NCBI RefSeq assembly: GCF_000974785.1
Contig: NZ_BBWV01000001.1
Span: 1,860,001-1,924,000 of the forward strand
Origin: Flavihumibacter petaseus NBRC 106054
GTDB taxonomy: Bacteria > Bacteroidota > Bacteroidia > Chitinophagales > Chitinophagaceae
Direction: 5' to 3'
DNA length: 64,000 bases
The translations under genes were made by a program, and so were the position numbers. Shown here one piece after another: positions 1-64,000 of the stretch (position 1 is the first letter of the stretch; every line of letters begins with the position of its first letter). Below the pieces are notes generated by a model. That model was given only the letters and a program-made list of their open reading frames with translations, was not told where the DNA came from and did no database searches.

Positions 1-1634
1 CCCAGGTCGGGATAACCATTCTGATCAAAAGCCGGCATAATCATATAAGCGTTGCCGTTCTGGGAACCGGCCCAGAAGGTGCTGTCATTTTTACCGGCAT
101 GTTCTGCGAAAGTCCAGATCTGATCCTGCAGTTTGGGAACCCTGCCGATATATTTAAACACCTCCCCCGGCTTATCCCTTGCAAAGACCGCTACGCCGAA
201 GGTGGATCCGGCCAGCATCATGTTCGGATACATTTGCGGATGGACGTTTCCCGTGATCTGCAGGTCGCCGCCATTGGATGCGGCGACTACTTTCACCTTG
301 CCGTTTTCTATCATGAACATGCCATCTGAAGGCACATACAGTCTGTTGTCAGATTGCGTGAGATTGAAGGTCTGGTTTTGCGGAATGTCGTTGACTGGCT
401 CGAAAAACCGGCGGGATGAATCGAACCTGATCAGTCCGTTGGTGGTTCCGACCCAGAGTGCTCCCTGGTAGCGGATCATGCCCAGTGTTGCAGTGACGAC
501 GCCGCTCTGGATATTAAAAGTGGAAAACGGGGAAGCCAGTTCCACTTTAGAAATTCCGTTGTCCAATGCCAGCCAGATATTGCCTTTGCTGTCGGGGTAC
601 ATGGCATACACCGATTCATCCTGCATACCTGTAGCGCGGTTCAGCATCTGGATGATCTTTCCAGTACTGTCTACGATGGCCAGGCCCCTGCCTGTAGTGG
701 AAAAGGCATAATTGCCATTGGCGAACTGTAGACCTTTGTACAGGGTTGAGTTAGTCACCAGGTCGTTAACGTCCGACCGGAAGGGCGTGAAAGTAGTTCC
801 ATCATAAAGATAGAGTCCGCTATAGAAGAGGCCGATAAGGTATTTGTCTTTTCCGTAAGGCACCATTACCTGCATGCGCTCCTTGCCGGCGAATTCACTG
901 CCGGGGATCAGCTGGAGTTTGTCGTCGACCAGTTGCAGAATTCCAACGTTCTGTTCGTGAACGAAGAATTTACCATTTACATAAAAGGAATACATGAACC
1001 GGGTAGAAGGTGTCCAGGTTTTGACCTCATTTTTTGCATTGATGCGGAAGATGCGTTCGCGGCTCTGAAAATAGATGCCTTCGTCGGAGGTGTAAATGGA
1101 CCAGACATCAAAGAAGTTGCGGAGCGAATCAGGTACCAGGTGCAACAGCGAGACAAGGCTTGTCTGGCCCACACTGTCTTTGTCGAGATACCCGAAATTG
1201 CCCAGGTCGCCGAAGTAGATCCGGCCGTTTTTGTCCTTTGCGAAGCAGCGGATAAGGCCGTTTCCGGTAGCGTTGGTAAAGGTTTTGCGCCAGCGGACCC
1301 CGTCGTATTCCAGCAGGTTGCTCTGTACGCCGAAGTACATGATGCCATCATTTCCCTCGATCACTGAAAAGCTCTGGGAGGATGCCTTATACGTTTTCGG
1401 ATTGTAGTTGGTGATGAAGGGCAGGCCCTTTTCCGGGTTATTCTGTGCGCGGGCGGGAACCGGCAGCAGCGTAGTCAGGGTGGTCAGGCTGATCAGGATG
1501 ATCGGGATGGTCAGACTGACAGCGATTCTTTTAACAGCAATACAGGTAGCGGTCAGAAATGCTTTTGCGGGCCGGCGGCAGGGCGATGGCAGCAACGGGC
1601 AGGGTTGTCCCATGGTGTAGGCGTTGGTTAACAT
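1..1634 (-). CDS. Propeller/triple-tyrosine-type sensory regulator, N-terminal half (runs off the left edge)
   Basis: An open frame on the minus strand starts at an ATG at 1634 and stays open to the window edge (544 codons visible). The N-terminus has a basic stretch, a hydrophobic segment at about residues 33-60 and a signal-peptidase-like ARAQ end. The mature part opens with GLPFITNYNPKTY, then SVIEGNDGIMYFG and LLEYDGVRW, followed by further blades such as CFAKDKNGRIYFG. This is the pattern of the Reg_prop beta-propeller sensor of Bacteroidota hybrid and triple-tyrosine regulators. The output domain (kinase, LuxR-type HTH or phosphatase) would lie beyond the window, so the class of regulator cannot be told. 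An alternative ATG lies at 1613. The propeller probably senses a ligand in the periplasm. Confidence 0.85.
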   Translation of the reverse strand, partial: MLTNAYTMGQPCPLLPSPCRRPAKAFLTATCIAVKRIAVSLTIPIILISLTTLTTLLPVPARAQNNPEKGLPFITNYNPKTYKASSQSFSVIEGNDGIMYFGVQSNLLEYDGVRWRKTFTNATGNGLIRCFAKDKNGRIYFGDLGNFGYLDKDSVGQTSLVSLLHLVPDSLRNFFDVWSIYTSDEGIYFQSRERIFRINAKNEVKTWTPSTRFMYSFYVNGKFFVHEQNVGILQLVDDKLQLIPGSEFAGKERMQVMVPYGKDKYLIGLFYSGLYLYDGTTFTPFRSDVNDLVTNSTLYKGLQFANGNYAFSTTGRGLAIVDSTGKIIQMLNRATGMQDESVYAMYPDSKGNIWLALDNGISKVELASPFSTFNIQSGVVTATLGMIRYQGALWVGTTNGLIRFDSSRRFFEPVNDIPQNQTFNLTQSDNRLYVPSDGMFMIENGKVKVVAASNGGDLQITGNVHPQMYPNMMLAGSTFGVAVFARDKPGEVFKYIGRVPKLQDQIWTFAEHAGKNDSTFWAGSQNGNAYMIMPAFDQNGYPDL

Positions 1635-1735
1635 ACTGTCTGGAAGTGCAGGTGAAGTTTACCAGGGGACGAGCGCGTTTTCTCTATTTTACGCTAAAGC
1701 AGGGCGGCAGATAGGGTAAGTGAATATAAGTTTTT

Positions 1736-2203
1736 TTACCAGCTTTTAAAAGGCCTGCGGCTCAGGCTGGCATTGTAATATTTTTCTTCTTCGGTTACTT
1801 CGCGGCCGATCCAGCCTGGCAGTTCAAATTGCTCATTTTCATCGTCCAGTTCAATTTCCGCAACAATGAGGCCTTCGTTGTCCCCCAGGAAAACATCCAC
1901 CTCCCATGTTTGCCTGGCGTGTTCAACCAGGTAGCGCCTTTTGGCGATGATATTGTCACAGAGGGTGTCCAGCAGAGTTTCCGCGTCTTCCCTGGGGATG
2001 GTGTATTCAAATTCAGCCCGGGCTGCACCCGTGGAAATGCCTTTAATGGTAAGAAAGCCTTCTTTTTCCGTTGCCCGCACGCGAACGATCCTTTTGGGAT
2101 CAGCAGAAATATAACCCTGCCGGAGATAAGAAAATTCATTAGCCGCCAGCTGCCACCAGCGTGCGTCATCAACCAGGAATTTTCTTTCTATTTCTACGCC
2201 CAT
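1736..2203 (-). CDS. CYTH-domain (triphosphate tunnel) enzyme
   Basis: This 155-residue protein has the family hallmark at its start: E4, E6 and K8 in the sequence EIERKFLV. Charged residues expected to line the tunnel follow in order: R41/R43 (VRVRA), K54 (LTIKG), E64/E66 (AEFEY), R89/R90, E101/D103 (WEVDVF) and E117/E119 (AEIELDDE). Length fits a single-domain bacterial CYTH protein. Known members hydrolyse tripolyphosphate or nucleoside triphosphates with a divalent metal, and some make cAMP; which applies here cannot be read from the sequence. It has no signal peptide and should be cytoplasmic. The next minus-strand gene upstream encodes an SRPBCC protein, 131 bp away, so co-transcription is possible but not clear. 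Confidence 0.88.
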   Translation of the reverse strand: MGVEIERKFLVDDARWWQLAANEFSYLRQGYISADPKRIVRVRATEKEGFLTIKGISTGAARAEFEYTIPREDAETLLDTLCDNIIAKRRYLVEHARQTWEVDVFLGDNEGLIVAEIELDDENEQFELPGWIGREVTEEEKYYNASLSRRPFKSW

Positions 2204-2334
2204 GTTATTCAGAAATTCTTGATGCCATCAGCAGGATATTCCAAAGTGCGAACAGATCGTTCCCTTTAGACGCGTGCAAGGTAGTGCTTTGGTCATCCAT
2301 CCGACTAGTTATGGTATTCAAATTGCCCGGCTCG

Positions 2335-2790
2335 TCACTGTAGCGCTTCAAATGACGGTGCTTCCAGGGCTTTTTTCAGGTCTGCCAATCGTTGCTGCAC
2401 ATTCGCCTGAAGGTTTCTTTTGACTGGCGCGCTGATGAGATTTAAAGGAAAACGCAGGGCGAATGAATACAGGAAAACTACTTCCGTTTGTGCTGGTGTG
2501 ATGGCTTTAAAATTCCAGGAGCCCAGGAACGATCTGAAAAACCAGGGCCCGGATGTCATTTTGATAGCAGTTTGTTTCGGCCTGTTGAAGGTGACATATT
2601 TAGTTACCATGCCGAGGCCGTTTTTAGCAACACAGTATGCTTTGACACCGATGCCGGCTGTAGTTACACCATCCATCAGGTCGGCGCGTTTCAGGAATGT
2701 GTCCCAGCTGAGCCGCCGGCTGTAGTCCTGAGTATAGTCGAAGGCGGTGACAGCACTGCAGTTGATGATGATTCGCTCCGTAAATTTCAT
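2335..2790 (-). CDS. SRPBCC-family (START/polyketide-cyclase-like) protein
   Basis: This 151-residue protein opens with MKFTERIIINCSAVTAFDYTQDYSRRLSWD, the usual start of an SRPBCC fold in which a first beta strand is followed by an A-F-D-Y helix and a tryptophan. The middle has alternating strands (GVKAYCVAKNGLGM, TKYVTFNRPKQTAIKM) and the C-terminus a long amphipathic helix (NLQANVQQRLADLKKALE). Such proteins bind hydrophobic ligands in a central cavity; the ligand here is unknown. There is no signal peptide, so it is probably cytoplasmic. It sits divergent from the M60 peptidase gene with about 100 bp between the two starts, which must hold both promoters. Confidence 0.75.
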   Translation of the reverse strand: MKFTERIIINCSAVTAFDYTQDYSRRLSWDTFLKRADLMDGVTTAGIGVKAYCVAKNGLGMVTKYVTFNRPKQTAIKMTSGPWFFRSFLGSWNFKAITPAQTEVVFLYSFALRFPLNLISAPVKRNLQANVQQRLADLKKALEAPSFEALQ

Positions 2791-2890
2791 GTGACTACAT
2801 GGATTAGCAGCTGCAAGCTATCAAATTCATGCAATCGTTTGTACGCTCAACTGGGACACTGCGGGGTTATTTTCAGGAAAATATTGCTGC

Positions 2891-4489
2891 ATGATCCGCT
2901 TCCGCCTGGTTGGCGCCCTGCTACTGTTCACCGCTGGCAGTTTCGCCCAATCTGCTTCTATAACGAGTGCTTCGCTTCCCGTTGACGCTGACGTTCAGCA
3001 GGACCTGAAAGTATTCCGTGACCCTCTTGCTACCCGGTTAAAATCAGGTATAACGGCTGCTACAGTAACGGCCATGAAAAATGAACAGCTGCGACGGGTA
3101 GCCCAACAGCTCCTCGACAAGAAGTATGCAACGCAATACCGGCTCGCGACCTATCATGCTTTTCTTTCCCCCACTACCCTGGGCGAACAACTTATGATCG
3201 GTGACGGCTACAGCAAATATGAAAACATTACCGGCATCTTTCTGCCTGCCGGCAGGCATGTGGTGCTGGTAGAAATGCCCAAGGGAAAAGATGTCGGCCT
3301 GCTCATCCCCAACTGGAACCGCCGCGCACCGGCCGGTATCGAACCCACGGAAGATCCCGCCGGTTGGGGGATTATCCGCCAGGAATTCAAACTGCATGCG
3401 GGCGTTAACGTGATCGAAGTGAAAGAAGCCGGTGGTCTGGCTTACCTCGATTACTATTCCGATCAGCCGAAAAAAGAAAAAGCCATCACGGTCCATTTTG
3501 TAAACGGTGCAGTCAATGGCTATTTTGACATTGCCAAAAACACCGACCAGGATTGGAACAACCTGATCGATCATGCGGTTTACCCGGTGATCGATGCCCG
3601 GGGAAAACATATCCAGATCGTTTATCCTGCTGCCGCCTGCAAACAATATGCGTACAACCGTGGTAAGGAACTGATCAGCAATTATGATTCACTGGTTTAC
3701 CGGCAGCATCGCCTGCTGGGACTGATCAAATACAATAAGGTTCCGGAAAACCATATCCTCGCCCGCGTGAATTACAATTACTACATGTTCCGTGATGGCG
3801 ATGGTGTTGCGTATATGGGCACACAGCCGGGCAATGCCATGCCGCTGGTAGTGGATCCCAGCCGTGTGATCAAAGGCGATCCCTGCTGGGGCTTCAGCCA
3901 TGAAGTGGGCCATGTGCACCAGGTGCGCCCGGCACTGAACTGGGGCGGACTGGGTGAAGTGAGCAATAATATCTTCTCGCTTTACGTCACTACTTCCTTC
4001 GGCAACCGCAGCCGCGTATCGGAACAGAAGAATTACCAGAAATCCAAAGACAGCATCATCGCGCGCCGCATCTGTTACCTGCAGGACAAAGACGTATTCA
4101 ACCGTGTGATTCCTTTCTGGCAACTGCAACTTTATTTTGCCGGTCCCGGTGCCTACGCCGATTTCTACCCCGATCTTTTTGAAGCCTTCCGTCGCCAGGG
4201 TGCAGCTGCTGAGAATGGCAAATCCGGCAAAGGCGGTTGGGGAGACAGGGGTGATAATCCTGCAGTATTTCAGCTCGAGTTTGTGAAAACGGTATGTGAA
4301 GTCAGCAAGACCGATCTTACTGAATTCTTTGAACAGTATGGATTCTTTTACACCGGTGAATTTCAGTACGACGACTACGGCGATTATCATTATAAGCTGA
4401 CGCCGGAAATGGCTGAAGCCTGCAAGGCTTCCATCCGTGCGATGAATCTGCCCAAACCCAAAGTTGATCTCACCACCCTTAGCGATTAA
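2891..4489 (+). CDS. Secreted M60-family (enhancin-like) zinc metallopeptidase
   Basis: The 532-residue product begins with a signal peptide (MIRFRLVGALLLFTAGSFAQ). The zinc site is HEVGH at residues 337-341, with E356 in GLGEVSNN as the probable third ligand, as in the M60 pattern HExxH-X(8-28)-E. The conserved context GFSHEVGHVHQ also fits. An N-terminal beta-rich part (about residues 95-210, with a YENITGIFLPAGRH segment) corresponds to the M60 accessory domain. M60 enzymes of Bacteroidota commonly act on O-glycosylated, mucin-like proteins; the substrate here is not known. The gene is followed after 3 bp by a small EF-Tu-domain-like gene, so the two are probably one transcript. The region 3689-5026 also reads as a long antisense frame, which I treat as a shadow. 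Confidence 0.9.
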   Translation: MIRFRLVGALLLFTAGSFAQSASITSASLPVDADVQQDLKVFRDPLATRLKSGITAATVTAMKNEQLRRVAQQLLDKKYATQYRLATYHAFLSPTTLGEQLMIGDGYSKYENITGIFLPAGRHVVLVEMPKGKDVGLLIPNWNRRAPAGIEPTEDPAGWGIIRQEFKLHAGVNVIEVKEAGGLAYLDYYSDQPKKEKAITVHFVNGAVNGYFDIAKNTDQDWNNLIDHAVYPVIDARGKHIQIVYPAAACKQYAYNRGKELISNYDSLVYRQHRLLGLIKYNKVPENHILARVNYNYYMFRDGDGVAYMGTQPGNAMPLVVDPSRVIKGDPCWGFSHEVGHVHQVRPALNWGGLGEVSNNIFSLYVTTSFGNRSRVSEQKNYQKSKDSIIARRICYLQDKDVFNRVIPFWQLQLYFAGPGAYADFYPDLFEAFRRQGAAAENGKSGKGGWGDRGDNPAVFQLEFVKTVCEVSKTDLTEFFEQYGFFYTGEFQYDDYGDYHYKLTPEMAEACKASIRAMNLPKPKVDLTTLSD

Positions 4490-4492
4490 GCC

Positions 4493-4828
4493 ATGCACGA
4501 CCTGATTACGATTACTGCCAGAATAGATTTGGTAGCCACCCGGGACGGTGGAAGACAGAAAGGTATCCGAAGTGGATACCGTCCGAACCACGTTTTTGAG
4601 AAGCCGCTGGTAGCCGGAAAACTGACCTCCTATCTCGGGGAGATAAAATTTGACGACAAAGAAACGCTTGAGCCCGGTCGCAGCCGGGTGGTGCGCGTGC
4701 AGTTCCTGAAAGTGCCCGCTGTAAAACGGTTTATGAAGCCGATGCGCCGCTGGTACCTGCATGAGGGAACGAAACTTGTGGGTTATGGAACGATTCTGGA
4801 AGTGAAGGGGGAGCAGGAAAGTAAATAA
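4493..4828 (+). CDS. Small protein resembling elongation factor Tu domain III
   Basis: The product is 111 residues with no signal peptide. It carries the arrangement ARIDLVATRDGGRQKGIRSG then YRPNHVF, and later PGRSRVVRVQFL. These resemble the EF-Tu C-terminal barrel, where a GGR segment is followed by SGYRPQF. The GTPase domain and domain II are absent, and its genomic EF-Tu would be elsewhere, so this is a stand-alone domain. Such short EF-Tu-like proteins are known in Bacteroidota, but I do not know a function. The ATG lies 3 bp after the stop of the M60 peptidase gene, indicating translational coupling. The assignment rests on the GGR...SGYRP pattern only. Confidence 0.6.
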   Translation: MHDLITITARIDLVATRDGGRQKGIRSGYRPNHVFEKPLVAGKLTSYLGEIKFDDKETLEPGRSRVVRVQFLKVPAVKRFMKPMRRWYLHEGTKLVGYGTILEVKGEQESK

Positions 4829-4829
4829 C

Positions 4830-4871
4830 GGTTTGAGGTCTGAAGTTTGGGGTTTGAGGTTGGGTTTGAAG
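4830..4871. repeat. Degenerate 7-bp tandem repeat
   Basis: Just after the EF-Tu-like gene the sequence falls into seven-base units: GGTTTGA, GGTCTGA, AGTTTGG, GGTTTGA, GGTTGGG, then a drifting TTTGAAG. It is non-coding and low in complexity. A comparable tract with 8-bp units lies at 27515-27554. The 4872-4986 stretch that follows holds no gene I can recognise. Confidence 0.6.
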
Positions 4872-4995
4872 TTGACAATATCCAACCCACAAACAAAATC
4901 ATACGGGTTTACCTTTTGCCCTGGCATGGCTTCTTCCTGCGGTCTCCCGGCCGCAGGCCGGTAAACTTTTCGGCTACTCGAAATACCACCTAATA

Positions 4996-5307
4996 AAACT
5001 AATCGGCACCTCCGCAACAAAACCAAATTCTTCTTTGCGCCTCCTATGTTTCATCTGATTGGGTTTTGCTTTTGGATAGGCTTTGTACTGCTGTAATAAA
5101 TTCACTCTCCTATTGGCAGACAGGCAGTTGGCCGCTGCAGGATTTTGTTCAGGTTCATTAGAAGCTGCGCACTCTTTGCTAGGCAGACGATCCTTGTTGG
5201 TTGCTGCAGGCGCAAATTAACGTTGGCAGCTTTTTGGAAAATTTTATTTCGCAGCAAAAGTTTTAATCCGTTTCCCTATAAAACTAGATACCTATACTTT
5301 GGCGCCA
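4996..5307 (-). ncRNA. Candidate bridge-RNA (seekRNA) region of the IS110 element
   Basis: This 312-bp stretch downstream of the transposase gene has no convincing reading frame. It contains two related modules in direct orientation: GGCAGAC, 5 bases, GTTGG, 2 bases, GCTGCAGG at 5115-5141, and GGCAGAC, 7 bases, GTTGG, 2 bases, GCTGCAGG at 5182-5210. IS110-family elements are known to transcribe a guide RNA with two internal loops from a non-coding end, in the downstream end for IS1111-type members. The paired modules suggest the two loop-bearing parts, but no fold was computed. Exact RNA ends cannot be given. Confidence 0.4.
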
Positions 5308-6378
5308 TCAGGATACAGTTTCAATCTGATAGGGTTGTTCATTGATCAGTACAAAGCGGACCCGGTTCAGTAGTTTTTTGGCGATCCTCAGAATCGCCTT
5401 ATTGTAGTGCATACGCCCCTTGAGTTGGTAGTATGACTGAGTGAGCGCGGGGTCTTTTGATATAGCCATCCAGGCACATTCTACCATTGTTTCCCGAAGC
5501 AAATGATTGCAGTGATGGGTAATGCCCTTTACGCTGCTTTTTTCTGCTGAAGAGTAAATGTCGGGTTTAAAACCTACATAACTGGCCAGGTGATCAAAGT
5601 TTTTGAACCTTCTGATATCCTCAAGTTCGGTAAGGATGATTAATGCGCTTAGCCACCCAATGCCGGGGATGGTCATGAGTAAACCCATTTGCTTTTGATA
5701 GGCATCACTTTTCGCCAGGGTTTTGAGCGCCCGGTTTACCTCTAAGAGTTGACCGCGGATGGCCTCTAACATGCTGAGTTTCACTTTTAAGGCAGCTCTA
5801 CTGTGCCCGGGTAAATCCAGTTGCTCCAGCCACTTCAGGAACGCCCGGCTAAAATGAGTGCTTTTGGTGAAGTTTTCAGGAACAGCAACCCCCATAAAAT
5901 CCAAAAACGAGTGAATCCGGTTCTTATAGCGGGTCTGGTCCTTCACCAGTTGCTCGCGGCTGCGCACCAGACTACGGTTCTCTATGGTAATGGGCTGTGG
6001 AATATGAATAAAGTTTAAAGAGCCCTTACTTAATTCCCAGGCTAATTTACGGCAGTCTGCCGGATCGGTCTTAAAGCGTCGGTTCTTATCGGTCTGAGGC
6101 ACATCGGAGGCATGCACAATCCGGCAGTCGAAGCCTCTGCCACTCAGCTTCTGTTGCGTCCAATAGCCACTAAAACCGGCCTCATATACCAGTTGAATGC
6201 TGGCCCCCGGATAGGACTTGTTAAGGCGATCCGATAGCAATTCCGGATCCGGATTTTGGGTGTAGCACTGAAGCTCCCGATCGGCAGTCCGCAGGCAAAC
6301 GCTCCAGGACTTTTTGTGTACATCAATACCACAAAAAATCGACTGACCGCCTAAGTCCAATTTCTTACCTTGTGTCAT
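5308..6378 (-). CDS. IS110-family DEDD transposase
   Basis: Counting from the ATG at 6378, the product has 356 residues. The N-terminal RuvC-like DEDD domain shows D19 in FCGIDVHKKSW, E66 in LVYEAGFSGYW, and D105/D108 in KTDPADCRKLA. The C-terminal transposase_20 domain starts near the helix-hairpin-helix segment TIPGIGWLSALIILTELEDI and continues with ASYVGFKP and a serine-rich SSAEKSSVKG segment where the family's catalytic serine lies. Length is normal and no frameshift is seen, so it is probably active. The frame stays open upstream to a TTG at 6420, but the ATG gives the usual short lead before GIDVHK. In this family the protein recombines DNA with a bridge RNA encoded by the same element. 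Confidence 0.93.
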   Translation of the reverse strand: MTQGKKLDLGGQSIFCGIDVHKKSWSVCLRTADRELQCYTQNPDPELLSDRLNKSYPGASIQLVYEAGFSGYWTQQKLSGRGFDCRIVHASDVPQTDKNRRFKTDPADCRKLAWELSKGSLNFIHIPQPITIENRSLVRSREQLVKDQTRYKNRIHSFLDFMGVAVPENFTKSTHFSRAFLKWLEQLDLPGHSRAALKVKLSMLEAIRGQLLEVNRALKTLAKSDAYQKQMGLLMTIPGIGWLSALIILTELEDIRRFKNFDHLASYVGFKPDIYSSAEKSSVKGITHHCNHLLRETMVECAWMAISKDPALTQSYYQLKGRMHYNKAILRIAKKLLNRVRFVLINEQPYQIETVS

Positions 6379-6496
6379 GGCTTCTGTTTTTAAGTGTGAT
6401 AGATTGATTTTGACAACCAAAAGTTACACCTAATACAGAAGCTTCTTTATTGCTAATGAAAGCATGAAATCTCTGCTCCTTTGCGAGCCCAGCGTG

Positions 6497-6524
6497 AAAA
6501 AAAAGGACCCCGAAGGGGTCCTTT
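6497..6524 (-). terminator. Rho-independent terminator of the alpha-2-macroglobulin gene
   Basis: A perfect 10-bp stem, AAAGGACCCC (6502-6511) with GGGGTCCTTT (6515-6524) and a GAA loop, lies 25 bp beyond the stop at 6549. On the minus strand it is followed by a run of T (complement of the A run at 6497-6501). Confidence 0.85.
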
Positions 6525-6548
6525 AAAATTTATCAGCAACACTGCGAG

Positions 6549-9500
6549 CTACTGCTCCACGATGATCCTTCCCGCCCCGTGGTAGCTATGGTATTCGCCA
6601 TTGTACATCGCATCGGCACTTGCCGGGCCCATCTGGAACACTCCGGGAGAAACTGCCCGTACCGCATAGTAGTAGACCTGGCGGGAATCGTGCGCGTTCA
6701 CGAAGAAATGGATGCGGTCATCCCGTACATCAAAAGCTGTTGGCGTATCACCGTCTTTGATCCAATCCATTCCGGGAATTTCTTTGGTCCGCGGATTCTC
6801 AATCTCAAATCCAGCGGGCAACAGATCAGTAAGTACAACGTTTTCTATGGATCCGCTGTAAGATTTTTCCAGGGTCAGTTGCACGATGATCAGGTCATTC
6901 TGTTTGAAGAGGTTGCCGCTTACCGGCGATCCGTTCCGTGTGAAGAAACGGCGACGGATCTTCAGGTAATTATCTTCCTCCTTATAGGCGCCCGTAGCGC
7001 TGATGCCTTCACTCTGCCACCAATAGTACAGTGAAGCGGATCCAGTGTTGTTGATGGAAACATTGTTGCTGCCCAGCTGACCCTGATCCAGGCTGAGCGC
7101 ATTGTTGTCGATTTTGGCAACGCTTTTGCCACCGGCGGTGATGTTTCCGGAGGCGTTGCCACGGTTGGAAATCTCTGCAAGTTTGCCCATCGCCAGGAAG
7201 GCAAAGGCGCTTTCCTGCGTACTGTACCAGTAACGTTGTTTCAGCTGATTGACCAGCGCGCGCGCCATGGAACCTACCTGCGGGTGTTGCGGATCAACTT
7301 CCAACAGCGCATTCAGCGCGATGGCCAGGTCACGCACCGGGGAGTAAAAGCTACCGCCAGTTTGTGCTACTGATTCCTCGCCGGAAAATGCCGAGGGCAA
7401 CATTTCGCGGAAGCGACTCTTGTCGCCTCCCAGGGCAAAAGCGGCTGCCAGCAGGTATTTGCTGTCCAGCGCCAGCTGTTCGGGACGGCTCTTGTAATAG
7501 TTCATCGTGGCGATATTGGGCCTGCCCGCAATGGCCAGCACATACAGGGAATAGGCCACCTCTTTCGGCGCGATCTTTTTCTGCTGGTCGCGGTTGTACC
7601 AGTACGTGATCATGGTTTTATTGGCAAGCCGGCCATTGATGTAATTCAGCAGGCCATTCAGCAGGCCGTCTTCCACATCGAAGCCGGCTTTCTTTGCCTC
7701 CAGCAGGAAGTGCGCGGCATAGATGCTGGCCCACCAGTTCTCCGTATCGGCATTATCCCACATCGTAACAGCACCCGTATACAACTGCCGCATTTTGATC
7801 TTGCGGATAGCTTCCTGCACGTTTGCCGTAGACATGCTCGCGGGTTTGACGGTAGTGGATGCAGCCCGGCCACCGTTATCCAGGGCGGATCGCCTTGCCA
7901 GCGCTGCCAGGTCGGCGAAATACAATTGGGGCAGTGCCGCCGAAACCGTCTGCTCTGTACAACCATATGGATATTGCACCAGGTAACCCAGCTGGTTCCC
8001 GATCTCCAGTACGGGACTCTTGCTCACAACGATTTTGTATTTGCCACCCGGCAGAAAGTCAGAAGTGCCGATCGCCACCTGTTTGGCAGCACCTGCAGGC
8101 AGCACACCGCTGCCGGACAGCTGTTGCAAAGTAGAGGCGGGCCGCACCGTGATGTCGGTCTCGTCCTGGTACTTTCCGGATGCCGTCGACACCTCAATGG
8201 AAATTTTACCGGCACCGATACCCGGAGCTGCCACCACCCGGAACACCGCCCGGGCTTCTGCGTTTGCGGGCAGGGTCACAGTAGTAGCCGCTTCGCCGAG
8301 CACCTGCAGCGGTCCCTCTACCCGGATGGTAGCCGTAGCATTGCCGCCGTTAGCCGTTGTATTGGTCAGCGTTACAGGAACGCTGATGGTGTCGCGGGGA
8401 CTCAGGAAGCGCGGTAATGCTGTGCTGAGTACGAGGGGATCCGCCACTTTCATGGTTTTCTCGGCGGCACCGAACTGGTTTCCTTTAAAGGCAACAGCCA
8501 TCAGGCGCACTTCACCGGAAAACTGCGGGATCTCAATATTGAAGCTGGCTTCCCCATTGCCACCAACGGTACTGAGCCCGCTCCAGTAGCTGAGGATTTT
8601 GATGCGCTTGTTCTGCATGGGGTTCACCCGCTGGTCCATTTTCAGGTCAGCATCACCACCGGAACTGCTGCGTTTTGCAGCCAGCTCAGGGAAAAGGAAG
8701 GGATAGATGTCGTAAGCATTCACACCCAATGCCCGCTGGGAGTAGAACCAGGCATAGGGGTCGGGACTATTGAATCCTGATACCTGGAGGACGCCGTTAT
8801 CTACCGCAGCAAGTGTAACACGGCTGCCGGCGGGAGCTTTTACGGAGATCTTTTGTGTGAGCCTTGACCTGCTGCTGGCAGGGGCAACAATTTCAGTGGC
8901 AAGGCGGCGTGACCCATCCTGCAGAGGTACGTTGATGAAGCCGTGCGCAACCGTCAGGGGAATCTCGCTGGTGGTATGCGGCTTGAACAGGGTAGCGGTG
9001 ATGTACACATTCGGCAGGTGTGCTTCCGTGAGGGGAAGGTCGAGCGTAGCGGTGCGGTTGGCAACATCCACATATTGATAACTCAGTACCTGGTCTTGTT
9101 CCATCGTCACCAGCATCCGGCCGCTGAAAGGCGTCTTGAACAGCACTTTTACCTTCTCACCGGCAGCATATTTTTCTTTGTCGAGCGCCATATCAATTTC
9201 GCCTTCCGTATTCACTTCGAAATCGTTCTGACCGCCGCCCCAGTAACCGTAACTGTAAAATTCACGGGCAACATAAGAGGCACTACCGGGAATGGCCACC
9301 CGCAATTCATAGTTGCCTGGCGTTCGGGGTACAAAACTGAACGCGGCATTTTCACCGGAAACCGTTACCTGCTGCTGGGCAATATTTCTTTCTTCCTTTT
9401 GTGAATCATACCGGAAATAGCCACCCTCTTTTGTCAGAACGGTGTGGTATTCCGTTTTAATCACGGTGACAGTTGCTGCAGCACCGCTTAGCAGTTTTCC

Positions 9501-11972
9501 TGTTTTGTCGAGTGCGATCAGCGGAAAGCGGATGGCCTGGTTCAGGGGAAAATAGTCATAACCATTCTCGCCAATGCCGAAAAATTTATCCTGCGTATAA
9601 ATGCTGGCGACAGATTTGCGGCTTACCGGACGACCAGTTTCATCAAATACCGTCGTATAAAAGCTGGCCTGCAGCAAGCCGATGTTTTTATAGAGCTCCG
9701 GCACTGTATAACCTTCTGATGACTGGCCATTCTCATTGGTGGTACCTTCGCGGAGGTCTTTATCAAAAAAGCTGGTCTGATTCTGCAGGCCAAAATTGTA
9801 ATTGCGGTATTTAGCGGAAGTGAATTGTTGCTGTTTCACCTGGATCTCCGTTTCATACTTGCGGTTGGCCGCCGGTGGCCCGAAGAAATTCACCGCGGAA
9901 ATCGACAACAACGTTTTCTGACTGGCGATGAGTGATTCCTGGTCGAGTTTGGTGGTCACTTTGATCCTGTCGGGCACGAATTCTTCAATCATGAAGGGCA
10001 TGCTGGTCAGCAGCACATCGTTGCCCGAATAAGCTTCCAGGGTATAGGTGCCGGTGATGGCTGCTGCCGGGATATCAATGGAACCATCGGTTCCCCCTTC
10101 GGCATCAAGGGTCTTGCGGAAATTTTTCAGCTCCTTGCCATTTGGCAGCAGGAACTTGAATTTCACGGGGATTTCGCCCGGCTGCTGCCACTGGTAATTG
10201 CGGGCAATAAAAGCGAAGTGCACCTGTTCGCCGGGGCGGTAGATATCGCGTTCGCCATAGAGGTAAGCATCCAGGCCGGTGCTGTTAAGCCGTTTCCCGC
10301 CCACTTCAAACCTCGAGGTATTGACACCGCTCTGGCTGAACAACAGGTAGTTGAAATCTCCGGCTGTTTTGGCAATCACGAGGGCGGGCTTAAAGCCGGC
10401 AAAAGGTTTTCGGGTATACGGGATCGTGGCAACACCATCAGCGTCCGTAGTACCCATGCCCAGCAACTGGTTGTTGGCACCATAAACGGTCACCTTCACA
10501 TCAGCCAGTGCTTTTGCTGTCTGGATGCTGTTGGCAAAAACGAAAAGTTTGTCACGGCCTTCTTTTGTGATCAGGCCGATATCAGACAGGGAAATAAAAC
10601 GGCTGTCGTTGATCCAGTAATCTTCGGTAGAGCGGATCTTGATATGGTAGCTGCCTTTGTCGTCGGGAAGGCGGTCGGTAATATTGAACTGGAAGAGACG
10701 GGTGCCATTGGAAAGCGGCAGGGAACGGGTGTCGATCTCCTGTTCATAGATAATATCACCCAGGGTGGCATCACCACCACTTTCATATTCGTACTCCTCA
10801 TTTTCCTGTCCGCGTTCGTCCGGGTAATATCCATAGCGCCTTGCTGCAATGAGATTGCTCTCATAGATCTTCGAGACGATCACCTTTACTTTGGCCACAT
10901 TGGTGATGCGTACCGCAATATTCCGGTTGCCATTGGCGGACAGGTACAGGCCCTTGCTTCCTTCAAAGCTGATGGCTGGTTCGAGCTGACCAAAAGCGAT
11001 GCTGTTTTTGTAGGATTCCCGCAGCGTACCGCCAAGGCGGCCGCGCAGTTTATTGTTGAGGCTGATCTCATAGGCGTCTTCCATTTTGAAAGCGTCCGAA
11101 CTGATCACAAAACCGTCGTCAGTAGCTTCCGCAGAAAACTTCAGGGCCGGATCAAAGCGAACGGCACTATTAATCGTTGACGCTTCGACCGGTTGACTGG
11201 TAGTCACATAAACCTTGCCGACGGTTCCGTCATGTTCGGTGCGGAGGTCCTGGATCAACAACACAAACGGCGAGGGCAACAGTAATTCTGAAGCCTGGGC
11301 TTCCGTAGTGGGATTGGAACCACCCGGGGGGAGTAATCCTTTTTCGAGGGTTACCTTCAGCAGCACATCTTTGTCTGCGGGCGTTAGGGAAGGCAACCGT
11401 AACTGGATGTCTTCCGTAGTACCCGTGGTAACTGCCTGGTAGTCGACAGCCTTGCCATCTGCGGTGACAGATAGTTTGTCTCTCAGCTGTGCGGCATCCA
11501 CGGCGTAATTGAAATGCAGGCTCACCTGCGCAACAGCGCGCCGGCTGCTTTCTTCTGCAACGGCCCAGGAAGCGAGGCTGGATTCAAGGGAAAGGCCGGG
11601 AGTAGAGAAGGTGATCTCATTTCCCTTGTCAAACCCGGAAAAGCTGGAATTCGCGAGCAGCGCTTTGGTAAATTGCGCCTTATAAGTGGTGGCAGGTTTT
11701 AAAGGCTGTGCAGGGGAAAAGACAAGCAGATCCGGACTTTCCCAGCGGAATCTGCCCCTGATTTCCGGTTCAAAGCGGATGTACGCTGTCGAGTCCCACC
11801 GGTTGAGCAGGGAGTCTTTTACTAAGGGATGGTTAAATCGGAAAGTAAGGTTCTGTAAAGGTTGTACAGGTTTTCCGGCATTTGTAAATTCAACGGAAAC
11901 AGTGGAACGGTTACAGGACAAGGTGATTACTGCAAGGCATGCAAGCAGTAAACGCAACGGTTTGGTGAACAT
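6549..11972 (-). CDS. Bacterial alpha-2-macroglobulin lipoprotein with intact thioester
   Basis: The 1807-residue product begins with a lipoprotein signal (LAVITLSC, lipid-modified C20). It contains the bacterial macroglobulin series: N-terminal MG/Big-5-like domains (SVEFTNAGKPVQP..., FSPAQPLKPATTYKAQF), MG1/MG2 (YLYGERDIYRPGEQVHF), the A2M domain (VNPMQNKRIKILSYWSGLST) and the thioester region. The thioester motif is GCTEQ with C1338, followed by the alpha-helical TED toroid and a C-terminal receptor-binding-like domain. These proteins trap proteases in the periplasm after outer-membrane damage. The neighbouring divergent gene encodes PBP1C, the usual partner, which repairs peptidoglycan. 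The two starts are only 33 bp apart. In E. coli the pair is co-directional (yfhM-pbpC), so the divergent arrangement differs. Confidence 0.95.
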   Translation of the reverse strand: MFTKPLRLLLACLAVITLSCNRSTVSVEFTNAGKPVQPLQNLTFRFNHPLVKDSLLNRWDSTAYIRFEPEIRGRFRWESPDLLVFSPAQPLKPATTYKAQFTKALLANSSFSGFDKGNEITFSTPGLSLESSLASWAVAEESSRRAVAQVSLHFNYAVDAAQLRDKLSVTADGKAVDYQAVTTGTTEDIQLRLPSLTPADKDVLLKVTLEKGLLPPGGSNPTTEAQASELLLPSPFVLLIQDLRTEHDGTVGKVYVTTSQPVEASTINSAVRFDPALKFSAEATDDGFVISSDAFKMEDAYEISLNNKLRGRLGGTLRESYKNSIAFGQLEPAISFEGSKGLYLSANGNRNIAVRITNVAKVKVIVSKIYESNLIAARRYGYYPDERGQENEEYEYESGGDATLGDIIYEQEIDTRSLPLSNGTRLFQFNITDRLPDDKGSYHIKIRSTEDYWINDSRFISLSDIGLITKEGRDKLFVFANSIQTAKALADVKVTVYGANNQLLGMGTTDADGVATIPYTRKPFAGFKPALVIAKTAGDFNYLLFSQSGVNTSRFEVGGKRLNSTGLDAYLYGERDIYRPGEQVHFAFIARNYQWQQPGEIPVKFKFLLPNGKELKNFRKTLDAEGGTDGSIDIPAAAITGTYTLEAYSGNDVLLTSMPFMIEEFVPDRIKVTTKLDQESLIASQKTLLSISAVNFFGPPAANRKYETEIQVKQQQFTSAKYRNYNFGLQNQTSFFDKDLREGTTNENGQSSEGYTVPELYKNIGLLQASFYTTVFDETGRPVSRKSVASIYTQDKFFGIGENGYDYFPLNQAIRFPLIALDKTGKLLSGAAATVTVIKTEYHTVLTKEGGYFRYDSQKEERNIAQQQVTVSGENAAFSFVPRTPGNYELRVAIPGSASYVAREFYSYGYWGGGQNDFEVNTEGEIDMALDKEKYAAGEKVKVLFKTPFSGRMLVTMEQDQVLSYQYVDVANRTATLDLPLTEAHLPNVYITATLFKPHTTSEIPLTVAHGFINVPLQDGSRRLATEIVAPASSRSRLTQKISVKAPAGSRVTLAAVDNGVLQVSGFNSPDPYAWFYSQRALGVNAYDIYPFLFPELAAKRSSSGGDADLKMDQRVNPMQNKRIKILSYWSGLSTVGGNGEASFNIEIPQFSGEVRLMAVAFKGNQFGAAEKTMKVADPLVLSTALPRFLSPRDTISVPVTLTNTTANGGNATATIRVEGPLQVLGEAATTVTLPANAEARAVFRVVAAPGIGAGKISIEVSTASGKYQDETDITVRPASTLQQLSGSGVLPAGAAKQVAIGTSDFLPGGKYKIVVSKSPVLEIGNQLGYLVQYPYGCTEQTVSAALPQLYFADLAALARRSALDNGGRAASTTVKPASMSTANVQEAIRKIKMRQLYTGAVTMWDNADTENWWASIYAAHFLLEAKKAGFDVEDGLLNGLLNYINGRLANKTMITYWYNRDQQKKIAPKEVAYSLYVLAIAGRPNIATMNYYKSRPEQLALDSKYLLAAAFALGGDKSRFREMLPSAFSGEESVAQTGGSFYSPVRDLAIALNALLEVDPQHPQVGSMARALVNQLKQRYWYSTQESAFAFLAMGKLAEISNRGNASGNITAGGKSVAKIDNNALSLDQGQLGSNNVSINNTGSASLYYWWQSEGISATGAYKEEDNYLKIRRRFFTRNGSPVSGNLFKQNDLIIVQLTLEKSYSGSIENVVLTDLLPAGFEIENPRTKEIPGMDWIKDGDTPTAFDVRDDRIHFFVNAHDSRQVYYYAVRAVSPGVFQMGPASADAMYNGEYHSYHGAGRIIVEQ

Positions 11973-12005
11973 AAGAGGGGGAGAATTGTGCCCTAAAATT
12001 ATTAT

Positions 12006-14366
12006 ATGGTTTCACGGAAACAAAATGAAAAGAGAATTGCAATCAATAATCCTTTGTTAAAGACAATTGCCATCCGGATTTTGGGTTGCTGCGCAGGGTT
12101 GATTTTGTTTTTCTTCCTGCTTACCCTGCTGTTTCCCCTGCCGCAACCGAAACTGTATTCCACTATTATTACTGATGATGAAGGAAAGGTGATTCATGCA
12201 TTTCTGACAGCGGATGACAAGTGGCGCATGAAAACGGAGCTGGGAGAGATTTCTCCCCTGTTGCAGAAAGCCATTGTTGAAAAAGAAGATAAATGGTTTT
12301 ACCGTCATCCGGGTCTGAATCCCGTGGCTATGGTCCGGGCATTTTTCAATAACCTCTTTACCGGAAGACGTACCTCCGGCGCAAGTACCATTACCATGCA
12401 GGTTGCCCGGGCGCTGGAACCCAAACAACGCACCTATGCGAACAAGTTCATTGAAATGTTCCGTGCGCTGCAATTGGAAATGCGGTACAGTAAGAAGGAG
12501 ATCCTGCAGTTATATCTCAATACCGTCCCGTACGGAGGTAATATCGAAGGTGTGAAATCGGCAGCCGTGCTGTACTTCAGGAAGAATCCGGATCATCTTT
12601 CCCTGGCAGAGGTGGTGGCTTTGTCTGTTATTCCGAATCGGCCGAGTTCGCTGGTGATCGGAAAGACCAACAATGATATTATAGTAGAACGCAACCGGTG
12701 GCTGAAAAAATTTGAAGCCGAGGGTGTTTTCCCTGCAACAGAGATAAGGGATGCTATGGACGAACCACTTACAGCCACCAGGCTGGAAGCACCGAAAGAA
12801 GTACCGCATCTTTCCTGGAAGCTGAAATCCAGCGGTAATGATATCCAGCGCACCTGGATTAACCTGAATACACAATGGAAAGCGGAGAAGCTGGTAAAGG
12901 ATTATGTAAGAACACTGCAGTTCAGGGATATTCACCAGGCTGCGGTGATGGTGGTGGACAACCGCAATCACCATGTGATCGCCTATGTCGGCTCAGCTGA
13001 TTTTGCAGACACTACTGATGCCGGGCAGGTCAATGGTGCTGCTGCCATCCGCCAGCCAGGCAGCACCTTGAAGCCATTCCTGTATGGTAAATGCATTGAC
13101 GCCGGTCTGCTTACCCCCAGGATGGTGCTGGCAGACGCGGCGGTTAACGTTAACGGGTATGCGCCGGAAAATTACGACCGGCAATTGAATGGATACGTCA
13201 CCATGGAATACGCCCTGGAACATTCCCTTAATATTCCTGCGGTAAAGGCATTGAGAATGCTGGGGAAAGATGCGTTTGTTGAAGACCTGTCAGACGTTCA
13301 TTTCCGGCAGATCCAGAAAGACCGCAGGAAACTGGGATTATCGCTGATCCTGGGCGGTTGTGGCGCAACACTCGAAGAGCTGACCGCCCTGTTTGCCGGA
13401 TTATCACAGGAAGGAAAATACCAGTGGCCGGAATACACGCAACCCGGGCACGACCCGGACAAAAAGGCTAAAGCCGTTACACAGCAGATGCTGAGCCCCG
13501 CGGCTGCTTTCCTGGTGAACGATATTCTTTCAAAAGTGAATCGCCCGGATTTTCCATTGAGCTGGACCAGCACCGAAAAGATGCCCAAGATTGCCTGGAA
13601 GACCGGAACATCCTATGGTCGCCGCGATGCCTGGAGCATCGGGTATAATAAACACTTCACCATTGGCGTATGGGTGGGCAACTTTTCAGGAAAAGGCGTT
13701 CCTTCCCTGAGTGGCGCAGAAGTTGCGACGCCGCTGTTGTTCAGGTTGTTCAACACGATCGATTATGATTCCGGAAAGGATTGGTTTGAAGCACCGGCAA
13801 GTCTGTCCACCCGTTCAGTTTGTACTGCAACGGGATTGCCGCCGGGGCCGCATTGTACGGAAACTGTGAGCGACTGGTTTATTCCATTGGTTTCTTCCAC
13901 CCAGACCTGCCAGCATATGCAGGAGATTGCAGTGAATCCCGAAGAAAGCATTTCCTATTGCAGGATCTGCCAGCCGCTGAACGGGTACAGGAAGAAGCTG
14001 TATGCGGTTATTGATCCTGATATGCAGGCCTGGATGCAGGACCACCATGTTGCGTACCAGCATATTCCCCCGCACAATCCTGATTGCGAATCGGTATTTC
14101 GTGGCGGGGCTCCCCGGATTGTTTCTCCTTCCAACGGCGGCGAATACCTGATCTACCGCAAGAACCCCGAGCCGCTGCAGCTGGTATGCCAGACAGGCAA
14201 CGAAGTGGGTAAGGTATACTGGTATATCAACGATGCCTTTTATAAAACCGCCAGCGCAGGAAACAAGTTGTTCTTTCAGCCGGAGGAAGGTCCCGTCAAG
14301 ATCTCCTGCACCGATGACAAAGGAAGGAACAGGGACATCTGGATAAGAGTCAGGATGGTGGATTAG
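12006..14366 (+). CDS. pbpC: Penicillin-binding protein 1C (glycosyltransferase/transpeptidase)
   Basis: The product is 786 residues with one membrane anchor at about 25-43. The glycosyltransferase-51 domain has EDKWFYRHPG (E94, H101) and GASTITMQ (125-132). The transpeptidase domain has SxxK at S353-K356 (PGSTLKPF), SLN in EHSLNIP, and KTG in AWKTGTSYGRRD. The C-terminus carries the PBP1C-specific tail with cysteine-rich PPGPHC and SYCRIC segments, then a beta-sandwich ending near residue 786. It polymerises and cross-links peptidoglycan; together with alpha-2-macroglobulin it is thought to repair the wall after attack. The ATG at 12006 is the first in frame and leaves 33 bp to the divergent gene. 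Confidence 0.95.
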   Translation: MVSRKQNEKRIAINNPLLKTIAIRILGCCAGLILFFFLLTLLFPLPQPKLYSTIITDDEGKVIHAFLTADDKWRMKTELGEISPLLQKAIVEKEDKWFYRHPGLNPVAMVRAFFNNLFTGRRTSGASTITMQVARALEPKQRTYANKFIEMFRALQLEMRYSKKEILQLYLNTVPYGGNIEGVKSAAVLYFRKNPDHLSLAEVVALSVIPNRPSSLVIGKTNNDIIVERNRWLKKFEAEGVFPATEIRDAMDEPLTATRLEAPKEVPHLSWKLKSSGNDIQRTWINLNTQWKAEKLVKDYVRTLQFRDIHQAAVMVVDNRNHHVIAYVGSADFADTTDAGQVNGAAAIRQPGSTLKPFLYGKCIDAGLLTPRMVLADAAVNVNGYAPENYDRQLNGYVTMEYALEHSLNIPAVKALRMLGKDAFVEDLSDVHFRQIQKDRRKLGLSLILGGCGATLEELTALFAGLSQEGKYQWPEYTQPGHDPDKKAKAVTQQMLSPAAAFLVNDILSKVNRPDFPLSWTSTEKMPKIAWKTGTSYGRRDAWSIGYNKHFTIGVWVGNFSGKGVPSLSGAEVATPLLFRLFNTIDYDSGKDWFEAPASLSTRSVCTATGLPPGPHCTETVSDWFIPLVSSTQTCQHMQEIAVNPEESISYCRICQPLNGYRKKLYAVIDPDMQAWMQDHHVAYQHIPPHNPDCESVFRGGAPRIVSPSNGGEYLIYRKNPEPLQLVCQTGNEVGKVYWYINDAFYKTASAGNKLFFQPEEGPVKISCTDDKGRNRDIWIRVRMVD

Positions 14367-14409
14367 CCAATAAAATTGCAGGCAGGGTCAGCAGCTTTTG
14401 CGGGACTGA

Positions 14410-14898
14410 TCATTTTGAAACTTGAGCTTTTAAAGCATCTGCCATTTTTTTAAATGCTTCCCAGTTTTCCTGACGGGCGCTGATCAGGTAAGTTTCACCA
14501 TGTTTAAAGATGAGGGACAGGCTCCCTATACCTGCTCCAATAGCCCCACCAAGGAGTATACCGCCTACGATGCCTTCGCCGGTGGTATATCCCAGAAAAT
14601 CATCGGGATCAGCTGAAGCAGCTCCTGCGACCGCGCCGATCAGGGCACCGCTTGCCACGCCAATACCAATATTGTTGCCCGGGGAATGTTTGGTTTTGAT
14701 TTTACCAATTTGCCGCAAAGGAATCTCAGCGGTATCCTTATTGGTCAATAGTAAAACGGAACTGTCCGTGGCCTGTAAGAGTTTACCTCTGGCGATCCTG
14801 ACTTCCTGTATGTCGAATACGCGGATAAACAAGGATTTCTGGGCTGTAGTATAAAAGACAGACAGGCAGCAGGCGAGTGTGGCGAGAATTTTTGTCAT
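14410..14898 (-). CDS. Secreted or membrane protein with glycine-zipper segment
   Basis: This 162-residue protein has an N-terminal signal (MTKILATLACCLSVFYTTAQ), a short beta-rich part with VLLLTNKDTAEIPLRQIGKI, and then two glycine-rich hydrophobic stretches: NNIGIGVASGALIGAVAGAA and GIVGGILLGGAIGAGIGSLS. These are glycine-zipper type transmembrane or oligomerising segments. The C-terminus is charged and helical. No family with a known function was recognised; similar small glycine-zipper proteins sit in the Bacteroidota envelope. It lies convergent with pbpC (43 bp between stops). Its upstream neighbour is a decayed TonB receptor end, so its promoter must lie within about 14899-15029. Confidence 0.65.
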   Translation of the reverse strand: MTKILATLACCLSVFYTTAQKSLFIRVFDIQEVRIARGKLLQATDSSVLLLTNKDTAEIPLRQIGKIKTKHSPGNNIGIGVASGALIGAVAGAASADPDDFLGYTTGEGIVGGILLGGAIGAGIGSLSLIFKHGETYLISARQENWEAFKKMADALKAQVSK

Positions 14899-15029
14899 GT
14901 TATGTGCGCTGTGGCACAGATAGCAGTTGTTCTACAGTATATTGGCGGGTGAGCGTTTCATTAAGCTACAACAACCCAGGCGGATTTCAAAGCGATGCCG
15001 GGTATTCTTCACCGTAAATCACCAAATGG

Positions 15030-15055
15030 AAACTGCCTCCAACAGGAGGCAGTTT
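15030..15055 (-). terminator. Hairpin terminator following the decayed TonB receptor end
   Basis: A perfect 11-bp stem, AAACTGCCTCC (15030-15040) with GGAGGCAGTTT (15045-15055) and loop AACA, sits 27 bp past the stop of the receptor remnant on the minus strand. No long T run follows (the minus strand continues CCATTTGG), so it is a terminator-like hairpin. It now ends the kinase/LytTR transcript. Confidence 0.6.
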
Positions 15056-15082
15056 CGGGGTTTAGGGGCTAAACTGCAGCGT

Positions 15083-15236
15083 TTAAAACTTATACGCCAC
15101 ACCAGCTACGAAGTTGATCTTTTTCTGTCGATTCACACTCCAGTAACCAATATAATATTGTTTGTTCATCAAATTATTTCCGTTGAGGGCTGTCCGAAAA
15201 CCGGAAAACGTGTAAATCGCTGGTATTTTGCGGTCT
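15083..15236 (-). pseudogene. C-terminal remnant of a TonB-dependent outer-membrane receptor
   Basis: Directly after the LytTR gene the minus strand encodes, in one frame up to a TAA at 15083-15085, a peptide with the segments PAIYTFSGFRTALNGNNL, MNKQYYIGYWSVNRQKKIN and FVAGVAYKF. This is the typical end of a TonB-dependent receptor: a last pair of barrel strands, a conserved LNGNNL-NKQYY turn and a terminal aromatic (F) needed for BAM-dependent assembly. About 50 codons remain and no start is present; the frame runs back into the LytTR gene end. The rest of the receptor is missing, so a deletion or rearrangement fused the kinase/LytTR operon to this tail. A hairpin (15030-15055) follows as for an original gene end. 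Confidence 0.75.
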
Positions 15237-15987
15237 AATGCTTATCGGGTTTCAGCCTGCGGAGCAGCGTATCTTTCCGGCTACGGCTGACGTCAATGCT
15301 TGACCCATCGCTCATTACCAGGTAGCCACCCTCGCCCCGGACATACTTGTTTACTTCATTGAGGTTGATCACACTGGAATGATGCACGCGGATAAAATTG
15401 AATTCTTCCAGCATTTCTTCCACCTCTTTCAGGGTTCTGCTGATCAGGATTTTCTGGTTGCCTTTCAGTGAAAAGAGCGTGTAGTTACTTTCCGAACCGC
15501 AACTGATAATAGAATCCACTGCTATCATCTGGAGGCCTTCCAGGGTAGGCAGGGCGATTTTGTAAAAAGGCATTGAATGCGGATGGAGGTTTTTCAGGAG
15601 AATATCGAGCTGATCCAATGCGTTGTGTGGCCTGGCCTGTACGCATTTTTTTACGGCAGCCTGTAGTTCATCGCGGTCAATTGGTTTGAGCAGGTAGTCG
15701 AGGGCGCTGAAACGGATGGCCTTGATGGCATACTGGTCGAAACTCGTGGTAAAGATCAGGTGAAAATTAAAATCTCCTATCCGTTTGAGCAGTTCAAATC
15801 CATTCATTTGCGGCATCTCAATGTCAAGGAATAGTATATCCGGCGGCTTTTCGTGTATCACTCGCAGGGCCTCCTTGCCGGAATGGCAAATATGGGTTAC
15901 TGTTATTTCAGGACAATATCGTTCGATCAGCAGTTGAAGGGCTTCACAACAATACGGTTCGTCGTCTACCAGTATGGCGCTATTCAT
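15235..15987 (-). CDS. LytTR-family response regulator
   Basis: The 250-residue protein has a receiver domain with acidic pocket D8/D9, phospho-acceptor D55 (ILFLDIEMP) and K in DYLLKPID. A C-terminal LytTR DNA-binding domain (about residues 150-245) has segments IISCGSESNYTLF, ISRTLKEVEEML, FIRVHHSSVINLNEVNKY and DVSRSRKDTLLRRL. LytTR proteins bind direct repeats as dimers. The ATG overlaps the stop of the kinase gene by 4 bp, so the two are one operon and one two-component system. Its sequence is close to the third regulator of the window (60929-61669), including RGEGGYL-MSDGS, indicating paralogues. The targets are unknown; no obvious cognate transport gene remains next to it, apart from a receptor remnant. 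Confidence 0.93.
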   Translation of the reverse strand: MNSAILVDDEPYCCEALQLLIERYCPEITVTHICHSGKEALRVIHEKPPDILFLDIEMPQMNGFELLKRIGDFNFHLIFTTSFDQYAIKAIRFSALDYLLKPIDRDELQAAVKKCVQARPHNALDQLDILLKNLHPHSMPFYKIALPTLEGLQMIAVDSIISCGSESNYTLFSLKGNQKILISRTLKEVEEMLEEFNFIRVHHSSVINLNEVNKYVRGEGGYLVMSDGSSIDVSRSRKDTLLRRLKPDKH

Positions 15988-18104
15988 GACATTCTGTTTA
16001 CGGGGTGAAAGTCATTTTCAGCATAAGCAACAGTAAGTGTCACCTTCGTGCCGGACGGATTGCCGTGCATATCGTAGAGGTCATCTACATCAACACTGGC
16101 CTGCTGCATATTGCGGTTGAGCAATTCAATGCGGCCGGTGGTGATGTGCATCCCCATGGATTTTTGTTTTTCCGTGGATTTACTGTTCAATTTCCGCGCC
16201 ATGGCGCGGCCGATGCCATCATCGGTAATGGTGCAGGTCAGGATATGGCCCACCAGGCGGATTGCAATTTCGAGATGGCCTTTTTCCTCCTTGTGCATGA
16301 GGCCGTGCCAGATGGCATTTTCTGCAAACGGCTGGATGAGTAACGGTGGCAGGTATATTGCGGCAGTGTTGAAACGGTTGTGAAAACAGATGGAGTAGTC
16401 GAATGCATTGCGGAACCGGAGTTTTTCCAGGTCGAGGTACAATTTCAGGGTTTCCAGTTCGTCTTCGAGCAGGATGGCACTGCGTTGCGAGTGATTCAAC
16501 ACCATCCGGATCAGGCGCGAAAATTTGGTAAGGTAGCCGGAGGCATCGTCGGATTCATTTTTCAGAATGAAACGGTTGATGGAATTCAGGCAGTTAAAAA
16601 TGAAATGCGGGTTCATCTGGCTGCGCAACGCCTGCATTTTCAGTTCGGTTGCCTGTTGCTGCAATTCAGCCTGTGATTTTTTGGCTTCTATGGATTGTAT
16701 TTCCAGTTCATGCGAAAGCCGCATTTTTTCGTTCCGCCTTTTCAGCTCCGCAATTCTCACAGAGATCATGCCGAGCATCAGCACGAGTGCCAGACCTCCC
16801 AGCAATGCATTGCGCATCAGTGACGCGCGGTCCAGGGCCGACTGCTGGATAGTATTGGTTTGCCTGAGCATTTCGATCTGGCGTTCATAATCATAGGCGG
16901 CGAGTTTCCCCTTCAGTACGTCATCGGCCACGGATTCTTTCTGCACCACATACTGCCGGTAATAATGATAGGCGCTGTCTGGCTGTTTCTTCCGGTCGTA
17001 AATACTATAAAGCAGCTGATAGGCGTCGCGGATGCGCTGGCGCGCGTGGGTATTGCCGGCAAGGGAAAGCGCTTTCCTCGTGATGAACAATGCTTCCGGA
17101 AGTGAATCCGTATTGAGGTACGCATTGGCGATGTCTGTCAGCAATCGCAATTCGACCGTGATGTCATGTGCCTGCTTTGCCAGTGGCAGTGCCGGAAGCA
17201 GATAATCCAACGCTTTATGGTCCTCGTGCCGGGAGAGCAGGAATTCTCCCATACTGGTGAGATAAAAGCGACGGTCATGGGTGGTCAGTGCGGAAGAATC
17301 GATCAGATTGTAATAGTGCCTGGCTGAGTCGGACTGACCGTTCAGAAAAAACAGTTCCGGAAAACATACCCGAAACCATATGTTTTCGTGACTCAGCGTA
17401 GCCGGGTTTACAACTTTGCGGTAGTATTGGAGCGCTTTTTCATAATTGCCAAGACACCTGTTCAGTTCTGCAAGCAGGTAGTTTTCGAGCCAGGGAGAGA
17501 ATTCCCGGTTATTTTGTTTCTGGAAGTATTTAAAGCTTCGCAGCCATTCAAAGCACCGGGCATATTCACCGGCATCCCGTAAGGGCTCATATCTCGCTCC
17601 CAGCGCATTTTCCATCCAGGCAGTGTCTTTGTACAGCCTTGCCCAGCCGAAAGCTTTGTCATAATACTGGAGTGCTTCCTTCCATTGATTGCGCCGGGCT
17701 TTGGCAATTCCCAGCTGGAAGAACGCGACTTCAATTCCTTTTTTGTTGGTGACCTTTCCAAACCAGTAGAGTGCCTTCCAGGTGCTGGCTTCAGACTCTT
17801 CCACCGGCCTTTCCGTAAAGTTGTACAGCGATGCCCAACACAACCAGGTTAACGCAATGCCCCTAGTATACCCGCATTGTTCTGATATCTCCTGCATTTG
17901 CCGGATATAGTGCCGCGCTGAATCCGTGTTGTCTGAAAATTCGTAACAGATGTTGATTCCAAACAGGTAGTCTACCCTGGCTGAGTCCCGCAATGTACGG
18001 GACACGCTATAGAGACTATCCAGATTCCGTGCCTGGCAAATGCATGCAAGGGCGAACATGGTCAGACACAGAAAGAGGGCCTTATGGTAAAGCCACTTTA
18101 TCAT
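15984..18104 (-). CDS. LytS-type sensor histidine kinase with TPR sensor
   Basis: The 706-residue product starts with a signal peptide (ALFLCLTMFALACICQA), then tetratricopeptide-type helices from about residue 60 to 400 (for example EALQYYDKAFGWARLYKDTA, EKALQYYRKVV, PDSAYHYYRQYVVQKE). One membrane helix (NALLGGLALVLMLGMI) and a coiled coil follow. The kinase part has the His_kinase motif SQMNPHFIFNCLNSINRFIL with the phospho-accepting histidine, then LPPLLIQPFAENAIWHGLMH and a GHKL ATPase box (DDGIGR). The kinase reads a periplasmic cue via TPRs and phosphorylates the adjacent LytTR regulator. It overlaps the regulator gene by 4 bp. The kinase core closely resembles that of the protein at 61662-64000, which has a propeller sensor instead. 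Confidence 0.93.
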   Translation of the reverse strand: MIKWLYHKALFLCLTMFALACICQARNLDSLYSVSRTLRDSARVDYLFGINICYEFSDNTDSARHYIRQMQEISEQCGYTRGIALTWLCWASLYNFTERPVEESEASTWKALYWFGKVTNKKGIEVAFFQLGIAKARRNQWKEALQYYDKAFGWARLYKDTAWMENALGARYEPLRDAGEYARCFEWLRSFKYFQKQNNREFSPWLENYLLAELNRCLGNYEKALQYYRKVVNPATLSHENIWFRVCFPELFFLNGQSDSARHYYNLIDSSALTTHDRRFYLTSMGEFLLSRHEDHKALDYLLPALPLAKQAHDITVELRLLTDIANAYLNTDSLPEALFITRKALSLAGNTHARQRIRDAYQLLYSIYDRKKQPDSAYHYYRQYVVQKESVADDVLKGKLAAYDYERQIEMLRQTNTIQQSALDRASLMRNALLGGLALVLMLGMISVRIAELKRRNEKMRLSHELEIQSIEAKKSQAELQQQATELKMQALRSQMNPHFIFNCLNSINRFILKNESDDASGYLTKFSRLIRMVLNHSQRSAILLEDELETLKLYLDLEKLRFRNAFDYSICFHNRFNTAAIYLPPLLIQPFAENAIWHGLMHKEEKGHLEIAIRLVGHILTCTITDDGIGRAMARKLNSKSTEKQKSMGMHITTGRIELLNRNMQQASVDVDDLYDMHGNPSGTKVTLTVAYAENDFHPVNRMS

Positions 18105-18310
18105 GTCCTTAATTTATTACGGGTATGCGAATAATCGGGCCGGAATGAGCCGTTGACCGGTTAAGTCTGTCAATTGGTAAACTGGTCGGTACAACCAGTG
18201 GACGGAGTAGTCGGAATTGCACCAATAAATTACGCTTTATCGGCAAGAAAACAATGCTTCGATTATGAAATCGGCGGCCAAACTTTTATCTTTTATCCAA
18301 ATATTAATGC

Positions 18311-19609
18311 ATGCGTCTGCTTGTAAGTATTCTTCTCCTGACCGGTGGACTGCCGCTCCTGTCTGCCATTACTGTTTCCCGCAAGGTTCCGCAGCCTGCA
18401 GTAACCGCTGCCGATGCCTACCTGCTGCTGGCAGCAAGGGTTTTTGACGGCGAGGAAATGCATCCAAACTGGGCAGTGCTGGTAGAGCAGGAAAAAATCA
18501 CTGCAGTTGGTCCCGTTTCAGGGATAAAAGCACCAAAAGGCGCTACCCGGATCGACTTTGGCGATGCGACCCTGATGCCCGGTTTGATTGAAGGTCATGG
18601 GCATCTTTTTCTCTATCCCTACAATATCCGCTCCTGGGACGACCAGGTGCTGAAAGAAACGGATGCTTTCCGTACTATCAGGGCAGTACAACATGCGAAA
18701 GCCACGCTGCAGGCAGGGTTTACCACTTTGCGGGACCTGGGGACAGAGGGCGCGGGTTATGCCGATGTTGCACTCCGTGATGCCATCAGCCAGGGACTCG
18801 CCGAAGGCCCGCGGCTGCTCGTTGCCGGCCGGGCTATAGTAGCTACCGGCGCCTACGGGCCAAAGGGTTATGATGACGACAGTCATATCATGCTGGGCGC
18901 TGAAGAAGCGGATGGCAACAACGTGATCAAAGTGGTGCGCGGTCAGATGGGACATGGTACTGACGTGGTGAAAGTATATGCCGATTATTTCTGGGGTCCC
19001 CAAAAGGAGGATCTGCCCACTTTTTCAGAGGAAGAGCTCCGCCTGATGGCCGTAACTGCAAAGAGCGGCGGCCGGCCCCTTGTCGCCCATGCAGGAACCA
19101 ATGAAGGTATGCGCCGGGCTGTGGAAGCCGGCGTGGAGACCATCGAACACGGCGATGAAATGGATGAAACAACGGCTGCTTTACTCAAAGCACACGGCGT
19201 ATACTATTTCCCGACGCTGGCGGCTACAGAGGCAGTCGCCCAATACCGTGGCTGGAGAAAAGGTGCCGGTGAGAATGTGGCGGTGAATGGCAAGAAAAAG
19301 AGTTTTGCAATAGCCCGCAAAGCCGGCGTGCGGATAGGCATGGGCGGTGATGTAGGGGTATATGGACACGGCACTAATGTGATCGAAATGGAGCTCATGG
19401 CAGAATATGGAATGGCCCCGCTCGAAGTTCTGAAAGCAGCCACCAGTGTGAACGCCGATGCCTTTCACCTGGAGAAGCTGTGCGGCCGCATCAAACCGGG
19501 GCTCATGGCGGATCTCATTGTGGTGAAAGGTGACCCTTCGAAACAGGTAAGTGACTGCCGCCGCGTCAGTTTTGTAATGAAAGGCGGGATTGTTTTCCGA
19601 AAAGATTAG
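18311..19609 (+). CDS. Secreted metal-dependent amidohydrolase (imidazolonepropionase-like)
   Basis: The 432-residue protein has a signal peptide (MRLLVSILLLTGGLPLLSA). It then shows the amidohydrolase pattern: a small beta domain (DAYLLLAARVFDGEEMH), MPGLIEGHGH with metal ligands H96 and H98, VVKVYADYFWGP near the bridging lysine position, AHAGTNEGMRRAVEAGVETIEH with two further histidines, and GMGGDVGVYGHGTN with the catalytic aspartate. Homologues include periplasmic Xaa-Pro dipeptidase-like and carboxypeptidase-type enzymes; the substrate cannot be fixed. The gene stands alone on the plus strand, divergent from the kinase gene 206 bp away, and its 3' end meets a repeat element. Confidence 0.88.
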   Translation: MRLLVSILLLTGGLPLLSAITVSRKVPQPAVTAADAYLLLAARVFDGEEMHPNWAVLVEQEKITAVGPVSGIKAPKGATRIDFGDATLMPGLIEGHGHLFLYPYNIRSWDDQVLKETDAFRTIRAVQHAKATLQAGFTTLRDLGTEGAGYADVALRDAISQGLAEGPRLLVAGRAIVATGAYGPKGYDDDSHIMLGAEEADGNNVIKVVRGQMGHGTDVVKVYADYFWGPQKEDLPTFSEEELRLMAVTAKSGGRPLVAHAGTNEGMRRAVEAGVETIEHGDEMDETTAALLKAHGVYYFPTLAATEAVAQYRGWRKGAGENVAVNGKKKSFAIARKAGVRIGMGGDVGVYGHGTNVIEMELMAEYGMAPLEVLKAATSVNADAFHLEKLCGRIKPGLMADLIVVKGDPSKQVSDCRRVSFVMKGGIVFRKD

Positions 19610-19642
19610 TTGCTACCGGGGTTGTTTCCTCCCGGAAAAGCA

Positions 19643-19946
19643 GGAGGTATTAAATTTTCAAAGTGGGACAATTTATAAAACTTAGTGAAATGAGCCACCA
19701 GGCTGGGTTTTATAAGCGTATGTGTATTAGGCGTTTCCATCATCGTTTTTAAACGAATAATTTATTCTGCCCCAACTGAAGAATCTGTATTTGCCATATC
19801 AGCAAAGTATGCCAATGCTTGTGTTGACACCATTACCAGGTAAAGTACTATAGGTATAAAAACGTTTAAGTCTGTGAAATGTAGTGTGGTGGCTCATTTC
19901 ACCGAATTCCACAAATTACCCATTTTCAAGAAAACAACTCCCACCT
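19643..19946. mobile_element. MITE-like inverted-repeat element, copy A
   Basis: This intergenic 0.3-kb stretch has long imperfect terminal inverted repeats: the left arm (about 19660-19700) and the right arm (about 19886-19927) share the inner core GTGAAATGAGCCACC and its complement. A second, related copy lies at 27626-27904. The two match over the outer GGAGGTAT, both arms, and the inner AAGCGTATG and GTGAAATG segments. There is no transposase frame, so it is a non-autonomous element or a palindromic repeat. It lies between the convergent amidohydrolase and GH5 genes. Ends are approximate. The rest of the gap holds no gene. Confidence 0.65.
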
Positions 19947-20017
19947 ACGCTAAAGCTTCTGTCCTTCGCTGCGCTTCGGCAGACAAAGACGGTGGGCAAA
20001 ATCAAAAACAGTAGCCG

Positions 20018-21001
20018 CTACCTTGTTGTTGCCCTGTTGTAATACTTCAGATAGTCTCTTGCTTTGATACCCGACTCCTTGATGTCGCGAGTACTCCAGT
20101 TGCCGGAGGAGTCTGCACTGGGTTTCAGTACGGAACAGGTTTCATCCTTATCTGATACGCTCCACGTGACCCAGCTGATGTTTCTGCCTTCCGCCCATTC
20201 GATCCAACGCTGCCATTCGGCTTCATCGATCGGGCCATTTCCGGAAGCTTCCATTCCTGCACACTCGGAGATAAAAAGCGGAATGCCCTTATTAAGGGCA
20301 TAGTCGCCACGGTCGCGCAGCCCTTGTTTGTGGGTGGCTGCATAGTAATGCAGGGTGTACATGATATTGGTGAAACCTTTCAGCGGATCGTTGGCAACAA
20401 CATGAAGGTCCTGGTCCCAGTGTGGGGAACCAACCAGGATGATGTTGTCAGGATCATTTGCACGGATGGCTTTGATAATTTCAGCAGAATAGGTTTTTAC
20501 ATCTGCCCAGGTTTCCTGGTCAGGCTCATTGAAGATCTCATAAATGATGTGGGGATACTTCCCGTAGGCAGCTGAAATCTCGGTGAAAAAGGCTTTGGCT
20601 TCAGCCGTATTGATGTTGTGACTGTGCCAGTCAACAATAACATAAATATTGTCTTTGATCGCCTGGTCGATCACTGCACGGATCTTTTCTTTTGACCAGT
20701 CAGGTTTTTTGAGGTAGCTGTCCGGTCCCAGTTCGATACCCATGGCGGCCCGCACTACCGACACGTTCCAGTCCGTCGTGAGCCAGTGTACGCTGCCGGC
20801 ATTATAGAAGCGTGGCCAGAGGCAATGCCAGCCATAGCTCATGCCCCGTAGCACTACAGGTTTGCCTCTCTCATTCACGAGCTGCGTTCCTGATACAGCG
20901 AGTTTGCCGTTGTCTGAAACCGGTTGTGCGTGCAATGCCTGCATGGGAAATAATTGCAAAAACAACAATTGTGGGGCCAAGACTAATCTGAGCAGGTTCA
21001 T
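20018..21001 (-). CDS. GH5-family endoglucanase (cellulase)
   Basis: The 327-residue secreted enzyme has a signal peptide (up to ALHAQ). The GH5 barrel shows VVRAAMG, VIVDWHSHN, the acid/base E159 in IIYEIFNEP, HYYAATH and the nucleophile E246 in PLFISECAG, then WVTWSVSDKDE. The start VSGTQLVNERGKPVVLRGMS is typical of the GH5_2 cellulase subfamily. It is expected to cut beta-1,4-glucans outside the cell or in the periplasm. It is the last gene of a tight minus-strand set with YdcF (9 bp gap), a LytTR regulator and a propeller kinase, so it may be under control of that two-component system. There is no carbohydrate-binding module. Confidence 0.93.
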   Translation of the reverse strand: MNLLRLVLAPQLLFLQLFPMQALHAQPVSDNGKLAVSGTQLVNERGKPVVLRGMSYGWHCLWPRFYNAGSVHWLTTDWNVSVVRAAMGIELGPDSYLKKPDWSKEKIRAVIDQAIKDNIYVIVDWHSHNINTAEAKAFFTEISAAYGKYPHIIYEIFNEPDQETWADVKTYSAEIIKAIRANDPDNIILVGSPHWDQDLHVVANDPLKGFTNIMYTLHYYAATHKQGLRDRGDYALNKGIPLFISECAGMEASGNGPIDEAEWQRWIEWAEGRNISWVTWSVSDKDETCSVLKPSADSSGNWSTRDIKESGIKARDYLKYYNRATTR

Positions 21002-21010
21002 AGGTCTACT

Positions 21011-21667
21011 TTAATCTTTTATGAGGTGTTTGTTGAAACCCAGGGCAACCAGCTGTTCCCACGCTGACCAGACATCATCCGGTATTTCCTGGGGGATCTG
21101 AAAACCTTTGTCCGGGTAAACTTTGATCCGCTGCAGGTCGCCGACCATAATGTTGATCACCCTTTCCATCGGGATCTCATCACTAGGGTATTCTTCAAGA
21201 CTGAGCTGCGGTGAAGTGACGAGCAGTTCCTTTTCCGGCCACCAGTTCATAAAAGTGGCATAGCTGCGTCTTTCCATATAGGGTTTCTGCACCACGATGA
21301 AAGAAAGAGGATCCATACCGTTTTCCTTCAGCAGTTGCTGGGTGAACATGATATTTTCACCAGTGTTGGTTGATTTGTTTTCCACGAGAATGGCACTATC
21401 GGGAACGCCTGAACGCTTCGCGATGGCGGCAAACTGGTCGGCTTCGGGAACTGTCCACATATCCTGGGTTAAATTTCCCAGTCCGCCGGAAAAGACCACC
21501 AGCGGCGCATATCCCTGCAGGTAAAGTGTTGCTGCACGATCTGCCACGCGGAGATCATGGCTGCCGAGGGCAAGGATGCAATCGACAGGTTTCAGCACAT
21601 GCTTCATTAAATGAAAGTCCCATAGCTGCCTGGCAAGTGACAGTACGGTATCTGAAAGTTCCGGCAT
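21011..21667 (-). CDS. YdcF/DUF218-family protein
   Basis: The 218-residue protein has the DUF218 pattern: CILALGSHDLRVADRAATLY, LVVFSGGLGN, then EADQFAAIAKRSGVPDSAIL and NKSTNTGENIMFTQQLL, followed by VVQKPYMERRSYATF. This is the Rossmann-like fold of E. coli YdcF, which binds S-adenosylmethionine in crystals, and of envelope proteins such as SanA/ElyC. No signal or membrane helix is visible, so it should be cytoplasmic as YdcF is. It sits between the LytTR gene (33 bp) and GH5 (9 bp) in one transcript; its link with glycan use is unknown. Confidence 0.88.
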   Translation of the reverse strand: MPELSDTVLSLARQLWDFHLMKHVLKPVDCILALGSHDLRVADRAATLYLQGYAPLVVFSGGLGNLTQDMWTVPEADQFAAIAKRSGVPDSAILVENKSTNTGENIMFTQQLLKENGMDPLSFIVVQKPYMERRSYATFMNWWPEKELLVTSPQLSLEEYPSDEIPMERVINIMVGDLQRIKVYPDKGFQIPQEIPDDVWSAWEQLVALGFNKHLIKD

Positions 21668-21700
21668 GCGACGAAATTAATGCCTGCAATGGTCAATGCA

Positions 21701-22468
21701 TCATCTTTCAAACCATTTTTTGAAACCCGGTGCTTTTTCACGGCTGATATCCGCTTCGATTTTCAGGGGAGCTTTCAGGGTGAGTGTGAGTTTCTGATTT
21801 TCATGCGGCTTAACACTCTGTATGGCATCAATGTGCACGATGTACTGCCGGTTGGCGCGATAATAAACGCGGGGATCAAGCAGTTCCTCAATCTCTTCCA
21901 ATGTGGTATAATCGAGAATGTACTTGTCGCCACTGAAAGTGTGGAGGTAATTCAGGTTGTCGCGGTAGAAGCAGGCGATATCACGGGTAGGAACAGGTAT
22001 CCAGTTGTTGCGCACATTAACGATGAATTTCTCTTTGAACTGCGCGGCAGCTGCCGGATGTTGCATGTATTGCAGGAGTTCCTTCAGGGAGTCGCTTTGC
22101 GGCGTAGGGCTGGCAATGCGCTTCCGGCTTTTTTCGATTGCCCTTTCCAGGTCACGTATATCTACCGGTTTAAGCAGGTAGTCGATGCTGTTCACCCGAA
22201 ATGCCTGTATGGCATATTCGTCATAGGCAGTTGTAAAAATAATGGGGCACTCGATCTGAAACGCTTCCAGGATCTCAAAGCTGGTGCCGTCACTCAGCTG
22301 GATGTCCATAAAGATCAGATCGGGTTCGGCATTGGCAAGGAACCATTTCCGTGCCATCTTGAGACTCGAAATGGTTTCAATAATCCGGATATCCGGCGCT
22401 ACCTGGCTGATTTTCCTGGCCAGCTCGCGTGCGATCAGCGATTCATCTTCCACGATGACTGCATTCAT
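21701..22468 (-). CDS. LytTR-family response regulator
   Basis: The 255-residue protein has a receiver domain with E7/D8, phospho-acceptor D55 in LIFMDIQLSDG and SIDYLLKPVD. The LytTR output has KEKFIVNVRNNWIPV, IACFYRDNLNYLHTF, YTTLEEIEELL and YRANRQYIVHIDAI. It overlaps the stop of the kinase gene upstream by 4 bp. It is more divergent from the other two LytTR regulators in this window than those are from each other. With the propeller kinase it forms a two-component system that probably controls the YdcF-GH5 genes downstream, by position. Confidence 0.93.
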   Translation of the reverse strand: MNAVIVEDESLIARELARKISQVAPDIRIIETISSLKMARKWFLANAEPDLIFMDIQLSDGTSFEILEAFQIECPIIFTTAYDEYAIQAFRVNSIDYLLKPVDIRDLERAIEKSRKRIASPTPQSDSLKELLQYMQHPAAAAQFKEKFIVNVRNNWIPVPTRDIACFYRDNLNYLHTFSGDKYILDYTTLEEIEELLDPRVYYRANRQYIVHIDAIQSVKPHENQKLTLTLKAPLKIEADISREKAPGFKKWFER

Positions 22469-25400
22469 ATCAGGGGAATTTTTACGGTGAAATGGGTAGC
22501 GGATTCTTCCACCACCAGCGGGCGCGGACTCAGGTATTGATACAAGGAAACCATGCTTTTCAAACCTTGTTTGTTGCTGGTTTCCACAAAACTTTTTTTC
22601 TGAAGGTTGTTCCTGACCACCAGGTAATCATCTTCCACAAACAATTGTATCTCCAAAGGTATTTCGTCGTCGATGCGATTGTGTTTGATGGCGTTTTCCA
22701 TCAGGTTCTGCAGGGTGACCGGTGCGATTTTCCGGTGAAGTGCCTCTTCGCAGATATTGAATCCGACTACCAGCCCGGATTCGAAACGGGTTTTTTGCAA
22801 CTGGATATAGGTCTCCGCAAATTTCACTTCATCCGACAACAGCACCAGTTCTTTGTCCTTGCTTTTCAGAATGTAGCGGTAGATCTTGCTCATCTGTTCC
22901 AGGAAATCTGCTGCAAGCTGCTGATCGAGGGTGATCAGGCTGCCCAGTGAGGTCAGGGAATTGAAAAGGAAATGCGGGTTGAGATGCTGGATCAGGTTTT
23001 CATACATCACCTGGGTCTTTTCTTTTTCGAGTACCTGTGCGCGGTTCTGTAGGAGGAGGATCTGGCGCTGTTTTTCCAGTCGGAAACGATAGAATCCATA
23101 CATTGCCAGGGCCAGGAAACCGAGTACCAGGGTTACAAACCACCATGTCTTGTAAAACGGTGGGTGAACGAACAGGGGAATCGTCATGGGCACACGGCTC
23201 CATTCGTCGCTGTTGTCGGTCGCCTTCACCTTGAACGTATAGGCGCCACCGGGTAGATTGGTATAACTTACAAACCGGCGGCTGCCCGAATAGATCCAGT
23301 CTTTATCAAATCCTTCCAGCATGTAGGCATATTGCTGCTTGTCTGGCCGGTCAAAATCGAGGGCTGCAAATTCAAAGGAGAATATGTTTTCGTCCGGCTG
23401 CAGTTCCAATACCGATTTGCTTGTGCCGGGGTCCGGGATACTGCGGTCGTGGTCATTTACGCGGAAGGCGGACAAAACGAGCGGTGCGGCTTTCCGGCGG
23501 GACAGCACGGAGTCGGGGTTAAACTGAAAATAGCCGGCCTGGGAACAGAGGATAATATCCCCGTTCGCCGCCAGGGTGCTTTTTTCAATGATCTGGTTCT
23601 TGAAAAGACCATCCTGTTTGCCGTATTGTGCGATCTGGCCGATGGCAGGTTGCAGCATCACCAGGTTTTCCATGGTGGTGCACCAGATGCGGCCGCGGGG
23701 ATCTTCCAGTATGGAAAAGGTGATATCACTCCGGATACCATCCCGGGCAGTATATAGTTTTGTCGCAGTGGGGGTTGCCGTGTCGGAACGGATCTGTTCC
23801 AGTCCCCGGTCGGTGCCGGCCCAGATATTTCCCTTCCGGTCTGCCGCAAGCGAAAACACACGGTCATACTGGAATGCTTTGAAGGGACTGCCCTGCGATT
23901 CGAAGTAGCCCAGCATGCCACGGCTGCCGCCGATCCAGATCCGTTTCCTGGCATCCATGGCCATGGGGCCGGTCACATTACTGGAAAGTTTTGCGGTTGC
24001 GGTGTTGAAGTGCCGGAACGTGTTTGACTGAGGGTTATAACAGAATACGCCGTTGCGCCGGGAGCTGATCCAGATATTGCCAGCAGCGTCTTCGAGCAGT
24101 TTTTCAAAATAGTTCGAAGGGCGATCGGGGGCATAGACCGGAAAGCTGGTGGTAGGTTGAAGGGTGAGCTGCTGCGGATCAAGGCGGTAGAGATAGTCGC
24201 GGCTGAGCACCCAGATATTGCCTTTCCGGTCTTTGAGGATATCATGCAGCACCTGGTAAGGTTCTTCGCCCTGTAGGATCTCTACCGGCAAGATCTTTTC
24301 TTTTCCCGTTGATTTGTTCACCACGTGGAGGCCATCGGCCAGGGTGGTGGCGATATACTGGCGATCCGGTTCATCCAGCACGGCAGTCACTTCATAATAC
24401 TGCTGGTTGTCGGAACGTTGCACTTCGATTCCTTTATAGCGGAACCGCTTCGGCCGCATTTTGAGAAGGGTGATGCCGTTCTCATGCTGAATCCACAGAC
24501 CATTGTCACGATCGGTGATAACGTTCGTGCACATGTTGTTCGGGAGACCTTTGTGAAACTGGTCGTTGAATAACATGAATTTTTTGTAGGCAGTATTGAA
24601 AAGGACAAGACCCTGGTCTTGCGTGGCGAGCCAGAGTTGCTGGTCTTTGAGTGGTGTGATGCCCTGAACAATATTGGTGGTGCCCAGGTTGGTTTTCACG
24701 GAATCATAGAGGTAACGGGTAAACTTTCCGTCTTTGAAGTCATAAAACTGGAGGCCCCCTCCCCAGGCGCCGAGCCACAATCCGGTTGACGTCGGATAGA
24801 TGACTTTATACAGGTCGTTGCGGAAACCTCCATTGCGAACAGGGCTCATCCGGACCGGCTCCAATTGACGGTTGGCAGGATCAAAACGGTACAGGCCATC
24901 GTGGGTAGCCAGCCAGCAGCGGCCCTGCCGGTCCTCCGCCATGTGGTAAACATTATTGTAAACGGACCTGAATTCCGGCGAATAGTGACTCGTTGTGTCG
25001 GGAACGATATCGAGGTGATCGGCGATCCTTCCTCTTTCGTCGATGCGGAACAGGCCACGCTGGTGAACACCGATCCAGAGCCGGCCTTTCGCATCAAAGT
25101 GCAGCATATTGATGGTCGGTATGGCGCCGGTTCTGGCAATTTCCTTCAACGGGTAGTTGGTGAACTTACCTGTCGCAGGGTCATAACAGCTGATCCCGCC
25201 ACGTTGAAAACCCATCCAGATACGGTTCCGGCGATCTTCTACCAAACGGGTCACATGGCTGTTGCGGATACTGTTGCTGTCGGCGGGATCGTTGCGGAAC
25301 GTTTTATAACTATACCCGTCAAAGCGGCTGACGCCGTCGGCTGTAGCAAACCAGAGAAATCCCTGGTGATCCTGCAGCATGTCTGCGATAGCGTGACTGG

Positions 25401-25518
25401 GCAGCCCTTGCGTTTCATCAAAATGTTTGATGCTGAATTCCACTGCCTGTTGAGCGGAGACCATGTTGTGGCTGCCTATGCAGCAAATCATGCAGAGCAG
25501 GAACAGGCAGCGGGGCAT
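22465..25518 (-). CDS. Two-component propeller LytS-type histidine kinase
   Basis: The 1017-residue product begins with a signal peptide (up to MVSAQ). About 700 residues of beta-propeller blades follow, starting at IKHFDETQGLPSHAIADMLQ and including DHQGFLWFATADGVSRFDG, DRRNRIWMGFQRGG and DRKGNIWAGTDRGLEQI. Next come a Y_Y_Y domain (IFSFEFAALDFDRPDKQQYA to YTFKVKATDNSDEWS), one membrane helix (WWFVTLVLGFLALAMYGFY) and a coiled coil. The kinase has HLNPHFLFNSLTSLGSLI with the phospho-histidine, then VTLQNLMENAIKHN. There is no fused receiver or AraC output, unlike the hybrid kinases of gut Bacteroides; the partner is the LytTR gene overlapping by 4 bp. The sensor probably detects a glycan fragment, since a GH5 gene lies downstream. 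Confidence 0.94.
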   Translation of the reverse strand: MPRCLFLLCMICCIGSHNMVSAQQAVEFSIKHFDETQGLPSHAIADMLQDHQGFLWFATADGVSRFDGYSYKTFRNDPADSNSIRNSHVTRLVEDRRNRIWMGFQRGGISCYDPATGKFTNYPLKEIARTGAIPTINMLHFDAKGRLWIGVHQRGLFRIDERGRIADHLDIVPDTTSHYSPEFRSVYNNVYHMAEDRQGRCWLATHDGLYRFDPANRQLEPVRMSPVRNGGFRNDLYKVIYPTSTGLWLGAWGGGLQFYDFKDGKFTRYLYDSVKTNLGTTNIVQGITPLKDQQLWLATQDQGLVLFNTAYKKFMLFNDQFHKGLPNNMCTNVITDRDNGLWIQHENGITLLKMRPKRFRYKGIEVQRSDNQQYYEVTAVLDEPDRQYIATTLADGLHVVNKSTGKEKILPVEILQGEEPYQVLHDILKDRKGNIWVLSRDYLYRLDPQQLTLQPTTSFPVYAPDRPSNYFEKLLEDAAGNIWISSRRNGVFCYNPQSNTFRHFNTATAKLSSNVTGPMAMDARKRIWIGGSRGMLGYFESQGSPFKAFQYDRVFSLAADRKGNIWAGTDRGLEQIRSDTATPTATKLYTARDGIRSDITFSILEDPRGRIWCTTMENLVMLQPAIGQIAQYGKQDGLFKNQIIEKSTLAANGDIILCSQAGYFQFNPDSVLSRRKAAPLVLSAFRVNDHDRSIPDPGTSKSVLELQPDENIFSFEFAALDFDRPDKQQYAYMLEGFDKDWIYSGSRRFVSYTNLPGGAYTFKVKATDNSDEWSRVPMTIPLFVHPPFYKTWWFVTLVLGFLALAMYGFYRFRLEKQRQILLLQNRAQVLEKEKTQVMYENLIQHLNPHFLFNSLTSLGSLITLDQQLAADFLEQMSKIYRYILKSKDKELVLLSDEVKFAETYIQLQKTRFESGLVVGFNICEEALHRKIAPVTLQNLMENAIKHNRIDDEIPLEIQLFVEDDYLVVRNNLQKKSFVETSNKQGLKSMVSLYQYLSPRPLVVEESATHFTVKIPLI

Positions 25519-25544
25519 TAACAGGGGTTTATTTTACAATTTAA

Positions 25545-25994
25545 TCAATTCCTTTCGCTGCCGGTATCCAGGTGAAAGGGCCAGATATAATTTCCCTGTC
25601 CCTGCATCATGGCTTCGAAGACGATGGTGAGAAAATCAATCCATGCCGCTTTTGTTGCGCCGGTCCATTTTTCACCGAGTTGTTGCTCAAGGGTTGCTAT
25701 AAGAGATTCACCGACGATGGCGTAGTATTCCGGTTTCACTTTATACTGGTTGTGGCGCTGACCGAGCCGGTGTAGGTCGCCGCGCACATCCTCCAGGCGG
25801 TCGAGGTGGCTGATGATATGGGTGAACATCTGGGTAAGCTTGCAGGCCTGTTCTTTAATGTCAGTTTTGAAAAGGTGTTTTACAAGGGGTTCGGCAGTGA
25901 AGAGTTTGCGGTAAAAGGCTTCACCAAGGGTCTGGGAAACCGGTATCACGGTCACCCACGTTTGCTGTACTAATCGGATAGCTTCTTTTGTCAT
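25545..25994 (-). CDS. Single-domain globin
   Basis: The 149-residue protein is a full-length globin without reductase. Helix A-B reads IRLVQQTWVTVIPVSQTLGEAFYRKLF, the CD region includes VKHLFKTDIKEQACKLTQMF, and the F helix has LGQRHNQYKVKPEYY with the proximal histidine. The C-terminal helices read WTGATKAAWIDFLTIVFEAM. It resembles the heme domain of flavohemoglobins, so it should bind oxygen or nitric oxide. It is cytoplasmic. It lies 26 bp upstream of the propeller kinase gene on the same strand and could be the first gene of that transcript, though the functional link is unclear. Confidence 0.88.
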   Translation of the reverse strand: MTKEAIRLVQQTWVTVIPVSQTLGEAFYRKLFTAEPLVKHLFKTDIKEQACKLTQMFTHIISHLDRLEDVRGDLHRLGQRHNQYKVKPEYYAIVGESLIATLEQQLGEKWTGATKAAWIDFLTIVFEAMMQGQGNYIWPFHLDTGSERN

Positions 25995-26161
25995 GATGCG
26001 TTGCTGTTCTCTTACGAAAGTAGGCAGCAGGGCGGGTCACAGGCAATTTTTCCGGACGAACCGGGGCAAAATCAAAATGAAGCGTTCTGCGATACGGAAA
26101 TGCGGCTGAATCAGTAAAACCTACATTTCAATAAGTATTTACCCCTATACACCCTGAAGGG

Positions 26162-26193
26162 TTTGTATGGCGGTCTGCCGCGATGCAACTTTG
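26162..26193 (+). promoter_or_regulatory. Bacteroidota-type promoter
   Basis: TTTG at 26162-26165 is followed after exactly 20 bases by CAACTTTG at 26186-26193. It matches the Bacteroidota consensus TTTG-N19-21-TAnnTTTG except for the first base of the second box. A start site near 26200 gives a leader of about 35 bases before the ATG at 26236. Confidence 0.5.
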
Positions 26194-26235
26194 TGGAGCA
26201 AATCAGAAATGCATTAACCATTAACCTTAATTTTT

Positions 26236-26679
26236 ATGAAAAAGTTTCTCTTCATCGCTGCGCTGCTGATCAGTGGAATCTGCCTTGGCGCTGCTACCCG
26301 CCCTGTAAGCAGGGAAATCCTGGCATCTTTTAACACCGATTTCAAAGGCAACCAGAATGCGCAATGGACCTACCTTTCTGAAAGCGGCCTGTACCAGGTC
26401 AACTTCACGTACCAACAGGAAAACCTGAACGCCTTTTATGATGAAAGCGGACAAATGATCGCCATTATCCGCGAGATCGGGGAAGACCGCCTGCCGATGG
26501 CTGTGTTGTTTGAAGTAAAGCGGAAATATCCCGGAGACAGCATCACAAGGGTGCTTGAATCCACCCTCCAGGGCGAAACCAAATATTTCGTTACCGTTTC
26601 CAACGCCCAGGGCAGCATCCTGCTGCAGAGTACAGTAAGCGGTGACATCAGCATTTTCAAAAAATCAGGAAACAGGTAA
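26236..26679 (+). CDS. Small secreted PepSY-like protein
   Basis: The 147-residue product has a signal peptide (MKKFLFIAALLISGICLGAA). The mature part has the PepSY-like pattern: ILASFNTDFKGNQNAQWTYL, YQVNFTYQQENLNAFYDESG, LPMAVLFEVKRKYPGDSI, TRVLESTLQGETKYFVTVSN. The protein at 60335-60838 has the same order of elements and is a distant paralogue. Such proteins are common in the Bacteroidota periplasm; no precise function is known. It is preceded by a likely promoter (26162-26193) and followed after 31 bp by a membrane-protein gene on the same strand, so the two may be co-transcribed. Confidence 0.7.
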   Translation: MKKFLFIAALLISGICLGAATRPVSREILASFNTDFKGNQNAQWTYLSESGLYQVNFTYQQENLNAFYDESGQMIAIIREIGEDRLPMAVLFEVKRKYPGDSITRVLESTLQGETKYFVTVSNAQGSILLQSTVSGDISIFKKSGNR

Positions 26680-26710
26680 ACTGTAACCACCAAAACCTTC
26701 ATCTACGTTT

Positions 26711-27463
26711 ATGAATCAGTCATTAACAGGAGCAGCATACTCCTTCAGGAAACCTTTTGCCTTCAGCGCAATGATCACCTTCGCCCTCTATGTGTATTTC
26801 CGTTTGTTCTTCAGGGAGTTCGGGCTGAACCTTATCGAGGAAGTAGCCTATTTCGCCGGATTCAACCTGCTGGGCCTTTCCCTTCTCATGTTTTTCTTCA
26901 TCCTTGCGGAATATGGCAGCAACAAGGTTTTCCGCCTGGAGATGAACCGCAGGGCAAAGAATTTCCGCCCGGGACGCAGCTGGCTGCCCCTCCTGCTGGC
27001 GATCATGGTTGCTTTTGGCTCTTGTAAACATAAAACCATCGCGGGCTTCAAAAAGGATGCAGGTACGGGTGTCTTCACCAAGTACGCCAACCTTGAACCT
27101 GAGGATGTATTGATCGTGATGAACGGGGAAGTGATCAATCACAACACCGTTCCGTTGGGTCAGGATTTCATTCTCATCAACAAAAATGTGCAGGGATTCG
27201 AAGTGCGTGACAATAAGATCTCTATTGGTTGTTCGCTGCAGATCAGGGACGAACAGGGAAAGCTGATCATGGATGAAGCCGACCTGTTCAAAGGCAAATC
27301 AGAGTTTGATCCTACAGATGCGGGATTGCTGAAATGCCATGTGAATACCGGTCAGCCGATGGAATGGCAGAAGCAGTACCGTGTGAGTGTGCGCTTCTGG
27401 GATAAATATGGCGACGGAAAGATCGAGAATGATTTTACCATCGACATACAGGACGAAGGATAG
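26711..27463 (+). CDS. Membrane protein of unknown function
   Basis: The 250-residue product has three hydrophobic segments: FAFSAMITFALYVYFRLFF (about 16-34), VAYFAGFNLLGLSLLMFFFI (about 45-64) and LPLLLAIMVAFGSC (about 91-104). The last resembles a lipobox but sits internally. The C-terminal 145 residues are soluble and beta-rich, with ITVGCSLQIRDEQ-like and DEADLFKGKSEFDPTDAG segments and an end reading FWDKYGDGKIENDFTIDI, a possible Ca-binding DKYGDG loop. I do not recognise the family. It may be an N-terminal membrane part fused to a domain of lipoprotein origin. A terminator hairpin follows 24 bp after the stop. Confidence 0.6.
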   Translation: MNQSLTGAAYSFRKPFAFSAMITFALYVYFRLFFREFGLNLIEEVAYFAGFNLLGLSLLMFFFILAEYGSNKVFRLEMNRRAKNFRPGRSWLPLLLAIMVAFGSCKHKTIAGFKKDAGTGVFTKYANLEPEDVLIVMNGEVINHNTVPLGQDFILINKNVQGFEVRDNKISIGCSLQIRDEQGKLIMDEADLFKGKSEFDPTDAGLLKCHVNTGQPMEWQKQYRVSVRFWDKYGDGKIENDFTIDIQDEG

Positions 27464-27487
27464 GTTTGGTCAGGTTTAATAGGTCAG

Positions 27488-27514
27488 AAGGCCGTCCCGG
27501 GAGGGGCGGCTTTT
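27488..27514 (+). terminator. Rho-independent terminator
   Basis: AAGGCCGTCCC (27488-27498) pairs with GGGGCGGCTT (27503-27512) with one bulge and one G-T pair, around a GGGA loop. It ends in TTTT and a T-rich stretch. It lies 24 bp after the membrane-protein gene. Confidence 0.6.
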
Positions 27515-27560
27515 GATTGTTTGATTGTTTGGGAGTTTGGGAGTTTGGTTGTTTAGAAGT
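27515..27560. repeat. Degenerate 8-bp tandem repeat
   Basis: Units read GATTGTTT, GATTGTTT, GGGAGTTT, GGGAGTTT, GGTTGTTT and then decay (AGAAGTTG). The tract directly follows a terminator and precedes MITE-like copy B. It echoes the 7-bp repeat at 4830-4871. It is non-coding. The 27561-27625 stretch after it has no gene. Confidence 0.6.
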
Positions 27561-27625
27561 TGGCATCTCAGGTGCGGAAGAGAGATCAGGACTGAAGTTT
27601 GAAGTCTGGAGGTAACGCATAGGCG

Positions 27626-27904
27626 GGAGGTATCTATTTTCAAAATAGTGCAATTCATAAAACTGAGTGAAATGAGCCACCACATTGAGTCTCAGAAGCG
27701 TATGCGTATACTTGTTTAAATTCCTTTTTCCTAAAAGGGTAAATTGTCAAAAGGAAAAATATTAGCGTTTACGAGTTCCCGCGTTGGCACATAACACGCT
27801 TTTGCAAAAACCATATACAAGCGTTTCGTTTTGTGAAATGCAGTGTGGTGGCTCATTTCACTCAGTTTTATGAATTGCCCACATTCAAAAAAGTAAACGC
27901 CTCC
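27626..27904. mobile_element. MITE-like inverted-repeat element, copy B
   Basis: This 279-bp intergenic element has a perfect 34-bp inverted repeat at 27650-27683 and 27845-27878, with inner core GTGAAATGAGCCACCAC. Weaker pairing continues outward to GGAGG at 27626-27630 and CCTCC at 27900-27904. It matches copy A (19643-19946) in both arms and in the inner segments AAGCGTATG and GTGAAATG, in the same orientation. No coding frame fits a transposase. It lies between the convergent membrane-protein and M1 peptidase genes. The 27905-28011 remainder of the gap contains a small palindrome and no gene. Confidence 0.7.
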
Positions 27905-28011
27905 TTCGCTATAACTTCGGAGGGCAAAGTCGGGCGGGAAAAGTCCAGAAAGCCATTGGCTTATCAGTGATTTTTTCCCGGACAACAACAACCCGGAACC
28001 TCAGACATTCC

Positions 28012-29616
28012 TTACTCATACGACACTGTCTTCAGATAAAAGCCCGTCCTGTCCACTTCAGGCAGCGTTGTGCTGCTCACCTCCACACCTTTGGCATCCA
28101 GGAGCATCGTCTTTGTGCCGGTGCTGGTGAGAATTTCCATCGGCAGGGCCTGCTCGAAATTGGTAAGGCTGACCTGGTATTTGTCATCGGACTTGCGTTT
28201 GACTGAGATGGCGAACTTATTGGTGGTACGCAGGTAAAAATCAAAAAAGGGCTTAAGAGTTTTACCGGAAGCCTGGCTGAACAGGGCTTCCACCTGGTCG
28301 GTGTTAACCATATTGTCGTAAGTATAGGCCGGATCAGTGGCAAGTTTTTTCAGGGTCGGAAAAAAGATGCTGTCGCCGATGAGATACCGTAGGCTATGCA
28401 TGAAGAAAGCTCCCTTGCCATAGATATCGCCGGTATATGCGAGGTCCGAATCCACCACATCTCCCATCATCACCGGCTTGCCACTGAGGTGCCGCATTGT
28501 ATTGCGCATGCGGGCCTGGTAAGCTGCCTCGCCATCCATATCCCGGATATATAATGCGTCACCATAGGAACAAATGCCTTCCTGGATCCACATATGCGCC
28601 CAGTCTGAATTGGTCACCTTATTGGCCCACCATTCGTGGCCGAATTCGTGGTTCAGCAGCCAGTCGAAATCGTATCCCCCCGCTTTTGTATACCGGAATT
28701 TGTTGCCGTAAGCTACCATGCTCTGGTGCTCCATACCCAGGTGCGGCGTTTCTACCAGGCCGATCTTTTCGTTTGCCCATGGATATTCGCCAAAATATTT
28801 TTCCAGCACATGACAGGTCCTTTCCATCATTTCCAGGAGGTGCGGTCCTTTTTCAGCATGCTCCCGCAATACATAAAACTCCATCGGGATCTGTTTTCCG
28901 GTTTCGCTCGTATAGGTTCGGGTAACCTTCGCGTAGTCGCCCACGTTGGGAATAATACAATAGTTGCTGATGGTATATTTCGTCCGCCAGTGCCAGGTAG
29001 TTTTATTGCCCTTTGACTTTGAACTGATCAGCAGCCCGGGTCCGGCGCCAACAAGTCCCTTCGGAACGGTGATCAGCAGATCAGCGCCTTCGTTGGGTTC
29101 ATCACTGGGATGGTCTTTACAGGGAAAGAAGATCTTGCCGCCCTCGCCCTGGCATGTAACAGCGATCCAGGGGTGACCTGTAGAATCCTTTTCCCACTGG
29201 AATCCGCCTTTCCATGGCGCGCGGGGAGAAACATAAGGTTTGCCGCCATAATAGATACGCACTTTGGTTTTTCCTGCCGGCCAGTTTTGCTGAGCGGGTA
29301 TTCGAATCATGTCGTCAGTATGGGTGTATGCTGTCTTTTTTCCATTGACCTGCACTTGTTTTACGGTCAGCACATTGGTCAGGTCGAAAAGCAAGGTTGG
29401 TGCAGCTTCTTTAAGGAGAAGGTCGATTTCTGTATAGCCATCAATTGCCTGGCTGTCGGGCATGATGTCGAGGGCCAGCGTATAATGCCGGATATCCATA
29501 TTGGCCTGTTCGGGTTTGAGCGGGCCACCGGATTTGAGGTCCTGCGCGGAAACATTGACAGCCACCAGGAGGCAGAGGGACAGTATTACCGGTAGTTTTG
29601 CGATGAAATGACGCAT
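28012..29616 (-). CDS. Secreted M1-family metallopeptidase
   Basis: The 534-residue product has a signal peptide (up to NVSAQ). The zinc site is H323EFGH327 with E346 (WIQEG), which fits HExxH-X18-E of family M1. An exopeptidase-like motif appears as GMEHQSMVAYGN in place of the canonical GAMEN, suggesting altered N-terminal recognition. The N-terminal beta domain begins MDIRHYTLALDIMPDSQAID, also normal for M1. The protein is shorter than a four-domain aminopeptidase and lacks the long C-terminal helical domain. It should act in the periplasm or outside and trim peptides. It is divergent from the OmpA/PD40 gene (115 bp between starts). Confidence 0.92.
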   Translation of the reverse strand: MRHFIAKLPVILSLCLLVAVNVSAQDLKSGGPLKPEQANMDIRHYTLALDIMPDSQAIDGYTEIDLLLKEAAPTLLFDLTNVLTVKQVQVNGKKTAYTHTDDMIRIPAQQNWPAGKTKVRIYYGGKPYVSPRAPWKGGFQWEKDSTGHPWIAVTCQGEGGKIFFPCKDHPSDEPNEGADLLITVPKGLVGAGPGLLISSKSKGNKTTWHWRTKYTISNYCIIPNVGDYAKVTRTYTSETGKQIPMEFYVLREHAEKGPHLLEMMERTCHVLEKYFGEYPWANEKIGLVETPHLGMEHQSMVAYGNKFRYTKAGGYDFDWLLNHEFGHEWWANKVTNSDWAHMWIQEGICSYGDALYIRDMDGEAAYQARMRNTMRHLSGKPVMMGDVVDSDLAYTGDIYGKGAFFMHSLRYLIGDSIFFPTLKKLATDPAYTYDNMVNTDQVEALFSQASGKTLKPFFDFYLRTTNKFAISVKRKSDDKYQVSLTNFEQALPMEILTSTGTKTMLLDAKGVEVSSTTLPEVDRTGFYLKTVSYE

Positions 29617-29731
29617 GAAACGGGGTTTGTTGGTAAAAATGCAAGTTTATCTGACTTGGCCGGACTTTTTTTTACCACTCATGTAATGATCACCCCGGGA
29701 ATGGCGTTTTAAGGGAGTAAAATCCAAACTG

Positions 29732-31342
29732 TTGAAAGCTTTTATATCCCTGATCCTGGCTACAGCCTCTGTGGTACCCGTTTTGGCGCAGCCTTTGAAC
29801 GACTCGTTGCCGAAGCTGGTGCAGCAAAAGGACAATATCATTACCGCCAATACGATCATCAAGATCGAAAATATGGGTCCGAACATCAATTCCGAATTTG
29901 CGGAGTTGCGGCCCACGATTTCCCCTGATGGCACCCTGTTGTTTTTCGTGTGTGAGAATCATCCCTCCAATACCAAGTACAATTCAGTTCCCAATTCCCA
30001 GGATATCTGGTTTGCGGAAAAAGACACTGTAACCGGCAAATGGATGGAAGCGCATCACCTGCCCTATCCCCTGAATACAGTGCACTACAATGCGGTGTAT
30101 TGGGTGTCGCCGGATAACCTGCGGATCCTGATCCGCGGGGCATTTTACAATGGCGCTTATAACGGGCGCGGGGTAAGTATGTGCACGCTCCAGGAAAACG
30201 GAAGGTTCAGCGAGCCGGAAGCATTGAGGATCAAAAATTATGAGAAGTATGATCGCGGGCGTCAAAGCGGCGCTACCATGGGCCAGGATGGGAAGACCCT
30301 GTTGCTGTATATGACACCGGAACAGGGCGGGGCTGCGAATGACATTTTCGTGTGTTTCCTGCAACCCGACAGAACCTGGTCTGAACCGAAATCACTTGGC
30401 AAGAAAATTAACCTGCCGGATTTTGATGAGATGACACCATACCTGAGTGCTGACGGAGTAACACTCTACTTCAGCAGTAACCGGCCCGGTGGCCTGGGTG
30501 ACAACGATATTTACCGGACCCGCCGCCTTGATAACAGCTGGCAGAAATGGTCTGATCCGGTTAACCTCGGTGCGCCCATCAACACTGAGAACTGGGATGC
30601 CTTTTTTACTCTTGATGCCGGTGGTGAATATGCCTACCTGACCAATTCCGAGAATACTTTGGGAGAAAGTGACATCGTTCGCGTGCGGTTAATGGAACAG
30701 GAAAAGCCTGACCCGGTAGTAATGCTTACGGGTAATGTATATAACAAGAAGACCGGACTGCCGATCAGTGCCAACCTGGTATATGAAACACTGCCAGACG
30801 GCAATGTTGCAGGTAACGGACTGAGCAGTCCGTTCGACGGCGCCTTCAAGATGGTATTGCCCTACGACAAAAACTACAGCATCCGGGCAACTGCGGATCA
30901 TTTCTTTGCCATTTCCGAAAACCTGAATCTTGACTCTCTGGTGAAACAGGGCTTTAAGGAAATTCACAAAGATCTCTACCTTGTACCGATCGAGATCGGT
31001 TCGGTCGTGCGCCTGAATAACGTCTTCTTTGATTTCGATAAATGGGCACTTCGTCCGGAAAGTTTCCTGGAGCTGGACCGGGTCGTGAAACTGCTGGAAG
31101 AAAATCCCACCATCGAGATCGAACTCAGCGCACATACAGACAGTCATGGTTCAGACGAATACAATTTCAAGCTTAGTGATAACCGGGCCAGGTCGGTCAT
31201 GGAATATATTCTTAGCAAAGGAATTGCGAAGAGCCGCCTGACTTCACAGGGTTATGGTGAAGGCAAACCGATCGTTCCCAATGATACGGATGAGAACCGC
31301 CAGCTGAACCGCCGTGTTGAATTCAAAATCGTGAAGAATTGA
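29732..31342 (+). CDS. OmpA-family protein with PD40 repeats
   Basis: The 536-residue protein starts at a TTG codon; this choice gives a good signal peptide (MKAFISLILATASVVPVLAQ), while the next ATG in frame falls in the mature domain. The N-terminal part has WD40-like PD40 strands (AELRPTISPDGTLLFFVCEN, MTPYLSADGVTLYFSSNRPG, LTNSENTLGESDIVRV). A carboxypeptidase-regulatory-like segment (VMLTGNVYNKKTGLPISANL) follows, then the OmpA C-terminal domain: NNVFFDFDKWALRPESFLEL, SAHTDSHGSDEYNFKLSDNR and RRVEFKI. The OmpA domain should bind peptidoglycan and tether the protein to the wall. The DUF4412 gene starts 30 bp after its stop, so the two probably share a transcript. Confidence 0.9.
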   Translation: MKAFISLILATASVVPVLAQPLNDSLPKLVQQKDNIITANTIIKIENMGPNINSEFAELRPTISPDGTLLFFVCENHPSNTKYNSVPNSQDIWFAEKDTVTGKWMEAHHLPYPLNTVHYNAVYWVSPDNLRILIRGAFYNGAYNGRGVSMCTLQENGRFSEPEALRIKNYEKYDRGRQSGATMGQDGKTLLLYMTPEQGGAANDIFVCFLQPDRTWSEPKSLGKKINLPDFDEMTPYLSADGVTLYFSSNRPGGLGDNDIYRTRRLDNSWQKWSDPVNLGAPINTENWDAFFTLDAGGEYAYLTNSENTLGESDIVRVRLMEQEKPDPVVMLTGNVYNKKTGLPISANLVYETLPDGNVAGNGLSSPFDGAFKMVLPYDKNYSIRATADHFFAISENLNLDSLVKQGFKEIHKDLYLVPIEIGSVVRLNNVFFDFDKWALRPESFLELDRVVKLLEENPTIEIELSAHTDSHGSDEYNFKLSDNRARSVMEYILSKGIAKSRLTSQGYGEGKPIVPNDTDENRQLNRRVEFKIVKN

Positions 31343-31372
31343 GTACCTTACCGGACAGCTAATTCAGAAATC

Positions 31373-32056
31373 ATGGTCAAATCATTGTTGTGCTGCCTGA
31401 TCCTTGCCTGTACTGGCGGGCTGCTGCTTGCGCAGTCCAAAACCCCCGCTCCCGAATATATTTTCAAGCTTGGTGTTGCTTATGAAATGAAGTCCGGTGA
31501 TGGCCGTACCAACCAGATGAATGTATGGTTTTCCAACAGCGACTATTCCGGCATAGGCACGGGAGAAATGAAGGGCATGACCATGGTCTATGACCTGGGC
31601 AGAAAAATTGCCGTCACTTTTATGGAGGCACAGAAGATGTACATGGTGATGGATCTTGACAAAATGAAGCAACAGGCAGAAGCAAAACAGAAAACGGAGA
31701 CCCCGAAATCTGATCCTGCAAAAGATGTTAAGATTACAAAAACCGGCAAAACCGAAACCATTCTTGGTTATAAATGTGATCAGTACCAGGTAATTAATAA
31801 AACTACTACCATGCTGATCTGGGTTACTGCTGCCCTTGGCTCCGGGTACAGCAACTTCCTGCAAAGTCTGAGCTCCATGAAGGGTGGTTTTAACATCCCG
31901 GAGGCAAAAGGACTCGGTTCGGGGGTGGTGATGAAAATGGACGTTTCCGATACTGCAGAAAAAAGCAAACTGTCACTGCTGGCCACTTCGGTCAATAAAG
32001 ACGGTATGGTCATAAAGACGGCGGGATACAAGGGCATGAATGTACCCGGCCAGTAA
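31373..32056 (+). CDS. DUF4412-domain secreted protein
   Basis: The 227-residue product has a signal peptide ending near LLLAQ. It then follows the DUF4412 layout: YIFKLGVAYEMKSGDGR, MTMVYDLGRKIAVTFMEAQK, YMVMDLDKMKQQAEAKQK, a lysine-rich linker, and KTETILGYKCDQYQVINKTT. The family is common in Bacteroidota, localises outside the cytoplasm and has no assigned function. It follows the OmpA/PD40 gene by 30 bp. A promoter-like site lies between it and the sigma-factor gene. Confidence 0.78.
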   Translation: MVKSLLCCLILACTGGLLLAQSKTPAPEYIFKLGVAYEMKSGDGRTNQMNVWFSNSDYSGIGTGEMKGMTMVYDLGRKIAVTFMEAQKMYMVMDLDKMKQQAEAKQKTETPKSDPAKDVKITKTGKTETILGYKCDQYQVINKTTTMLIWVTAALGSGYSNFLQSLSSMKGGFNIPEAKGLGSGVVMKMDVSDTAEKSKLSLLATSVNKDGMVIKTAGYKGMNVPGQ

Positions 32057-32058
32057 TT

Positions 32059-32092
32059 TTTGGTGCGCCTGTAATTTTCTGTAATAATTTTC
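32059..32092 (+). promoter_or_regulatory. Possible promoter of the ECF sigma gene
   Basis: TTTG at 32059-32062 and TAATTTTC at 32085-32092 are 22 bases apart. This fits the Bacteroidota promoter pattern with one changed base in the second box and slightly long spacing. A start near 32099 would give a leader of about 19 bases before the TTG at 32118. Confidence 0.35.
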
Positions 32093-32117
32093 TCCCTGGT
32101 GCATCCAAAGAAAGCAT

Positions 32118-32603
32118 TTGGACCAGCAATTCACGGCATTATATCAGCAACATAGTCCCGGCATATATAAAGTCTGCCTCGGGTACACCGGCGATATTTC
32201 CCTCGCGCAGGACCTGCTGCAGGAAACTTTCCTGTCGGCCTGGCGGCACCGCCACCAGTACCGGGGTGAAGCACAATGGAGCACCTGGATCTACCGGATT
32301 GCAGTAAACACCTGCCTGGGTCACCTGCGTAAAAAAAAGGACCGGGTCACTGACCCGGAAGTGCTGGCGGCACTGCCTATGATGGCGGAGAGTAATGAAA
32401 AAGAGCAACAGGTGCAGCTGCTCTACCGGTGTATCAGCCAGCTTCCTGAGGCGGACAGGCTGATCATTACCCTTGTGTTGGACGACAAGCCCTATGCAGA
32501 GATCGCAGGAATTACCGGTATTACGGAAAATAACCTCAGGGTCAGGATTCACCGGATAAAAAAACAGCTCACGGAAATATATAACCGATATGAACAGCTT
32601 TGA
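32118..32603 (+). CDS. ECF-type sigma-70 factor
   Basis: The 161-residue protein has sigma region 2 (FTALYQQHSPGIYKVC, DISLAQDLLQETFLSAW, WIYRIAVNTCLGHLRKKK) and region 4 (CISQLPEADRLIITLVLDD, YAEIAGITGITENNLRVRIH). There is no region 1.1 or 3, which fits the ECF class. Translation starts at a TTG; no ATG is in frame upstream. The next gene, a membrane protein, overlaps its end by 14 bp and is therefore a likely regulator of this sigma factor. The pair probably responds to envelope stress or a signal in the membrane, but nothing in the sequence names it. Confidence 0.88.
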   Translation: MDQQFTALYQQHSPGIYKVCLGYTGDISLAQDLLQETFLSAWRHRHQYRGEAQWSTWIYRIAVNTCLGHLRKKKDRVTDPEVLAALPMMAESNEKEQQVQLLYRCISQLPEADRLIITLVLDDKPYAEIAGITGITENNLRVRIHRIKKQLTEIYNRYEQL

Positions 32604-33270
32604 CGACCTGAAAGAAATCTGGCAGTCATCGGATGAGCCAGGACTGATCCCGCTGCATGAAGGCATGCAGGAGCTGGCGCCACTGCCGGCGGAAACAACC
32701 TGGCCTGTTGTTCCGGTTCTGCCCAGGCGCGGGAAGTCCGCCTTTCCCTCGCGGAATAAGCTGGAACGGCAACTGAAGTTTGGAGCTGCTTCACTTTTCA
32801 TAACCGGGTTATTCGTGTTCTGGCTGGGCTATTTTTCCGGGATACCGTTTCAAAGCAAGGTGACTTATGCAGGCGTCGTTGTTATCGGGCTGGTCTGCTG
32901 GGCACAATCGGTGCTATTATTGTTTACCTGGCTCCGGTTGCATGGCATTGATGAAACTGCCCTGCCTGCTGTGCACCTTCAACAGTGGGAAGCCTATTAC
33001 CGCTTCCGCAGGAAACAGGCAGCCTGGAATGTACCCCTGTATTTTATCGCACTGAACCTTGGCATGGGATTATACTGTATTGAGATTTTTAGTGGCCGTA
33101 AGCCGTTGAACGTCGCGCTTTTCCTGCTCATTTATGGTGCCTGGATGATTATTGCCTATTTCGTGATCGGGAAGCGGAACCTGAGAAATGAAGATGCACG
33201 GCTAAAAAGCATCCTGGACAATGTGCGCGATCTCAAACAGCAGTTTGATAAAGAAGAAGTCCCGGTGTAG
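32590..33270 (+). CDS. Membrane protein, likely partner (anti-sigma) of the ECF factor
   Basis: The 226-residue protein begins MNSFDDLKEIWQSSDEP, a short cytoplasmic lead that recurs in sigma-coupled membrane proteins of this phylum. It has four hydrophobic helices (about residues 57-76, 84-106, 143-162, 170-190) and a charged C-terminal helix (LKSILDNVRDLKQQFDKEE). It lacks a FecR domain and a zinc anti-sigma motif. Its start overlaps the ECF gene by 14 bp, so the products are made together. The anti-sigma role is inferred from position, not from a known domain. A bidirectional hairpin overlaps its stop codon. Confidence 0.65.
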   Translation: MNSFDDLKEIWQSSDEPGLIPLHEGMQELAPLPAETTWPVVPVLPRRGKSAFPSRNKLERQLKFGAASLFITGLFVFWLGYFSGIPFQSKVTYAGVVVIGLVCWAQSVLLLFTWLRLHGIDETALPAVHLQQWEAYYRFRRKQAAWNVPLYFIALNLGMGLYCIEIFSGRKPLNVALFLLIYGAWMIIAYFVIGKRNLRNEDARLKSILDNVRDLKQQFDKEEVPV

Positions 33271-33283
33271 ACACACCGGGACT
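33258..33283. terminator. Bidirectional hairpin between convergent genes
   Basis: A perfect 11-bp stem, AGTCCCGGTGT (33258-33268) with ACACCGGGACT (33273-33283) and loop AGAC, includes the stop of the membrane-protein gene. On the minus strand it is followed by TTCTTCTTT, so it may also end the SusCD operon (stop at 33329). Confidence 0.65.
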
Positions 33284-33328
33284 AAAGTTAAAGGCTCTGA
33301 TTAGTAGCTATATCGACAGAAGACCTTA

Positions 33329-34636
33329 TCAGCCCTCAGTATTCGGCAACGGAAATTGAATCCAGATATCATCATCAGTGCGGTCTTTCGGCAGCTCGTT
33401 AGTGCGGTCATAACGGCGGAGATCGATCCAGCGGTGTCCTTCATAGAACAGCGAGTATCGACGCTGATACAACAGTTCGTTTAACAGTGCAGACTGTGTT
33501 ACACCGCCAGCATAAGGCGTCATGTTGTGTTTTCCTCGGATCACATTAAGCGCAACGATGGCATCGGGCAAAGCATTCTGCTGAATTTTGCTTTCAGCAT
33601 AGATCAGGATCAATTCTTCATTCCGGATCATCGGCAAAGAAGCAGTGCTTGAAGTATACACCCAAACATCGCGGTTGCTGCTCAGTCCCTGCAGGGAAGC
33701 TGTGCTGGTGCGGAGCGTGGCTTTGCTGATGCGATCATCTCCCGGAACAATGTCAGTTGCAAAGCTCGGGTGAGCAGGCCTGATCTCGCCATTCTGATTC
33801 TGCGGAATAAACATACCGTTCAGCTGGTCGCCTGATCCGGTGCTGTATTCATGCGTAACGCCCGTGTTGAGGTCTCCGTTGAGATCAAAGAAAGACTCAT
33901 TGAGATTGCTGAGTGAAGCAGTATAGTTCTTCTGGTATAACGCTACCCTTGCTGCCAGTGCGCGGTTGAATTTGATGAGTCCGGCAGCATCATTGAATCC
34001 GCTGAAGCCGGAGCTGAGCGGAAACGACACGGTCGCGCCGGTAAGGTCGGTCTTACCTGCATCGAGCAGGCTGATGATCGCGGCCAGGCCATTGTCGTAG
34101 GATACGATCGGACCCAGATTATTGGGATCAGATACGTCCACGCGGATACCATTCTGATAGGTGAGGTTCAATGCCAGGAGCAATTGATACGCCCGGATGG
34201 TTTTGGCGAATCCTGAGTATCCTTTTTTCTGTTCAGCCGTGATCTGTGTACTCCGGTTAGCGGACGCTTCCAATACATCGCAGTTCTTGATCACGCGGTA
34301 CCTGGCCGCCCAGGGGTTGGTCGTATAGAATGCATTATTGGTCAGCTGTGCTTCGTTGGCACCGAGCAGGTCGGTCACATAGCGTGGTTCTGAACCAGAG
34401 AAACGATATCCTTCCCGGCCAATGGTGGCAACATCATCGAGGTAGAGCGTGATTTCATTCCGCATGCCGGATTCCGTACCACTCACGAGATTGTTAAGCT
34501 GACTTTGTGTGGCGTCTTTGAGAAAGTCCTCCACTGTGGGACTATTCAGGTTGCCATATTCTTTTTTGCAGGCGCCCAGGAACATTACAGATCCCAGCAA
34601 CAGCAAAGCTATTTTAAGGAGCATATTGTGTTTCAT
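33329..34636 (-). CDS. SusD/RagB-family outer-membrane lipoprotein
   Basis: The start is the ATG at 34636, giving a lipoprotein signal (LLGSVMFLGACKK, C23); the frame is open further upstream but would overlap the SusC gene. The 435-residue protein has the SusD helical pattern: YRVIKNCDVLEASANRS, YSGFAKTIRAYQLLLALNLT and, near the end, LLYQRRYSLFYEGHRWIDLR. SusD proteins sit on the cell surface as the lid of the SusC pore and bind the substrate. The gene follows SusC by 19 bp. No glycosidase gene is in this operon, and the ligand may be something other than a polysaccharide. Confidence 0.92.
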   Translation of the reverse strand: MKHNMLLKIALLLLGSVMFLGACKKEYGNLNSPTVEDFLKDATQSQLNNLVSGTESGMRNEITLYLDDVATIGREGYRFSGSEPRYVTDLLGANEAQLTNNAFYTTNPWAARYRVIKNCDVLEASANRSTQITAEQKKGYSGFAKTIRAYQLLLALNLTYQNGIRVDVSDPNNLGPIVSYDNGLAAIISLLDAGKTDLTGATVSFPLSSGFSGFNDAAGLIKFNRALAARVALYQKNYTASLSNLNESFFDLNGDLNTGVTHEYSTGSGDQLNGMFIPQNQNGEIRPAHPSFATDIVPGDDRISKATLRTSTASLQGLSSNRDVWVYTSSTASLPMIRNEELILIYAESKIQQNALPDAIVALNVIRGKHNMTPYAGGVTQSALLNELLYQRRYSLFYEGHRWIDLRRYDRTNELPKDRTDDDIWIQFPLPNTEG

Positions 34637-34655
34637 ATCAAATGTCTTTGTTGAA

Positions 34656-37604
34656 TTAGAAGTCGATGGAAATATGGAAAGTAGCGCGCTTGCTGGCGGG
34701 GTAAGGCAATACATCGATACCACTGGAGAAGCCGGTACCGAAGTTGGATACTTCAGGATCGTAGGCCTTGTAGTTGGTGATCGTGATGTAGTTGTTCAGT
34801 GAAGCGCCAACACGGAGACCCTTTACAAACTTGATCGAAGGGATAGTGCCGAAGTTGTAATACAACGCAATTTCACGCACCCGGAAATAGCTGGCATCTT
34901 TTACGAAAACTTCAGCTGTGGAACCTACCTGCATGATGCGGTAAACACCGTCAGGCAGACCCTTGTCGTTGGTAACATCATCATAGTCTGCACTGGTGCC
35001 ACCGAAATCGTTCTGCATGGAAGTAAGGTTCACGTTTTCGCCACCTTTTTTCCAATGCAGGAGGAAACGCAGGCTGAGTTTGTTGAAGAAAGTCACCTCG
35101 TTGTAGCTGTTCATCTGGAAGTCAGGCTCTGCATCACCCAGCACGCCTACGCCCTGTCCATTCAGACCCACCAACTGTGTGGCAGATTTGCCTTCTTCGA
35201 TCTGGTAAGTTCCGAGGACGTAACCGAAAGAACCCAAAGGCGTAGAAGGCACAGTCAGTTTCGTCACTTTGCTGCGGTTCAGCCAGAAATTGACGGAGGT
35301 ATTCCAATTCACCTTGCGGTTGCTTACCGGTTTGGCATTGATGCCGATTTCCACACCCTGGTTCTGGAGGTCACCTGCGTTGGTCCACTGTGTGCTGAAT
35401 CCAGAGGATGCGGGAAGGCCAGCCAGCATCAGGAAGTCGTAAATTTTCTTGTTGTAATATGTGGCGCTGAGTCCCAGTTTGCCACCCAGGAAGGCGATGT
35501 CAAATCCGGTTTCCAGCTCTGTCTGCTTTTCCGGTTTGATATCAGGATTACCGCGCTGGATATTGACCAGTGAACCGGGATAGCCCTGGATATTGGAAAC
35601 TACCATGGAAGTGAACTTACTGCCATAAGCAGGGGTATTGTTGGCCTGGCCGTAAGCAGCACGCAATTTGAAATCTTCCACCACACCCTGTTTGATCACA
35701 TTCAGGCGGGTGAGGTTAACGGAAAGCCCGGCTTTCGGGTAGGCATAGTATTTCGACGCGTCACCATTGTTGGAGGACTGGTCGAACCGGACTCCGCCGG
35801 TGACGGTGATCCCATCGCGGATCAATGCTTCTTCCTGGATAAAGAAACCGCTGTTCTGGAATTTGGTGCGGAACTGTGTGGCAGAAAGTGCACCGGCCTG
35901 GCTCACATTAGATTGGTCGGTAATTACCTGGGTAGCCACATTGAGCAGGTTGTTGTAGTCGCCTTTTTCCTGCGTGATCCCTGCAGATGTGGTGAGGTTG
36001 AGCTGCTCACCTGCGCGGAACTGGTTCACCAGCGACAGGATGAAGTTGGTATTGAGATTTTGGGTGTTGCCCTGCATGCTGGTTCCCTTATTCACTGTCT
36101 GGAACTGAAGCTCGGCGGGGAAGAGTGCATTGGTTTCGAGCTGGTAGAAGTCGAAGCCGCCCCTTCCAATAAAACGTGTTGTGCTGCGGTCAGATTTCTG
36201 CAGGGTGGCATCGAGGGTAAGACCCGTCAGAAAACGGTTTACAGACTCGTTGTTGCGCATCAGCGCTACTGTTTGCAGCGGGTTGGAAGCAGCAAAAGTG
36301 TTGTTGGGATACTTGCCGTTTTCGTCTGGATGCAGTTCTGCAAAGCCCGGAGTGGAGGACAGGGCGATACCCAGGGTCACACCGGCATTATCGTTGCCGG
36401 TGAGGGAACGGTCTGCTGAAGAATTGATGTAGTTCGTTGCGATGCCGATTTTGATATTGTCTGTCAGTTTGTGGTCGAGGTTGAGGCGCAGGCTGGTGTT
36501 GCGGTATCCGGTACGTTTCACGATGCCATCCTCTGCTTTCTGGGAGGCTGAAAAGAAGAAGCCGGTCTTTTCACTGCCGCCGTTGAGGCTGAGGGTAGTG
36601 TTGCGCGCGAAGCCCTTGTTGCCGTAAACTTCTTTTTCATAATCATAGATCTTTCCGGCGGCTTCTGCAGCAATGAATTGCTGGCGGAGTGCTTCGCTGG
36701 TAGCAGGGTCAGAAGAAAGGCTGGCTGCTTTGTCGGCATCGAATTTTCTTACGCCGAGCAGCTTCCGGGCTGAGATCACCCCCAGATCCTGGGAGATATT
36801 GACCCTGGTGCGTCCCTGCTTGCCACGTTTGGTGGTGATGATGATCACCCCGCCGGCGGCTTTTGATCCGTAAATGGCAGCTGCGGAAGCGCCTTTCAGG
36901 ATCTCGACGTTTTCGATGTCTTCGGCACGGATATCGGCGATCCGGCTGGAGGGGTTATCCTGGGTGGACGTAGCGCCGGTGGAAGCGGCACCGGTAACGG
37001 TGTTGATCCCTGCACTGGTTGCGGTGTTGTCTACGAAAACGCCATCCACTACATAAAGCGGTTGTGTATTACCGTAAACAGAAGTAACGCCACGGAGTTT
37101 TACAGAAAGGCCGCCACCGGGGGCGCCGGTATTGGCATTGATATAGGCACCGGGAATCTTTCCATTAAGGGCAGCATCAAAGGTCTGGGCGGGCGCCACA
37201 CCATTGAGTTCATTACTGGAAATGGAAACCACCGCGTTGGCAAGGTTGCGGCGCTTCAGGCTGGTGGCAAGACCGGTAACGACCACTTCGTCCAGCTTCG
37301 CAACATCTTCCACGAGGGTGACCTGGCTGCCGCTGGCCAGTTTTGCTGCCGGAATAACCTGGTTGCGGAAGCCCGTGTAACTGATGACCAGGTTGCTGTT
37401 CTCCGGAACTTCCAGGCTGAACTGTCCGGCCGCATCCGTCATAGTTCCGCGGTTTGTTTTTTCAACAGTCACCGTGGCATTGGGAATCGGGTTTCCTTTA
37501 TTGTCAGTAACCTTGCCCGAGATGGTTTTTTGCTGGGCAAGAAGCGAGGGTACCCACAGCCAGCTGAACAACAGGGCTGCAAGGTAGGGGAGCAATTTTT
37601 TCAT
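34656..37604 (-). CDS. SusC/RagA-family TonB-linked outer-membrane transporter
   Basis: The 982-residue protein has a signal peptide (up to SLLAQ), a carboxypeptidase-regulatory-like domain (ISGKVTDNKGNPIPNATVTV) and a TonB box-plug region with VVVTGLATSL, LNGKIPGAYINANTGAPGGG and LYVVDGVFVDN. The rest is the barrel, ending at ATFHISIDF with a terminal aromatic. It imports a substrate captured by the SusD lid, powered by TonB. The gene lies 25 bp downstream of the third AhpD-like gene and upstream of SusD, in the six-gene operon starting at 40540. The substrate is unknown; context points to a small molecule handled by AhpD-type enzymes and an MFS carrier. Confidence 0.94.
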   Translation of the reverse strand: MKKLLPYLAALLFSWLWVPSLLAQQKTISGKVTDNKGNPIPNATVTVEKTNRGTMTDAAGQFSLEVPENSNLVISYTGFRNQVIPAAKLASGSQVTLVEDVAKLDEVVVTGLATSLKRRNLANAVVSISSNELNGVAPAQTFDAALNGKIPGAYINANTGAPGGGLSVKLRGVTSVYGNTQPLYVVDGVFVDNTATSAGINTVTGAASTGATSTQDNPSSRIADIRAEDIENVEILKGASAAAIYGSKAAGGVIIITTKRGKQGRTRVNISQDLGVISARKLLGVRKFDADKAASLSSDPATSEALRQQFIAAEAAGKIYDYEKEVYGNKGFARNTTLSLNGGSEKTGFFFSASQKAEDGIVKRTGYRNTSLRLNLDHKLTDNIKIGIATNYINSSADRSLTGNDNAGVTLGIALSSTPGFAELHPDENGKYPNNTFAASNPLQTVALMRNNESVNRFLTGLTLDATLQKSDRSTTRFIGRGGFDFYQLETNALFPAELQFQTVNKGTSMQGNTQNLNTNFILSLVNQFRAGEQLNLTTSAGITQEKGDYNNLLNVATQVITDQSNVSQAGALSATQFRTKFQNSGFFIQEEALIRDGITVTGGVRFDQSSNNGDASKYYAYPKAGLSVNLTRLNVIKQGVVEDFKLRAAYGQANNTPAYGSKFTSMVVSNIQGYPGSLVNIQRGNPDIKPEKQTELETGFDIAFLGGKLGLSATYYNKKIYDFLMLAGLPASSGFSTQWTNAGDLQNQGVEIGINAKPVSNRKVNWNTSVNFWLNRSKVTKLTVPSTPLGSFGYVLGTYQIEEGKSATQLVGLNGQGVGVLGDAEPDFQMNSYNEVTFFNKLSLRFLLHWKKGGENVNLTSMQNDFGGTSADYDDVTNDKGLPDGVYRIMQVGSTAEVFVKDASYFRVREIALYYNFGTIPSIKFVKGLRVGASLNNYITITNYKAYDPEVSNFGTGFSSGIDVLPYPASKRATFHISIDF

Positions 37605-37629
37605 TTGAAGCTTTTGGTTTTGGTGTCAA

Positions 37630-38181
37630 TCATTTGTATAAATCAAAATTGAGGTAGCCTTCGGCAGCCCTGCGGGGACCGCGATCTACATAGATCTGCC
37701 GGTCGCGCGGCGCTTCTGTTGCGAGGCCATCCACGTAGCGGTTGAACATGCAGAATGCGGCGGCGATAAGTACAGTGTCATGTATTTCCTTGTCGGTTGC
37801 TCCGTTGGCTTTGGCAGCATCCACCTGTTCAGTAGTTACATATTTACCGCCTTTCTGTACGCTGCCGGCGATCTCCAGCAATGCTTTCAGTTTATCGCTG
37901 AGGGGCATGGACCGGAAATCAGCTTTTACCTGGTCGATAAAATTGATGTCGCATTGCAGGTAATGCTGTGCAATACCGCCGTGCGCATTCTGGCAGAAAA
38001 AGCAATCATTCAGTGCGGAAACATAAGTTCCGATCAGTTCGCGGTCACCGCGTGAAAGGGAGTTGTTGTCGTCGCGCAGCAGGATCTCTGCCAGCTCATT
38101 GAGTGGCTTGGCGGTTTCGGGGCTGAACGCCATTGGACCGCGTATACCGGGAAGTCCCTCCGGAAGTTTGATGTGTGGCAT
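37630..38181 (-). CDS. AhpD-like peroxidase-related enzyme (third of three)
   Basis: The 183-residue protein carries the CxxCxxxH centre at C60-C63-H67 (DCFFCQNAHG), preceded by DRELIGTYVSAL. The downstream family motif is EIHDTVLIAAAFCMFNRYVD. This fits the carboxymuconolactone decarboxylase/AhpD fold and its peroxidase-related branch. The cysteine pair could work as a peroxidatic or reductase centre. It is the third of three paralogues in the operon, separated from the second by 17 bp and from SusC by 25 bp. An enzyme with this motif usually acts in the cytoplasm as a trimer or hexamer; there is no signal peptide. Confidence 0.88.
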   Translation of the reverse strand: MPHIKLPEGLPGIRGPMAFSPETAKPLNELAEILLRDDNNSLSRGDRELIGTYVSALNDCFFCQNAHGGIAQHYLQCDINFIDQVKADFRSMPLSDKLKALLEIAGSVQKGGKYVTTEQVDAAKANGATDKEIHDTVLIAAAFCMFNRYVDGLATEAPRDRQIYVDRGPRRAAEGYLNFDLYK

Positions 38182-38198
38182 ATTGCAGGTTGGTTTTT

Positions 38199-38744
38199 TC
38201 AGGGCTTTTTGGGTGGATTGTAACCGTGTTCCGCCAGACGTTTACCCATGGCGGCGTAGGTTTCGGGATCGGTAGGGGTAAGCGTGGCGAGGCCGTCAAC
38301 ATACCGGTTGAACATGCTGAAGGTTGCGGCGATCAGCACGGTGTCATGGATAGCGCGGTCATCCGCACCTGCGGCTCTTGCTTTTTCAACATCAACGGGC
38401 AATACCTGTTTGCCGAGGATCTGCACTTTCCCGGCAATGTTCAGGAGCGCATCCAGTTTTTCACTGATGGGTGCATGTGAAACATCTTCCAGAACTGCAT
38501 CAACCGTTCCGGCTTCGTCCCCGAACAGGCATCGTGCAGCCGCAGCATGACTGCTCATGCAAAAGACACAATTGTTACGGGAGGAAACATAGGCGGCGAT
38601 CAGTTCGCGTTCTGCCGGTGACAGTGTTGAGGGGCCACGAAGCAGCACTTCAGCAAGTGCATAGAGGGGGCCGGCAGTTTCAGGCCGGAACAAAGCGAGG
38701 CTGCGGATACCGGGCACGCCGGCTTCCAGTTCAATATGTGCCAT
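38199..38744 (-). CDS. AhpD-like peroxidase-related enzyme (second of three)
   Basis: Translation is taken from the ATG at 38744, matching the starts of its paralogues (MAHIELEAGVPGI); the frame continues upstream into the MFS gene, but that extension has no homology. The 181-residue product has C59-C62-H66 in NCVFCMSSHAAAA and the motif AIHDTVLIAATFSMFNRYVD. It shares the order of motifs with the copies at 37630-38181 and 39965-40540. The start overlaps the MFS stop by 14 bp, a sign of coupled translation. Separate roles of the three copies are unknown; a mixed oligomer or different substrates are possible. Confidence 0.88.
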   Translation of the reverse strand: MAHIELEAGVPGIRSLALFRPETAGPLYALAEVLLRGPSTLSPAERELIAAYVSSRNNCVFCMSSHAAAARCLFGDEAGTVDAVLEDVSHAPISEKLDALLNIAGKVQILGKQVLPVDVEKARAAGADDRAIHDTVLIAATFSMFNRYVDGLATLTPTDPETYAAMGKRLAEHGYNPPKKP

Positions 38745-39978
38745 TTTCAGCAGGTTTTGGTGTGGTGAATAGAAGTGTAAAGAGACCGATGAGAAATACC
38801 ATGGAAAAAACGAAAAGTGAATTGCCATAACCGCCCAGTTCGGTAACGAGTACGCCAACGAAAAGCACGGCTGTGGCGGTCACCAGGCGGCCTGCATTAA
38901 AACAGAAGCCTGTGGCGGTGCCCCTGATGGCAACAGGAAACAATTGCGGAATATAAACAGAAAGAACACCCTGGCTGGCACCGAAAAAGAGTGCAATCAC
39001 CAGGATCTCAGCATAGATCACAGCGCTGAAAACAGTATTGGTCTTGAACAGTATAAATGAAAGAATGGTGCAGGCGGTGAAACAAAGCACCATCGATTTG
39101 CGTACACCGATACCATTCATGAGCCAGCCCGACAAAAATCCGCCAGCCAGTCCACCTATGCCCAGCATCATCATGCTGATACCTCTTTCCTGCTGGCCAT
39201 CGCCTTCAGTAATCAAAGTCTGGATCCAGGTAGGGATCCAGGAGAATATTGCCCACAGACCGATCAGCATCGAACCAAAAATTACTGAGCCGGACAGCAG
39301 GTCGCGACCATGGTTACCCGAAAAGATACTTTCGCTGGCCGAAATGTCTCCGGGGCCTCCTGAAACAGCTGGTTTTGACCTGTTTTCCAGCCAGGAACGG
39401 GATTCCCTGAGCAGTTTTACGGAAACCAGTGACAGCACAAGGGGGAGGTAACCTACATTGAATCCTTCCCGCCAGGAATGGAAGATATATTGGGTTACGC
39501 CGGCTGAAAAGATGCCGATGGGAATGGAGATGGAAAGGATCCCAAGGAAGATCGCCCTCGATTTTGCAGGCCATTCTTCCATAATAATTGTCGTGGTGGT
39601 GACGAGAACTGCGCCCAGGCCAAATCCGCTGAAAAAGCGGCAGATCAGCACGCCTGTCCAGTATTGCATGTGGCCGGTAGCGATCGTGAAAATGGCGTAA
39701 CTCGCAATGGAAATGATCACTGCAGGTTTGCGGCCGAAGCGGTCGCTGATCCAGCCGCAGGCAAAACCGCCGAAAGCACCGCCGAAAATAAAGATGGCAC
39801 TGATGTAGGCACTGATGCGGTTGAGCGCAGCATCATCCTGGGTTCCTAACAGGTCTCTGACGGCAACCGGCAGGTAAACGGACATAAGGGTTGATATGGT
39901 TCCTGCGAATGCAGTGCCGAGAAAACAGATGGTAAACAGCACCCAGTGATAAGGGGTGATGCGGTCATTGTTGCTCAT
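38731..39978 (-). CDS. MFS transporter
   Basis: The 415-residue protein has about twelve hydrophobic helices. The loop between helices 2 and 3 reads GWISDRFGRKPAVI (MFS motif A), and helix 5 has GILSISIPIGIFSAG. The N-terminus (YHWVLFTICFLGTAFAGTIS) and the symporter-type loop suggest a proton-coupled organic-acid or sugar carrier of the broad MHS/AAHS type, but not a specific substrate. It lies between the first and second AhpD-like genes, overlapping both by 14 bp, so it is an integral part of this operon and likely moves the AhpD substrate or product across the inner membrane. Confidence 0.9.
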   Translation of the reverse strand: MSNNDRITPYHWVLFTICFLGTAFAGTISTLMSVYLPVAVRDLLGTQDDAALNRISAYISAIFIFGGAFGGFACGWISDRFGRKPAVIISIASYAIFTIATGHMQYWTGVLICRFFSGFGLGAVLVTTTTIIMEEWPAKSRAIFLGILSISIPIGIFSAGVTQYIFHSWREGFNVGYLPLVLSLVSVKLLRESRSWLENRSKPAVSGGPGDISASESIFSGNHGRDLLSGSVIFGSMLIGLWAIFSWIPTWIQTLITEGDGQQERGISMMMLGIGGLAGGFLSGWLMNGIGVRKSMVLCFTACTILSFILFKTNTVFSAVIYAEILVIALFFGASQGVLSVYIPQLFPVAIRGTATGFCFNAGRLVTATAVLFVGVLVTELGGYGNSLFVFSMVFLIGLFTLLFTTPKPAENGTY

Positions 39979-40540
39979 GTTGCTTTTTTAGATGGTCATA
40001 GCCCTGGGGCAGGCGATTGTAGCCATTGTCTTTCAGGCGTTGCCCCAGTGACTGGTAAAAATTCGGATCCTGGGGAGTAACGGTGGCGAGTCCGTCAACA
40101 TAGCGGTTGTACAGGCAAAACAATGCGGCGATCAGCACCGTATCATGGATCTCAGTATCAGAGGCACCGGCAACCTTTGCCGCCAGCACAGCGTCATCCG
40201 TTACTGATTTGCCGGACTCCTGAACCATTGAAGCAATCGTAAGCAGAGCCTTCATTTTTGCGCTCACGGGAGCAGTGGTGATATCCTGTTTGATCCGCGT
40301 TGTGGTATTGGATTCACCCAGCAGGATATCTGCTGCTGCTGTGTGGGCAGTGGCGCAAAAGTGGCACAGGTTGCGGTGGGACACGATGGTGGCGATCAGC
40401 TCTCGTTCACCCTCAGTTAATGTGTTAGGGCCGCGGAGGAGGAACTGTGTAAGTTCCCGGATAGGCTCCGCAGTGTCTTTACGGTACTCGAGCAGGCCGG
40501 TAATGCCCGGCAGGTGCTCTTCCAGTGGAATGTATGGCAT
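39965..40540 (-). CDS. AhpD-like peroxidase-related enzyme (first of three)
   Basis: The start is the ATG at 40540 (MPYIPLEEHLPGI), aligned with the paralogues; a further upstream ATG at 40576 would lie at the putative promoter. The 191-residue product has C59-C62-H66 (LCHFCATAHTAAA), GERELIATIVSH ahead of it and EIHDTVLIAALFCLYNRYVD after it. It starts the operon AhpD-MFS-AhpD-AhpD-SusC-SusD. Its stop overlaps the MFS start by 14 bp. Three diverged AhpD-type enzymes in one operon suggest that a reactive or peroxidised compound is processed after uptake. This is inference from gene order. Confidence 0.88.
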   Translation of the reverse strand: MPYIPLEEHLPGITGLLEYRKDTAEPIRELTQFLLRGPNTLTEGERELIATIVSHRNLCHFCATAHTAAADILLGESNTTTRIKQDITTAPVSAKMKALLTIASMVQESGKSVTDDAVLAAKVAGASDTEIHDTVLIAALFCLYNRYVDGLATVTPQDPNFYQSLGQRLKDNGYNRLPQGYDHLKKQHEQQ

Positions 40541-40573
40541 AGATGGATTTGTGAACAGCATAGTATGGCAACG

Positions 40574-40605
40574 CAAGCTTAGCCGCCAGTTGCCGGAATG
40601 TAAAA
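40574..40605 (-). promoter_or_regulatory. Likely promoter of the AhpD-MFS-SusCD operon
   Basis: On the minus strand TTTT (40605-40602), a 20-base spacer and TAAGCTTG (40581-40574) fit the Bacteroidota promoter with one change in each box. A transcription start near 40567 would give a leader of about 27 bases before the ATG at 40540. This supports the operon starting at the first AhpD gene. Confidence 0.45.
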
Positions 40606-40612
40606 GTGCTTA

Positions 40613-41158
40613 TCAGCCTACCGCTGGGGGGTGAAGCAGTTGCAGGCTATAGCCATTACAGGGAAGTTCTGACAGCAATGCGAAATGCAGCTGATCAGGT
40701 AGTATAACCGGTTGCGTTACCTGGAGGGAGTGGCTTTCATTGTACTCAAATCCGAAACCGCCTTTTTTGGAGGTGTCATGTTGTTTTTTGCCGGCAGGCA
40801 GATCATTGGCAGTATTGACGAAACGGGTTTTATCTTTTACCAATCTTGATTTCTGCGCATTGGGCTTGCACTTCAGGTATAACGTATCGTTGGAGATGCG
40901 TTTTTTTACGTAACTGTAATGAATGTCGTTGATGACAATTTCTCCTTCTACCGTTTCGAATTCGGGTTGATCCGTATAATAAGGAAGGTTAAGCGCCACT
41001 TTTAGTTCGGTAAGGTCCGATTCGTCGAACAGCTGGTTGTCTCTCGCCTGGGCAAAATGCCAATCGGCCTTTTCTATCAGGTAATTAAATACCAGATTAT
41101 ATCCCACCAGGTTAAACAGGAAGGCAGTTAGCAGGAATATGGCGAAAACACGTTTCAA
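40613..41158 (-). CDS. Hypothetical protein with N-terminal membrane segment
   Basis: The 181-residue protein begins with one hydrophobic helix (MKRVFAIFLLTAFLFNLVGY), followed by a helical NYLIEKADWHFA segment. Then come DLTELKVALNLPYYTDQP, ETVEGEIVINDIHYSYVKKR and YLKCKPNAQKSRLVKDKTRF; the C-terminus is a flexible tail ending in LLHPPAVG. No family is recognised. It precedes the AhpD operon by 72 bp on the same strand. A small anchored protein with a periplasmic domain next to a TonB system might belong to that system, but nothing proves it. Length and composition suggest it is real. Confidence 0.55.
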   Translation of the reverse strand: MKRVFAIFLLTAFLFNLVGYNLVFNYLIEKADWHFAQARDNQLFDESDLTELKVALNLPYYTDQPEFETVEGEIVINDIHYSYVKKRISNDTLYLKCKPNAQKSRLVKDKTRFVNTANDLPAGKKQHDTSKKGGFGFEYNESHSLQVTQPVILPDQLHFALLSELPCNGYSLQLLHPPAVG

Positions 41159-41173
41159 CCTGTTAAATATAGG

Positions 41174-41194
41174 GGAATTTCCAATTCCGGGAAT
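41174..41194. promoter_or_regulatory. Overlapping inverted repeat between divergent genes
   Basis: GGAATT (41174-41179), TCC, AATTCC (41183-41188) forms a 6-bp palindrome, and ATTCC-G-GGAAT (41184-41194) overlaps it. The site lies between the hypothetical gene (start 41158) and the lipoprotein gene (start 41262), where both promoters must be. It could be an operator; no regulator is assigned. Confidence 0.3.
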
Positions 41195-41261
41195 AGGATG
41201 ACCGGTAACCGGCCTGATGCAACCTTTTTTCTTTTCAGGAGGTCAACCCGAAAAAGGCTTT

Positions 41262-41654
41262 ATGAAATATATGGTTGGCAATATAGCGGGTAGCAGATGG
41301 CTGATCCTGCTGGTGGCATGCCTTTCATTCGCCCTGGCTTCCTGCAAAAAAGATGAAGCAGCACCGGCTGCCGATGTAAATGGGGCATATATAGAACTGT
41401 CACCCATTCCAGGCCGGATGATCATCAACTTTACCGGTGAAAACCAGATGAGCATCCAGGCCGCCGGCAGTGACCATGCCGATGTCTTTTATTATGAGAT
41501 CACCGGAGACTCGATCCGGCTTACACCGGTATCAGATCAATACGGAATTACAGTAGTGTATTTTAAATGGCTGACGGATGTGAAATTCGAGATTGGCAAC
41601 CTCCTTCCTTCGATACCGGAACTCCCTGCGGTAAATATGGTTTTCAGCAAATAG
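41262..41654 (+). CDS. Small lipoprotein of unknown function
   Basis: From the ATG at 41262 the product has 130 residues. It has a lipoprotein signal (LVACLSFALASC, C28) with KKDEAA after the cysteine. The mature part is about 100 residues with beta-strand spacing (AYIELSPIPGRMIINFTG, YYEITGDSIRLTPV, LPAVNMVFSK). The frame also allows a start at 41217, but the ATG at 41262 places the lipobox normally. No family is recognised. The next gene, the membrane-anchored regulator, starts 32 bp later on the same strand, so the two may be linked. Confidence 0.65.
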   Translation: MKYMVGNIAGSRWLILLVACLSFALASCKKDEAAPAADVNGAYIELSPIPGRMIINFTGENQMSIQAAGSDHADVFYYEITGDSIRLTPVSDQYGITVVYFKWLTDVKFEIGNLLPSIPELPAVNMVFSK

Positions 41655-41686
41655 GTTCCTATTTTAGCGGTTGTCTTTTCCGCCGT

Positions 41687-44218
41687 ATGATAAGATACCT
41701 GCTTAGTCTCTCCCTTTTGCTGCTGTCTGCTGCTTACCTGAATGCCCAATCATACGGACTGGCGTTCAACAGTCATGCTGTGGTACAGGAGAACCGTACG
41801 GCACTTGATCTTTCTCCCAATGACTCCCTGTGTTTCGGATCTGTTATGCAAATGGATTTCGACCTCAATTTCCTTTCGGGCCAGCAGATCTATTTCGGGT
41901 ATATCGTCCGGTTGGTGAACAGCAATCAGAACATCGACCTGGTCTGTACGCAGAATACGTTTAAAGTGGTGGTTGGCCAGCAGCTGACCAGTATCGTATT
42001 TAGTCTTGATTCAGCGGCACTGTTCAAGAACTGGAGTCACTTCAGTTTTACCGTTGATGCAGGGAAGCAAACCATCTCACTGAAGGTGAACGGAGAGGAC
42101 AGGGGCAGTCAACAGGTTGCTATTAAAGGCAATTGCTATAAGATCCTGTGGGGCGCCAATGACCATTACCGGTTCAATACCCGTGACCTTCCGCCCATGC
42201 AGGTAAAGGATATCCGCCTGCTGGACGAAGGAAAGGAAAAATATTTCTGGAGCCTGGCAGATACCAGCGGTGTGAGCAGTACAGATCGCTGGGGAAACAG
42301 GGTGGCAGCGGTTAAGCATCCGGTGTGGATCAAACCCAGACACCAGTACTGGGAAGAATGGGGAAGTTTTGTAGTGGGCGGAAATGCCGCCATTGCCTAT
42401 AATGTTCAGGCTGACCGGTTGTATATCGCCGGTAGTGATTCCCTGGGAGTGGTCAATCCTGCTATACGCAACAATGTGGAGTGGTTGGTGTCCGGTCATC
42501 CGAATTTCCAGCTGGGCAACCAGGCGGTATTCGATCCCCTCACTAATAGGATCTATGATTTCTCCGTCGACCAGCGCCGGGTAATTTCTCTCGACCCGGC
42601 TGATCATTCCTGGTCGGGGGCGATGCATGATTCAATTCTGACCGAATTCTGGCACGCGAACAAATTCGTATCACCCATTGACACCGCTTTATATATGGTA
42701 GGCGGTTACGGCCAGCTCAAATACAAGAACTCCATATACCGATACGGACTGACCGATCACCGATGGGAAAAGGTTGCCGTATCAGGTGATGCATTCACAC
42801 CCAGGTACCTGGCTGCACTGGGAACAAACCCGACTGGCGATACAGCATTTATCCTTGGCGGCTATGGAAGTCCCACAGGAGACCAGATGCTGAACCCGGG
42901 TAATTATTACGATATGTTTGCATACGATGTACGGCAGCGGAAGTTCAGAAAGCTTTTTGCAATTGACAGCGCCAACCCCCATCATGTTTTTGCAAACAGC
43001 CTGGTAATGGACCCGGATAACAAAAGTTACTACGCACTGATATTCGAAAATGGCAGCTTTGATACGCATTTGCAGCTGGTAAAAGGGGGGTTGGATGGCA
43101 GTGCACTGGTTCACCTGGGCAACCCGATTCCTTATGCATTTTATGATATCCAGTCGTTTGCCGACCTGTATTTCTCTCCCCGGAGCAGCAAACTGATCGC
43201 TGTTACGCTGTTTTCTTCTCCTGAAACGGAAAAAAACAAAACCACGCGGGTCCGGATCTATACCATCGATTTTCCCGCGGAAGCCATCATGGCTGGTGCA
43301 AAGGGAGTGGATGGAAGTACGGGGAAAGAGAAGTTCTGGTGGGTGGCTGGCGCCCTGGTACTCGCAGCACTTTTTGGATTATGGTGGAGGGAACGGGCCC
43401 GGCAGCAACAGAAAGTAGCGGTAATGCCTGGACAGCGCGAAGAAATCAAACATGAAGAAACACGGGTAGCCGAAATGGTGGCGCCAGCAGACCCGGCGAG
43501 TAGAGTTCAGCTGTTCGGTCAGTTCCTGGTAACCGACAGTGAAGGTAATGATATCACCAAGTCGTTTACCCCGTTATTAAAGGAACTGTTCCTGCTGATC
43601 CTGATCTATACTTACCGGAATGGCAAGGGAATATCTGCTGACGCGTTGACGGAAATGCTCTGGCACGACAAATCTCAGAAGGACGCCAAAAACAACCGCT
43701 CGGTGAACCTGGCCAAGCTGAAGACCGTTCTGGAAAAAACCGGACATGGCATTTTCAACCGGGAAGGGGGATACTGGCAGTTTGTTGCCGGAACAGCAGG
43801 CAATGTGGATTATCAGCAATTCACCCGGCTGCAGAAGGAAAATCAGGTTATAGATAATAGTTATATGAGCCGGTTGCTTTCCATTGCAGAACACGGACCT
43901 TTTTTACAGCAGACGGAGTACAACTGGCTGGACGATATAAAATCTGACGTGTCCAACCAGGTGATTGATGACAGCCTCCGTTATATCCGCCAGGTTAACC
44001 TGGCCGAGGAAGCTGAGCCGGTAATTGAGATTTGCAACTGTATTTTTCAGTTTGACCGATTGAACGAAGATGCCCTTGAGTACAAATGCAAGGGCCTGAT
44101 CCAGCTGAAGCGTCATGCTTTGGCCAATACGACCTACGTTAAATTCACCAAAGAGTACAAGGAGATCTATGGTGAGGATTTTGCCAAAAGCTTCAATGAA
44201 GTAGTCAGGAACGCCTGA
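41687..44218 (+). CDS. Membrane-anchored one-component regulator: Kelch-like sensor, winged helix and TPR/BTAD-like tail
   Basis: From the ATG at 41687 (signal MIRYLLSLSLLLLSAAYLNA) the product has 843 residues. Residues 21-200 look like a concanavalin-like beta sandwich (DLNFLSGQQIYFGYIVRLV). Residues 220-540 contain Kelch-type blades (VFDPLTNRIYDFSVDQRRVI, TALYMVGGYGQLKYKNSIYR, DTAFILGGYGSPTGDQ). One helix crosses the membrane at about 548-568 (WWVAGALVLAALFGLWW). Inside, residues 604-700 match an OmpR/SARP winged helix (VQLFGQFLVTDSEGNDI, KELFLLILIYTYRNGKG, LAKLKTVLEKTGHGIFNREG). The tail resembles a BTAD-type TPR. It would bind a ligand outside and act on DNA directly. It sits just ahead of the GH92-SusCD locus and is the likely regulator of it. 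Confidence 0.82.
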   Translation: MIRYLLSLSLLLLSAAYLNAQSYGLAFNSHAVVQENRTALDLSPNDSLCFGSVMQMDFDLNFLSGQQIYFGYIVRLVNSNQNIDLVCTQNTFKVVVGQQLTSIVFSLDSAALFKNWSHFSFTVDAGKQTISLKVNGEDRGSQQVAIKGNCYKILWGANDHYRFNTRDLPPMQVKDIRLLDEGKEKYFWSLADTSGVSSTDRWGNRVAAVKHPVWIKPRHQYWEEWGSFVVGGNAAIAYNVQADRLYIAGSDSLGVVNPAIRNNVEWLVSGHPNFQLGNQAVFDPLTNRIYDFSVDQRRVISLDPADHSWSGAMHDSILTEFWHANKFVSPIDTALYMVGGYGQLKYKNSIYRYGLTDHRWEKVAVSGDAFTPRYLAALGTNPTGDTAFILGGYGSPTGDQMLNPGNYYDMFAYDVRQRKFRKLFAIDSANPHHVFANSLVMDPDNKSYYALIFENGSFDTHLQLVKGGLDGSALVHLGNPIPYAFYDIQSFADLYFSPRSSKLIAVTLFSSPETEKNKTTRVRIYTIDFPAEAIMAGAKGVDGSTGKEKFWWVAGALVLAALFGLWWRERARQQQKVAVMPGQREEIKHEETRVAEMVAPADPASRVQLFGQFLVTDSEGNDITKSFTPLLKELFLLILIYTYRNGKGISADALTEMLWHDKSQKDAKNNRSVNLAKLKTVLEKTGHGIFNREGGYWQFVAGTAGNVDYQQFTRLQKENQVIDNSYMSRLLSIAEHGPFLQQTEYNWLDDIKSDVSNQVIDDSLRYIRQVNLAEEAEPVIEICNCIFQFDRLNEDALEYKCKGLIQLKRHALANTTYVKFTKEYKEIYGEDFAKSFNEVVRNA

Positions 44219-44273
44219 TTTTTCCTTTTTTCCTGTTTTTTTTCAAAAAAATCGATATTAATACGGCCATTAA

Positions 44274-44296
44274 GGGGTTTGTTAGGGGGTTTGTTA
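44274..44296 (+). promoter_or_regulatory. Direct repeat ahead of GH92, candidate operator
   Basis: GGGGTTTGTTA occurs at 44274-44284 and 44286-44296, a perfect 11-bp direct repeat with 12-bp period. A degenerate third copy (AGGGTTTATTG) is at 44305-44315. OmpR/SARP winged helices bind such tandem sites. The adjoining regulator gene ends at 44218 and the GH92 gene starts at 44348. A possible promoter -7 box AACCTTTG lies at 44333-44340. Confidence 0.45.
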
Positions 44297-44347
44297 AGGC
44301 TTCAAGGGTTTATTGCAGTGTTATTTTTCGTAAACCTTTGCTTGCGT

Positions 44348-46588
44348 ATGAGAAGACAATTGACCTTTGTCGGGTTCCTGGTAGCGATTGCCTTTCCGGC
44401 CCTTTCACAGAAATCCGTTCCTGCCTCCAACCTTGAATGGGTTGACCCCGTCATCGGAAATGTGGGGCAACTCCTGGAGCCTACACTTCCTGTGGTTCAT
44501 CTGCCGAACCAGATGATCCGGGTGAGTCCCCAACGTAAAGATTACCTGGACCAGTATATCAGTAGTTTTCCCCTGAACATTGTTTCCCATCGCCTTGGCC
44601 AGGTATTTTCACTGAAACCGGCTGTTGGTGATATTACTGCAGCATCCTGGGACAACCGGATGCGGTTTGACCATGATCTTGAGGAGCGGCATCCCTGGTG
44701 GTATTCCACCTGGCTGCTGGATGATGAAGTAGGGGTTGAGTTCGCGCCTGGCGAAAAAACCGGTGTTTACCGGTTCAGCTTTCCGGAAGGCGCGTCAAAA
44801 AGCCTGTTGTTTTCCACCTATAATGATGGACCAGCCAGTTTTCAGTTTACGGAAGGCAGGGTCTTCCGGGGAATGGAGACGTATCATGGAGACATCGCTG
44901 TTTATACCTATGGAGAATTCAGTGTAGCCGGCAAACCCGGTGTGCTGAAGGGGGGGCAGGTAAGTGAGTCGGATGCCATAACGGGGCAATCCCCACGCGC
45001 GCTGATCCGCTTCGAACCCGCCATCAAAAAGGTAGAATTCCGGTATGCGATCAGTTATATCAGTGCAGAACAGGCCAAAAGGAACTTTGATAAGGGGGTA
45101 CGTGCAAAATCTTTTACGGATGTGCAGGCCCATGCAAAAAGGGAATGGGCCACCCGGCTGGATCAGATCCAGGTAGAAGGGGGAACCCCTGCCCAGAAGC
45201 GGGCTTTCTTTACCGCGCTCTACCGTACCATGGAAAGAATGGTGAACATCACCGAAGACGGCCAGTATTACAGCGGCTTTGATAAAAAGATCCATCAGGA
45301 CAATCGCCCTTTTTATGTGGATGACTGGACCTGGGACACCTACCTGGCCCATCACCCCCTGAGGATGATCCTGGATCCTGCCCAGGAGTCGGACATGCTG
45401 CAATCCTTTGTGCGCATGTATGAGCAGGGCGGTTGGATGCCAACATTCCCGGTTCTCTTTGGAGACCATGCCTGCATGAATGGCTTCCATTCCTCCATCG
45501 TTTTCCTGGATGCATACAGGAAAGGTTTGAAGGAGGTGGATTTTGCCAAAGCCTATGAAGGCATGCGGAAAAATGCCACCGATGCTACGATGATTCCATG
45601 GGTAAATGGTCCCAAAACTTCACTGGACGATTATTATCAGACCAATGGCTATTTTCCGGCGCTTGCGCCAGGCGAAAAGGAAACTGTCCCCGCTGTGCAT
45701 CATTTTGAGCGCCGCCAGGCCGTTGCTGTTACCCTTGGGCACAGTTATGACGACTGGGCGGTTGCCGAAATGGCCAGGGAACTGTCAAAAGCAGATGACT
45801 GGAAAAAATTTGAACCCCGTTCCCGCAACTACAAGAACCTGTGGCAGGAAAAGAACCAGTTTTTTATGCCCCGGAATGATAAAGGTGAGTGGATTGGCAT
45901 CGATCCATTGTTTGACGGCGGAAAAGGTGGCCGCGATTACTATGATGAAAACAATGGCTACACCTATCTCTGGCAGGTGCAGCAGGACATTCCCGGGCTC
46001 ATCAACCTTATGGGCGGCAGGAAAGCCTTTGAAAAGCGGCTCGACCAGTTATTTTCTACCGGGCTGGGCCGTTCGAAGTATGAGTTCTGGAATGAGTTTC
46101 CGGATGCCACCGGACTGGTGGGTCAGTATTCTATGGGTAATGAGCCCAGTTTTCATATTCCGTACCTGTACAACTTCACTGAGGCGCCATGGAAGACACA
46201 GCAAAAAGTACGTTTCCTGCTGGATGTTTGGTTCAAGGATAATATTTTCGGTATTCCGGGAGACGAAGATGGCGGTGGCATGACGGCATTTGTGGTGTTC
46301 TCCAGCATGGGTTTTTATCCCATTACTCCGGGGTTACCCCTTTACACCATCGGCAGCCCATTGTTCAGCAAGGTCAGCATCCGCTTACCTAACGGGAAGA
46401 GCTTTATCCTCAATGCAAAAAACTGTTCAGTTAAGAACAAGTATATCCAATCGGCAACGATCAACGGCAAACCACTTGACGGGCCATGGTTCACGCATGA
46501 GCAACTCATGCAGGGCGGCAGGGTTGACCTGCAGATGGGACCATACCCGAACAAGAAATGGGGTACCGCGGGACGTGCCGGTTTCTAA
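44348..46588 (+). CDS. GH92-family alpha-mannosidase
   Basis: The ATG at 44348 gives a clean signal peptide (MRRQLTFVGFLVAIAFPALSQ); a longer frame opens at a TTG (44279). The 747-residue enzyme has the GH92 start LEWVDPVIGN, a central FFTALYRTMERMVNITED segment, WTWDTYLAHHPLRM, and the conserved end IPGDEDGGGMTAFVVFSSMG then FYPITPGLPLYTIGSPLFSK. GH92 enzymes are calcium-dependent exo-alpha-mannosidases (1,2-, 1,3-, 1,4- or 1,6-linked), periplasmic or surface. The variant EYP/DED residues here differ in part from the common GNDDCGQ version, so linkage cannot be assigned. It lies between the one-component regulator and SusC. Confidence 0.9.
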   Translation: MRRQLTFVGFLVAIAFPALSQKSVPASNLEWVDPVIGNVGQLLEPTLPVVHLPNQMIRVSPQRKDYLDQYISSFPLNIVSHRLGQVFSLKPAVGDITAASWDNRMRFDHDLEERHPWWYSTWLLDDEVGVEFAPGEKTGVYRFSFPEGASKSLLFSTYNDGPASFQFTEGRVFRGMETYHGDIAVYTYGEFSVAGKPGVLKGGQVSESDAITGQSPRALIRFEPAIKKVEFRYAISYISAEQAKRNFDKGVRAKSFTDVQAHAKREWATRLDQIQVEGGTPAQKRAFFTALYRTMERMVNITEDGQYYSGFDKKIHQDNRPFYVDDWTWDTYLAHHPLRMILDPAQESDMLQSFVRMYEQGGWMPTFPVLFGDHACMNGFHSSIVFLDAYRKGLKEVDFAKAYEGMRKNATDATMIPWVNGPKTSLDDYYQTNGYFPALAPGEKETVPAVHHFERRQAVAVTLGHSYDDWAVAEMARELSKADDWKKFEPRSRNYKNLWQEKNQFFMPRNDKGEWIGIDPLFDGGKGGRDYYDENNGYTYLWQVQQDIPGLINLMGGRKAFEKRLDQLFSTGLGRSKYEFWNEFPDATGLVGQYSMGNEPSFHIPYLYNFTEAPWKTQQKVRFLLDVWFKDNIFGIPGDEDGGGMTAFVVFSSMGFYPITPGLPLYTIGSPLFSKVSIRLPNGKSFILNAKNCSVKNKYIQSATINGKPLDGPWFTHEQLMQGGRVDLQMGPYPNKKWGTAGRAGF

Positions 46589-46722
46589 CGATTTAATTAA
46601 CCAAAATACCACTGCTATGCCATTCTGCCATCTACTACCACCATGAACAATCGTTCCGGCAGCGGTCTGCTGCCCGGCGATATCAGCCCATTATTTCATT
46701 CATTCCTACTAACAAAAAAATT

Positions 46723-49700
46723 ATGAGAATCATACGTCACCTGTTGATGCTGATCTGCGTGCTCCCCGCATGCCTGATGGCACAGCAGAAAACGATTATC
46801 GGAAAAATTACCAATGCCACGAATGGGGAACCACTTGCCGGCGTTACCGTAACTGTTTCCGGTTCTACCACCATCACTGCATCCACCAATCCGGAAGGTC
46901 GATACTCTATTACCGTTCCGGATGCTTCGACAAGGATCGTTTTCACCCATGTGGGTATGAAAACAGTATCAGAAGAGATCAAGGGAAGAACTGCCATCAA
47001 CATTGCCATGGCGGGTAATGAGCAAAGCCTCGACAATGTGGTGGTAGTGGGTTATGGTACCCAGAAGAAGACGACGCTCACCGGCGCAGTTTCACAGATC
47101 ACCAGCAAAGAACTGACGGTGACCAAGAACGAGAACGTTGCCAACATGCTGACCGGTAAGATCCCGGGTTTGCGGATGGTACAGCGGACTGCTGAACCTG
47201 GCGCGTATGAAAACAGTTTCGATATCCGCGGTTATGGCGGTTCGCCGTTAGTTGTAATTGATGGTGTTCCCAGGGGAGGATTCGAGCGGATGGATCCCAA
47301 TGAGATTGAAAGCATTTCAGTGCTGAAGGATGCTGCTGCAGCAATCTATGGTAACCGTGGTTCCAACGGGGTGATCCTGATCACCACCAAAAAAGGTTCA
47401 GCACGTGCCAACAAGTTCGACATCACCTACTCCTTCAACCAGGGCTGGCAACAGTTTCTTGGAATGCCGGATGGCGTTGGGCCGGTTGACTACATGATGC
47501 TGACCAATGAAAAAATGAAACGGGATTTTGCGAACAATTTTGTGTCGAATGCTCCACCTGCCTATTCGTATGAGGATATCAAGCCCTGGATGGATGGAAC
47601 CTACCAGGGCGCTGACTGGATCGGTGCAGCTTTCAATACGGTAACACCCCAGCAGCAGCATAACCTGAGCATTTCTGGTGGTACAGACAAAGTAACCACC
47701 TTCCTGAGTCTGGGTTATATGAAGCAGGATGGTCTGATGAAGTCCAACGACATGGACTACAGCCGGTGGAACCTGCGTTCCAACACCACCGTGAAGATCA
47801 ATGACCGCCTTCGTGCAGGATTGTTGCTTTCCGGTGTGATGGATGAAAAGAACCAACCCTACCAGGATTTGTGGACCATCTTCAAATATACCTGGAACCA
47901 GATCCCCATCAACCAGATTTACGCGAACAACAATCCTGAGTACCTGAATGTGATGCCGGACAATGCCAACCCTGTTGCCATCTCCAATTCAGACTATGTG
48001 GGTTTCCGCAAGCGTACGCAGAAAAACCTGCAGGCACAAGCCAACCTGGAATACGATATCCCTTTCGTGAAAGGACTGAAGGCGCGGGGTATGTTCAACT
48101 ATGGCTATACCGTTGACGACAATTCAGATTACAAGAAGGCCTATAATCTTTATACCTATGATGCCAATACCGATAAGTACCTGGTGTCTAACGTAAACGG
48201 ACCCTCTAACCTGGGCCGCACATATGGAACGGGTTTTCAGACGCTCAGTCAATTGGCGCTGACCTATAACAACACATTCAGCGGTAAGCACAATGTAACG
48301 GCAGTTGCGTTGCTGGAGGAGAACCATACCAAAAGCGATAACTTCTTTGCATCCCGGAATATGTCTATTCCAATGGATTACTTATTTGGCGGGGATGATG
48401 CAGGTCAAATCGGCAATACTTCTTCAGGCGGCGTTAGGGAAATTACCATGCGCTCCTGGGTTGGCCGGGCTACCTATGACTACCTCGGCAAATATCTCTT
48501 CGAAGCGACAGTACGTTATGATGCCAGCAATAAATATAGTCCAACCAACAAAAGCAGGTGGGGCCTCTTTCCAGCCTTCATGGCAGGCTGGCGGATCAGC
48601 GAGGAACCATTTTTCAAGAAACTGGTACCATCGAGAATTATCTCCAACCTGAAGCTCCGTGGCAGCTATGGCGAACTGGGTAACGACGCCATATTTGAAT
48701 TTGCTTATGTTTCGGGTTACAACTATCCCACCATCAATCCAAACGACAATTCTATTTGGGGATATATTTTCAATGGTGGGTTCATCGGCGGTGCTGAAAA
48801 TCGCGGTGTTGCCAATCCGAATGCGACCTGGAGTGTTTCCAAAACCAAAAACATCGGCCTTGATTTTGGTTTATTTGATGGAGCGCTGGAAGGCGTCGTG
48901 GAATTATATCGGCGGGACCAGACCGGATTACCGGGAACCAAATCAGTGACGTTGCCAGGAACTGTGGGGGTCGAAATTCAGCCGGAAAACCTGCAAAGTG
49001 ACCGGGTACAGGGTTGGGAGCTGCAATTGACTCATAGAAACCGGTTCCGGGATGTTGGGGTGCTTATCAGTGGGAACGTTTCTTACGCACGTCGGCTATA
49101 CAGTGATAGGATACAGGGTGCTTTTGGAAATGAGTATGACCAATGGAGGAATAGACAGCAAGATCGGAATATGAATATCTGGTGGGGTGTTGACTATGGC
49201 GGACAATTCCAGAATTACCAGGAGATCTATACTGCCAAGACCAATAATGGCGGAGGAAACAACAATATCGTTCCTGGAGATTATTACATGCAAGACTGGA
49301 ACGAAGATGGCGTGATCAATGGAGATGATTATCATCCCATCGCTACCTATGATCTGCCATTGATCAACTATGGCTTCAATATCAGCCTCAATTACAAGGG
49401 ATTTGACCTGAGTGCCCTGTTTGCAGGTGCCACTGGTGTATGGGTGCAATACGCGGAACAATATGCTGAACCCCTCATGTATGGTCGCAGTTCATTGACC
49501 AAGTTCCTGGACAGCTGGCATACTGTCAATCCCGACGACAATGTTTTCGATCCCAACACACAATGGGTTTCCGGAAAATACCCGGCGATGGGCTACAACT
49601 ATGGATTGATCAACAATTCTACCAAAGCAGTGATGGATGCATCCTACCTGCGTTGTAAAACACTGGAATTTGGCTACAGCTTCCCCCGTATGTGGATCAG

Positions 49701-49887
49701 CCGTATCGGGATGAAAAATGCCAGGCTCTATGTAAACAGTTATAACCTGTTTACTATCAGTGGCCTGAAGGACAGTGATCCGGAACACCCCGGACAAATT
49801 CCAGGCGCCAGCTTCGACTACGGCCTGGGCGGTTATAAGTATCCACTCAACCGCACATTTAATGTGGGCGCTTCAGTTACCTTCTAA
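46723..49887 (+). CDS. SusC/RagA-family TonB-linked outer-membrane transporter
   Basis: The 1054-residue product has a signal peptide (to CLMAQ) and the carboxypeptidase-like domain (IIGKITNATNGEPLAGVTVT). The plug has VVVVGYGTQKKTTLTGAVSQ, LTGKIPGLRMVQRTAEPG and LVVIDGVPRGGFERMDPNEI. The barrel ends at TFNVGASVTF. With the following SusD it forms the outer-membrane pore and lid for the oligosaccharide made by surface enzymes. A weak hairpin (GGCAGC at 46658-46663 with GCTGCC at 46669-46674) lies in the upstream gap of 134 bp, which otherwise has no gene. SusD starts 10 bp after its stop. Confidence 0.95.
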   Translation: MRIIRHLLMLICVLPACLMAQQKTIIGKITNATNGEPLAGVTVTVSGSTTITASTNPEGRYSITVPDASTRIVFTHVGMKTVSEEIKGRTAINIAMAGNEQSLDNVVVVGYGTQKKTTLTGAVSQITSKELTVTKNENVANMLTGKIPGLRMVQRTAEPGAYENSFDIRGYGGSPLVVIDGVPRGGFERMDPNEIESISVLKDAAAAIYGNRGSNGVILITTKKGSARANKFDITYSFNQGWQQFLGMPDGVGPVDYMMLTNEKMKRDFANNFVSNAPPAYSYEDIKPWMDGTYQGADWIGAAFNTVTPQQQHNLSISGGTDKVTTFLSLGYMKQDGLMKSNDMDYSRWNLRSNTTVKINDRLRAGLLLSGVMDEKNQPYQDLWTIFKYTWNQIPINQIYANNNPEYLNVMPDNANPVAISNSDYVGFRKRTQKNLQAQANLEYDIPFVKGLKARGMFNYGYTVDDNSDYKKAYNLYTYDANTDKYLVSNVNGPSNLGRTYGTGFQTLSQLALTYNNTFSGKHNVTAVALLEENHTKSDNFFASRNMSIPMDYLFGGDDAGQIGNTSSGGVREITMRSWVGRATYDYLGKYLFEATVRYDASNKYSPTNKSRWGLFPAFMAGWRISEEPFFKKLVPSRIISNLKLRGSYGELGNDAIFEFAYVSGYNYPTINPNDNSIWGYIFNGGFIGGAENRGVANPNATWSVSKTKNIGLDFGLFDGALEGVVELYRRDQTGLPGTKSVTLPGTVGVEIQPENLQSDRVQGWELQLTHRNRFRDVGVLISGNVSYARRLYSDRIQGAFGNEYDQWRNRQQDRNMNIWWGVDYGGQFQNYQEIYTAKTNNGGGNNNIVPGDYYMQDWNEDGVINGDDYHPIATYDLPLINYGFNISLNYKGFDLSALFAGATGVWVQYAEQYAEPLMYGRSSLTKFLDSWHTVNPDDNVFDPNTQWVSGKYPAMGYNYGLINNSTKAVMDASYLRCKTLEFGYSFPRMWISRIGMKNARLYVNSYNLFTISGLKDSDPEHPGQIPGASFDYGLGGYKYPLNRTFNVGASVTF

Positions 49888-49897
49888 AATTTATTGC

Positions 49898-51736
49898 ATG
49901 AAAACTATTAACAGAATAAGCATCTTCTTGATAACGGGTATCCTGGTAATAATGGGATCCTGTCAGAAGCTGGATGTTGTGCCGAATAACTTGTTGTCAG
50001 ACGATCAGATTTTCAGCAGCGAAGCGGGAATCAATGTATACCTGGCACAAGTGTACCGCAAGCTGCCGATTGAAGACTTTACCTACCGCCCTGCGGGCCG
50101 TGACGGACAGTCGGGTTTTAATCTCCACCATGAATGGGAACATTTCTGGCACTCCGGCGCTGCCTGCGGTGAAATGGTAGGTCCATGGGGCGGAATGGAT
50201 ATTGGCGGTGGCTTCGGCTACTGGCCATACAAGGATATCCGCGCAGTGAACTATTTTATCGAAACGCTTCCCAAGTACTCCGCCAATTTTGCCGGCAATA
50301 AAGTAAATGAACTCCTGGGTGAAGCGTATTTCCTGAGAGCGTATTATTATTTCGCACTGGCAAAACGCTATGGCGGTGTTCCCCTGATTGCCGTTACCCA
50401 AAACTACCCGGATCAATCCATTGAAGAACTGCAAGTGCCCCGCAACACGGAGGAAGATACCTGGAATTTTATCGGGAACGATTGTGACCAGGCTATTGCC
50501 ATGCTTCCTGAAACCAATGTTGCGGAAAGGGCTAACAAATATGCCGCCGCTGCTTTGAAATCAAGGGCCATGCTGTATGCAGGAAGTATTGCTAAGTATG
50601 GTTCCCAGAACTTTGTAGATGGTGATGCACGTGCCATGGGTTTTGTTGGTATTGCAGCAGAAAAGGCTGACGGATTTTTCCAGAAAGCTATTGAAGCAGC
50701 AAAACAACTGGAAGGCAAATACTCATTGTACAGCGCAAACACCAACAAGGAACAAAACTATGCGGATGCTTTTCTCGATGACAAAAGCCCGGAAAACATC
50801 CTCGTACGCAACTACTCTATTCCGAGCCGCACGGCGCACAGCTGGGACGCAACTTTCTCCCCGCGTTTTATGACAGCCAATGCGCTGAGCCGCGCATATC
50901 CTACGCTGGAATTTGTTGAGCGTTCCGGTGCGCTGAATGTTACCAATGGTGATGGCACGCCTACGCGTTACACCAACCTGGCTGACGCATTCCAGGGGCT
51001 GGAACCACGTCTCCGTGGCACCATCTATTTCCCGGGTGATGTTCTGCGTGACCGCAGGTTCGATGTGCAGCGTGGTCTCTATCCTTCTTTCAGCGGTACT
51101 GCCGCTGATGAGGTAGCCAAAGATCCCAATTCCCGGAAATACATGTTGTCCGGAGATCCGAATACCACGTTCGAAGGGAAGACCATAATCGGACAAACCG
51201 GTATCAGCACGTCCGGCGACGACAAAACCCGCACCGGTTTCTATGTACGCAAATACATCGACTACCGCCGCCCGCAGGCAGATGTTGACCTCTTCACCAG
51301 CACCACGCACTGGATCGAATTCCGGTATGCTGAAGTATTGCTGAACCGTGCCGAGGCAGATATAGAGACTGGCCAGCTGGACGATGCGCTGGCTGCGCTG
51401 AACCTGATCCGCAACCGCGCAGGTGCCACACCGCTTACCATGGCCGATATGACTGTGGATGTTGTACGCAACGAACGTTGCATGGAGCTTGCTTTCGAAA
51501 ATCACTACTGGTGGGATCTTAAGCGCTGGCGCACTGCTGATGTGGTATTGAACAATGCCCGCTTCAAGGGACTGATGCCTTACTTCGTGATGAACGAAGG
51601 CAAATACATCTTCCTGAAAGAGCCGGAGACGTTCGGGCGCAACTACAATTTCGAAAAGCGGTTTTATTACGAGCCCATCCCGGGCGGCGAGTTGGGCAAG
51701 AATCCGAATCTCTATCCCAATAACCCCAATTACTAG
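49898..51736 (+). CDS. SusD/RagB-family outer-membrane lipoprotein
   Basis: The ATG at 49898 is chosen because it gives a lipoprotein signal (ILVIMGSC, C22); the open frame extends into SusC. The 612-residue product has SusD motifs KVNELLGEAYFLRAYYYFAL, AKRYGGVPLIAVTQ, LNRAEADIETGQLDDALAAL and VVRNERCMELAFENHYWWDL. It is expected at the cell surface, binding the glycan ligand. It follows SusC by 10 bp and precedes the DUF3823 gene by 18 bp. Confidence 0.94.
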   Translation: MKTINRISIFLITGILVIMGSCQKLDVVPNNLLSDDQIFSSEAGINVYLAQVYRKLPIEDFTYRPAGRDGQSGFNLHHEWEHFWHSGAACGEMVGPWGGMDIGGGFGYWPYKDIRAVNYFIETLPKYSANFAGNKVNELLGEAYFLRAYYYFALAKRYGGVPLIAVTQNYPDQSIEELQVPRNTEEDTWNFIGNDCDQAIAMLPETNVAERANKYAAAALKSRAMLYAGSIAKYGSQNFVDGDARAMGFVGIAAEKADGFFQKAIEAAKQLEGKYSLYSANTNKEQNYADAFLDDKSPENILVRNYSIPSRTAHSWDATFSPRFMTANALSRAYPTLEFVERSGALNVTNGDGTPTRYTNLADAFQGLEPRLRGTIYFPGDVLRDRRFDVQRGLYPSFSGTAADEVAKDPNSRKYMLSGDPNTTFEGKTIIGQTGISTSGDDKTRTGFYVRKYIDYRRPQADVDLFTSTTHWIEFRYAEVLLNRAEADIETGQLDDALAALNLIRNRAGATPLTMADMTVDVVRNERCMELAFENHYWWDLKRWRTADVVLNNARFKGLMPYFVMNEGKYIFLKEPETFGRNYNFEKRFYYEPIPGGELGKNPNLYPNNPNY

Positions 51737-51754
51737 TCATAAAAATTCAAAGTC

Positions 51755-52462
51755 ATGAAACTAAGAATGGGTAAACTTTTGCTGGGCGCCTGCATCCTGC
51801 TGGCAGCATCCTGTGTGAAGCCCGACAACTATGATGGTCCGGATGCTTCTTTTGAAGGCAGTGTGCTGAACGAAGGATTCAAACAGAATCTTCAGACCTG
51901 TACCGGCAACTTCGCGATCCGCCTGGAACAATTGAGCTGGAGTGAAACACCATCCCCCCAGGATATACCAATCAAGTATGATGGCACTTTCAAGAATTCC
52001 AAACTGTTCTCCGGACATTACCGGGTATCGCTGAAAGGCGGCGCTTTCTGGCCGATCCCGCCGGTTGAGCTCGATATCAGCAAAGGCACCACCTACGATT
52101 TCCAGGTGACACCCTACCTGAACGTGGAAAATTTCACGTATGAGCTGGACGGTACTACGCTGACATTGCACTTCAATGTGTCGGCTCCAATTGATGGCAT
52201 TCCTAATGTGATCGAGGTGCAGCCTTATGTGAATACTACTGAGATCGTTGGACCAGGTGCTTCCATCTATGATTTTTCCGATGTGTTCCGGAAGACCGTG
52301 AACAAGGCCTATACCGACCTCAGTGAAGAAGACAGGACAATCACGATCGAAGATCTCATTCCCGGCCGCACATTTTTTGTGCGGGTAGGTGTAAGATTCG
52401 ATAACAGTGACAAGAGTTCCAATCTTTCCGAAATCATCAAAATAGAAGTGCCGCAGCAATGA
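51755..52462 (+). CDS. DUF3823-type lipoprotein of the SusCD locus
   Basis: The 235-residue product has a lipobox (ILLAASC, C20) with the typical VKPDNYDGPDASFEG following. Then come an Ig-like beta domain with KNSKLFSGHYRVSLKG and a second with LNVENFTYELDGTTLTL. DUF3823 proteins are SusE/SusF-like surface lipoproteins found after SusD genes and probably bind the glycan. It starts 18 bp after SusD. Its last codons overlap the ATG of the next enzyme gene (ATGA), a sign of co-translation. Confidence 0.82.
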   Translation: MKLRMGKLLLGACILLAASCVKPDNYDGPDASFEGSVLNEGFKQNLQTCTGNFAIRLEQLSWSETPSPQDIPIKYDGTFKNSKLFSGHYRVSLKGGAFWPIPPVELDISKGTTYDFQVTPYLNVENFTYELDGTTLTLHFNVSAPIDGIPNVIEVQPYVNTTEIVGPGASIYDFSDVFRKTVNKAYTDLSEEDRTITIEDLIPGRTFFVRVGVRFDNSDKSSNLSEIIKIEVPQQ

Positions 52463-53772
52463 TAACCACGATCTATAAGATGCTCACCGGTGCGCTGCTG
52501 TGCATGGCTTGTTCCCGCGGATCAGACGGTCCTTCCGGACCGGTGGATCCACCCGGCAATGACTATGTGTATGATACAGTCGGCCTGTTGTACAAGTCAT
52601 ACTCCGGACTCGTAATGGCAGGTTACCAGGGATGGTTTGCGGCAGAAGGAGACGGTTCAAACCGCGGCTGGTATCACTACCAGGGCCATGGCGGTTTCTA
52701 TCCGGGAAACACCAACGTAGATTTCTGGCCGGATATCACCGAATACACCAAACGGTATAAGTCCCCTTTCAAATTTGCCGATGGATCAGATGCTTACCTC
52801 TACAGCCCCTATGACGAGGAGAGTGTAGACCTCCATTTCAAATGGATGAAAGACTATGGCATCGACGGCGTACATATGCAGCGGTTTGTTGGTGAAGTGA
52901 AATCCACCAACCCCTCCGGTAAAAGGCATTTCAATAAAGTGCTCGCCAACGCACTCAAAGCTGCAAAGAAATACGGCCGTGCCATCAGTGTGATGTATGA
53001 CCTCAGTGGTTGCACCAGCGGCGATCTTGATTACCTGGAAGCAGACTGGAAGGAACTGCAGACTTTGTTTAAGCTTTCAGACAACAAAGAAAATCCCACG
53101 TACCTGTACCATGGTGGCAAACCGCTGGTAACGATCTGGGGAGTTGGCTTCAACGACAACAGGAAGTATACCATCGACGACGTCAACAGGCTTGTGGACA
53201 AGCTGAAGGGATCTGATAACCGCTATGCGATCATGCTTGGTGTTCCCTATTACTGGAGAACGCTCGGCTCAGATACTGAAAAGAACCCGGCCCTGCATGA
53301 ACTTATCAAAAAGTGCGATATCGTGATGCCCTGGGCGGTTGGCCGCTACAGTTCCACCAATTATGAGCCGCGTAATGTGTATGATGATCAGCAGTGGTGT
53401 AAAACCAACAAGGTGACCTACGTGCCGCTGGTATTTCCGGGATTCAGCTGGGGCAATATGCATAAGGATGCCTCCATTTACAATGCCATTCCCCGGCTTA
53501 AAGGAGATTTTCTCTGGCAGCAGGTGGCAGGTGCCAAAGGCGCCGGAGCGCAATCCCTGTATGTGGCCATGTTTGACGAAATCGATGAAGGCACCGCCAT
53601 TTTCAAGACTGCGAATCAGTCCAATACTCCCGTTAACGGTACAGAAGGATTGCGTTTCGTAGGCATCGAAGACGGCCTGCCCACCGATACCTATCTCTGG
53701 TTAACCGGTCAGGCAGCCAGCTGGTTCCATGGCGCTACCGGGTATGGACGGGCGAAACCTGTCCGCGATTAG
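52459..53772 (+). CDS. GH71/99-like lipoprotein glycosidase (endo-alpha-mannosidase type)
   Basis: The 437-residue product has a lipoprotein-like signal (C18 in LCMACS). It contains VMAGYQGWFAAEGDG, SVDLHFKWMKDYGIDGVHMQ, ISVMYDLSG, PLVTIWGVGFNDN and LYVAMFDEIDEGTAIFK. The motif pair GYQGWF and MFDEIDEGTA is typical of GH99-like or GH71/99-like enzymes. GH99 enzymes cleave internal alpha-1,2-mannosyl bonds through conserved carboxylates; this family member is not shown to do that. As a lipoprotein it probably acts at the cell surface. It is followed by the triple-repeat lipoprotein after a 55-bp gap. A second member is at 57541-58821. Confidence 0.82.
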   Translation: MITTIYKMLTGALLCMACSRGSDGPSGPVDPPGNDYVYDTVGLLYKSYSGLVMAGYQGWFAAEGDGSNRGWYHYQGHGGFYPGNTNVDFWPDITEYTKRYKSPFKFADGSDAYLYSPYDEESVDLHFKWMKDYGIDGVHMQRFVGEVKSTNPSGKRHFNKVLANALKAAKKYGRAISVMYDLSGCTSGDLDYLEADWKELQTLFKLSDNKENPTYLYHGGKPLVTIWGVGFNDNRKYTIDDVNRLVDKLKGSDNRYAIMLGVPYYWRTLGSDTEKNPALHELIKKCDIVMPWAVGRYSSTNYEPRNVYDDQQWCKTNKVTYVPLVFPGFSWGNMHKDASIYNAIPRLKGDFLWQQVAGAKGAGAQSLYVAMFDEIDEGTAIFKTANQSNTPVNGTEGLRFVGIEDGLPTDTYLWLTGQAASWFHGATGYGRAKPVRD

Positions 53773-53827
53773 GCAATTTGCCTGAAGGGACCAACCAAAA
53801 CAAATTGTAACGACTCATTTTAAAACA

Positions 53828-55504
53828 ATGACAATGAAATTGATCACTTCCATCCTGCTGAGCACCTGCATTGTGGTGTTGCTTGGCCTGGCCGGTTGCC
53901 AGAAGGAAACGTACACCTCCCGGGATACCAGTGGATTGAAGCCCACGCCGGTTGATCCGCCGGATCCACCAGATCCCACACTGGTTTCCTTTGATCCTGC
54001 CGATGCCATGGATGACTGGGAAATTGCGGGCCCCGGGCCAAAGAATGCAGAAAAAGTAGGCGCCAAGGAAGGTGAAGCCTGGTTGAAATCTGCGATCAAA
54101 AACGGAGAAGACTATATCCACTTTATCAAACGCCGGCCTGCTGTGGTTGATGCGAAGCTTTCTGAGGAGGATGGCCAGTTTGTATTCTGGTTTTATTGTG
54201 CTGATGTGACCCAGTTGAAAGCAGACGGGCAGATTGAGATGACCAGTTCGGGCGAATCCGACAAGAAAGAGTATTCCTGGAACCTGGCAGGAATCATCCC
54301 GACCCTTAAGAACGGCTGGAATGAGATTGCCCTGAATTTCAGTGATGCTGCAAAATCTGACGGTGATGGCGGCCCGGATATCCATGCCTTTAATTTCTTC
54401 AGAATGTACTTCTGGACCAATGGCAAGGATCACGCTGACCTGGATGTGGGTGTCGATGATCTGCGTTTCCGCAAGAAACCTGCAACGCCGGTTAATCCCG
54501 CTATCCTTTTTGATGCAGCCGACAAACTCCTGGATTGGGAGATCGCCGGACCAGGGGCAAAAACAGAGGAAAAAGCCGGTAAAAAGGAAGGAGAAGCATG
54601 GCTGAAATCAGCGATCATGTCGGGAGAAGATTATATCCATTTCATCAAACGCAGGCCAACGCCTGTGGATCCCAACCTCACTGAACAGAATGGCCAGTTC
54701 GTATTCTGGTTTTATGTTGCCGATGTCGCTTCCCTGAAAGAAGACGGACAAATCGAGCTGACGAGCTCGGGAGAATCCGATAAAAAAGAATACTCCTGGA
54801 ATATTGCGCCGTTGATCCCATCCCTGAAAAACGGATGGAATGAGATCCGCCTGAACTTCAATGCTGCTGCCAAATCCGATGGCGATGGCGGTCCGGACAT
54901 CCATGCATTCAATTTCTTCCGGATGTATTTCTGGACAAAAGATAAAGCGCATGCGGATATGGAAGTGGGTGTAGACGGTCTTCGTTTTGAAGAGCGCCAG
55001 ATCGTTTCCGTTTCATTCGATAACTGTGACCTCATCGACAACTGGGAGACAGCCGGCGGAAAAGGCACTATCGAAAAGCCCGGAAAAAAAGAAGGCGAAG
55101 GCTGGTTGTCTGCGCCAATTACCAACGGCGAGGACTATATGCACTTCATCAAGCGTCGTCCTGAAACGCTCAATCCCAATCTGACCAAAGCCACCGGCGC
55201 GCTGAAGTTCTGGTTTTATGTAGAGGATGTGAGCAAGATCAAGGATGATGGCCAGTTTGAGCTGACCAGCTCGGGTGAATCAGATAAAAATGAATACTCC
55301 TGGAATCTTGGCCCCATGCTTCCCAATCTGAAAAATGGCTGGAATGAGCTGACCCTGAACTTCAGCGACGCAGCCGAATCCAGCGGTGATGGCGGTCCGG
55401 ATGTAACCAAGTTCAATTTCTTCAGGTTGTACATGTGGACATCGGGTAAGGATCATCCGGATGTGAAGATTGGCCTGGATGACCTCCGCATCGTTGAAAA
55501 ATAA
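53828..55504 (+). CDS. Lipoprotein with three tandem copies of an unrecognised ~165-residue domain
   Basis: The 558-residue product has a lipoprotein signal (GLAGC, C24) and a proline-rich linker (VDPPDPPDP). Then come three copies of one domain at residues 52-215, 226-389 and 394-558. Each copy has DWEIAGPG or similar, GEDYIHFIKRRP, a QFVFWFY-type core, LTSSGESDKKEYSWN, LKNGWNE and SDGDGGPD, then FNFFRMYFWT and a closing GVDDLRF. Copies 1 and 2 are closest; copy 3 is more diverged. I do not know a family. The beta-rich pattern and locus make a carbohydrate-binding role likely, perhaps multivalent, but this is inference. The DNA repeats have no frameshift. Confidence 0.75.
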   Translation: MTMKLITSILLSTCIVVLLGLAGCQKETYTSRDTSGLKPTPVDPPDPPDPTLVSFDPADAMDDWEIAGPGPKNAEKVGAKEGEAWLKSAIKNGEDYIHFIKRRPAVVDAKLSEEDGQFVFWFYCADVTQLKADGQIEMTSSGESDKKEYSWNLAGIIPTLKNGWNEIALNFSDAAKSDGDGGPDIHAFNFFRMYFWTNGKDHADLDVGVDDLRFRKKPATPVNPAILFDAADKLLDWEIAGPGAKTEEKAGKKEGEAWLKSAIMSGEDYIHFIKRRPTPVDPNLTEQNGQFVFWFYVADVASLKEDGQIELTSSGESDKKEYSWNIAPLIPSLKNGWNEIRLNFNAAAKSDGDGGPDIHAFNFFRMYFWTKDKAHADMEVGVDGLRFEERQIVSVSFDNCDLIDNWETAGGKGTIEKPGKKEGEGWLSAPITNGEDYMHFIKRRPETLNPNLTKATGALKFWFYVEDVSKIKDDGQFELTSSGESDKNEYSWNLGPMLPNLKNGWNELTLNFSDAAESSGDGGPDVTKFNFFRLYMWTSGKDHPDVKIGLDDLRIVEK

Positions 55505-55572
55505 GTACCTAAGATTAACCATAACAGGAAGGCAGCCAGTCGCTGCCTTCCTTCACCTGGAAAGAAAGTGGA

Positions 55573-56559
55573 ATGAAAACAAAAACGATCAATTTTACAG
55601 CCCTGCTGTTGGCGGCTGTTTCGTGTTTTCCGGTTGCGGCGAATTCGCAGGAAAATAAGGCAGCTGAACCCGTGGGTAATCCTTTTATCCGTACCATGTA
55701 CACTGCCGACCCCTCTGCGCATGTGTGGGCTGATGGCCGGCTGTATGTTTATGCTTCCCATGACATCGCACCGCCACGCGGTTGTGACCTGATGGATCAG
55801 TACCATGTATTTTCGACGGATGATATGATCCACTGGAAGGATCATGGGGAAATATTGCGTTCCAGCCAGGTGCCCTGGGGCCGCAGGGAAGGCGGATTTA
55901 TGTGGGCGCCGGATTGTGCCTATAAAAACGGCACCTATTATTTCTATTTCCCGCACCCAAGTGGCACAGAATGGAATGCCACCTGGAAAATCGGTGTCGC
56001 CACCAGCAAGCAACCAGCCAGCGGATTCACAGTACAGGGATACATCAACGGTTTGGAATCCATGATTGATCCCTGTGTTTTTGTCGATGATGATGGCCAG
56101 GCATATTTCTATTATGGCGGTGGTGGTACCTGTAAGGCCGGCAAGCTGAAGGACAATATGATGGAAATTGATGGCGAGTTGAAGAAGATGGAGGGCCTTG
56201 AAGATTTCCATGAAGCTACCTGGGTACACAAAAAGAACGGGCTGTATTATCTTTCCTATTCCGACAACCACGATAAAGACGGAAAGCATAACCGCATGAA
56301 CTATGCCGTTAGCAAAAGTCCCCTGGGGCCATGGACCTACAAGGGGATCTACATGGAACCCACGGACAGTTACACCAACCATGGCTCGATCGTGCAGTTC
56401 AAAGGCAAGTGGTATTCTTTTTATCATAACAGCGCGCTTTCCAATCACGATTGGCTGCGATCCGTCTGTGTAGACAAGCTTGAATACAATGCTGACGGCA
56501 CCATCAAGATGGTTCAACCTTCCCCTGGTATTAATCTTCAACCCGTTGCCGGTAACTGA
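55573..56559 (+). CDS. GH43-family glycosidase, periplasmic copy
   Basis: The 328-residue product has a cleavable signal (to ANSQ) and the GH43 five-blade propeller with D46 (TADPSAHVWADGRLY) as base, D166 (MIDPCVFVDDDG) as pKa modulator and E214 (FHEATWVHKKNG) as acid. A YFYYGGGGTCKAGKLKDN segment lies between. GH43 enzymes are arabinofuranosidases, xylosidases, galactofuranosidases or similar. The exact substrate is not readable, but furanosyl side groups fit the context. It is followed after 2 bp by a close paralogue. The 61-70 region (ASHDIAPPRGCDLMDQYHVF) is shared. Confidence 0.9.
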   Translation: MKTKTINFTALLLAAVSCFPVAANSQENKAAEPVGNPFIRTMYTADPSAHVWADGRLYVYASHDIAPPRGCDLMDQYHVFSTDDMIHWKDHGEILRSSQVPWGRREGGFMWAPDCAYKNGTYYFYFPHPSGTEWNATWKIGVATSKQPASGFTVQGYINGLESMIDPCVFVDDDGQAYFYYGGGGTCKAGKLKDNMMEIDGELKKMEGLEDFHEATWVHKKNGLYYLSYSDNHDKDGKHNRMNYAVSKSPLGPWTYKGIYMEPTDSYTNHGSIVQFKGKWYSFYHNSALSNHDWLRSVCVDKLEYNADGTIKMVQPSPGINLQPVAGN

Positions 56560-56561
56560 TC

Positions 56562-57539
56562 ATGAGTCGTCATCAATATTTATTACTGGCAGTGTTATTC
56601 CTGTCGGTTGCAGGCTGCAGTTCCCATAAGGATGAACCGGTGCCCGAACCTGAAAAGCCGGATCTTTTTGATACGGAACATCGTAATCCTTTTGTGACCA
56701 GCCTGTATACTGCTGATCCGTCTGCCCATGTATGGGCGGATGGCCGGCTGTATGTTTATCCTTCACATGATATTGACCCGCCGAGGGGATGTGACCTGAT
56801 GGACCAGTACCATGTATTCTCTACGGATGATATGGTGCACTGGACGGATCATGGTGAAATCCTGCGCGCTGCTGATGTGCCCTGGGGAACACCGGATGGG
56901 AATTTCATGTGGGCACCGGATTGCGCTTACAAAAACGGCACTTACTATTTTTATTTTCCGCACCCGGATGGAACGCCATGGAACCAGCACTGGAAAATTG
57001 GTGTAGCCACGAGTTCAAAACCGGCTAGTGACTTCACCGTGCAGGGATATATTGAAGGGCTGGAATCATTGATTGACCCCTGCGTGTTTGTTGATGATGA
57101 TGGGCAGGCATATTTCTATTACGGAGGCGGCGGTATTTGCAAAGGTGGCAAGCTGAAGGACAATATGATGGAAATTGACGGGACGGTGCAGCCGATGACC
57201 GGGTTGATCGATTTTCATGAGGCCACGTGGGTGCACAAAAGGAACGGACTTTACTATATGTCCTACGCCGACAACCATGATGCAAACGGAAAACACAACC
57301 AGCTCCGCTATGCGGTCAGTGAAAGTCCGCTTGGACCCTGGCGGTATAAAGGAATTTATATGGATCCTACTGACAGTTACACCAATCACGGTTCCATTGT
57401 GGAGTATAAGGGCCAATGGTATGCTTTCTACCACAGTTCCAATTTATCGGGTGGCCACGACTGGCTGCGGTCTATTGCAGTAGACAAGCTTTTCTATACA
57501 GCTGATGGAACAATTAAAAAAGTTATCCAAACCAAATAA
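56562..57539 (+). CDS. GH43-family glycosidase, lipoprotein copy
   Basis: The 325-residue paralogue of the preceding gene has a lipobox (LSVAGC, C19) in place of the cleavable signal. It keeps all three catalytic carboxylates in TADPSAHVWADGRLY, SLIDPCVFVDDDG and FHEATWVHKRNG. The two proteins are recognisably duplicate, with identical stretches such as GCDLMDQYHVFSTDDM. A surface-anchored and a periplasmic version of one enzyme would let the cell debranch the glycan before and after import. It begins 2 bp after its neighbour and is followed 1 bp later by the second GH71/99-like gene. Confidence 0.9.
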   Translation: MSRHQYLLLAVLFLSVAGCSSHKDEPVPEPEKPDLFDTEHRNPFVTSLYTADPSAHVWADGRLYVYPSHDIDPPRGCDLMDQYHVFSTDDMVHWTDHGEILRAADVPWGTPDGNFMWAPDCAYKNGTYYFYFPHPDGTPWNQHWKIGVATSSKPASDFTVQGYIEGLESLIDPCVFVDDDGQAYFYYGGGGICKGGKLKDNMMEIDGTVQPMTGLIDFHEATWVHKRNGLYYMSYADNHDANGKHNQLRYAVSESPLGPWRYKGIYMDPTDSYTNHGSIVEYKGQWYAFYHSSNLSGGHDWLRSIAVDKLFYTADGTIKKVIQTK

Positions 57540-57540
57540 C

Positions 57541-58821
57541 ATGTTCAAAGACATTTTTCGATCCTGGTACCTGCAGGCTGGCGGTTTAGCCTTGTGTGCG
57601 GCAATGGCCCTGGCAGGTTGCTCCAAAAACAGCGACGGCCCACCGGATGATGGTGATGAAGAGCCGGTGGTTCAATGGCCTTCCCCGCCGGGAGACGTGG
57701 TGGGGAAGATCACCGTTGGCTACCAGGGGTGGTTTGCCTGCAAGAATGATGGCAGTCCTATCAATATGTGGTGGCACTGGACGCAGGACTGGGGAAAGAC
57801 GCCTTCTCCCACGAACAAGGGCATGAAGTCGTGGCCTGATGTGCGGGACTATACCGAGACATTTGCCACTGATTTTCAGGCACTCGGAAATGGTGATGCG
57901 GCAACAGTATTTTCGTCATTCAGTGATCAGACCGTTGATGTTCAGTTTTCCTGGATGAAACAGTACAATCTTGATGTTGCGGCACTGCAACGGTTCAACC
58001 CGAACGGTATTGAGGGACCTGTGCGGGATGCGATCACCGCCAAGGTCAAAACCGCTGCCGAGAAACATGGGCGGAAATTCTACATCATGTATGACGTGAG
58101 TGGCTGGACCAACATGCAATCGGAGATAAAGTCTGACTGGACTAACAAAATGAAGAAGTATGTCGCTTCTGCCGCATATGCAAAGCAGAACGGCAAACCT
58201 GTGGTGTGCATCTGGGGATTCGGTTTCAATGATGGTAATCATCCCTGGAATGTGAATACCTGCCTTGAAGTGATCACCTGGTTCAAAGAACAGGGTGTTT
58301 ACCTGATCGGTGGCGTTCCGACGCACTGGTTGAATCAGAACAGCGATTCCAGGCCGGGATTTCTGCCGGTTTACAAGGCGTTTAATATGCTTTCTCCCTG
58401 GATGGTTGGACGTATCGGACGGGCGGTGGATTCTGACAATTTTTTCGCCAGTGTCAATACACCGGATATCAACTATTGCAAGCAGAACGGCATCGACTAT
58501 CAGCCCTGTGTATTGCCCGGCGATCTGCAGGAACGTCAACGGGCACACGGGGACTTCATGTGGCGGCAGTTTTACAACATGGTCAGGCTGGGTAGCCAGG
58601 GCATCTATGTTTCTATGTTTGATGAATACAATGAAGCCAACCAGATTGCCAAAACCGCGGAGGATCAGAGTATGGTTCCCGCGGGTGGAGGCTTCCAGAC
58701 GCTGGATGAGGATGGCACCAAATGTTCCTCGGATTATTACATGCGTCTGAGCGGAGACGGTGGCAAGATGCTCAAGGGGCAGCTTCCGCTGACAACGGTT
58801 CGTCCCACACCGACTCAGTAG
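57541..58821 (+). CDS. GH71/99-like lipoprotein glycosidase, second copy
   Basis: The ATG at 57541 gives a lipoprotein signal (ALAGC, C27); the frame starts earlier (57505) inside the GH43 gene. The 426-residue product has ITVGYQGWFACKND, WMKQYNLDVAALQRF, FYIMYDVSG, PVVCIWGFGFNDG, WMVGRIG and IYVSMFDEYNEA. Its motif order follows the enzyme at 52459-53772, but overall similarity is only moderate, and the MFDEYNEA box differs from MFDEIDEG, so they may differ in specificity. It is the last gene of the locus; the terminator at 58881 follows after 59 bp. Confidence 0.82.
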   Translation: MFKDIFRSWYLQAGGLALCAAMALAGCSKNSDGPPDDGDEEPVVQWPSPPGDVVGKITVGYQGWFACKNDGSPINMWWHWTQDWGKTPSPTNKGMKSWPDVRDYTETFATDFQALGNGDAATVFSSFSDQTVDVQFSWMKQYNLDVAALQRFNPNGIEGPVRDAITAKVKTAAEKHGRKFYIMYDVSGWTNMQSEIKSDWTNKMKKYVASAAYAKQNGKPVVCIWGFGFNDGNHPWNVNTCLEVITWFKEQGVYLIGGVPTHWLNQNSDSRPGFLPVYKAFNMLSPWMVGRIGRAVDSDNFFASVNTPDINYCKQNGIDYQPCVLPGDLQERQRAHGDFMWRQFYNMVRLGSQGIYVSMFDEYNEANQIAKTAEDQSMVPAGGGFQTLDEDGTKCSSDYYMRLSGDGGKMLKGQLPLTTVRPTPTQ

Positions 58822-58880
58822 GGGACAACAAAATCGTCATTGCAGTCAAAATACCATATAGCAGCAGTACGACTATGGTA

Positions 58881-58920
58881 CCAATCCCACCCCCCCTGTG
58901 TCTACAGGGGGGCGGATTGG
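58881..58920 (+). terminator. Strong terminator of the GH92-SusCD-GH locus
   Basis: CCAATC (58881-58886) pairs with GATTGG (58915-58920). Inside, CCCCCCTGT (58891-58899) pairs with ACAGGGGGG (58904-58912) around a GTCT loop. ATTTTTCGTTTT follows. It closes the plus-strand locus before the oppositely oriented GntP gene. Confidence 0.85.
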
Positions 58921-58947
58921 ATTTTTCGTTTTCACTATTAGGTATTT

Positions 58948-60258
58948 TCAGTGAAGCAGCATCCTGAGCAATAACAATACAGTAAAGGCAGTGATACCCA
59001 TAAAAAAAGTGGCAACAGTGTAGACCCTGAACATAGTTTTCATGTCGATTTCACTGAAACGGGCAATCACCCAGAAATAGGCATCATTGGCATGCGAGAG
59101 GAACATAGATCCGGCGCCCATTGCCAGTACTGCCAGTAATGGTCCGTCGTTACCGGCCAGCCCCAGGCCAGGCAACAGGGGCGCCGTGATGGTAGCTGCA
59201 GTGATAATGGCCACTGTTGAGGAACCCTGGGCAGTTTTAAGTAAAGCCGTGATCAGGAACGGCAGCCATAAGCCCCATTGGCCGAGATCAATTGACCGGC
59301 TGACCTGTTCACCCAGCCCGGATTTGGCGAGTATGGCACCGAAAGCGCCACCTGCACCGATGATCACCAGTATACCGCCGGCTTTTTCCGCAGCCTCCTG
59401 TAATAGTGTTCCGGTTTTGATGGTACTATGGGTAGGAGTTTTAATATGTCGGAATAGCGCAACCAGAATCCCGGCAGTGAGGGCGATAACCGGATCGCCC
59501 AGGAACCGGCCGGGAGTTCCTTCTGGCGTGAAGGAGTGGAGGCTGATCATTGCAATCGGTAAAATAATGGGTAGAAAAACAGCGATCCCCGGCTGTTCTG
59601 ACGCAGCTACCTGTTCTCCTGTTTCCTGCTGATGCGGGGCATCGTGTTTACCGGAGAATCTTACCCAGCACCAGCCCGCGATGCTTGCCGGAACGGCAAT
59701 AATGATCCCGTACAGCACCAGCCGTCCAATCTCAACGCCCAGTATCCCTGCAGCGGCTGCGGCGCCGGGATGGGGAGGAATCATGCAGTGAACGGCATAC
59801 AACCCACAGGCGAGTGAGCCTGCCACAACTGCCATCGGCATTCCGGAGCGCCGTGACAATGAGTTTCCCAAACCACTTAATACGATGTAGCCGGAATCAC
59901 AGAATATGGGCAAGCCAACGATCAGGCCGGTGAGGTTCATGGCGGCACTGACATTGTTGTGGCCGATCCTGTTCAGGATATAATTTGCCATCAGGGCAGT
60001 ACTGCCACTTTTTTCCAGGATCACGCCCAGGCAGGTGCCCAGTACAATGATCAGGCCTAATGCAGACATGATATGTCCAAATCCATCTTTTACAGTGGCG
60101 ATGATCGTCTCAACCGGCATACCCAGCCCTGTTCCCATCACGAAACTGCAGATCAGTAAGGCAAAGAATGGGTGCAGGCGGTAGCGGGCTGTCAGGACGA
60201 CCATGATGAGGATGGCAACAGACAGGCATAGTAATATGCGCCAGAGGGAAACTTCCAT
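58948..60258 (-). CDS. GntP-family gluconate-type permease
   Basis: The 436-residue protein has about twelve hydrophobic segments. The GntP signature includes LHPFFALLICSFVMGTGLGM, VKDGFGHIMSALGLIIVLGT, IVGLPIFCDSGYIVLSGLGN and HCMIPPHPGAAAAAGILGVE. The last third has TAQGSSTVAIITAATITAPL and LSHANDAYFWVIARFSEID. It imports gluconate or related sugar acids with protons. It is transcribed toward the GH locus and ends just past its terminator. There is no gluconate kinase next to it. Confidence 0.92.
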   Translation of the reverse strand: MEVSLWRILLCLSVAILIMVVLTARYRLHPFFALLICSFVMGTGLGMPVETIIATVKDGFGHIMSALGLIIVLGTCLGVILEKSGSTALMANYILNRIGHNNVSAAMNLTGLIVGLPIFCDSGYIVLSGLGNSLSRRSGMPMAVVAGSLACGLYAVHCMIPPHPGAAAAAGILGVEIGRLVLYGIIIAVPASIAGWCWVRFSGKHDAPHQQETGEQVAASEQPGIAVFLPIILPIAMISLHSFTPEGTPGRFLGDPVIALTAGILVALFRHIKTPTHSTIKTGTLLQEAAEKAGGILVIIGAGGAFGAILAKSGLGEQVSRSIDLGQWGLWLPFLITALLKTAQGSSTVAIITAATITAPLLPGLGLAGNDGPLLAVLAMGAGSMFLSHANDAYFWVIARFSEIDMKTMFRVYTVATFFMGITAFTVLLLLRMLLH

Positions 60259-60292
60259 CCCATAATTTACAAGGTATGGTGCAAAATAAAAA

Positions 60293-60315
60293 AAGGGGTG
60301 CCGTCTACACCCCTT
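60293..60315. terminator. Bidirectional hairpin terminator
   Basis: AAGGGGTG (about 60293-60300) pairs with CACCCCTT (about 60308-60315) around CCGTCTA. T-rich sequence follows on the plus strand and an A run precedes it (T run on the minus strand). It fits the end of the PepSY-like gene (stop at 60335) on the minus strand. Confidence 0.65.
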
Positions 60316-60334
60316 CCTCTTTTTTTATTGACCC

Positions 60335-60838
60335 TCATTTTGCATAGACCTCTAACTCATCTATGTCCTGGTCGCTTACGCGGAGAGTCTTCCAGGAAGT
60401 CTTGTCTTCTATTTTCACGAGATAAATGGTTTCTTTTCGTGGAATTTGAAGTTCCTGAACCAGAAATATATTGTAGTCAAGATATTCAGAACGAACGCGG
60501 AGACGTACTTCAGTCGGCAGTTGTTGTTCACTATAGGTGCGGATAAGTTGTAAAAATGTTCCCGAATTGGTATAGTCAGCCATACAACTGACACCATTCT
60601 TTACAAATTTTATGCGCTGACCATCCCTTGTGCTGTACCATTTTTCTTCGGAGACATCGCCGAACTTCTTTTTAAAACTTCTGGCTGCACGGGTATCGGC
60701 AAAGTACATGGCGTCTGATGAACCGGGTACGGCCGTTTCTGCCGTGTTTTCCGCAATCATACGCGGACCCTGCTGCGCTGATACATTACCGATAGTTGCT
60801 GCAATCACTGTCAACGTGGTGAATATTGCTCTTTTCAT
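60335..60838 (-). CDS. Secreted PepSY-like protein
   Basis: The 167-residue product has a signal peptide (to NVSAQQ). Its mature part shows ARSFKKKFGDVSEEKWYSTR, SCMADYTNSGTFLQLIRTYS, QLPTEVRLRVRSEYLDYNIF and ETIYLVKIEDKTSWKTLRVS. This is the order of the PepSY-like protein at 26236-26679 with an insert near the N-terminus. The family is of unknown role in the envelope. It precedes the GntP gene in transcription order but a terminator lies between, so the two are separate units. Confidence 0.7.
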   Translation of the reverse strand: MKRAIFTTLTVIAATIGNVSAQQGPRMIAENTAETAVPGSSDAMYFADTRAARSFKKKFGDVSEEKWYSTRDGQRIKFVKNGVSCMADYTNSGTFLQLIRTYSEQQLPTEVRLRVRSEYLDYNIFLVQELQIPRKETIYLVKIEDKTSWKTLRVSDQDIDELEVYAK

Positions 60839-60928
60839 GGCGATAGGTTTTAAACAAAACTACTTGCATGCTGTAGGCAAATCCAGTGCTGTTGAGCAAT
60901 CTGCGGGATTAACCGGGTAATTGGTCTG

Positions 60929-61669
60929 TTAAAACCATTTTAACAGCGATTCTTTCCGGCTGCGGGACACATTTACCGTTGATCCATCGCTCATGGAAAG
61001 ATAACCGCCCTCACCACGGGTATACTTGACAATTTCGTTGAGGTTTACAAGAAAGGAGTGGTGTACACGCAGGAAGCAGGAGAATGGTTTCAGTTGTTCT
61101 TCGATATCTTTTAACGTTCTGCTGGCAACTACTTTTTTGTTGTTCCGTAGAAACAGGTAGGTGTAATTGTCATCTGCCTCACAGCGTATAATGTCATTGG
61201 CAGGGATAAGTTCAAAGCCGTCTGTTGTGGGAACGGCCAGTTTTGTAAATGGATTATTCCTGCCATTTACCTGTTCGAGGAGAAACCGCAACTGTTCTGC
61301 TGCAACGGTCGGGCGCTGCTGGTAATATTTTTTAACAGCCGATTCCAATTCGCGGGGATCAACCGGTTTCAGCAGGTAATCAAGGGCGCTGTACCGGATC
61401 GCGCGGATGGCGTATTGATCATAGCTCGTGGTGAAAATGACGGAGAAATTAAAATCGCCCAGTTGTTCCAGCATCCGGAAACCATTCATGTTCGGCATTT
61501 CCACATCAAGAAATACCAGCTCGGGTTGAAATTGCCGGAGGGCTTCAAATCCCTGTGCTGCGGAGCGGCAGGTGGCCAGGAGCGTCACTTCGGGACAATA
61601 TTCCTGGAGCAGCAAAGACAATGTTTCCAGGCAACGGCCCTCATCGTCTATGGCAATAGCTTTAATCAT
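60929..61669 (-). CDS. LytTR-family response regulator
   Basis: The 246-residue protein has a receiver with D8/D9, phospho-acceptor D55 (LVFLDVEMP) and DYLLKPVD. The LytTR domain has IIRCEADDNYTYLFLRNNKK, ASRTLKDIEEQLK, FLRVHHSFLVNLNEIVKY, TRGEGGYLSMSDGSTVNVSR and SRKESLLKWF. It is a close paralogue of the regulator at 15235-15987. The start overlaps the kinase stop by 8 bp. The pair likely regulates a locus outside the window. A 90-bp gap separates its stop from the PepSY-like gene. Confidence 0.93.
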   Translation of the reverse strand: MIKAIAIDDEGRCLETLSLLLQEYCPEVTLLATCRSAAQGFEALRQFQPELVFLDVEMPNMNGFRMLEQLGDFNFSVIFTTSYDQYAIRAIRYSALDYLLKPVDPRELESAVKKYYQQRPTVAAEQLRFLLEQVNGRNNPFTKLAVPTTDGFELIPANDIIRCEADDNYTYLFLRNNKKVVASRTLKDIEEQLKPFSCFLRVHHSFLVNLNEIVKYTRGEGGYLSMSDGSTVNVSRSRKESLLKWF

Positions 61670-64000
61670 ATCTCAATGGTATTTGAAGAATGACCTCTGT
61701 ACCACCGGAAGAGCCGTCGGCCAGGGTCAGGTCATTAATGTAAATGCTGGAAGCCTGCGGATTTTCGCCTTTGAGCAGTTCAATGCGTCCTGCTGTGATG
61801 TGCATACCCATTGACTTATGTGTGTTTGCAGACTTGCTTTTCAGGGCCGCAGCTTGTTGTCGTCCGATGCCGTCATCCCTGATTACACAAAAGAGGAATT
61901 TGCCTTTTTTGTAGAGTTCAATTTCCAGGAGTCCGCGTTCTTCCTTGTGCATCAGTCCATGCCAGATGGCATTCTCCGCATATGGCTGAATAATAAGCGG
62001 AGGTACAAGTATCGATCCCGGATCAAGGAAGGGATCTACCCGTATCGTATAGGAAAAATGATGATCAAACCGGACTGCTTCCAGCTCGAGGTAGAGCTCC
62101 AGTGATTGCAGTTCCTTATCGAGTGTTATCTGCTGTTGTTCCGAATTCTGGAGGATAAACCGGATCAGTCTGGAGAATTTGGTAAGGTATTCAGAGGCCT
62201 GGGCCTTGTTGTTTTGCAGGATGAAGCGGTTGATGGAATTGAGGGAATTGAAGATGAAATGAGGATTCATTTGTGAACGCAGTGCCTGCATTTCCAGTTC
62301 AGATGACCGGCGTTTGAGCTCTGACAGTTGTTTTTCGGTTTGTGATTTTTCCAGTTGGCGTTTGAATTGTTGTTTTGTGCGCCACCGGATAAAGGCATAT
62401 AGCAACAGGACAAGCAGGGCTGAGGCCGTTATCCTGAACAAGGACGTTGTCCACCATGCCGGTACTATCTCAATTGGAATGGAATGTTCGGACCAGATGT
62501 CTTCATTGTTGGCCACTTTAACGCGAAAAGTATATTTGCCCGGCGGCACATTAAAGTAATAGGCAGTTCGTTCAGCTCCGGCTTTTCTCCAGTCGGGGTC
62601 ATAGCCTTCCAGTTTATAGAGGTGGGTATTCTCACCGGGATTACTGAAATGAATGCCTGCAAATCCAATGGAGAAAATATCCTGGTCATGGTTCAGCCTG
62701 ATGGATTTCTTATTGTCCAGCTGAACAACGAGCTGACCTGCAACCGTAAGGTCTCTCAGAATGATCTGGGGTGCCACCGTCTGAAAGGCATCATCCTTCG
62801 GAACAAAGGAATAAAAACCATTTTTTGAACCGACCATGATCCGGCCGTCTGTGGTGCGGTAAATTGCCTGTGTCAGGGTGCTGGGGTTGACACCCTGGTT
62901 AAAACCATATCCGCGGATCCGGGTTCTTTCTTTGTTGATCTGGAAAATACCGGAACGGGTGCTGACCCAGAGCAGTCCGTTTTCGTCTTCCTGCAATCCA
63001 TTGATATCTGTACTGCCTATCGGACTGCCCTGTTTCCAGAAGGGCTCAAAATCCTTGTTGGGATCAGGTTGCCAGATAAGGCCGTTGGGAGTGCCCGCCC
63101 AGAATCTGCCATTTTTATCCTGATAAATAGTATTGATAGACCGACCCTTTGCGAAAGTGCCCGCCGTATTTCCGTTTGCCAGCCTGACCAGGCCTTCCTC
63201 GTTCATGCCCCCAACCCAGGTATTTCCCTGTCCATCGCGATAAAGGGCAGACACACTCATGGGCGGCGTACTGACTTTTTTCTTTTCTGCATTATCCGGA
63301 TTGAACTCGTACAACCCAGAGGCGGTTGTCATCAGATATTGTGATTTGTTCAGGGGAATTACCTGGTGGATCAGATCGGAATCTGAAAAAATTGCATTGA
63401 TCCTCTGGCTGGCGAAGTCAAACCGATAGAGCCTGCCCCCCAGCAATACCATGTCTTTACCGGGTTCAACGGGAAAGAACCTGCTTTGCCTGGAAAACGT
63501 AAAACTTTTAAAAGGCTGATCTCCGACGGTCAGGTATTTGGGCTTGCCCAGGTCGTTCATCTGGTAGATCCCTGTATTAGTGCTGAACCAGATATCTCCC
63601 CGGCCGTTCTCCTGTATACCCATCAGGTCACCATCTACGTTATGCATGAAATGAAATGTCTTTTTCAGGGGATCCATGCGGTACAGGTTCGACGACTGGG
63701 TGCTGAACCACAACACTCCTTCTCTTGAAGTAAAAGCCTGCCAGCCGCTATTGTCCAGCAGTCCCTGTCCGTTCCCGAACCTGGTAATAACCCGATTGGT
63801 TGGGTCCATCCTGACTATTCCCGACTCAAAAGTGCCGATCCAGATTGCTCCCGCACCGTCTTCCTGAATAAAAGTGATATGATCAACCGGACTTGAGGGC
63901 TCGGGCATCATGTCCTGCTCTTCAAACCCATCAGTTTGTTTATTGTAGAGAAATAATTTATTGCCGAGGGCACCTACCCAGAGGTTCCCGTGGCTGTCTT
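61662..64000 (-). CDS. Two-component propeller LytS-type histidine kinase (runs off the right edge)
   Basis: The frame is open to the window edge. Residues beyond the first visible ATG (63911) also read as a blade (DSHGNLWVGALGNKLFLYN), so the true start lies outside. Blades continue (DGAGAIWIGTFESGIVRMDP, REGVLWFSTQSSNLYRMDP, DKNGRFWAGTPNGLIWQPDP), then a Y_Y_Y domain (IFSIGFAGIHFSNPGENTHL to YTFRVKVANNEDIWS). A membrane helix follows (LFRITASALLVLLLYAFIRW), a coiled coil, and the kinase box SQMNPHFIFNSLNSINRFIL with LVPPLIIQPYAENAIWHGLM. It pairs with the LytTR regulator by an 8-bp overlap. The kinase part resembles that of the TPR kinase at 15984-18104. Confidence 0.92.
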   Translation of the reverse strand, partial: DSHGNLWVGALGNKLFLYNKQTDGFEEQDMMPEPSSPVDHITFIQEDGAGAIWIGTFESGIVRMDPTNRVITRFGNGQGLLDNSGWQAFTSREGVLWFSTQSSNLYRMDPLKKTFHFMHNVDGDLMGIQENGRGDIWFSTNTGIYQMNDLGKPKYLTVGDQPFKSFTFSRQSRFFPVEPGKDMVLLGGRLYRFDFASQRINAIFSDSDLIHQVIPLNKSQYLMTTASGLYEFNPDNAEKKKVSTPPMSVSALYRDGQGNTWVGGMNEEGLVRLANGNTAGTFAKGRSINTIYQDKNGRFWAGTPNGLIWQPDPNKDFEPFWKQGSPIGSTDINGLQEDENGLLWVSTRSGIFQINKERTRIRGYGFNQGVNPSTLTQAIYRTTDGRIMVGSKNGFYSFVPKDDAFQTVAPQIILRDLTVAGQLVVQLDNKKSIRLNHDQDIFSIGFAGIHFSNPGENTHLYKLEGYDPDWRKAGAERTAYYFNVPPGKYTFRVKVANNEDIWSEHSIPIEIVPAWWTTSLFRITASALLVLLLYAFIRWRTKQQFKRQLEKSQTEKQLSELKRRSSELEMQALRSQMNPHFIFNSLNSINRFILQNNKAQASEYLTKFSRLIRFILQNSEQQQITLDKELQSLELYLELEAVRFDHHFSYTIRVDPFLDPGSILVPPLIIQPYAENAIWHGLMHKEERGLLEIELYKKGKFLFCVIRDDGIGRQQAAALKSKSANTHKSMGMHITAGRIELLKGENPQASSIYINDLTLADGSSGGTEVILQIPLRYD

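Follow-up and report, generated by a model that had tools for sequence, protein, structure and literature searches.

The AhpD-like protein RclX of Pseudomonas aeruginosa is needed for tolerance of HOCl and HOSCN and retains four of the five catalytic residues of AhpD (PMC7950407, excerpted text). Among the AhpD-fold enzymes called CMDs here, one from B. thetaiotaomicron is found in an iron stimulon table (PMC10434189, excerpted text), and the Zobellia protein ZGAL_1598 is induced on algae (PMC9296495, excerpted text); both may belong to a subfamily other than the one described below. The Zobellia vanadium haloperoxidase 4cit is an iodoperoxidase according to its title in the reference list of PMC5064120. 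In the literature searched, which comprised open-licence papers, we found no description of the unit reported here. It lies in a 64,000-nucleotide stretch of DNA from the soil bacterium Flavihumibacter petaseus NBRC 106054 (the host), and this whole stretch is called the window. Comparison of gene order, conservation, receptor exchange, orthologous CMD groups, invariant residues and gene associations makes it reasonably probable that the unit is a two-membrane system for the import and conversion of a small organic molecule, with AhpD-fold thiol enzymes acting in the cytosol.

Gene order and transcription unit

The genes are tightly packed on the minus strand in the order CMD1-MFS-CMD2-CMD3-SusC-SusD, with a further gene, U, one position upstream (Table 1). 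CMD1 and the MFS gene overlap by 14 bp (39965–39978), as do the MFS gene and CMD2 (38731–38744). The remaining gaps are 17 bp (CMD2–CMD3), 25 bp (CMD3–SusC) and 19 bp (SusC–SusD), which confirms the tight coupling of the six genes proposed in the original prediction. It had also stated that each AhpD-type enzyme keeps CxxCxxxH and a second conserved stretch, and that the operon has no glycosidase. Both motifs are present in all three CMDs, the second as IHDTVLIAA...NRYVDGL, and the Pfam and NCBIfam scan found no glycosidase among the seven genes.

Table 1. Features of the operon and U-headed loci of the host (coordinates are window positions).
Feature	Position	Strand	Description
U (P0007)	40613–41158	-	181 aa, TTG start; no Pfam or NCBIfam match; basis: family alignment
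CMD1 (P0001)	39965–40540	-	191 aa, peroxidase-related AhpD-fold, CHFCATAH; PF02627 and TIGR01926 above cut-off
MFS transporter (P0002)	38731–39978	-	415 aa; PF07690 (MFS_1) 121.3 bits, above cut-off
CMD2 (P0003)	38199–38744	-	181 aa, CVFCMSSH; PF02627 and TIGR01926 above cut-off
CMD3 (P0004)	37630–38181	-	183 aa, CFFCQNAH; PF02627 and TIGR01926 above cut-off
SusC-type TonB-linked outer-membrane transporter (P0005)	34656–37604	-	982 aa; TIGR04056 516.2 bits, TIGR04057
SusD-type lipoprotein (P0006)	33329–34636	-	435 aa; PF07980 50.3 bits against a cut-off of 23.1; lipobox-like LGAC by eye
Terminator-like stem-loop past SusD	33258–33283	-	11 pairs, 7 G-C; between convergent genes; about 45 bp beyond SusD
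Host U locus 1	this operon, 40613–41158	-	U-family match
Host U locus 2 (L056)			U-TonB receptor-MFS-CMD3; second such receptor operon; U-family match
Host U locus 3 (contig C19)			U-haloperoxidase-317-aa protein-PAP2/haloperoxidase-like-TonB receptor; 317-aa protein without a Pfam family

A promoter-like site had been predicted ahead of the operon, and this was not borne out: the region 33000–41700 holds six sigma-70-like sites against 8.1 ± 3.4 in shuffled sequences, and none lies just ahead of CMD1. Inspection by eye for promoters of the Bacteroidota type gave no convincing site. The number of terminator-like stems in the region (14 against 9.8 ± 3.3 in shuffles) is near chance. Riboswitch control was considered and rejected; Rfam gave no match in the window and only one tRNA in eight relative loci. 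U ends 72 bp before the start of CMD1. Of the 79 relative loci that have both CMD1 and MFS, 58 carry a labelled U gene in the same orientation. The transcription unit therefore probably starts one gene further upstream, at U, and the operon genes would be transcribed together.

Two further places in the window were noted. On the plus strand, 32118–33270 holds a sigma-factor-like gene and a second gene overlapping it by 14 bp, both converging on the end of the operon; by eye, these are an ECF sigma factor and a possible anti-sigma partner. On the minus strand, a reading frame of 1807 aa occupies 6549–11972.

Conservation of the CMDs and exchange of the receptor

The three CMDs of the window are 51–52% identical to one another and score above the curated TIGR01926 cut-off of 81.8 bits (82.8 for CMD1, 88.5 for CMD2 and 84.3 for CMD3). 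The nearest solved structures to CMD3 are 2prr, 3c1l and 2pfx. In an alignment of 337 CMDs whose N-termini had been cut back to a Met close to the PGI motif, three positions of the active centre never change: the second Cys and the His of CxxCxxxH, and a Glu 12 residues ahead of it. The first Cys of CxxC is present in 323 and is replaced by Thr in 14, including all four Streptomyces copies included, so the two-Cys chemistry of AhpD is not obligatory. At the position preceding the second Cys, 288 have Phe and 49 have Tyr. The pattern is consistent with a nucleophilic Cys that Glu and His activate and a resolving Cys that is optional; these roles follow those in M. tuberculosis AhpD.

The original prediction described the redox enzymes as triplicated. 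Three AhpD-type enzymes are indeed present, but a recent triplication is ruled out by the tree, in which CMD1, CMD2 and CMD3 fall in three separate clades, C1, C2 and C3, of 87, 68 and 92 sequences. Clade supports are 0.997 for C1, 0.876 for C2 and 0.777 for C3, with 0.95 for the next clade in. On this sequence tree the three are old orthologous groups, each member of which has been kept. Only one further CMD of the same kind occurs in the host genome, 66% identical to CMD3.

Relatives of CMD3 were found in 26 of 59 genomes (relatives search, E ≤ 0.001, host included), and an even sample of 395 Bacteroidota genomes has the subfamily in 26, though not always within this operon (E ≤ 1e-20, host included). 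A scan of genome contigs gave a CMD3 relative encoded in at least 571 of at least 595 stretches, and the best 80 were kept. Genes were then labelled in 125 Bacteroidota loci with at least one CMD. This set is enriched for close CMD3 relatives, and the conservation figures are inflated because the 80 scan loci were the matches most similar to the CMD3 of the window. Open reading frames were picked by a greedy length rule, which lost some genes: L056, the second host locus, lost its CMD3 and is absent from the 125, and L194 lost U. Loci L084, L124, L129 and L131 (same genomes as other loci) and the actinobacterial L033–L036 were left out, and L137 and L138 are the same place, so that the 125 include it twice.

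CMD1 and MFS are both present in 79 of the 125 labelled loci, a count unaffected by that duplicate; 25 of these have SusCD, 36 a classical TonB receptor and 18 neither labelled. Of the 78 loci that combine MFS with at least two CMD groups, 61 have an outer-membrane receptor. Among labelled genes, the order CMD1-(receptor)-MFS-CMD2-CMD3 is unbroken in 51 loci, and CMD1-MFS-CMD2-CMD3-(C4)-SusC-SusD in nine. C4, a fourth paralogue, goes with SusCD: it is present in 22 of the 25 SusCD loci against none of the 36 TonB loci (p 1e-13, kinship ignored). SusCD loci without a labelled C4 are L114, L118 and L130, and the window operon is itself the SusCD form without C4, whereas Flavihumibacter profundi carries the variant that includes it. 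Eleven of the loci L147–L165 have a single CMD, of group C5, without any other labelled gene of the system. The gene order is conserved well beyond this one strain, and the joining of outer- and inner-membrane transport with AhpD-type enzymes, as predicted, is that of a co-inherited unit across the relative loci.

Placed on a tree of 86 MFS sequences, receptor type requires at least three changes; 200 shuffles of the labels gave a mean of 20.6 and a minimum of 15. The MFS–CMD core has thus stayed the same, and it is the outer-membrane component that has been swapped. This exchange, the MFS carrier and CMDs that lack signal sequences by eye together point to import followed by conversion in the cytosol, with the MFS protein presumably working inward.

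SusCD usually serves glycans, and trehalase and GH65 genes lie near some related loci. The locus could on these grounds be read as a glycan utilisation locus in which SusCD merely lies behind unrelated CMD genes. We consider this most improbable, and chance adjacency is an unlikely explanation. SusC (TIGR04056) and SusD (PF07980), both above cut-off and adjacent, are alike across genera (62–73% and 60–70% identical, respectively) and stay beside the CMDs. The spacing is operon-like, and none of the seven genes encodes a glycosidase.

The best curated model for the MFS protein is TIGR00895 (aromatic acid/H+ symport), though its 151.2 bits are far below the cut-off of 418.55. The match would suit an ordinary nutrient that is taken up and catabolised, namely an aromatic or other carboxylic acid of plant or soil origin, which esters may release. 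An esterase (PF00756) in nine of the 125 loci, whose four PDB matches include a weak one to ferulic acid esterase, agrees with this, as do two matches over cut-off to the intradiol-dioxygenase family (56 and 43 bits) elsewhere in the host genome. However, no ring-cleavage or CoA-pathway enzyme is found among the seven window genes, and a nutrient of this kind leaves the haloperoxidase, DUF3179 and MetE-like associations described below unexplained. We therefore think it an unlikely account of the operon.

Associated haloperoxidases and enediyne plasmids

U is labelled in 62 of the 125 loci. Its AlphaFold2 model (mean pLDDT 83.3) consists of a long N-terminal helix and a four-stranded sheet, with a C-terminal PP motif, and no structural match was found in the PDB at E ≤ 0.001. 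There are exactly three U-family matches in the host genome (E ≤ 0.01), each heading a related locus (Table 1). Across the 395 genomes, U occurs in 43 at 1e-10 and in 19 at a strong cut-off of 1e-35, a threshold chosen once the listed values were known, which leave a gap between 1.8e-37 and 6.7e-24. Seventeen further U places were fetched: 13 carry a haloperoxidase label, three have only the TonB receptor of the type on C19, and one has CRTAC and DUF3179. U is a marker gene that ties together scattered haloperoxidase, receptor and CMD loci. Its starts seem to be non-ATG. Among 45 members whose first start lies 12–22 codons before a GY motif, 36 have TTG, eight GTG and one ATG, and this may reflect translational control.

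The first haloperoxidase on C19 aligns over residues 20–443 of 445 to 4cit (E 1.3e-114). Both proteins share the RP, SGH and SR..GGIH motifs, which have roles in vanadium haloperoxidases, and the activity is predicted from homology. In five loci (L058, L062, L067, L076 and L079), C19-type genes stand ahead of CMD1-MFS; the haloperoxidase is present in all five, the 317-aa type in four, and U in all but L062. Across the 395 genomes, strong U (19 genomes) and haloperoxidase (69) overlap in 18. The CMD (26) and haloperoxidase overlap in 14 against 4.5 expected, kinship ignored.

This co-occurrence speaks for a defence against oxidants, in which the CMDs would reduce hydroperoxides or hypohalous products of the cell's own haloperoxidases, the MFS protein would export products and the receptor would be a side passenger. 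The host has at least three copies of the enzyme resembling the Zobellia iodoperoxidase, one of them in a U-headed operon, and RclX offers a precedent. The protection that RclX gives P. aeruginosa from HOCl and HOSCN (PMC7950407, excerpted text) is counted for import and conversion as well. We hold defence to be unlikely, since the outer-membrane receptor is kept in most CMD1 and MFS loci and is even swapped for another type; TonB-dependent import would be needless for peroxide defence.

The receptors could alternatively serve the acquisition of a metallophore, vanadate or iodide, importing a complex whose cargo the CMDs free by reduction. TonB receptors occur in the alternative form of the unit, and another is found in the host U-haloperoxidase operon. 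Haloperoxidase-dependent iodine uptake has been proposed for Arenibacter C-21 (PMC5064120), and the Arenibacter locus L107 has the TonB form. However, we found no positive evidence for a metal, and the annotated neighbours of the CMD–MFS pair in the Streptomyces places viewed include no metal-uptake genes. This explanation is, in our judgement, very doubtful.

Two other gene families recur near these loci. GH65- or trehalase-like genes lie by U-haloperoxidase or CMD loci (L202, L205, L207, L208 and L212; also L062, L067, L068 and L079), assigned by a family test in L205 and by sequence or length in the others; they are perhaps a source of glucose and H2O2. A family of 360–369 aa with an N-terminal QGCVAIR motif lies close to haloperoxidase genes in L195, L201, L202, L206 and L208, and its member in L208 gave no Pfam match.

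Besides the esterase, the accessory genes among the 125 loci are DUF3179 (36), MetE-catalytic-domain-like (16), CRTAC1-like (14) and haloperoxidase-like (13). One DUF3179 copy per 5.7 Mb would place it by chance in about 0.3% of 18-kb stretches; the single DUF3179 gene of the host lies away from the operon. CMD and DUF3179 are both reportedly among selenoproteins, judging by the topic of PMC9312934 and PMC13188914. A search of the host genome at E ≤ 1e-40 gave no MetE-like gene. In the 395 genomes, the CMD overlaps with U in eight and with the MetE-like gene in four; the latter occurs in seven genomes, three of them without the CMD. Its co-occurrence with haloperoxidase is not significant (three genomes, p 0.11, kinship ignored).

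The same CMD subfamily was found on plasmids of actinobacteria. A search of 72,556 plasmid records gave 46 actinobacterial ones (45 Streptomyces and one Nonomuraea) with a CMD 47–57% identical to CMD3. DUF1702, which like CRTAC1 belongs to the enediyne warhead cassette by plasmid annotation, was found in 49 records. The 45 records common to both make up 45 of the 46 actinobacterial CMD records, but many are S. clavuligerus, S. zaomyceticus or S. globisporus and thus redundant, and the DUF1702 query was taken from a plasmid on which the CMD had already been found. When each of 18 lineages is represented by a single record, the best-matching CMD and DUF1702 places are no more than 35 kb apart in nine and up to 140 kb apart in the others. 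We found no account of the role of the CMD subfamily on DUF1702 plasmids in the open-licence papers searched.

On the C-1027 plasmid SGLP1, one CMD (66370–66921) lies inside the cluster region and a second at 96566–97144. A MetE-like gene (15639–16703) adjoins a CMD of another family (no match at 1e-10). The MetE-like protein matches 16 Bacteroidota loci, the three best at 62–64% identity, and the three best Bacteroidota matches of the cluster CMD are at 51–53%. CRTAC1 and an RnfD-like neighbour have weak relatives in four and three Bacteroidota loci. The enediyne PKS, DUF1702 and the apoprotein gave no match in the Bacteroidota loci fetched. DUF1702 is absent from all 15 CMD-bearing Bacteroidota genomes searched, host included, while the C-1027 positive control gave two matches. 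By that test these bacteria are not enediyne producers, and the idea of the host as such a producer is not supported.

Of nine Streptomyces plasmid places viewed, three have an MFS gene directly after the CMD, and we count this arrangement, in an organism without an outer membrane, for import and conversion. The other six have no MFS gene after the CMD, although one of them has an MFS gene next to it on the opposite strand. Two Streptomyces MFS proteins were compared with P0002 and are distant from it (20–26% identical over short stretches). As a separate observation, rsgA adjoins the CMD in two Streptomyces plasmids and lies near the MetE-like gene in a Trichlorobacter plasmid (L033, L184 and L168).

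Proposed function and relation to known systems

In the import-and-conversion system that we favour, SusD and SusC would capture a small organic molecule and pass it across the outer membrane, powered by TonB; species that have a classical TonB receptor beside this MFS and these CMDs would use it instead of SusCD. Entry into the cytosol would then fall to the MFS protein, which probably works by proton symport, and CMD1, CMD2 and CMD3 may convert the molecule there with Glu, Cys and His as the catalytic centre. In CMDs that keep the first Cys of CxxC, this residue could resolve a disulfide. U would be a membrane-anchored partner in the periplasm. We infer the chemistry, the place of U and the class of substrate from the comparisons above.

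Association with haloperoxidases, DUF3179, MetE-like proteins and enediyne plasmids favours a substrate that is reactive, halogenated or highly unsaturated, and it singles out no one compound. The associated genes favour an electrophilic, peroxidised or halogenated one; halogenated, peroxidised or enediyne/polyyne-like molecules are candidates. The original prediction had suggested uptake and detoxification of a reactive small molecule, such as a lactone, phenolic or peroxidised compound, or else a mixed-subunit enzyme. Its reactive substrate is plausible from the haloperoxidase and enediyne-plasmid links, but nothing points to a lactone or a phenolic.

Enediyne assembly passes through an iodinated intermediate. 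A bolder and quite improbable proposal is that these Bacteroidota import and disarm or scavenge enediyne- or polyyne-like, possibly iodinated, products of actinobacteria. They would rely on the CMD that the producers carry on their enediyne plasmids and, in some relatives, on the MetE-like enzyme found there as well, and the linked operon of the vanadium-iodoperoxidase type would act on the same halogenated chemistry. The presence of this CMD subfamily in 45 of the 49 DUF1702 plasmid records is a sharp lead across phyla. The substrate, once solved, would tell the role of these enzymes both in the Bacteroidota unit and on the enediyne plasmids.

The conserved unit combines an MFS carrier and several thiol enzymes of the AhpD fold with import through SusCD or a TonB receptor. 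The CMDs resemble the AhpD-type enzymes of TIGR01926 and PF02627 in their family scores and in Glu...CxxCxxxH. Unlike AhpD and RclX, they occur here in sets of three or four ancient paralogues within a single transport operon, and the Thr in place of the first Cys sets some of them apart from an AhpD-type two-Cys centre. M. tuberculosis AhpD has a His immediately before the second Cys, whereas this residue is Phe or Tyr in the CMDs. The tandem SusC and SusD families are those of polysaccharide utilisation loci, but the unit has an inner-membrane MFS protein and redox enzymes instead of carbohydrate-active enzymes, and its SusCD can be replaced by a classical TonB receptor. The homologue of the Zobellia haloperoxidase 4cit lies in a U-headed operon at another place in the host genome, and no haloperoxidase is among the seven window genes. 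For the C-1027 plasmid SGLP1, the Bacteroidota loci searched hold no counterpart of the apoprotein, the enediyne PKS or DUF1702, and the host none of the MetE-like gene, yet the plasmid shares with the Bacteroidota unit the same CMD subfamily and, in relatives, the same MetE-like subfamily.
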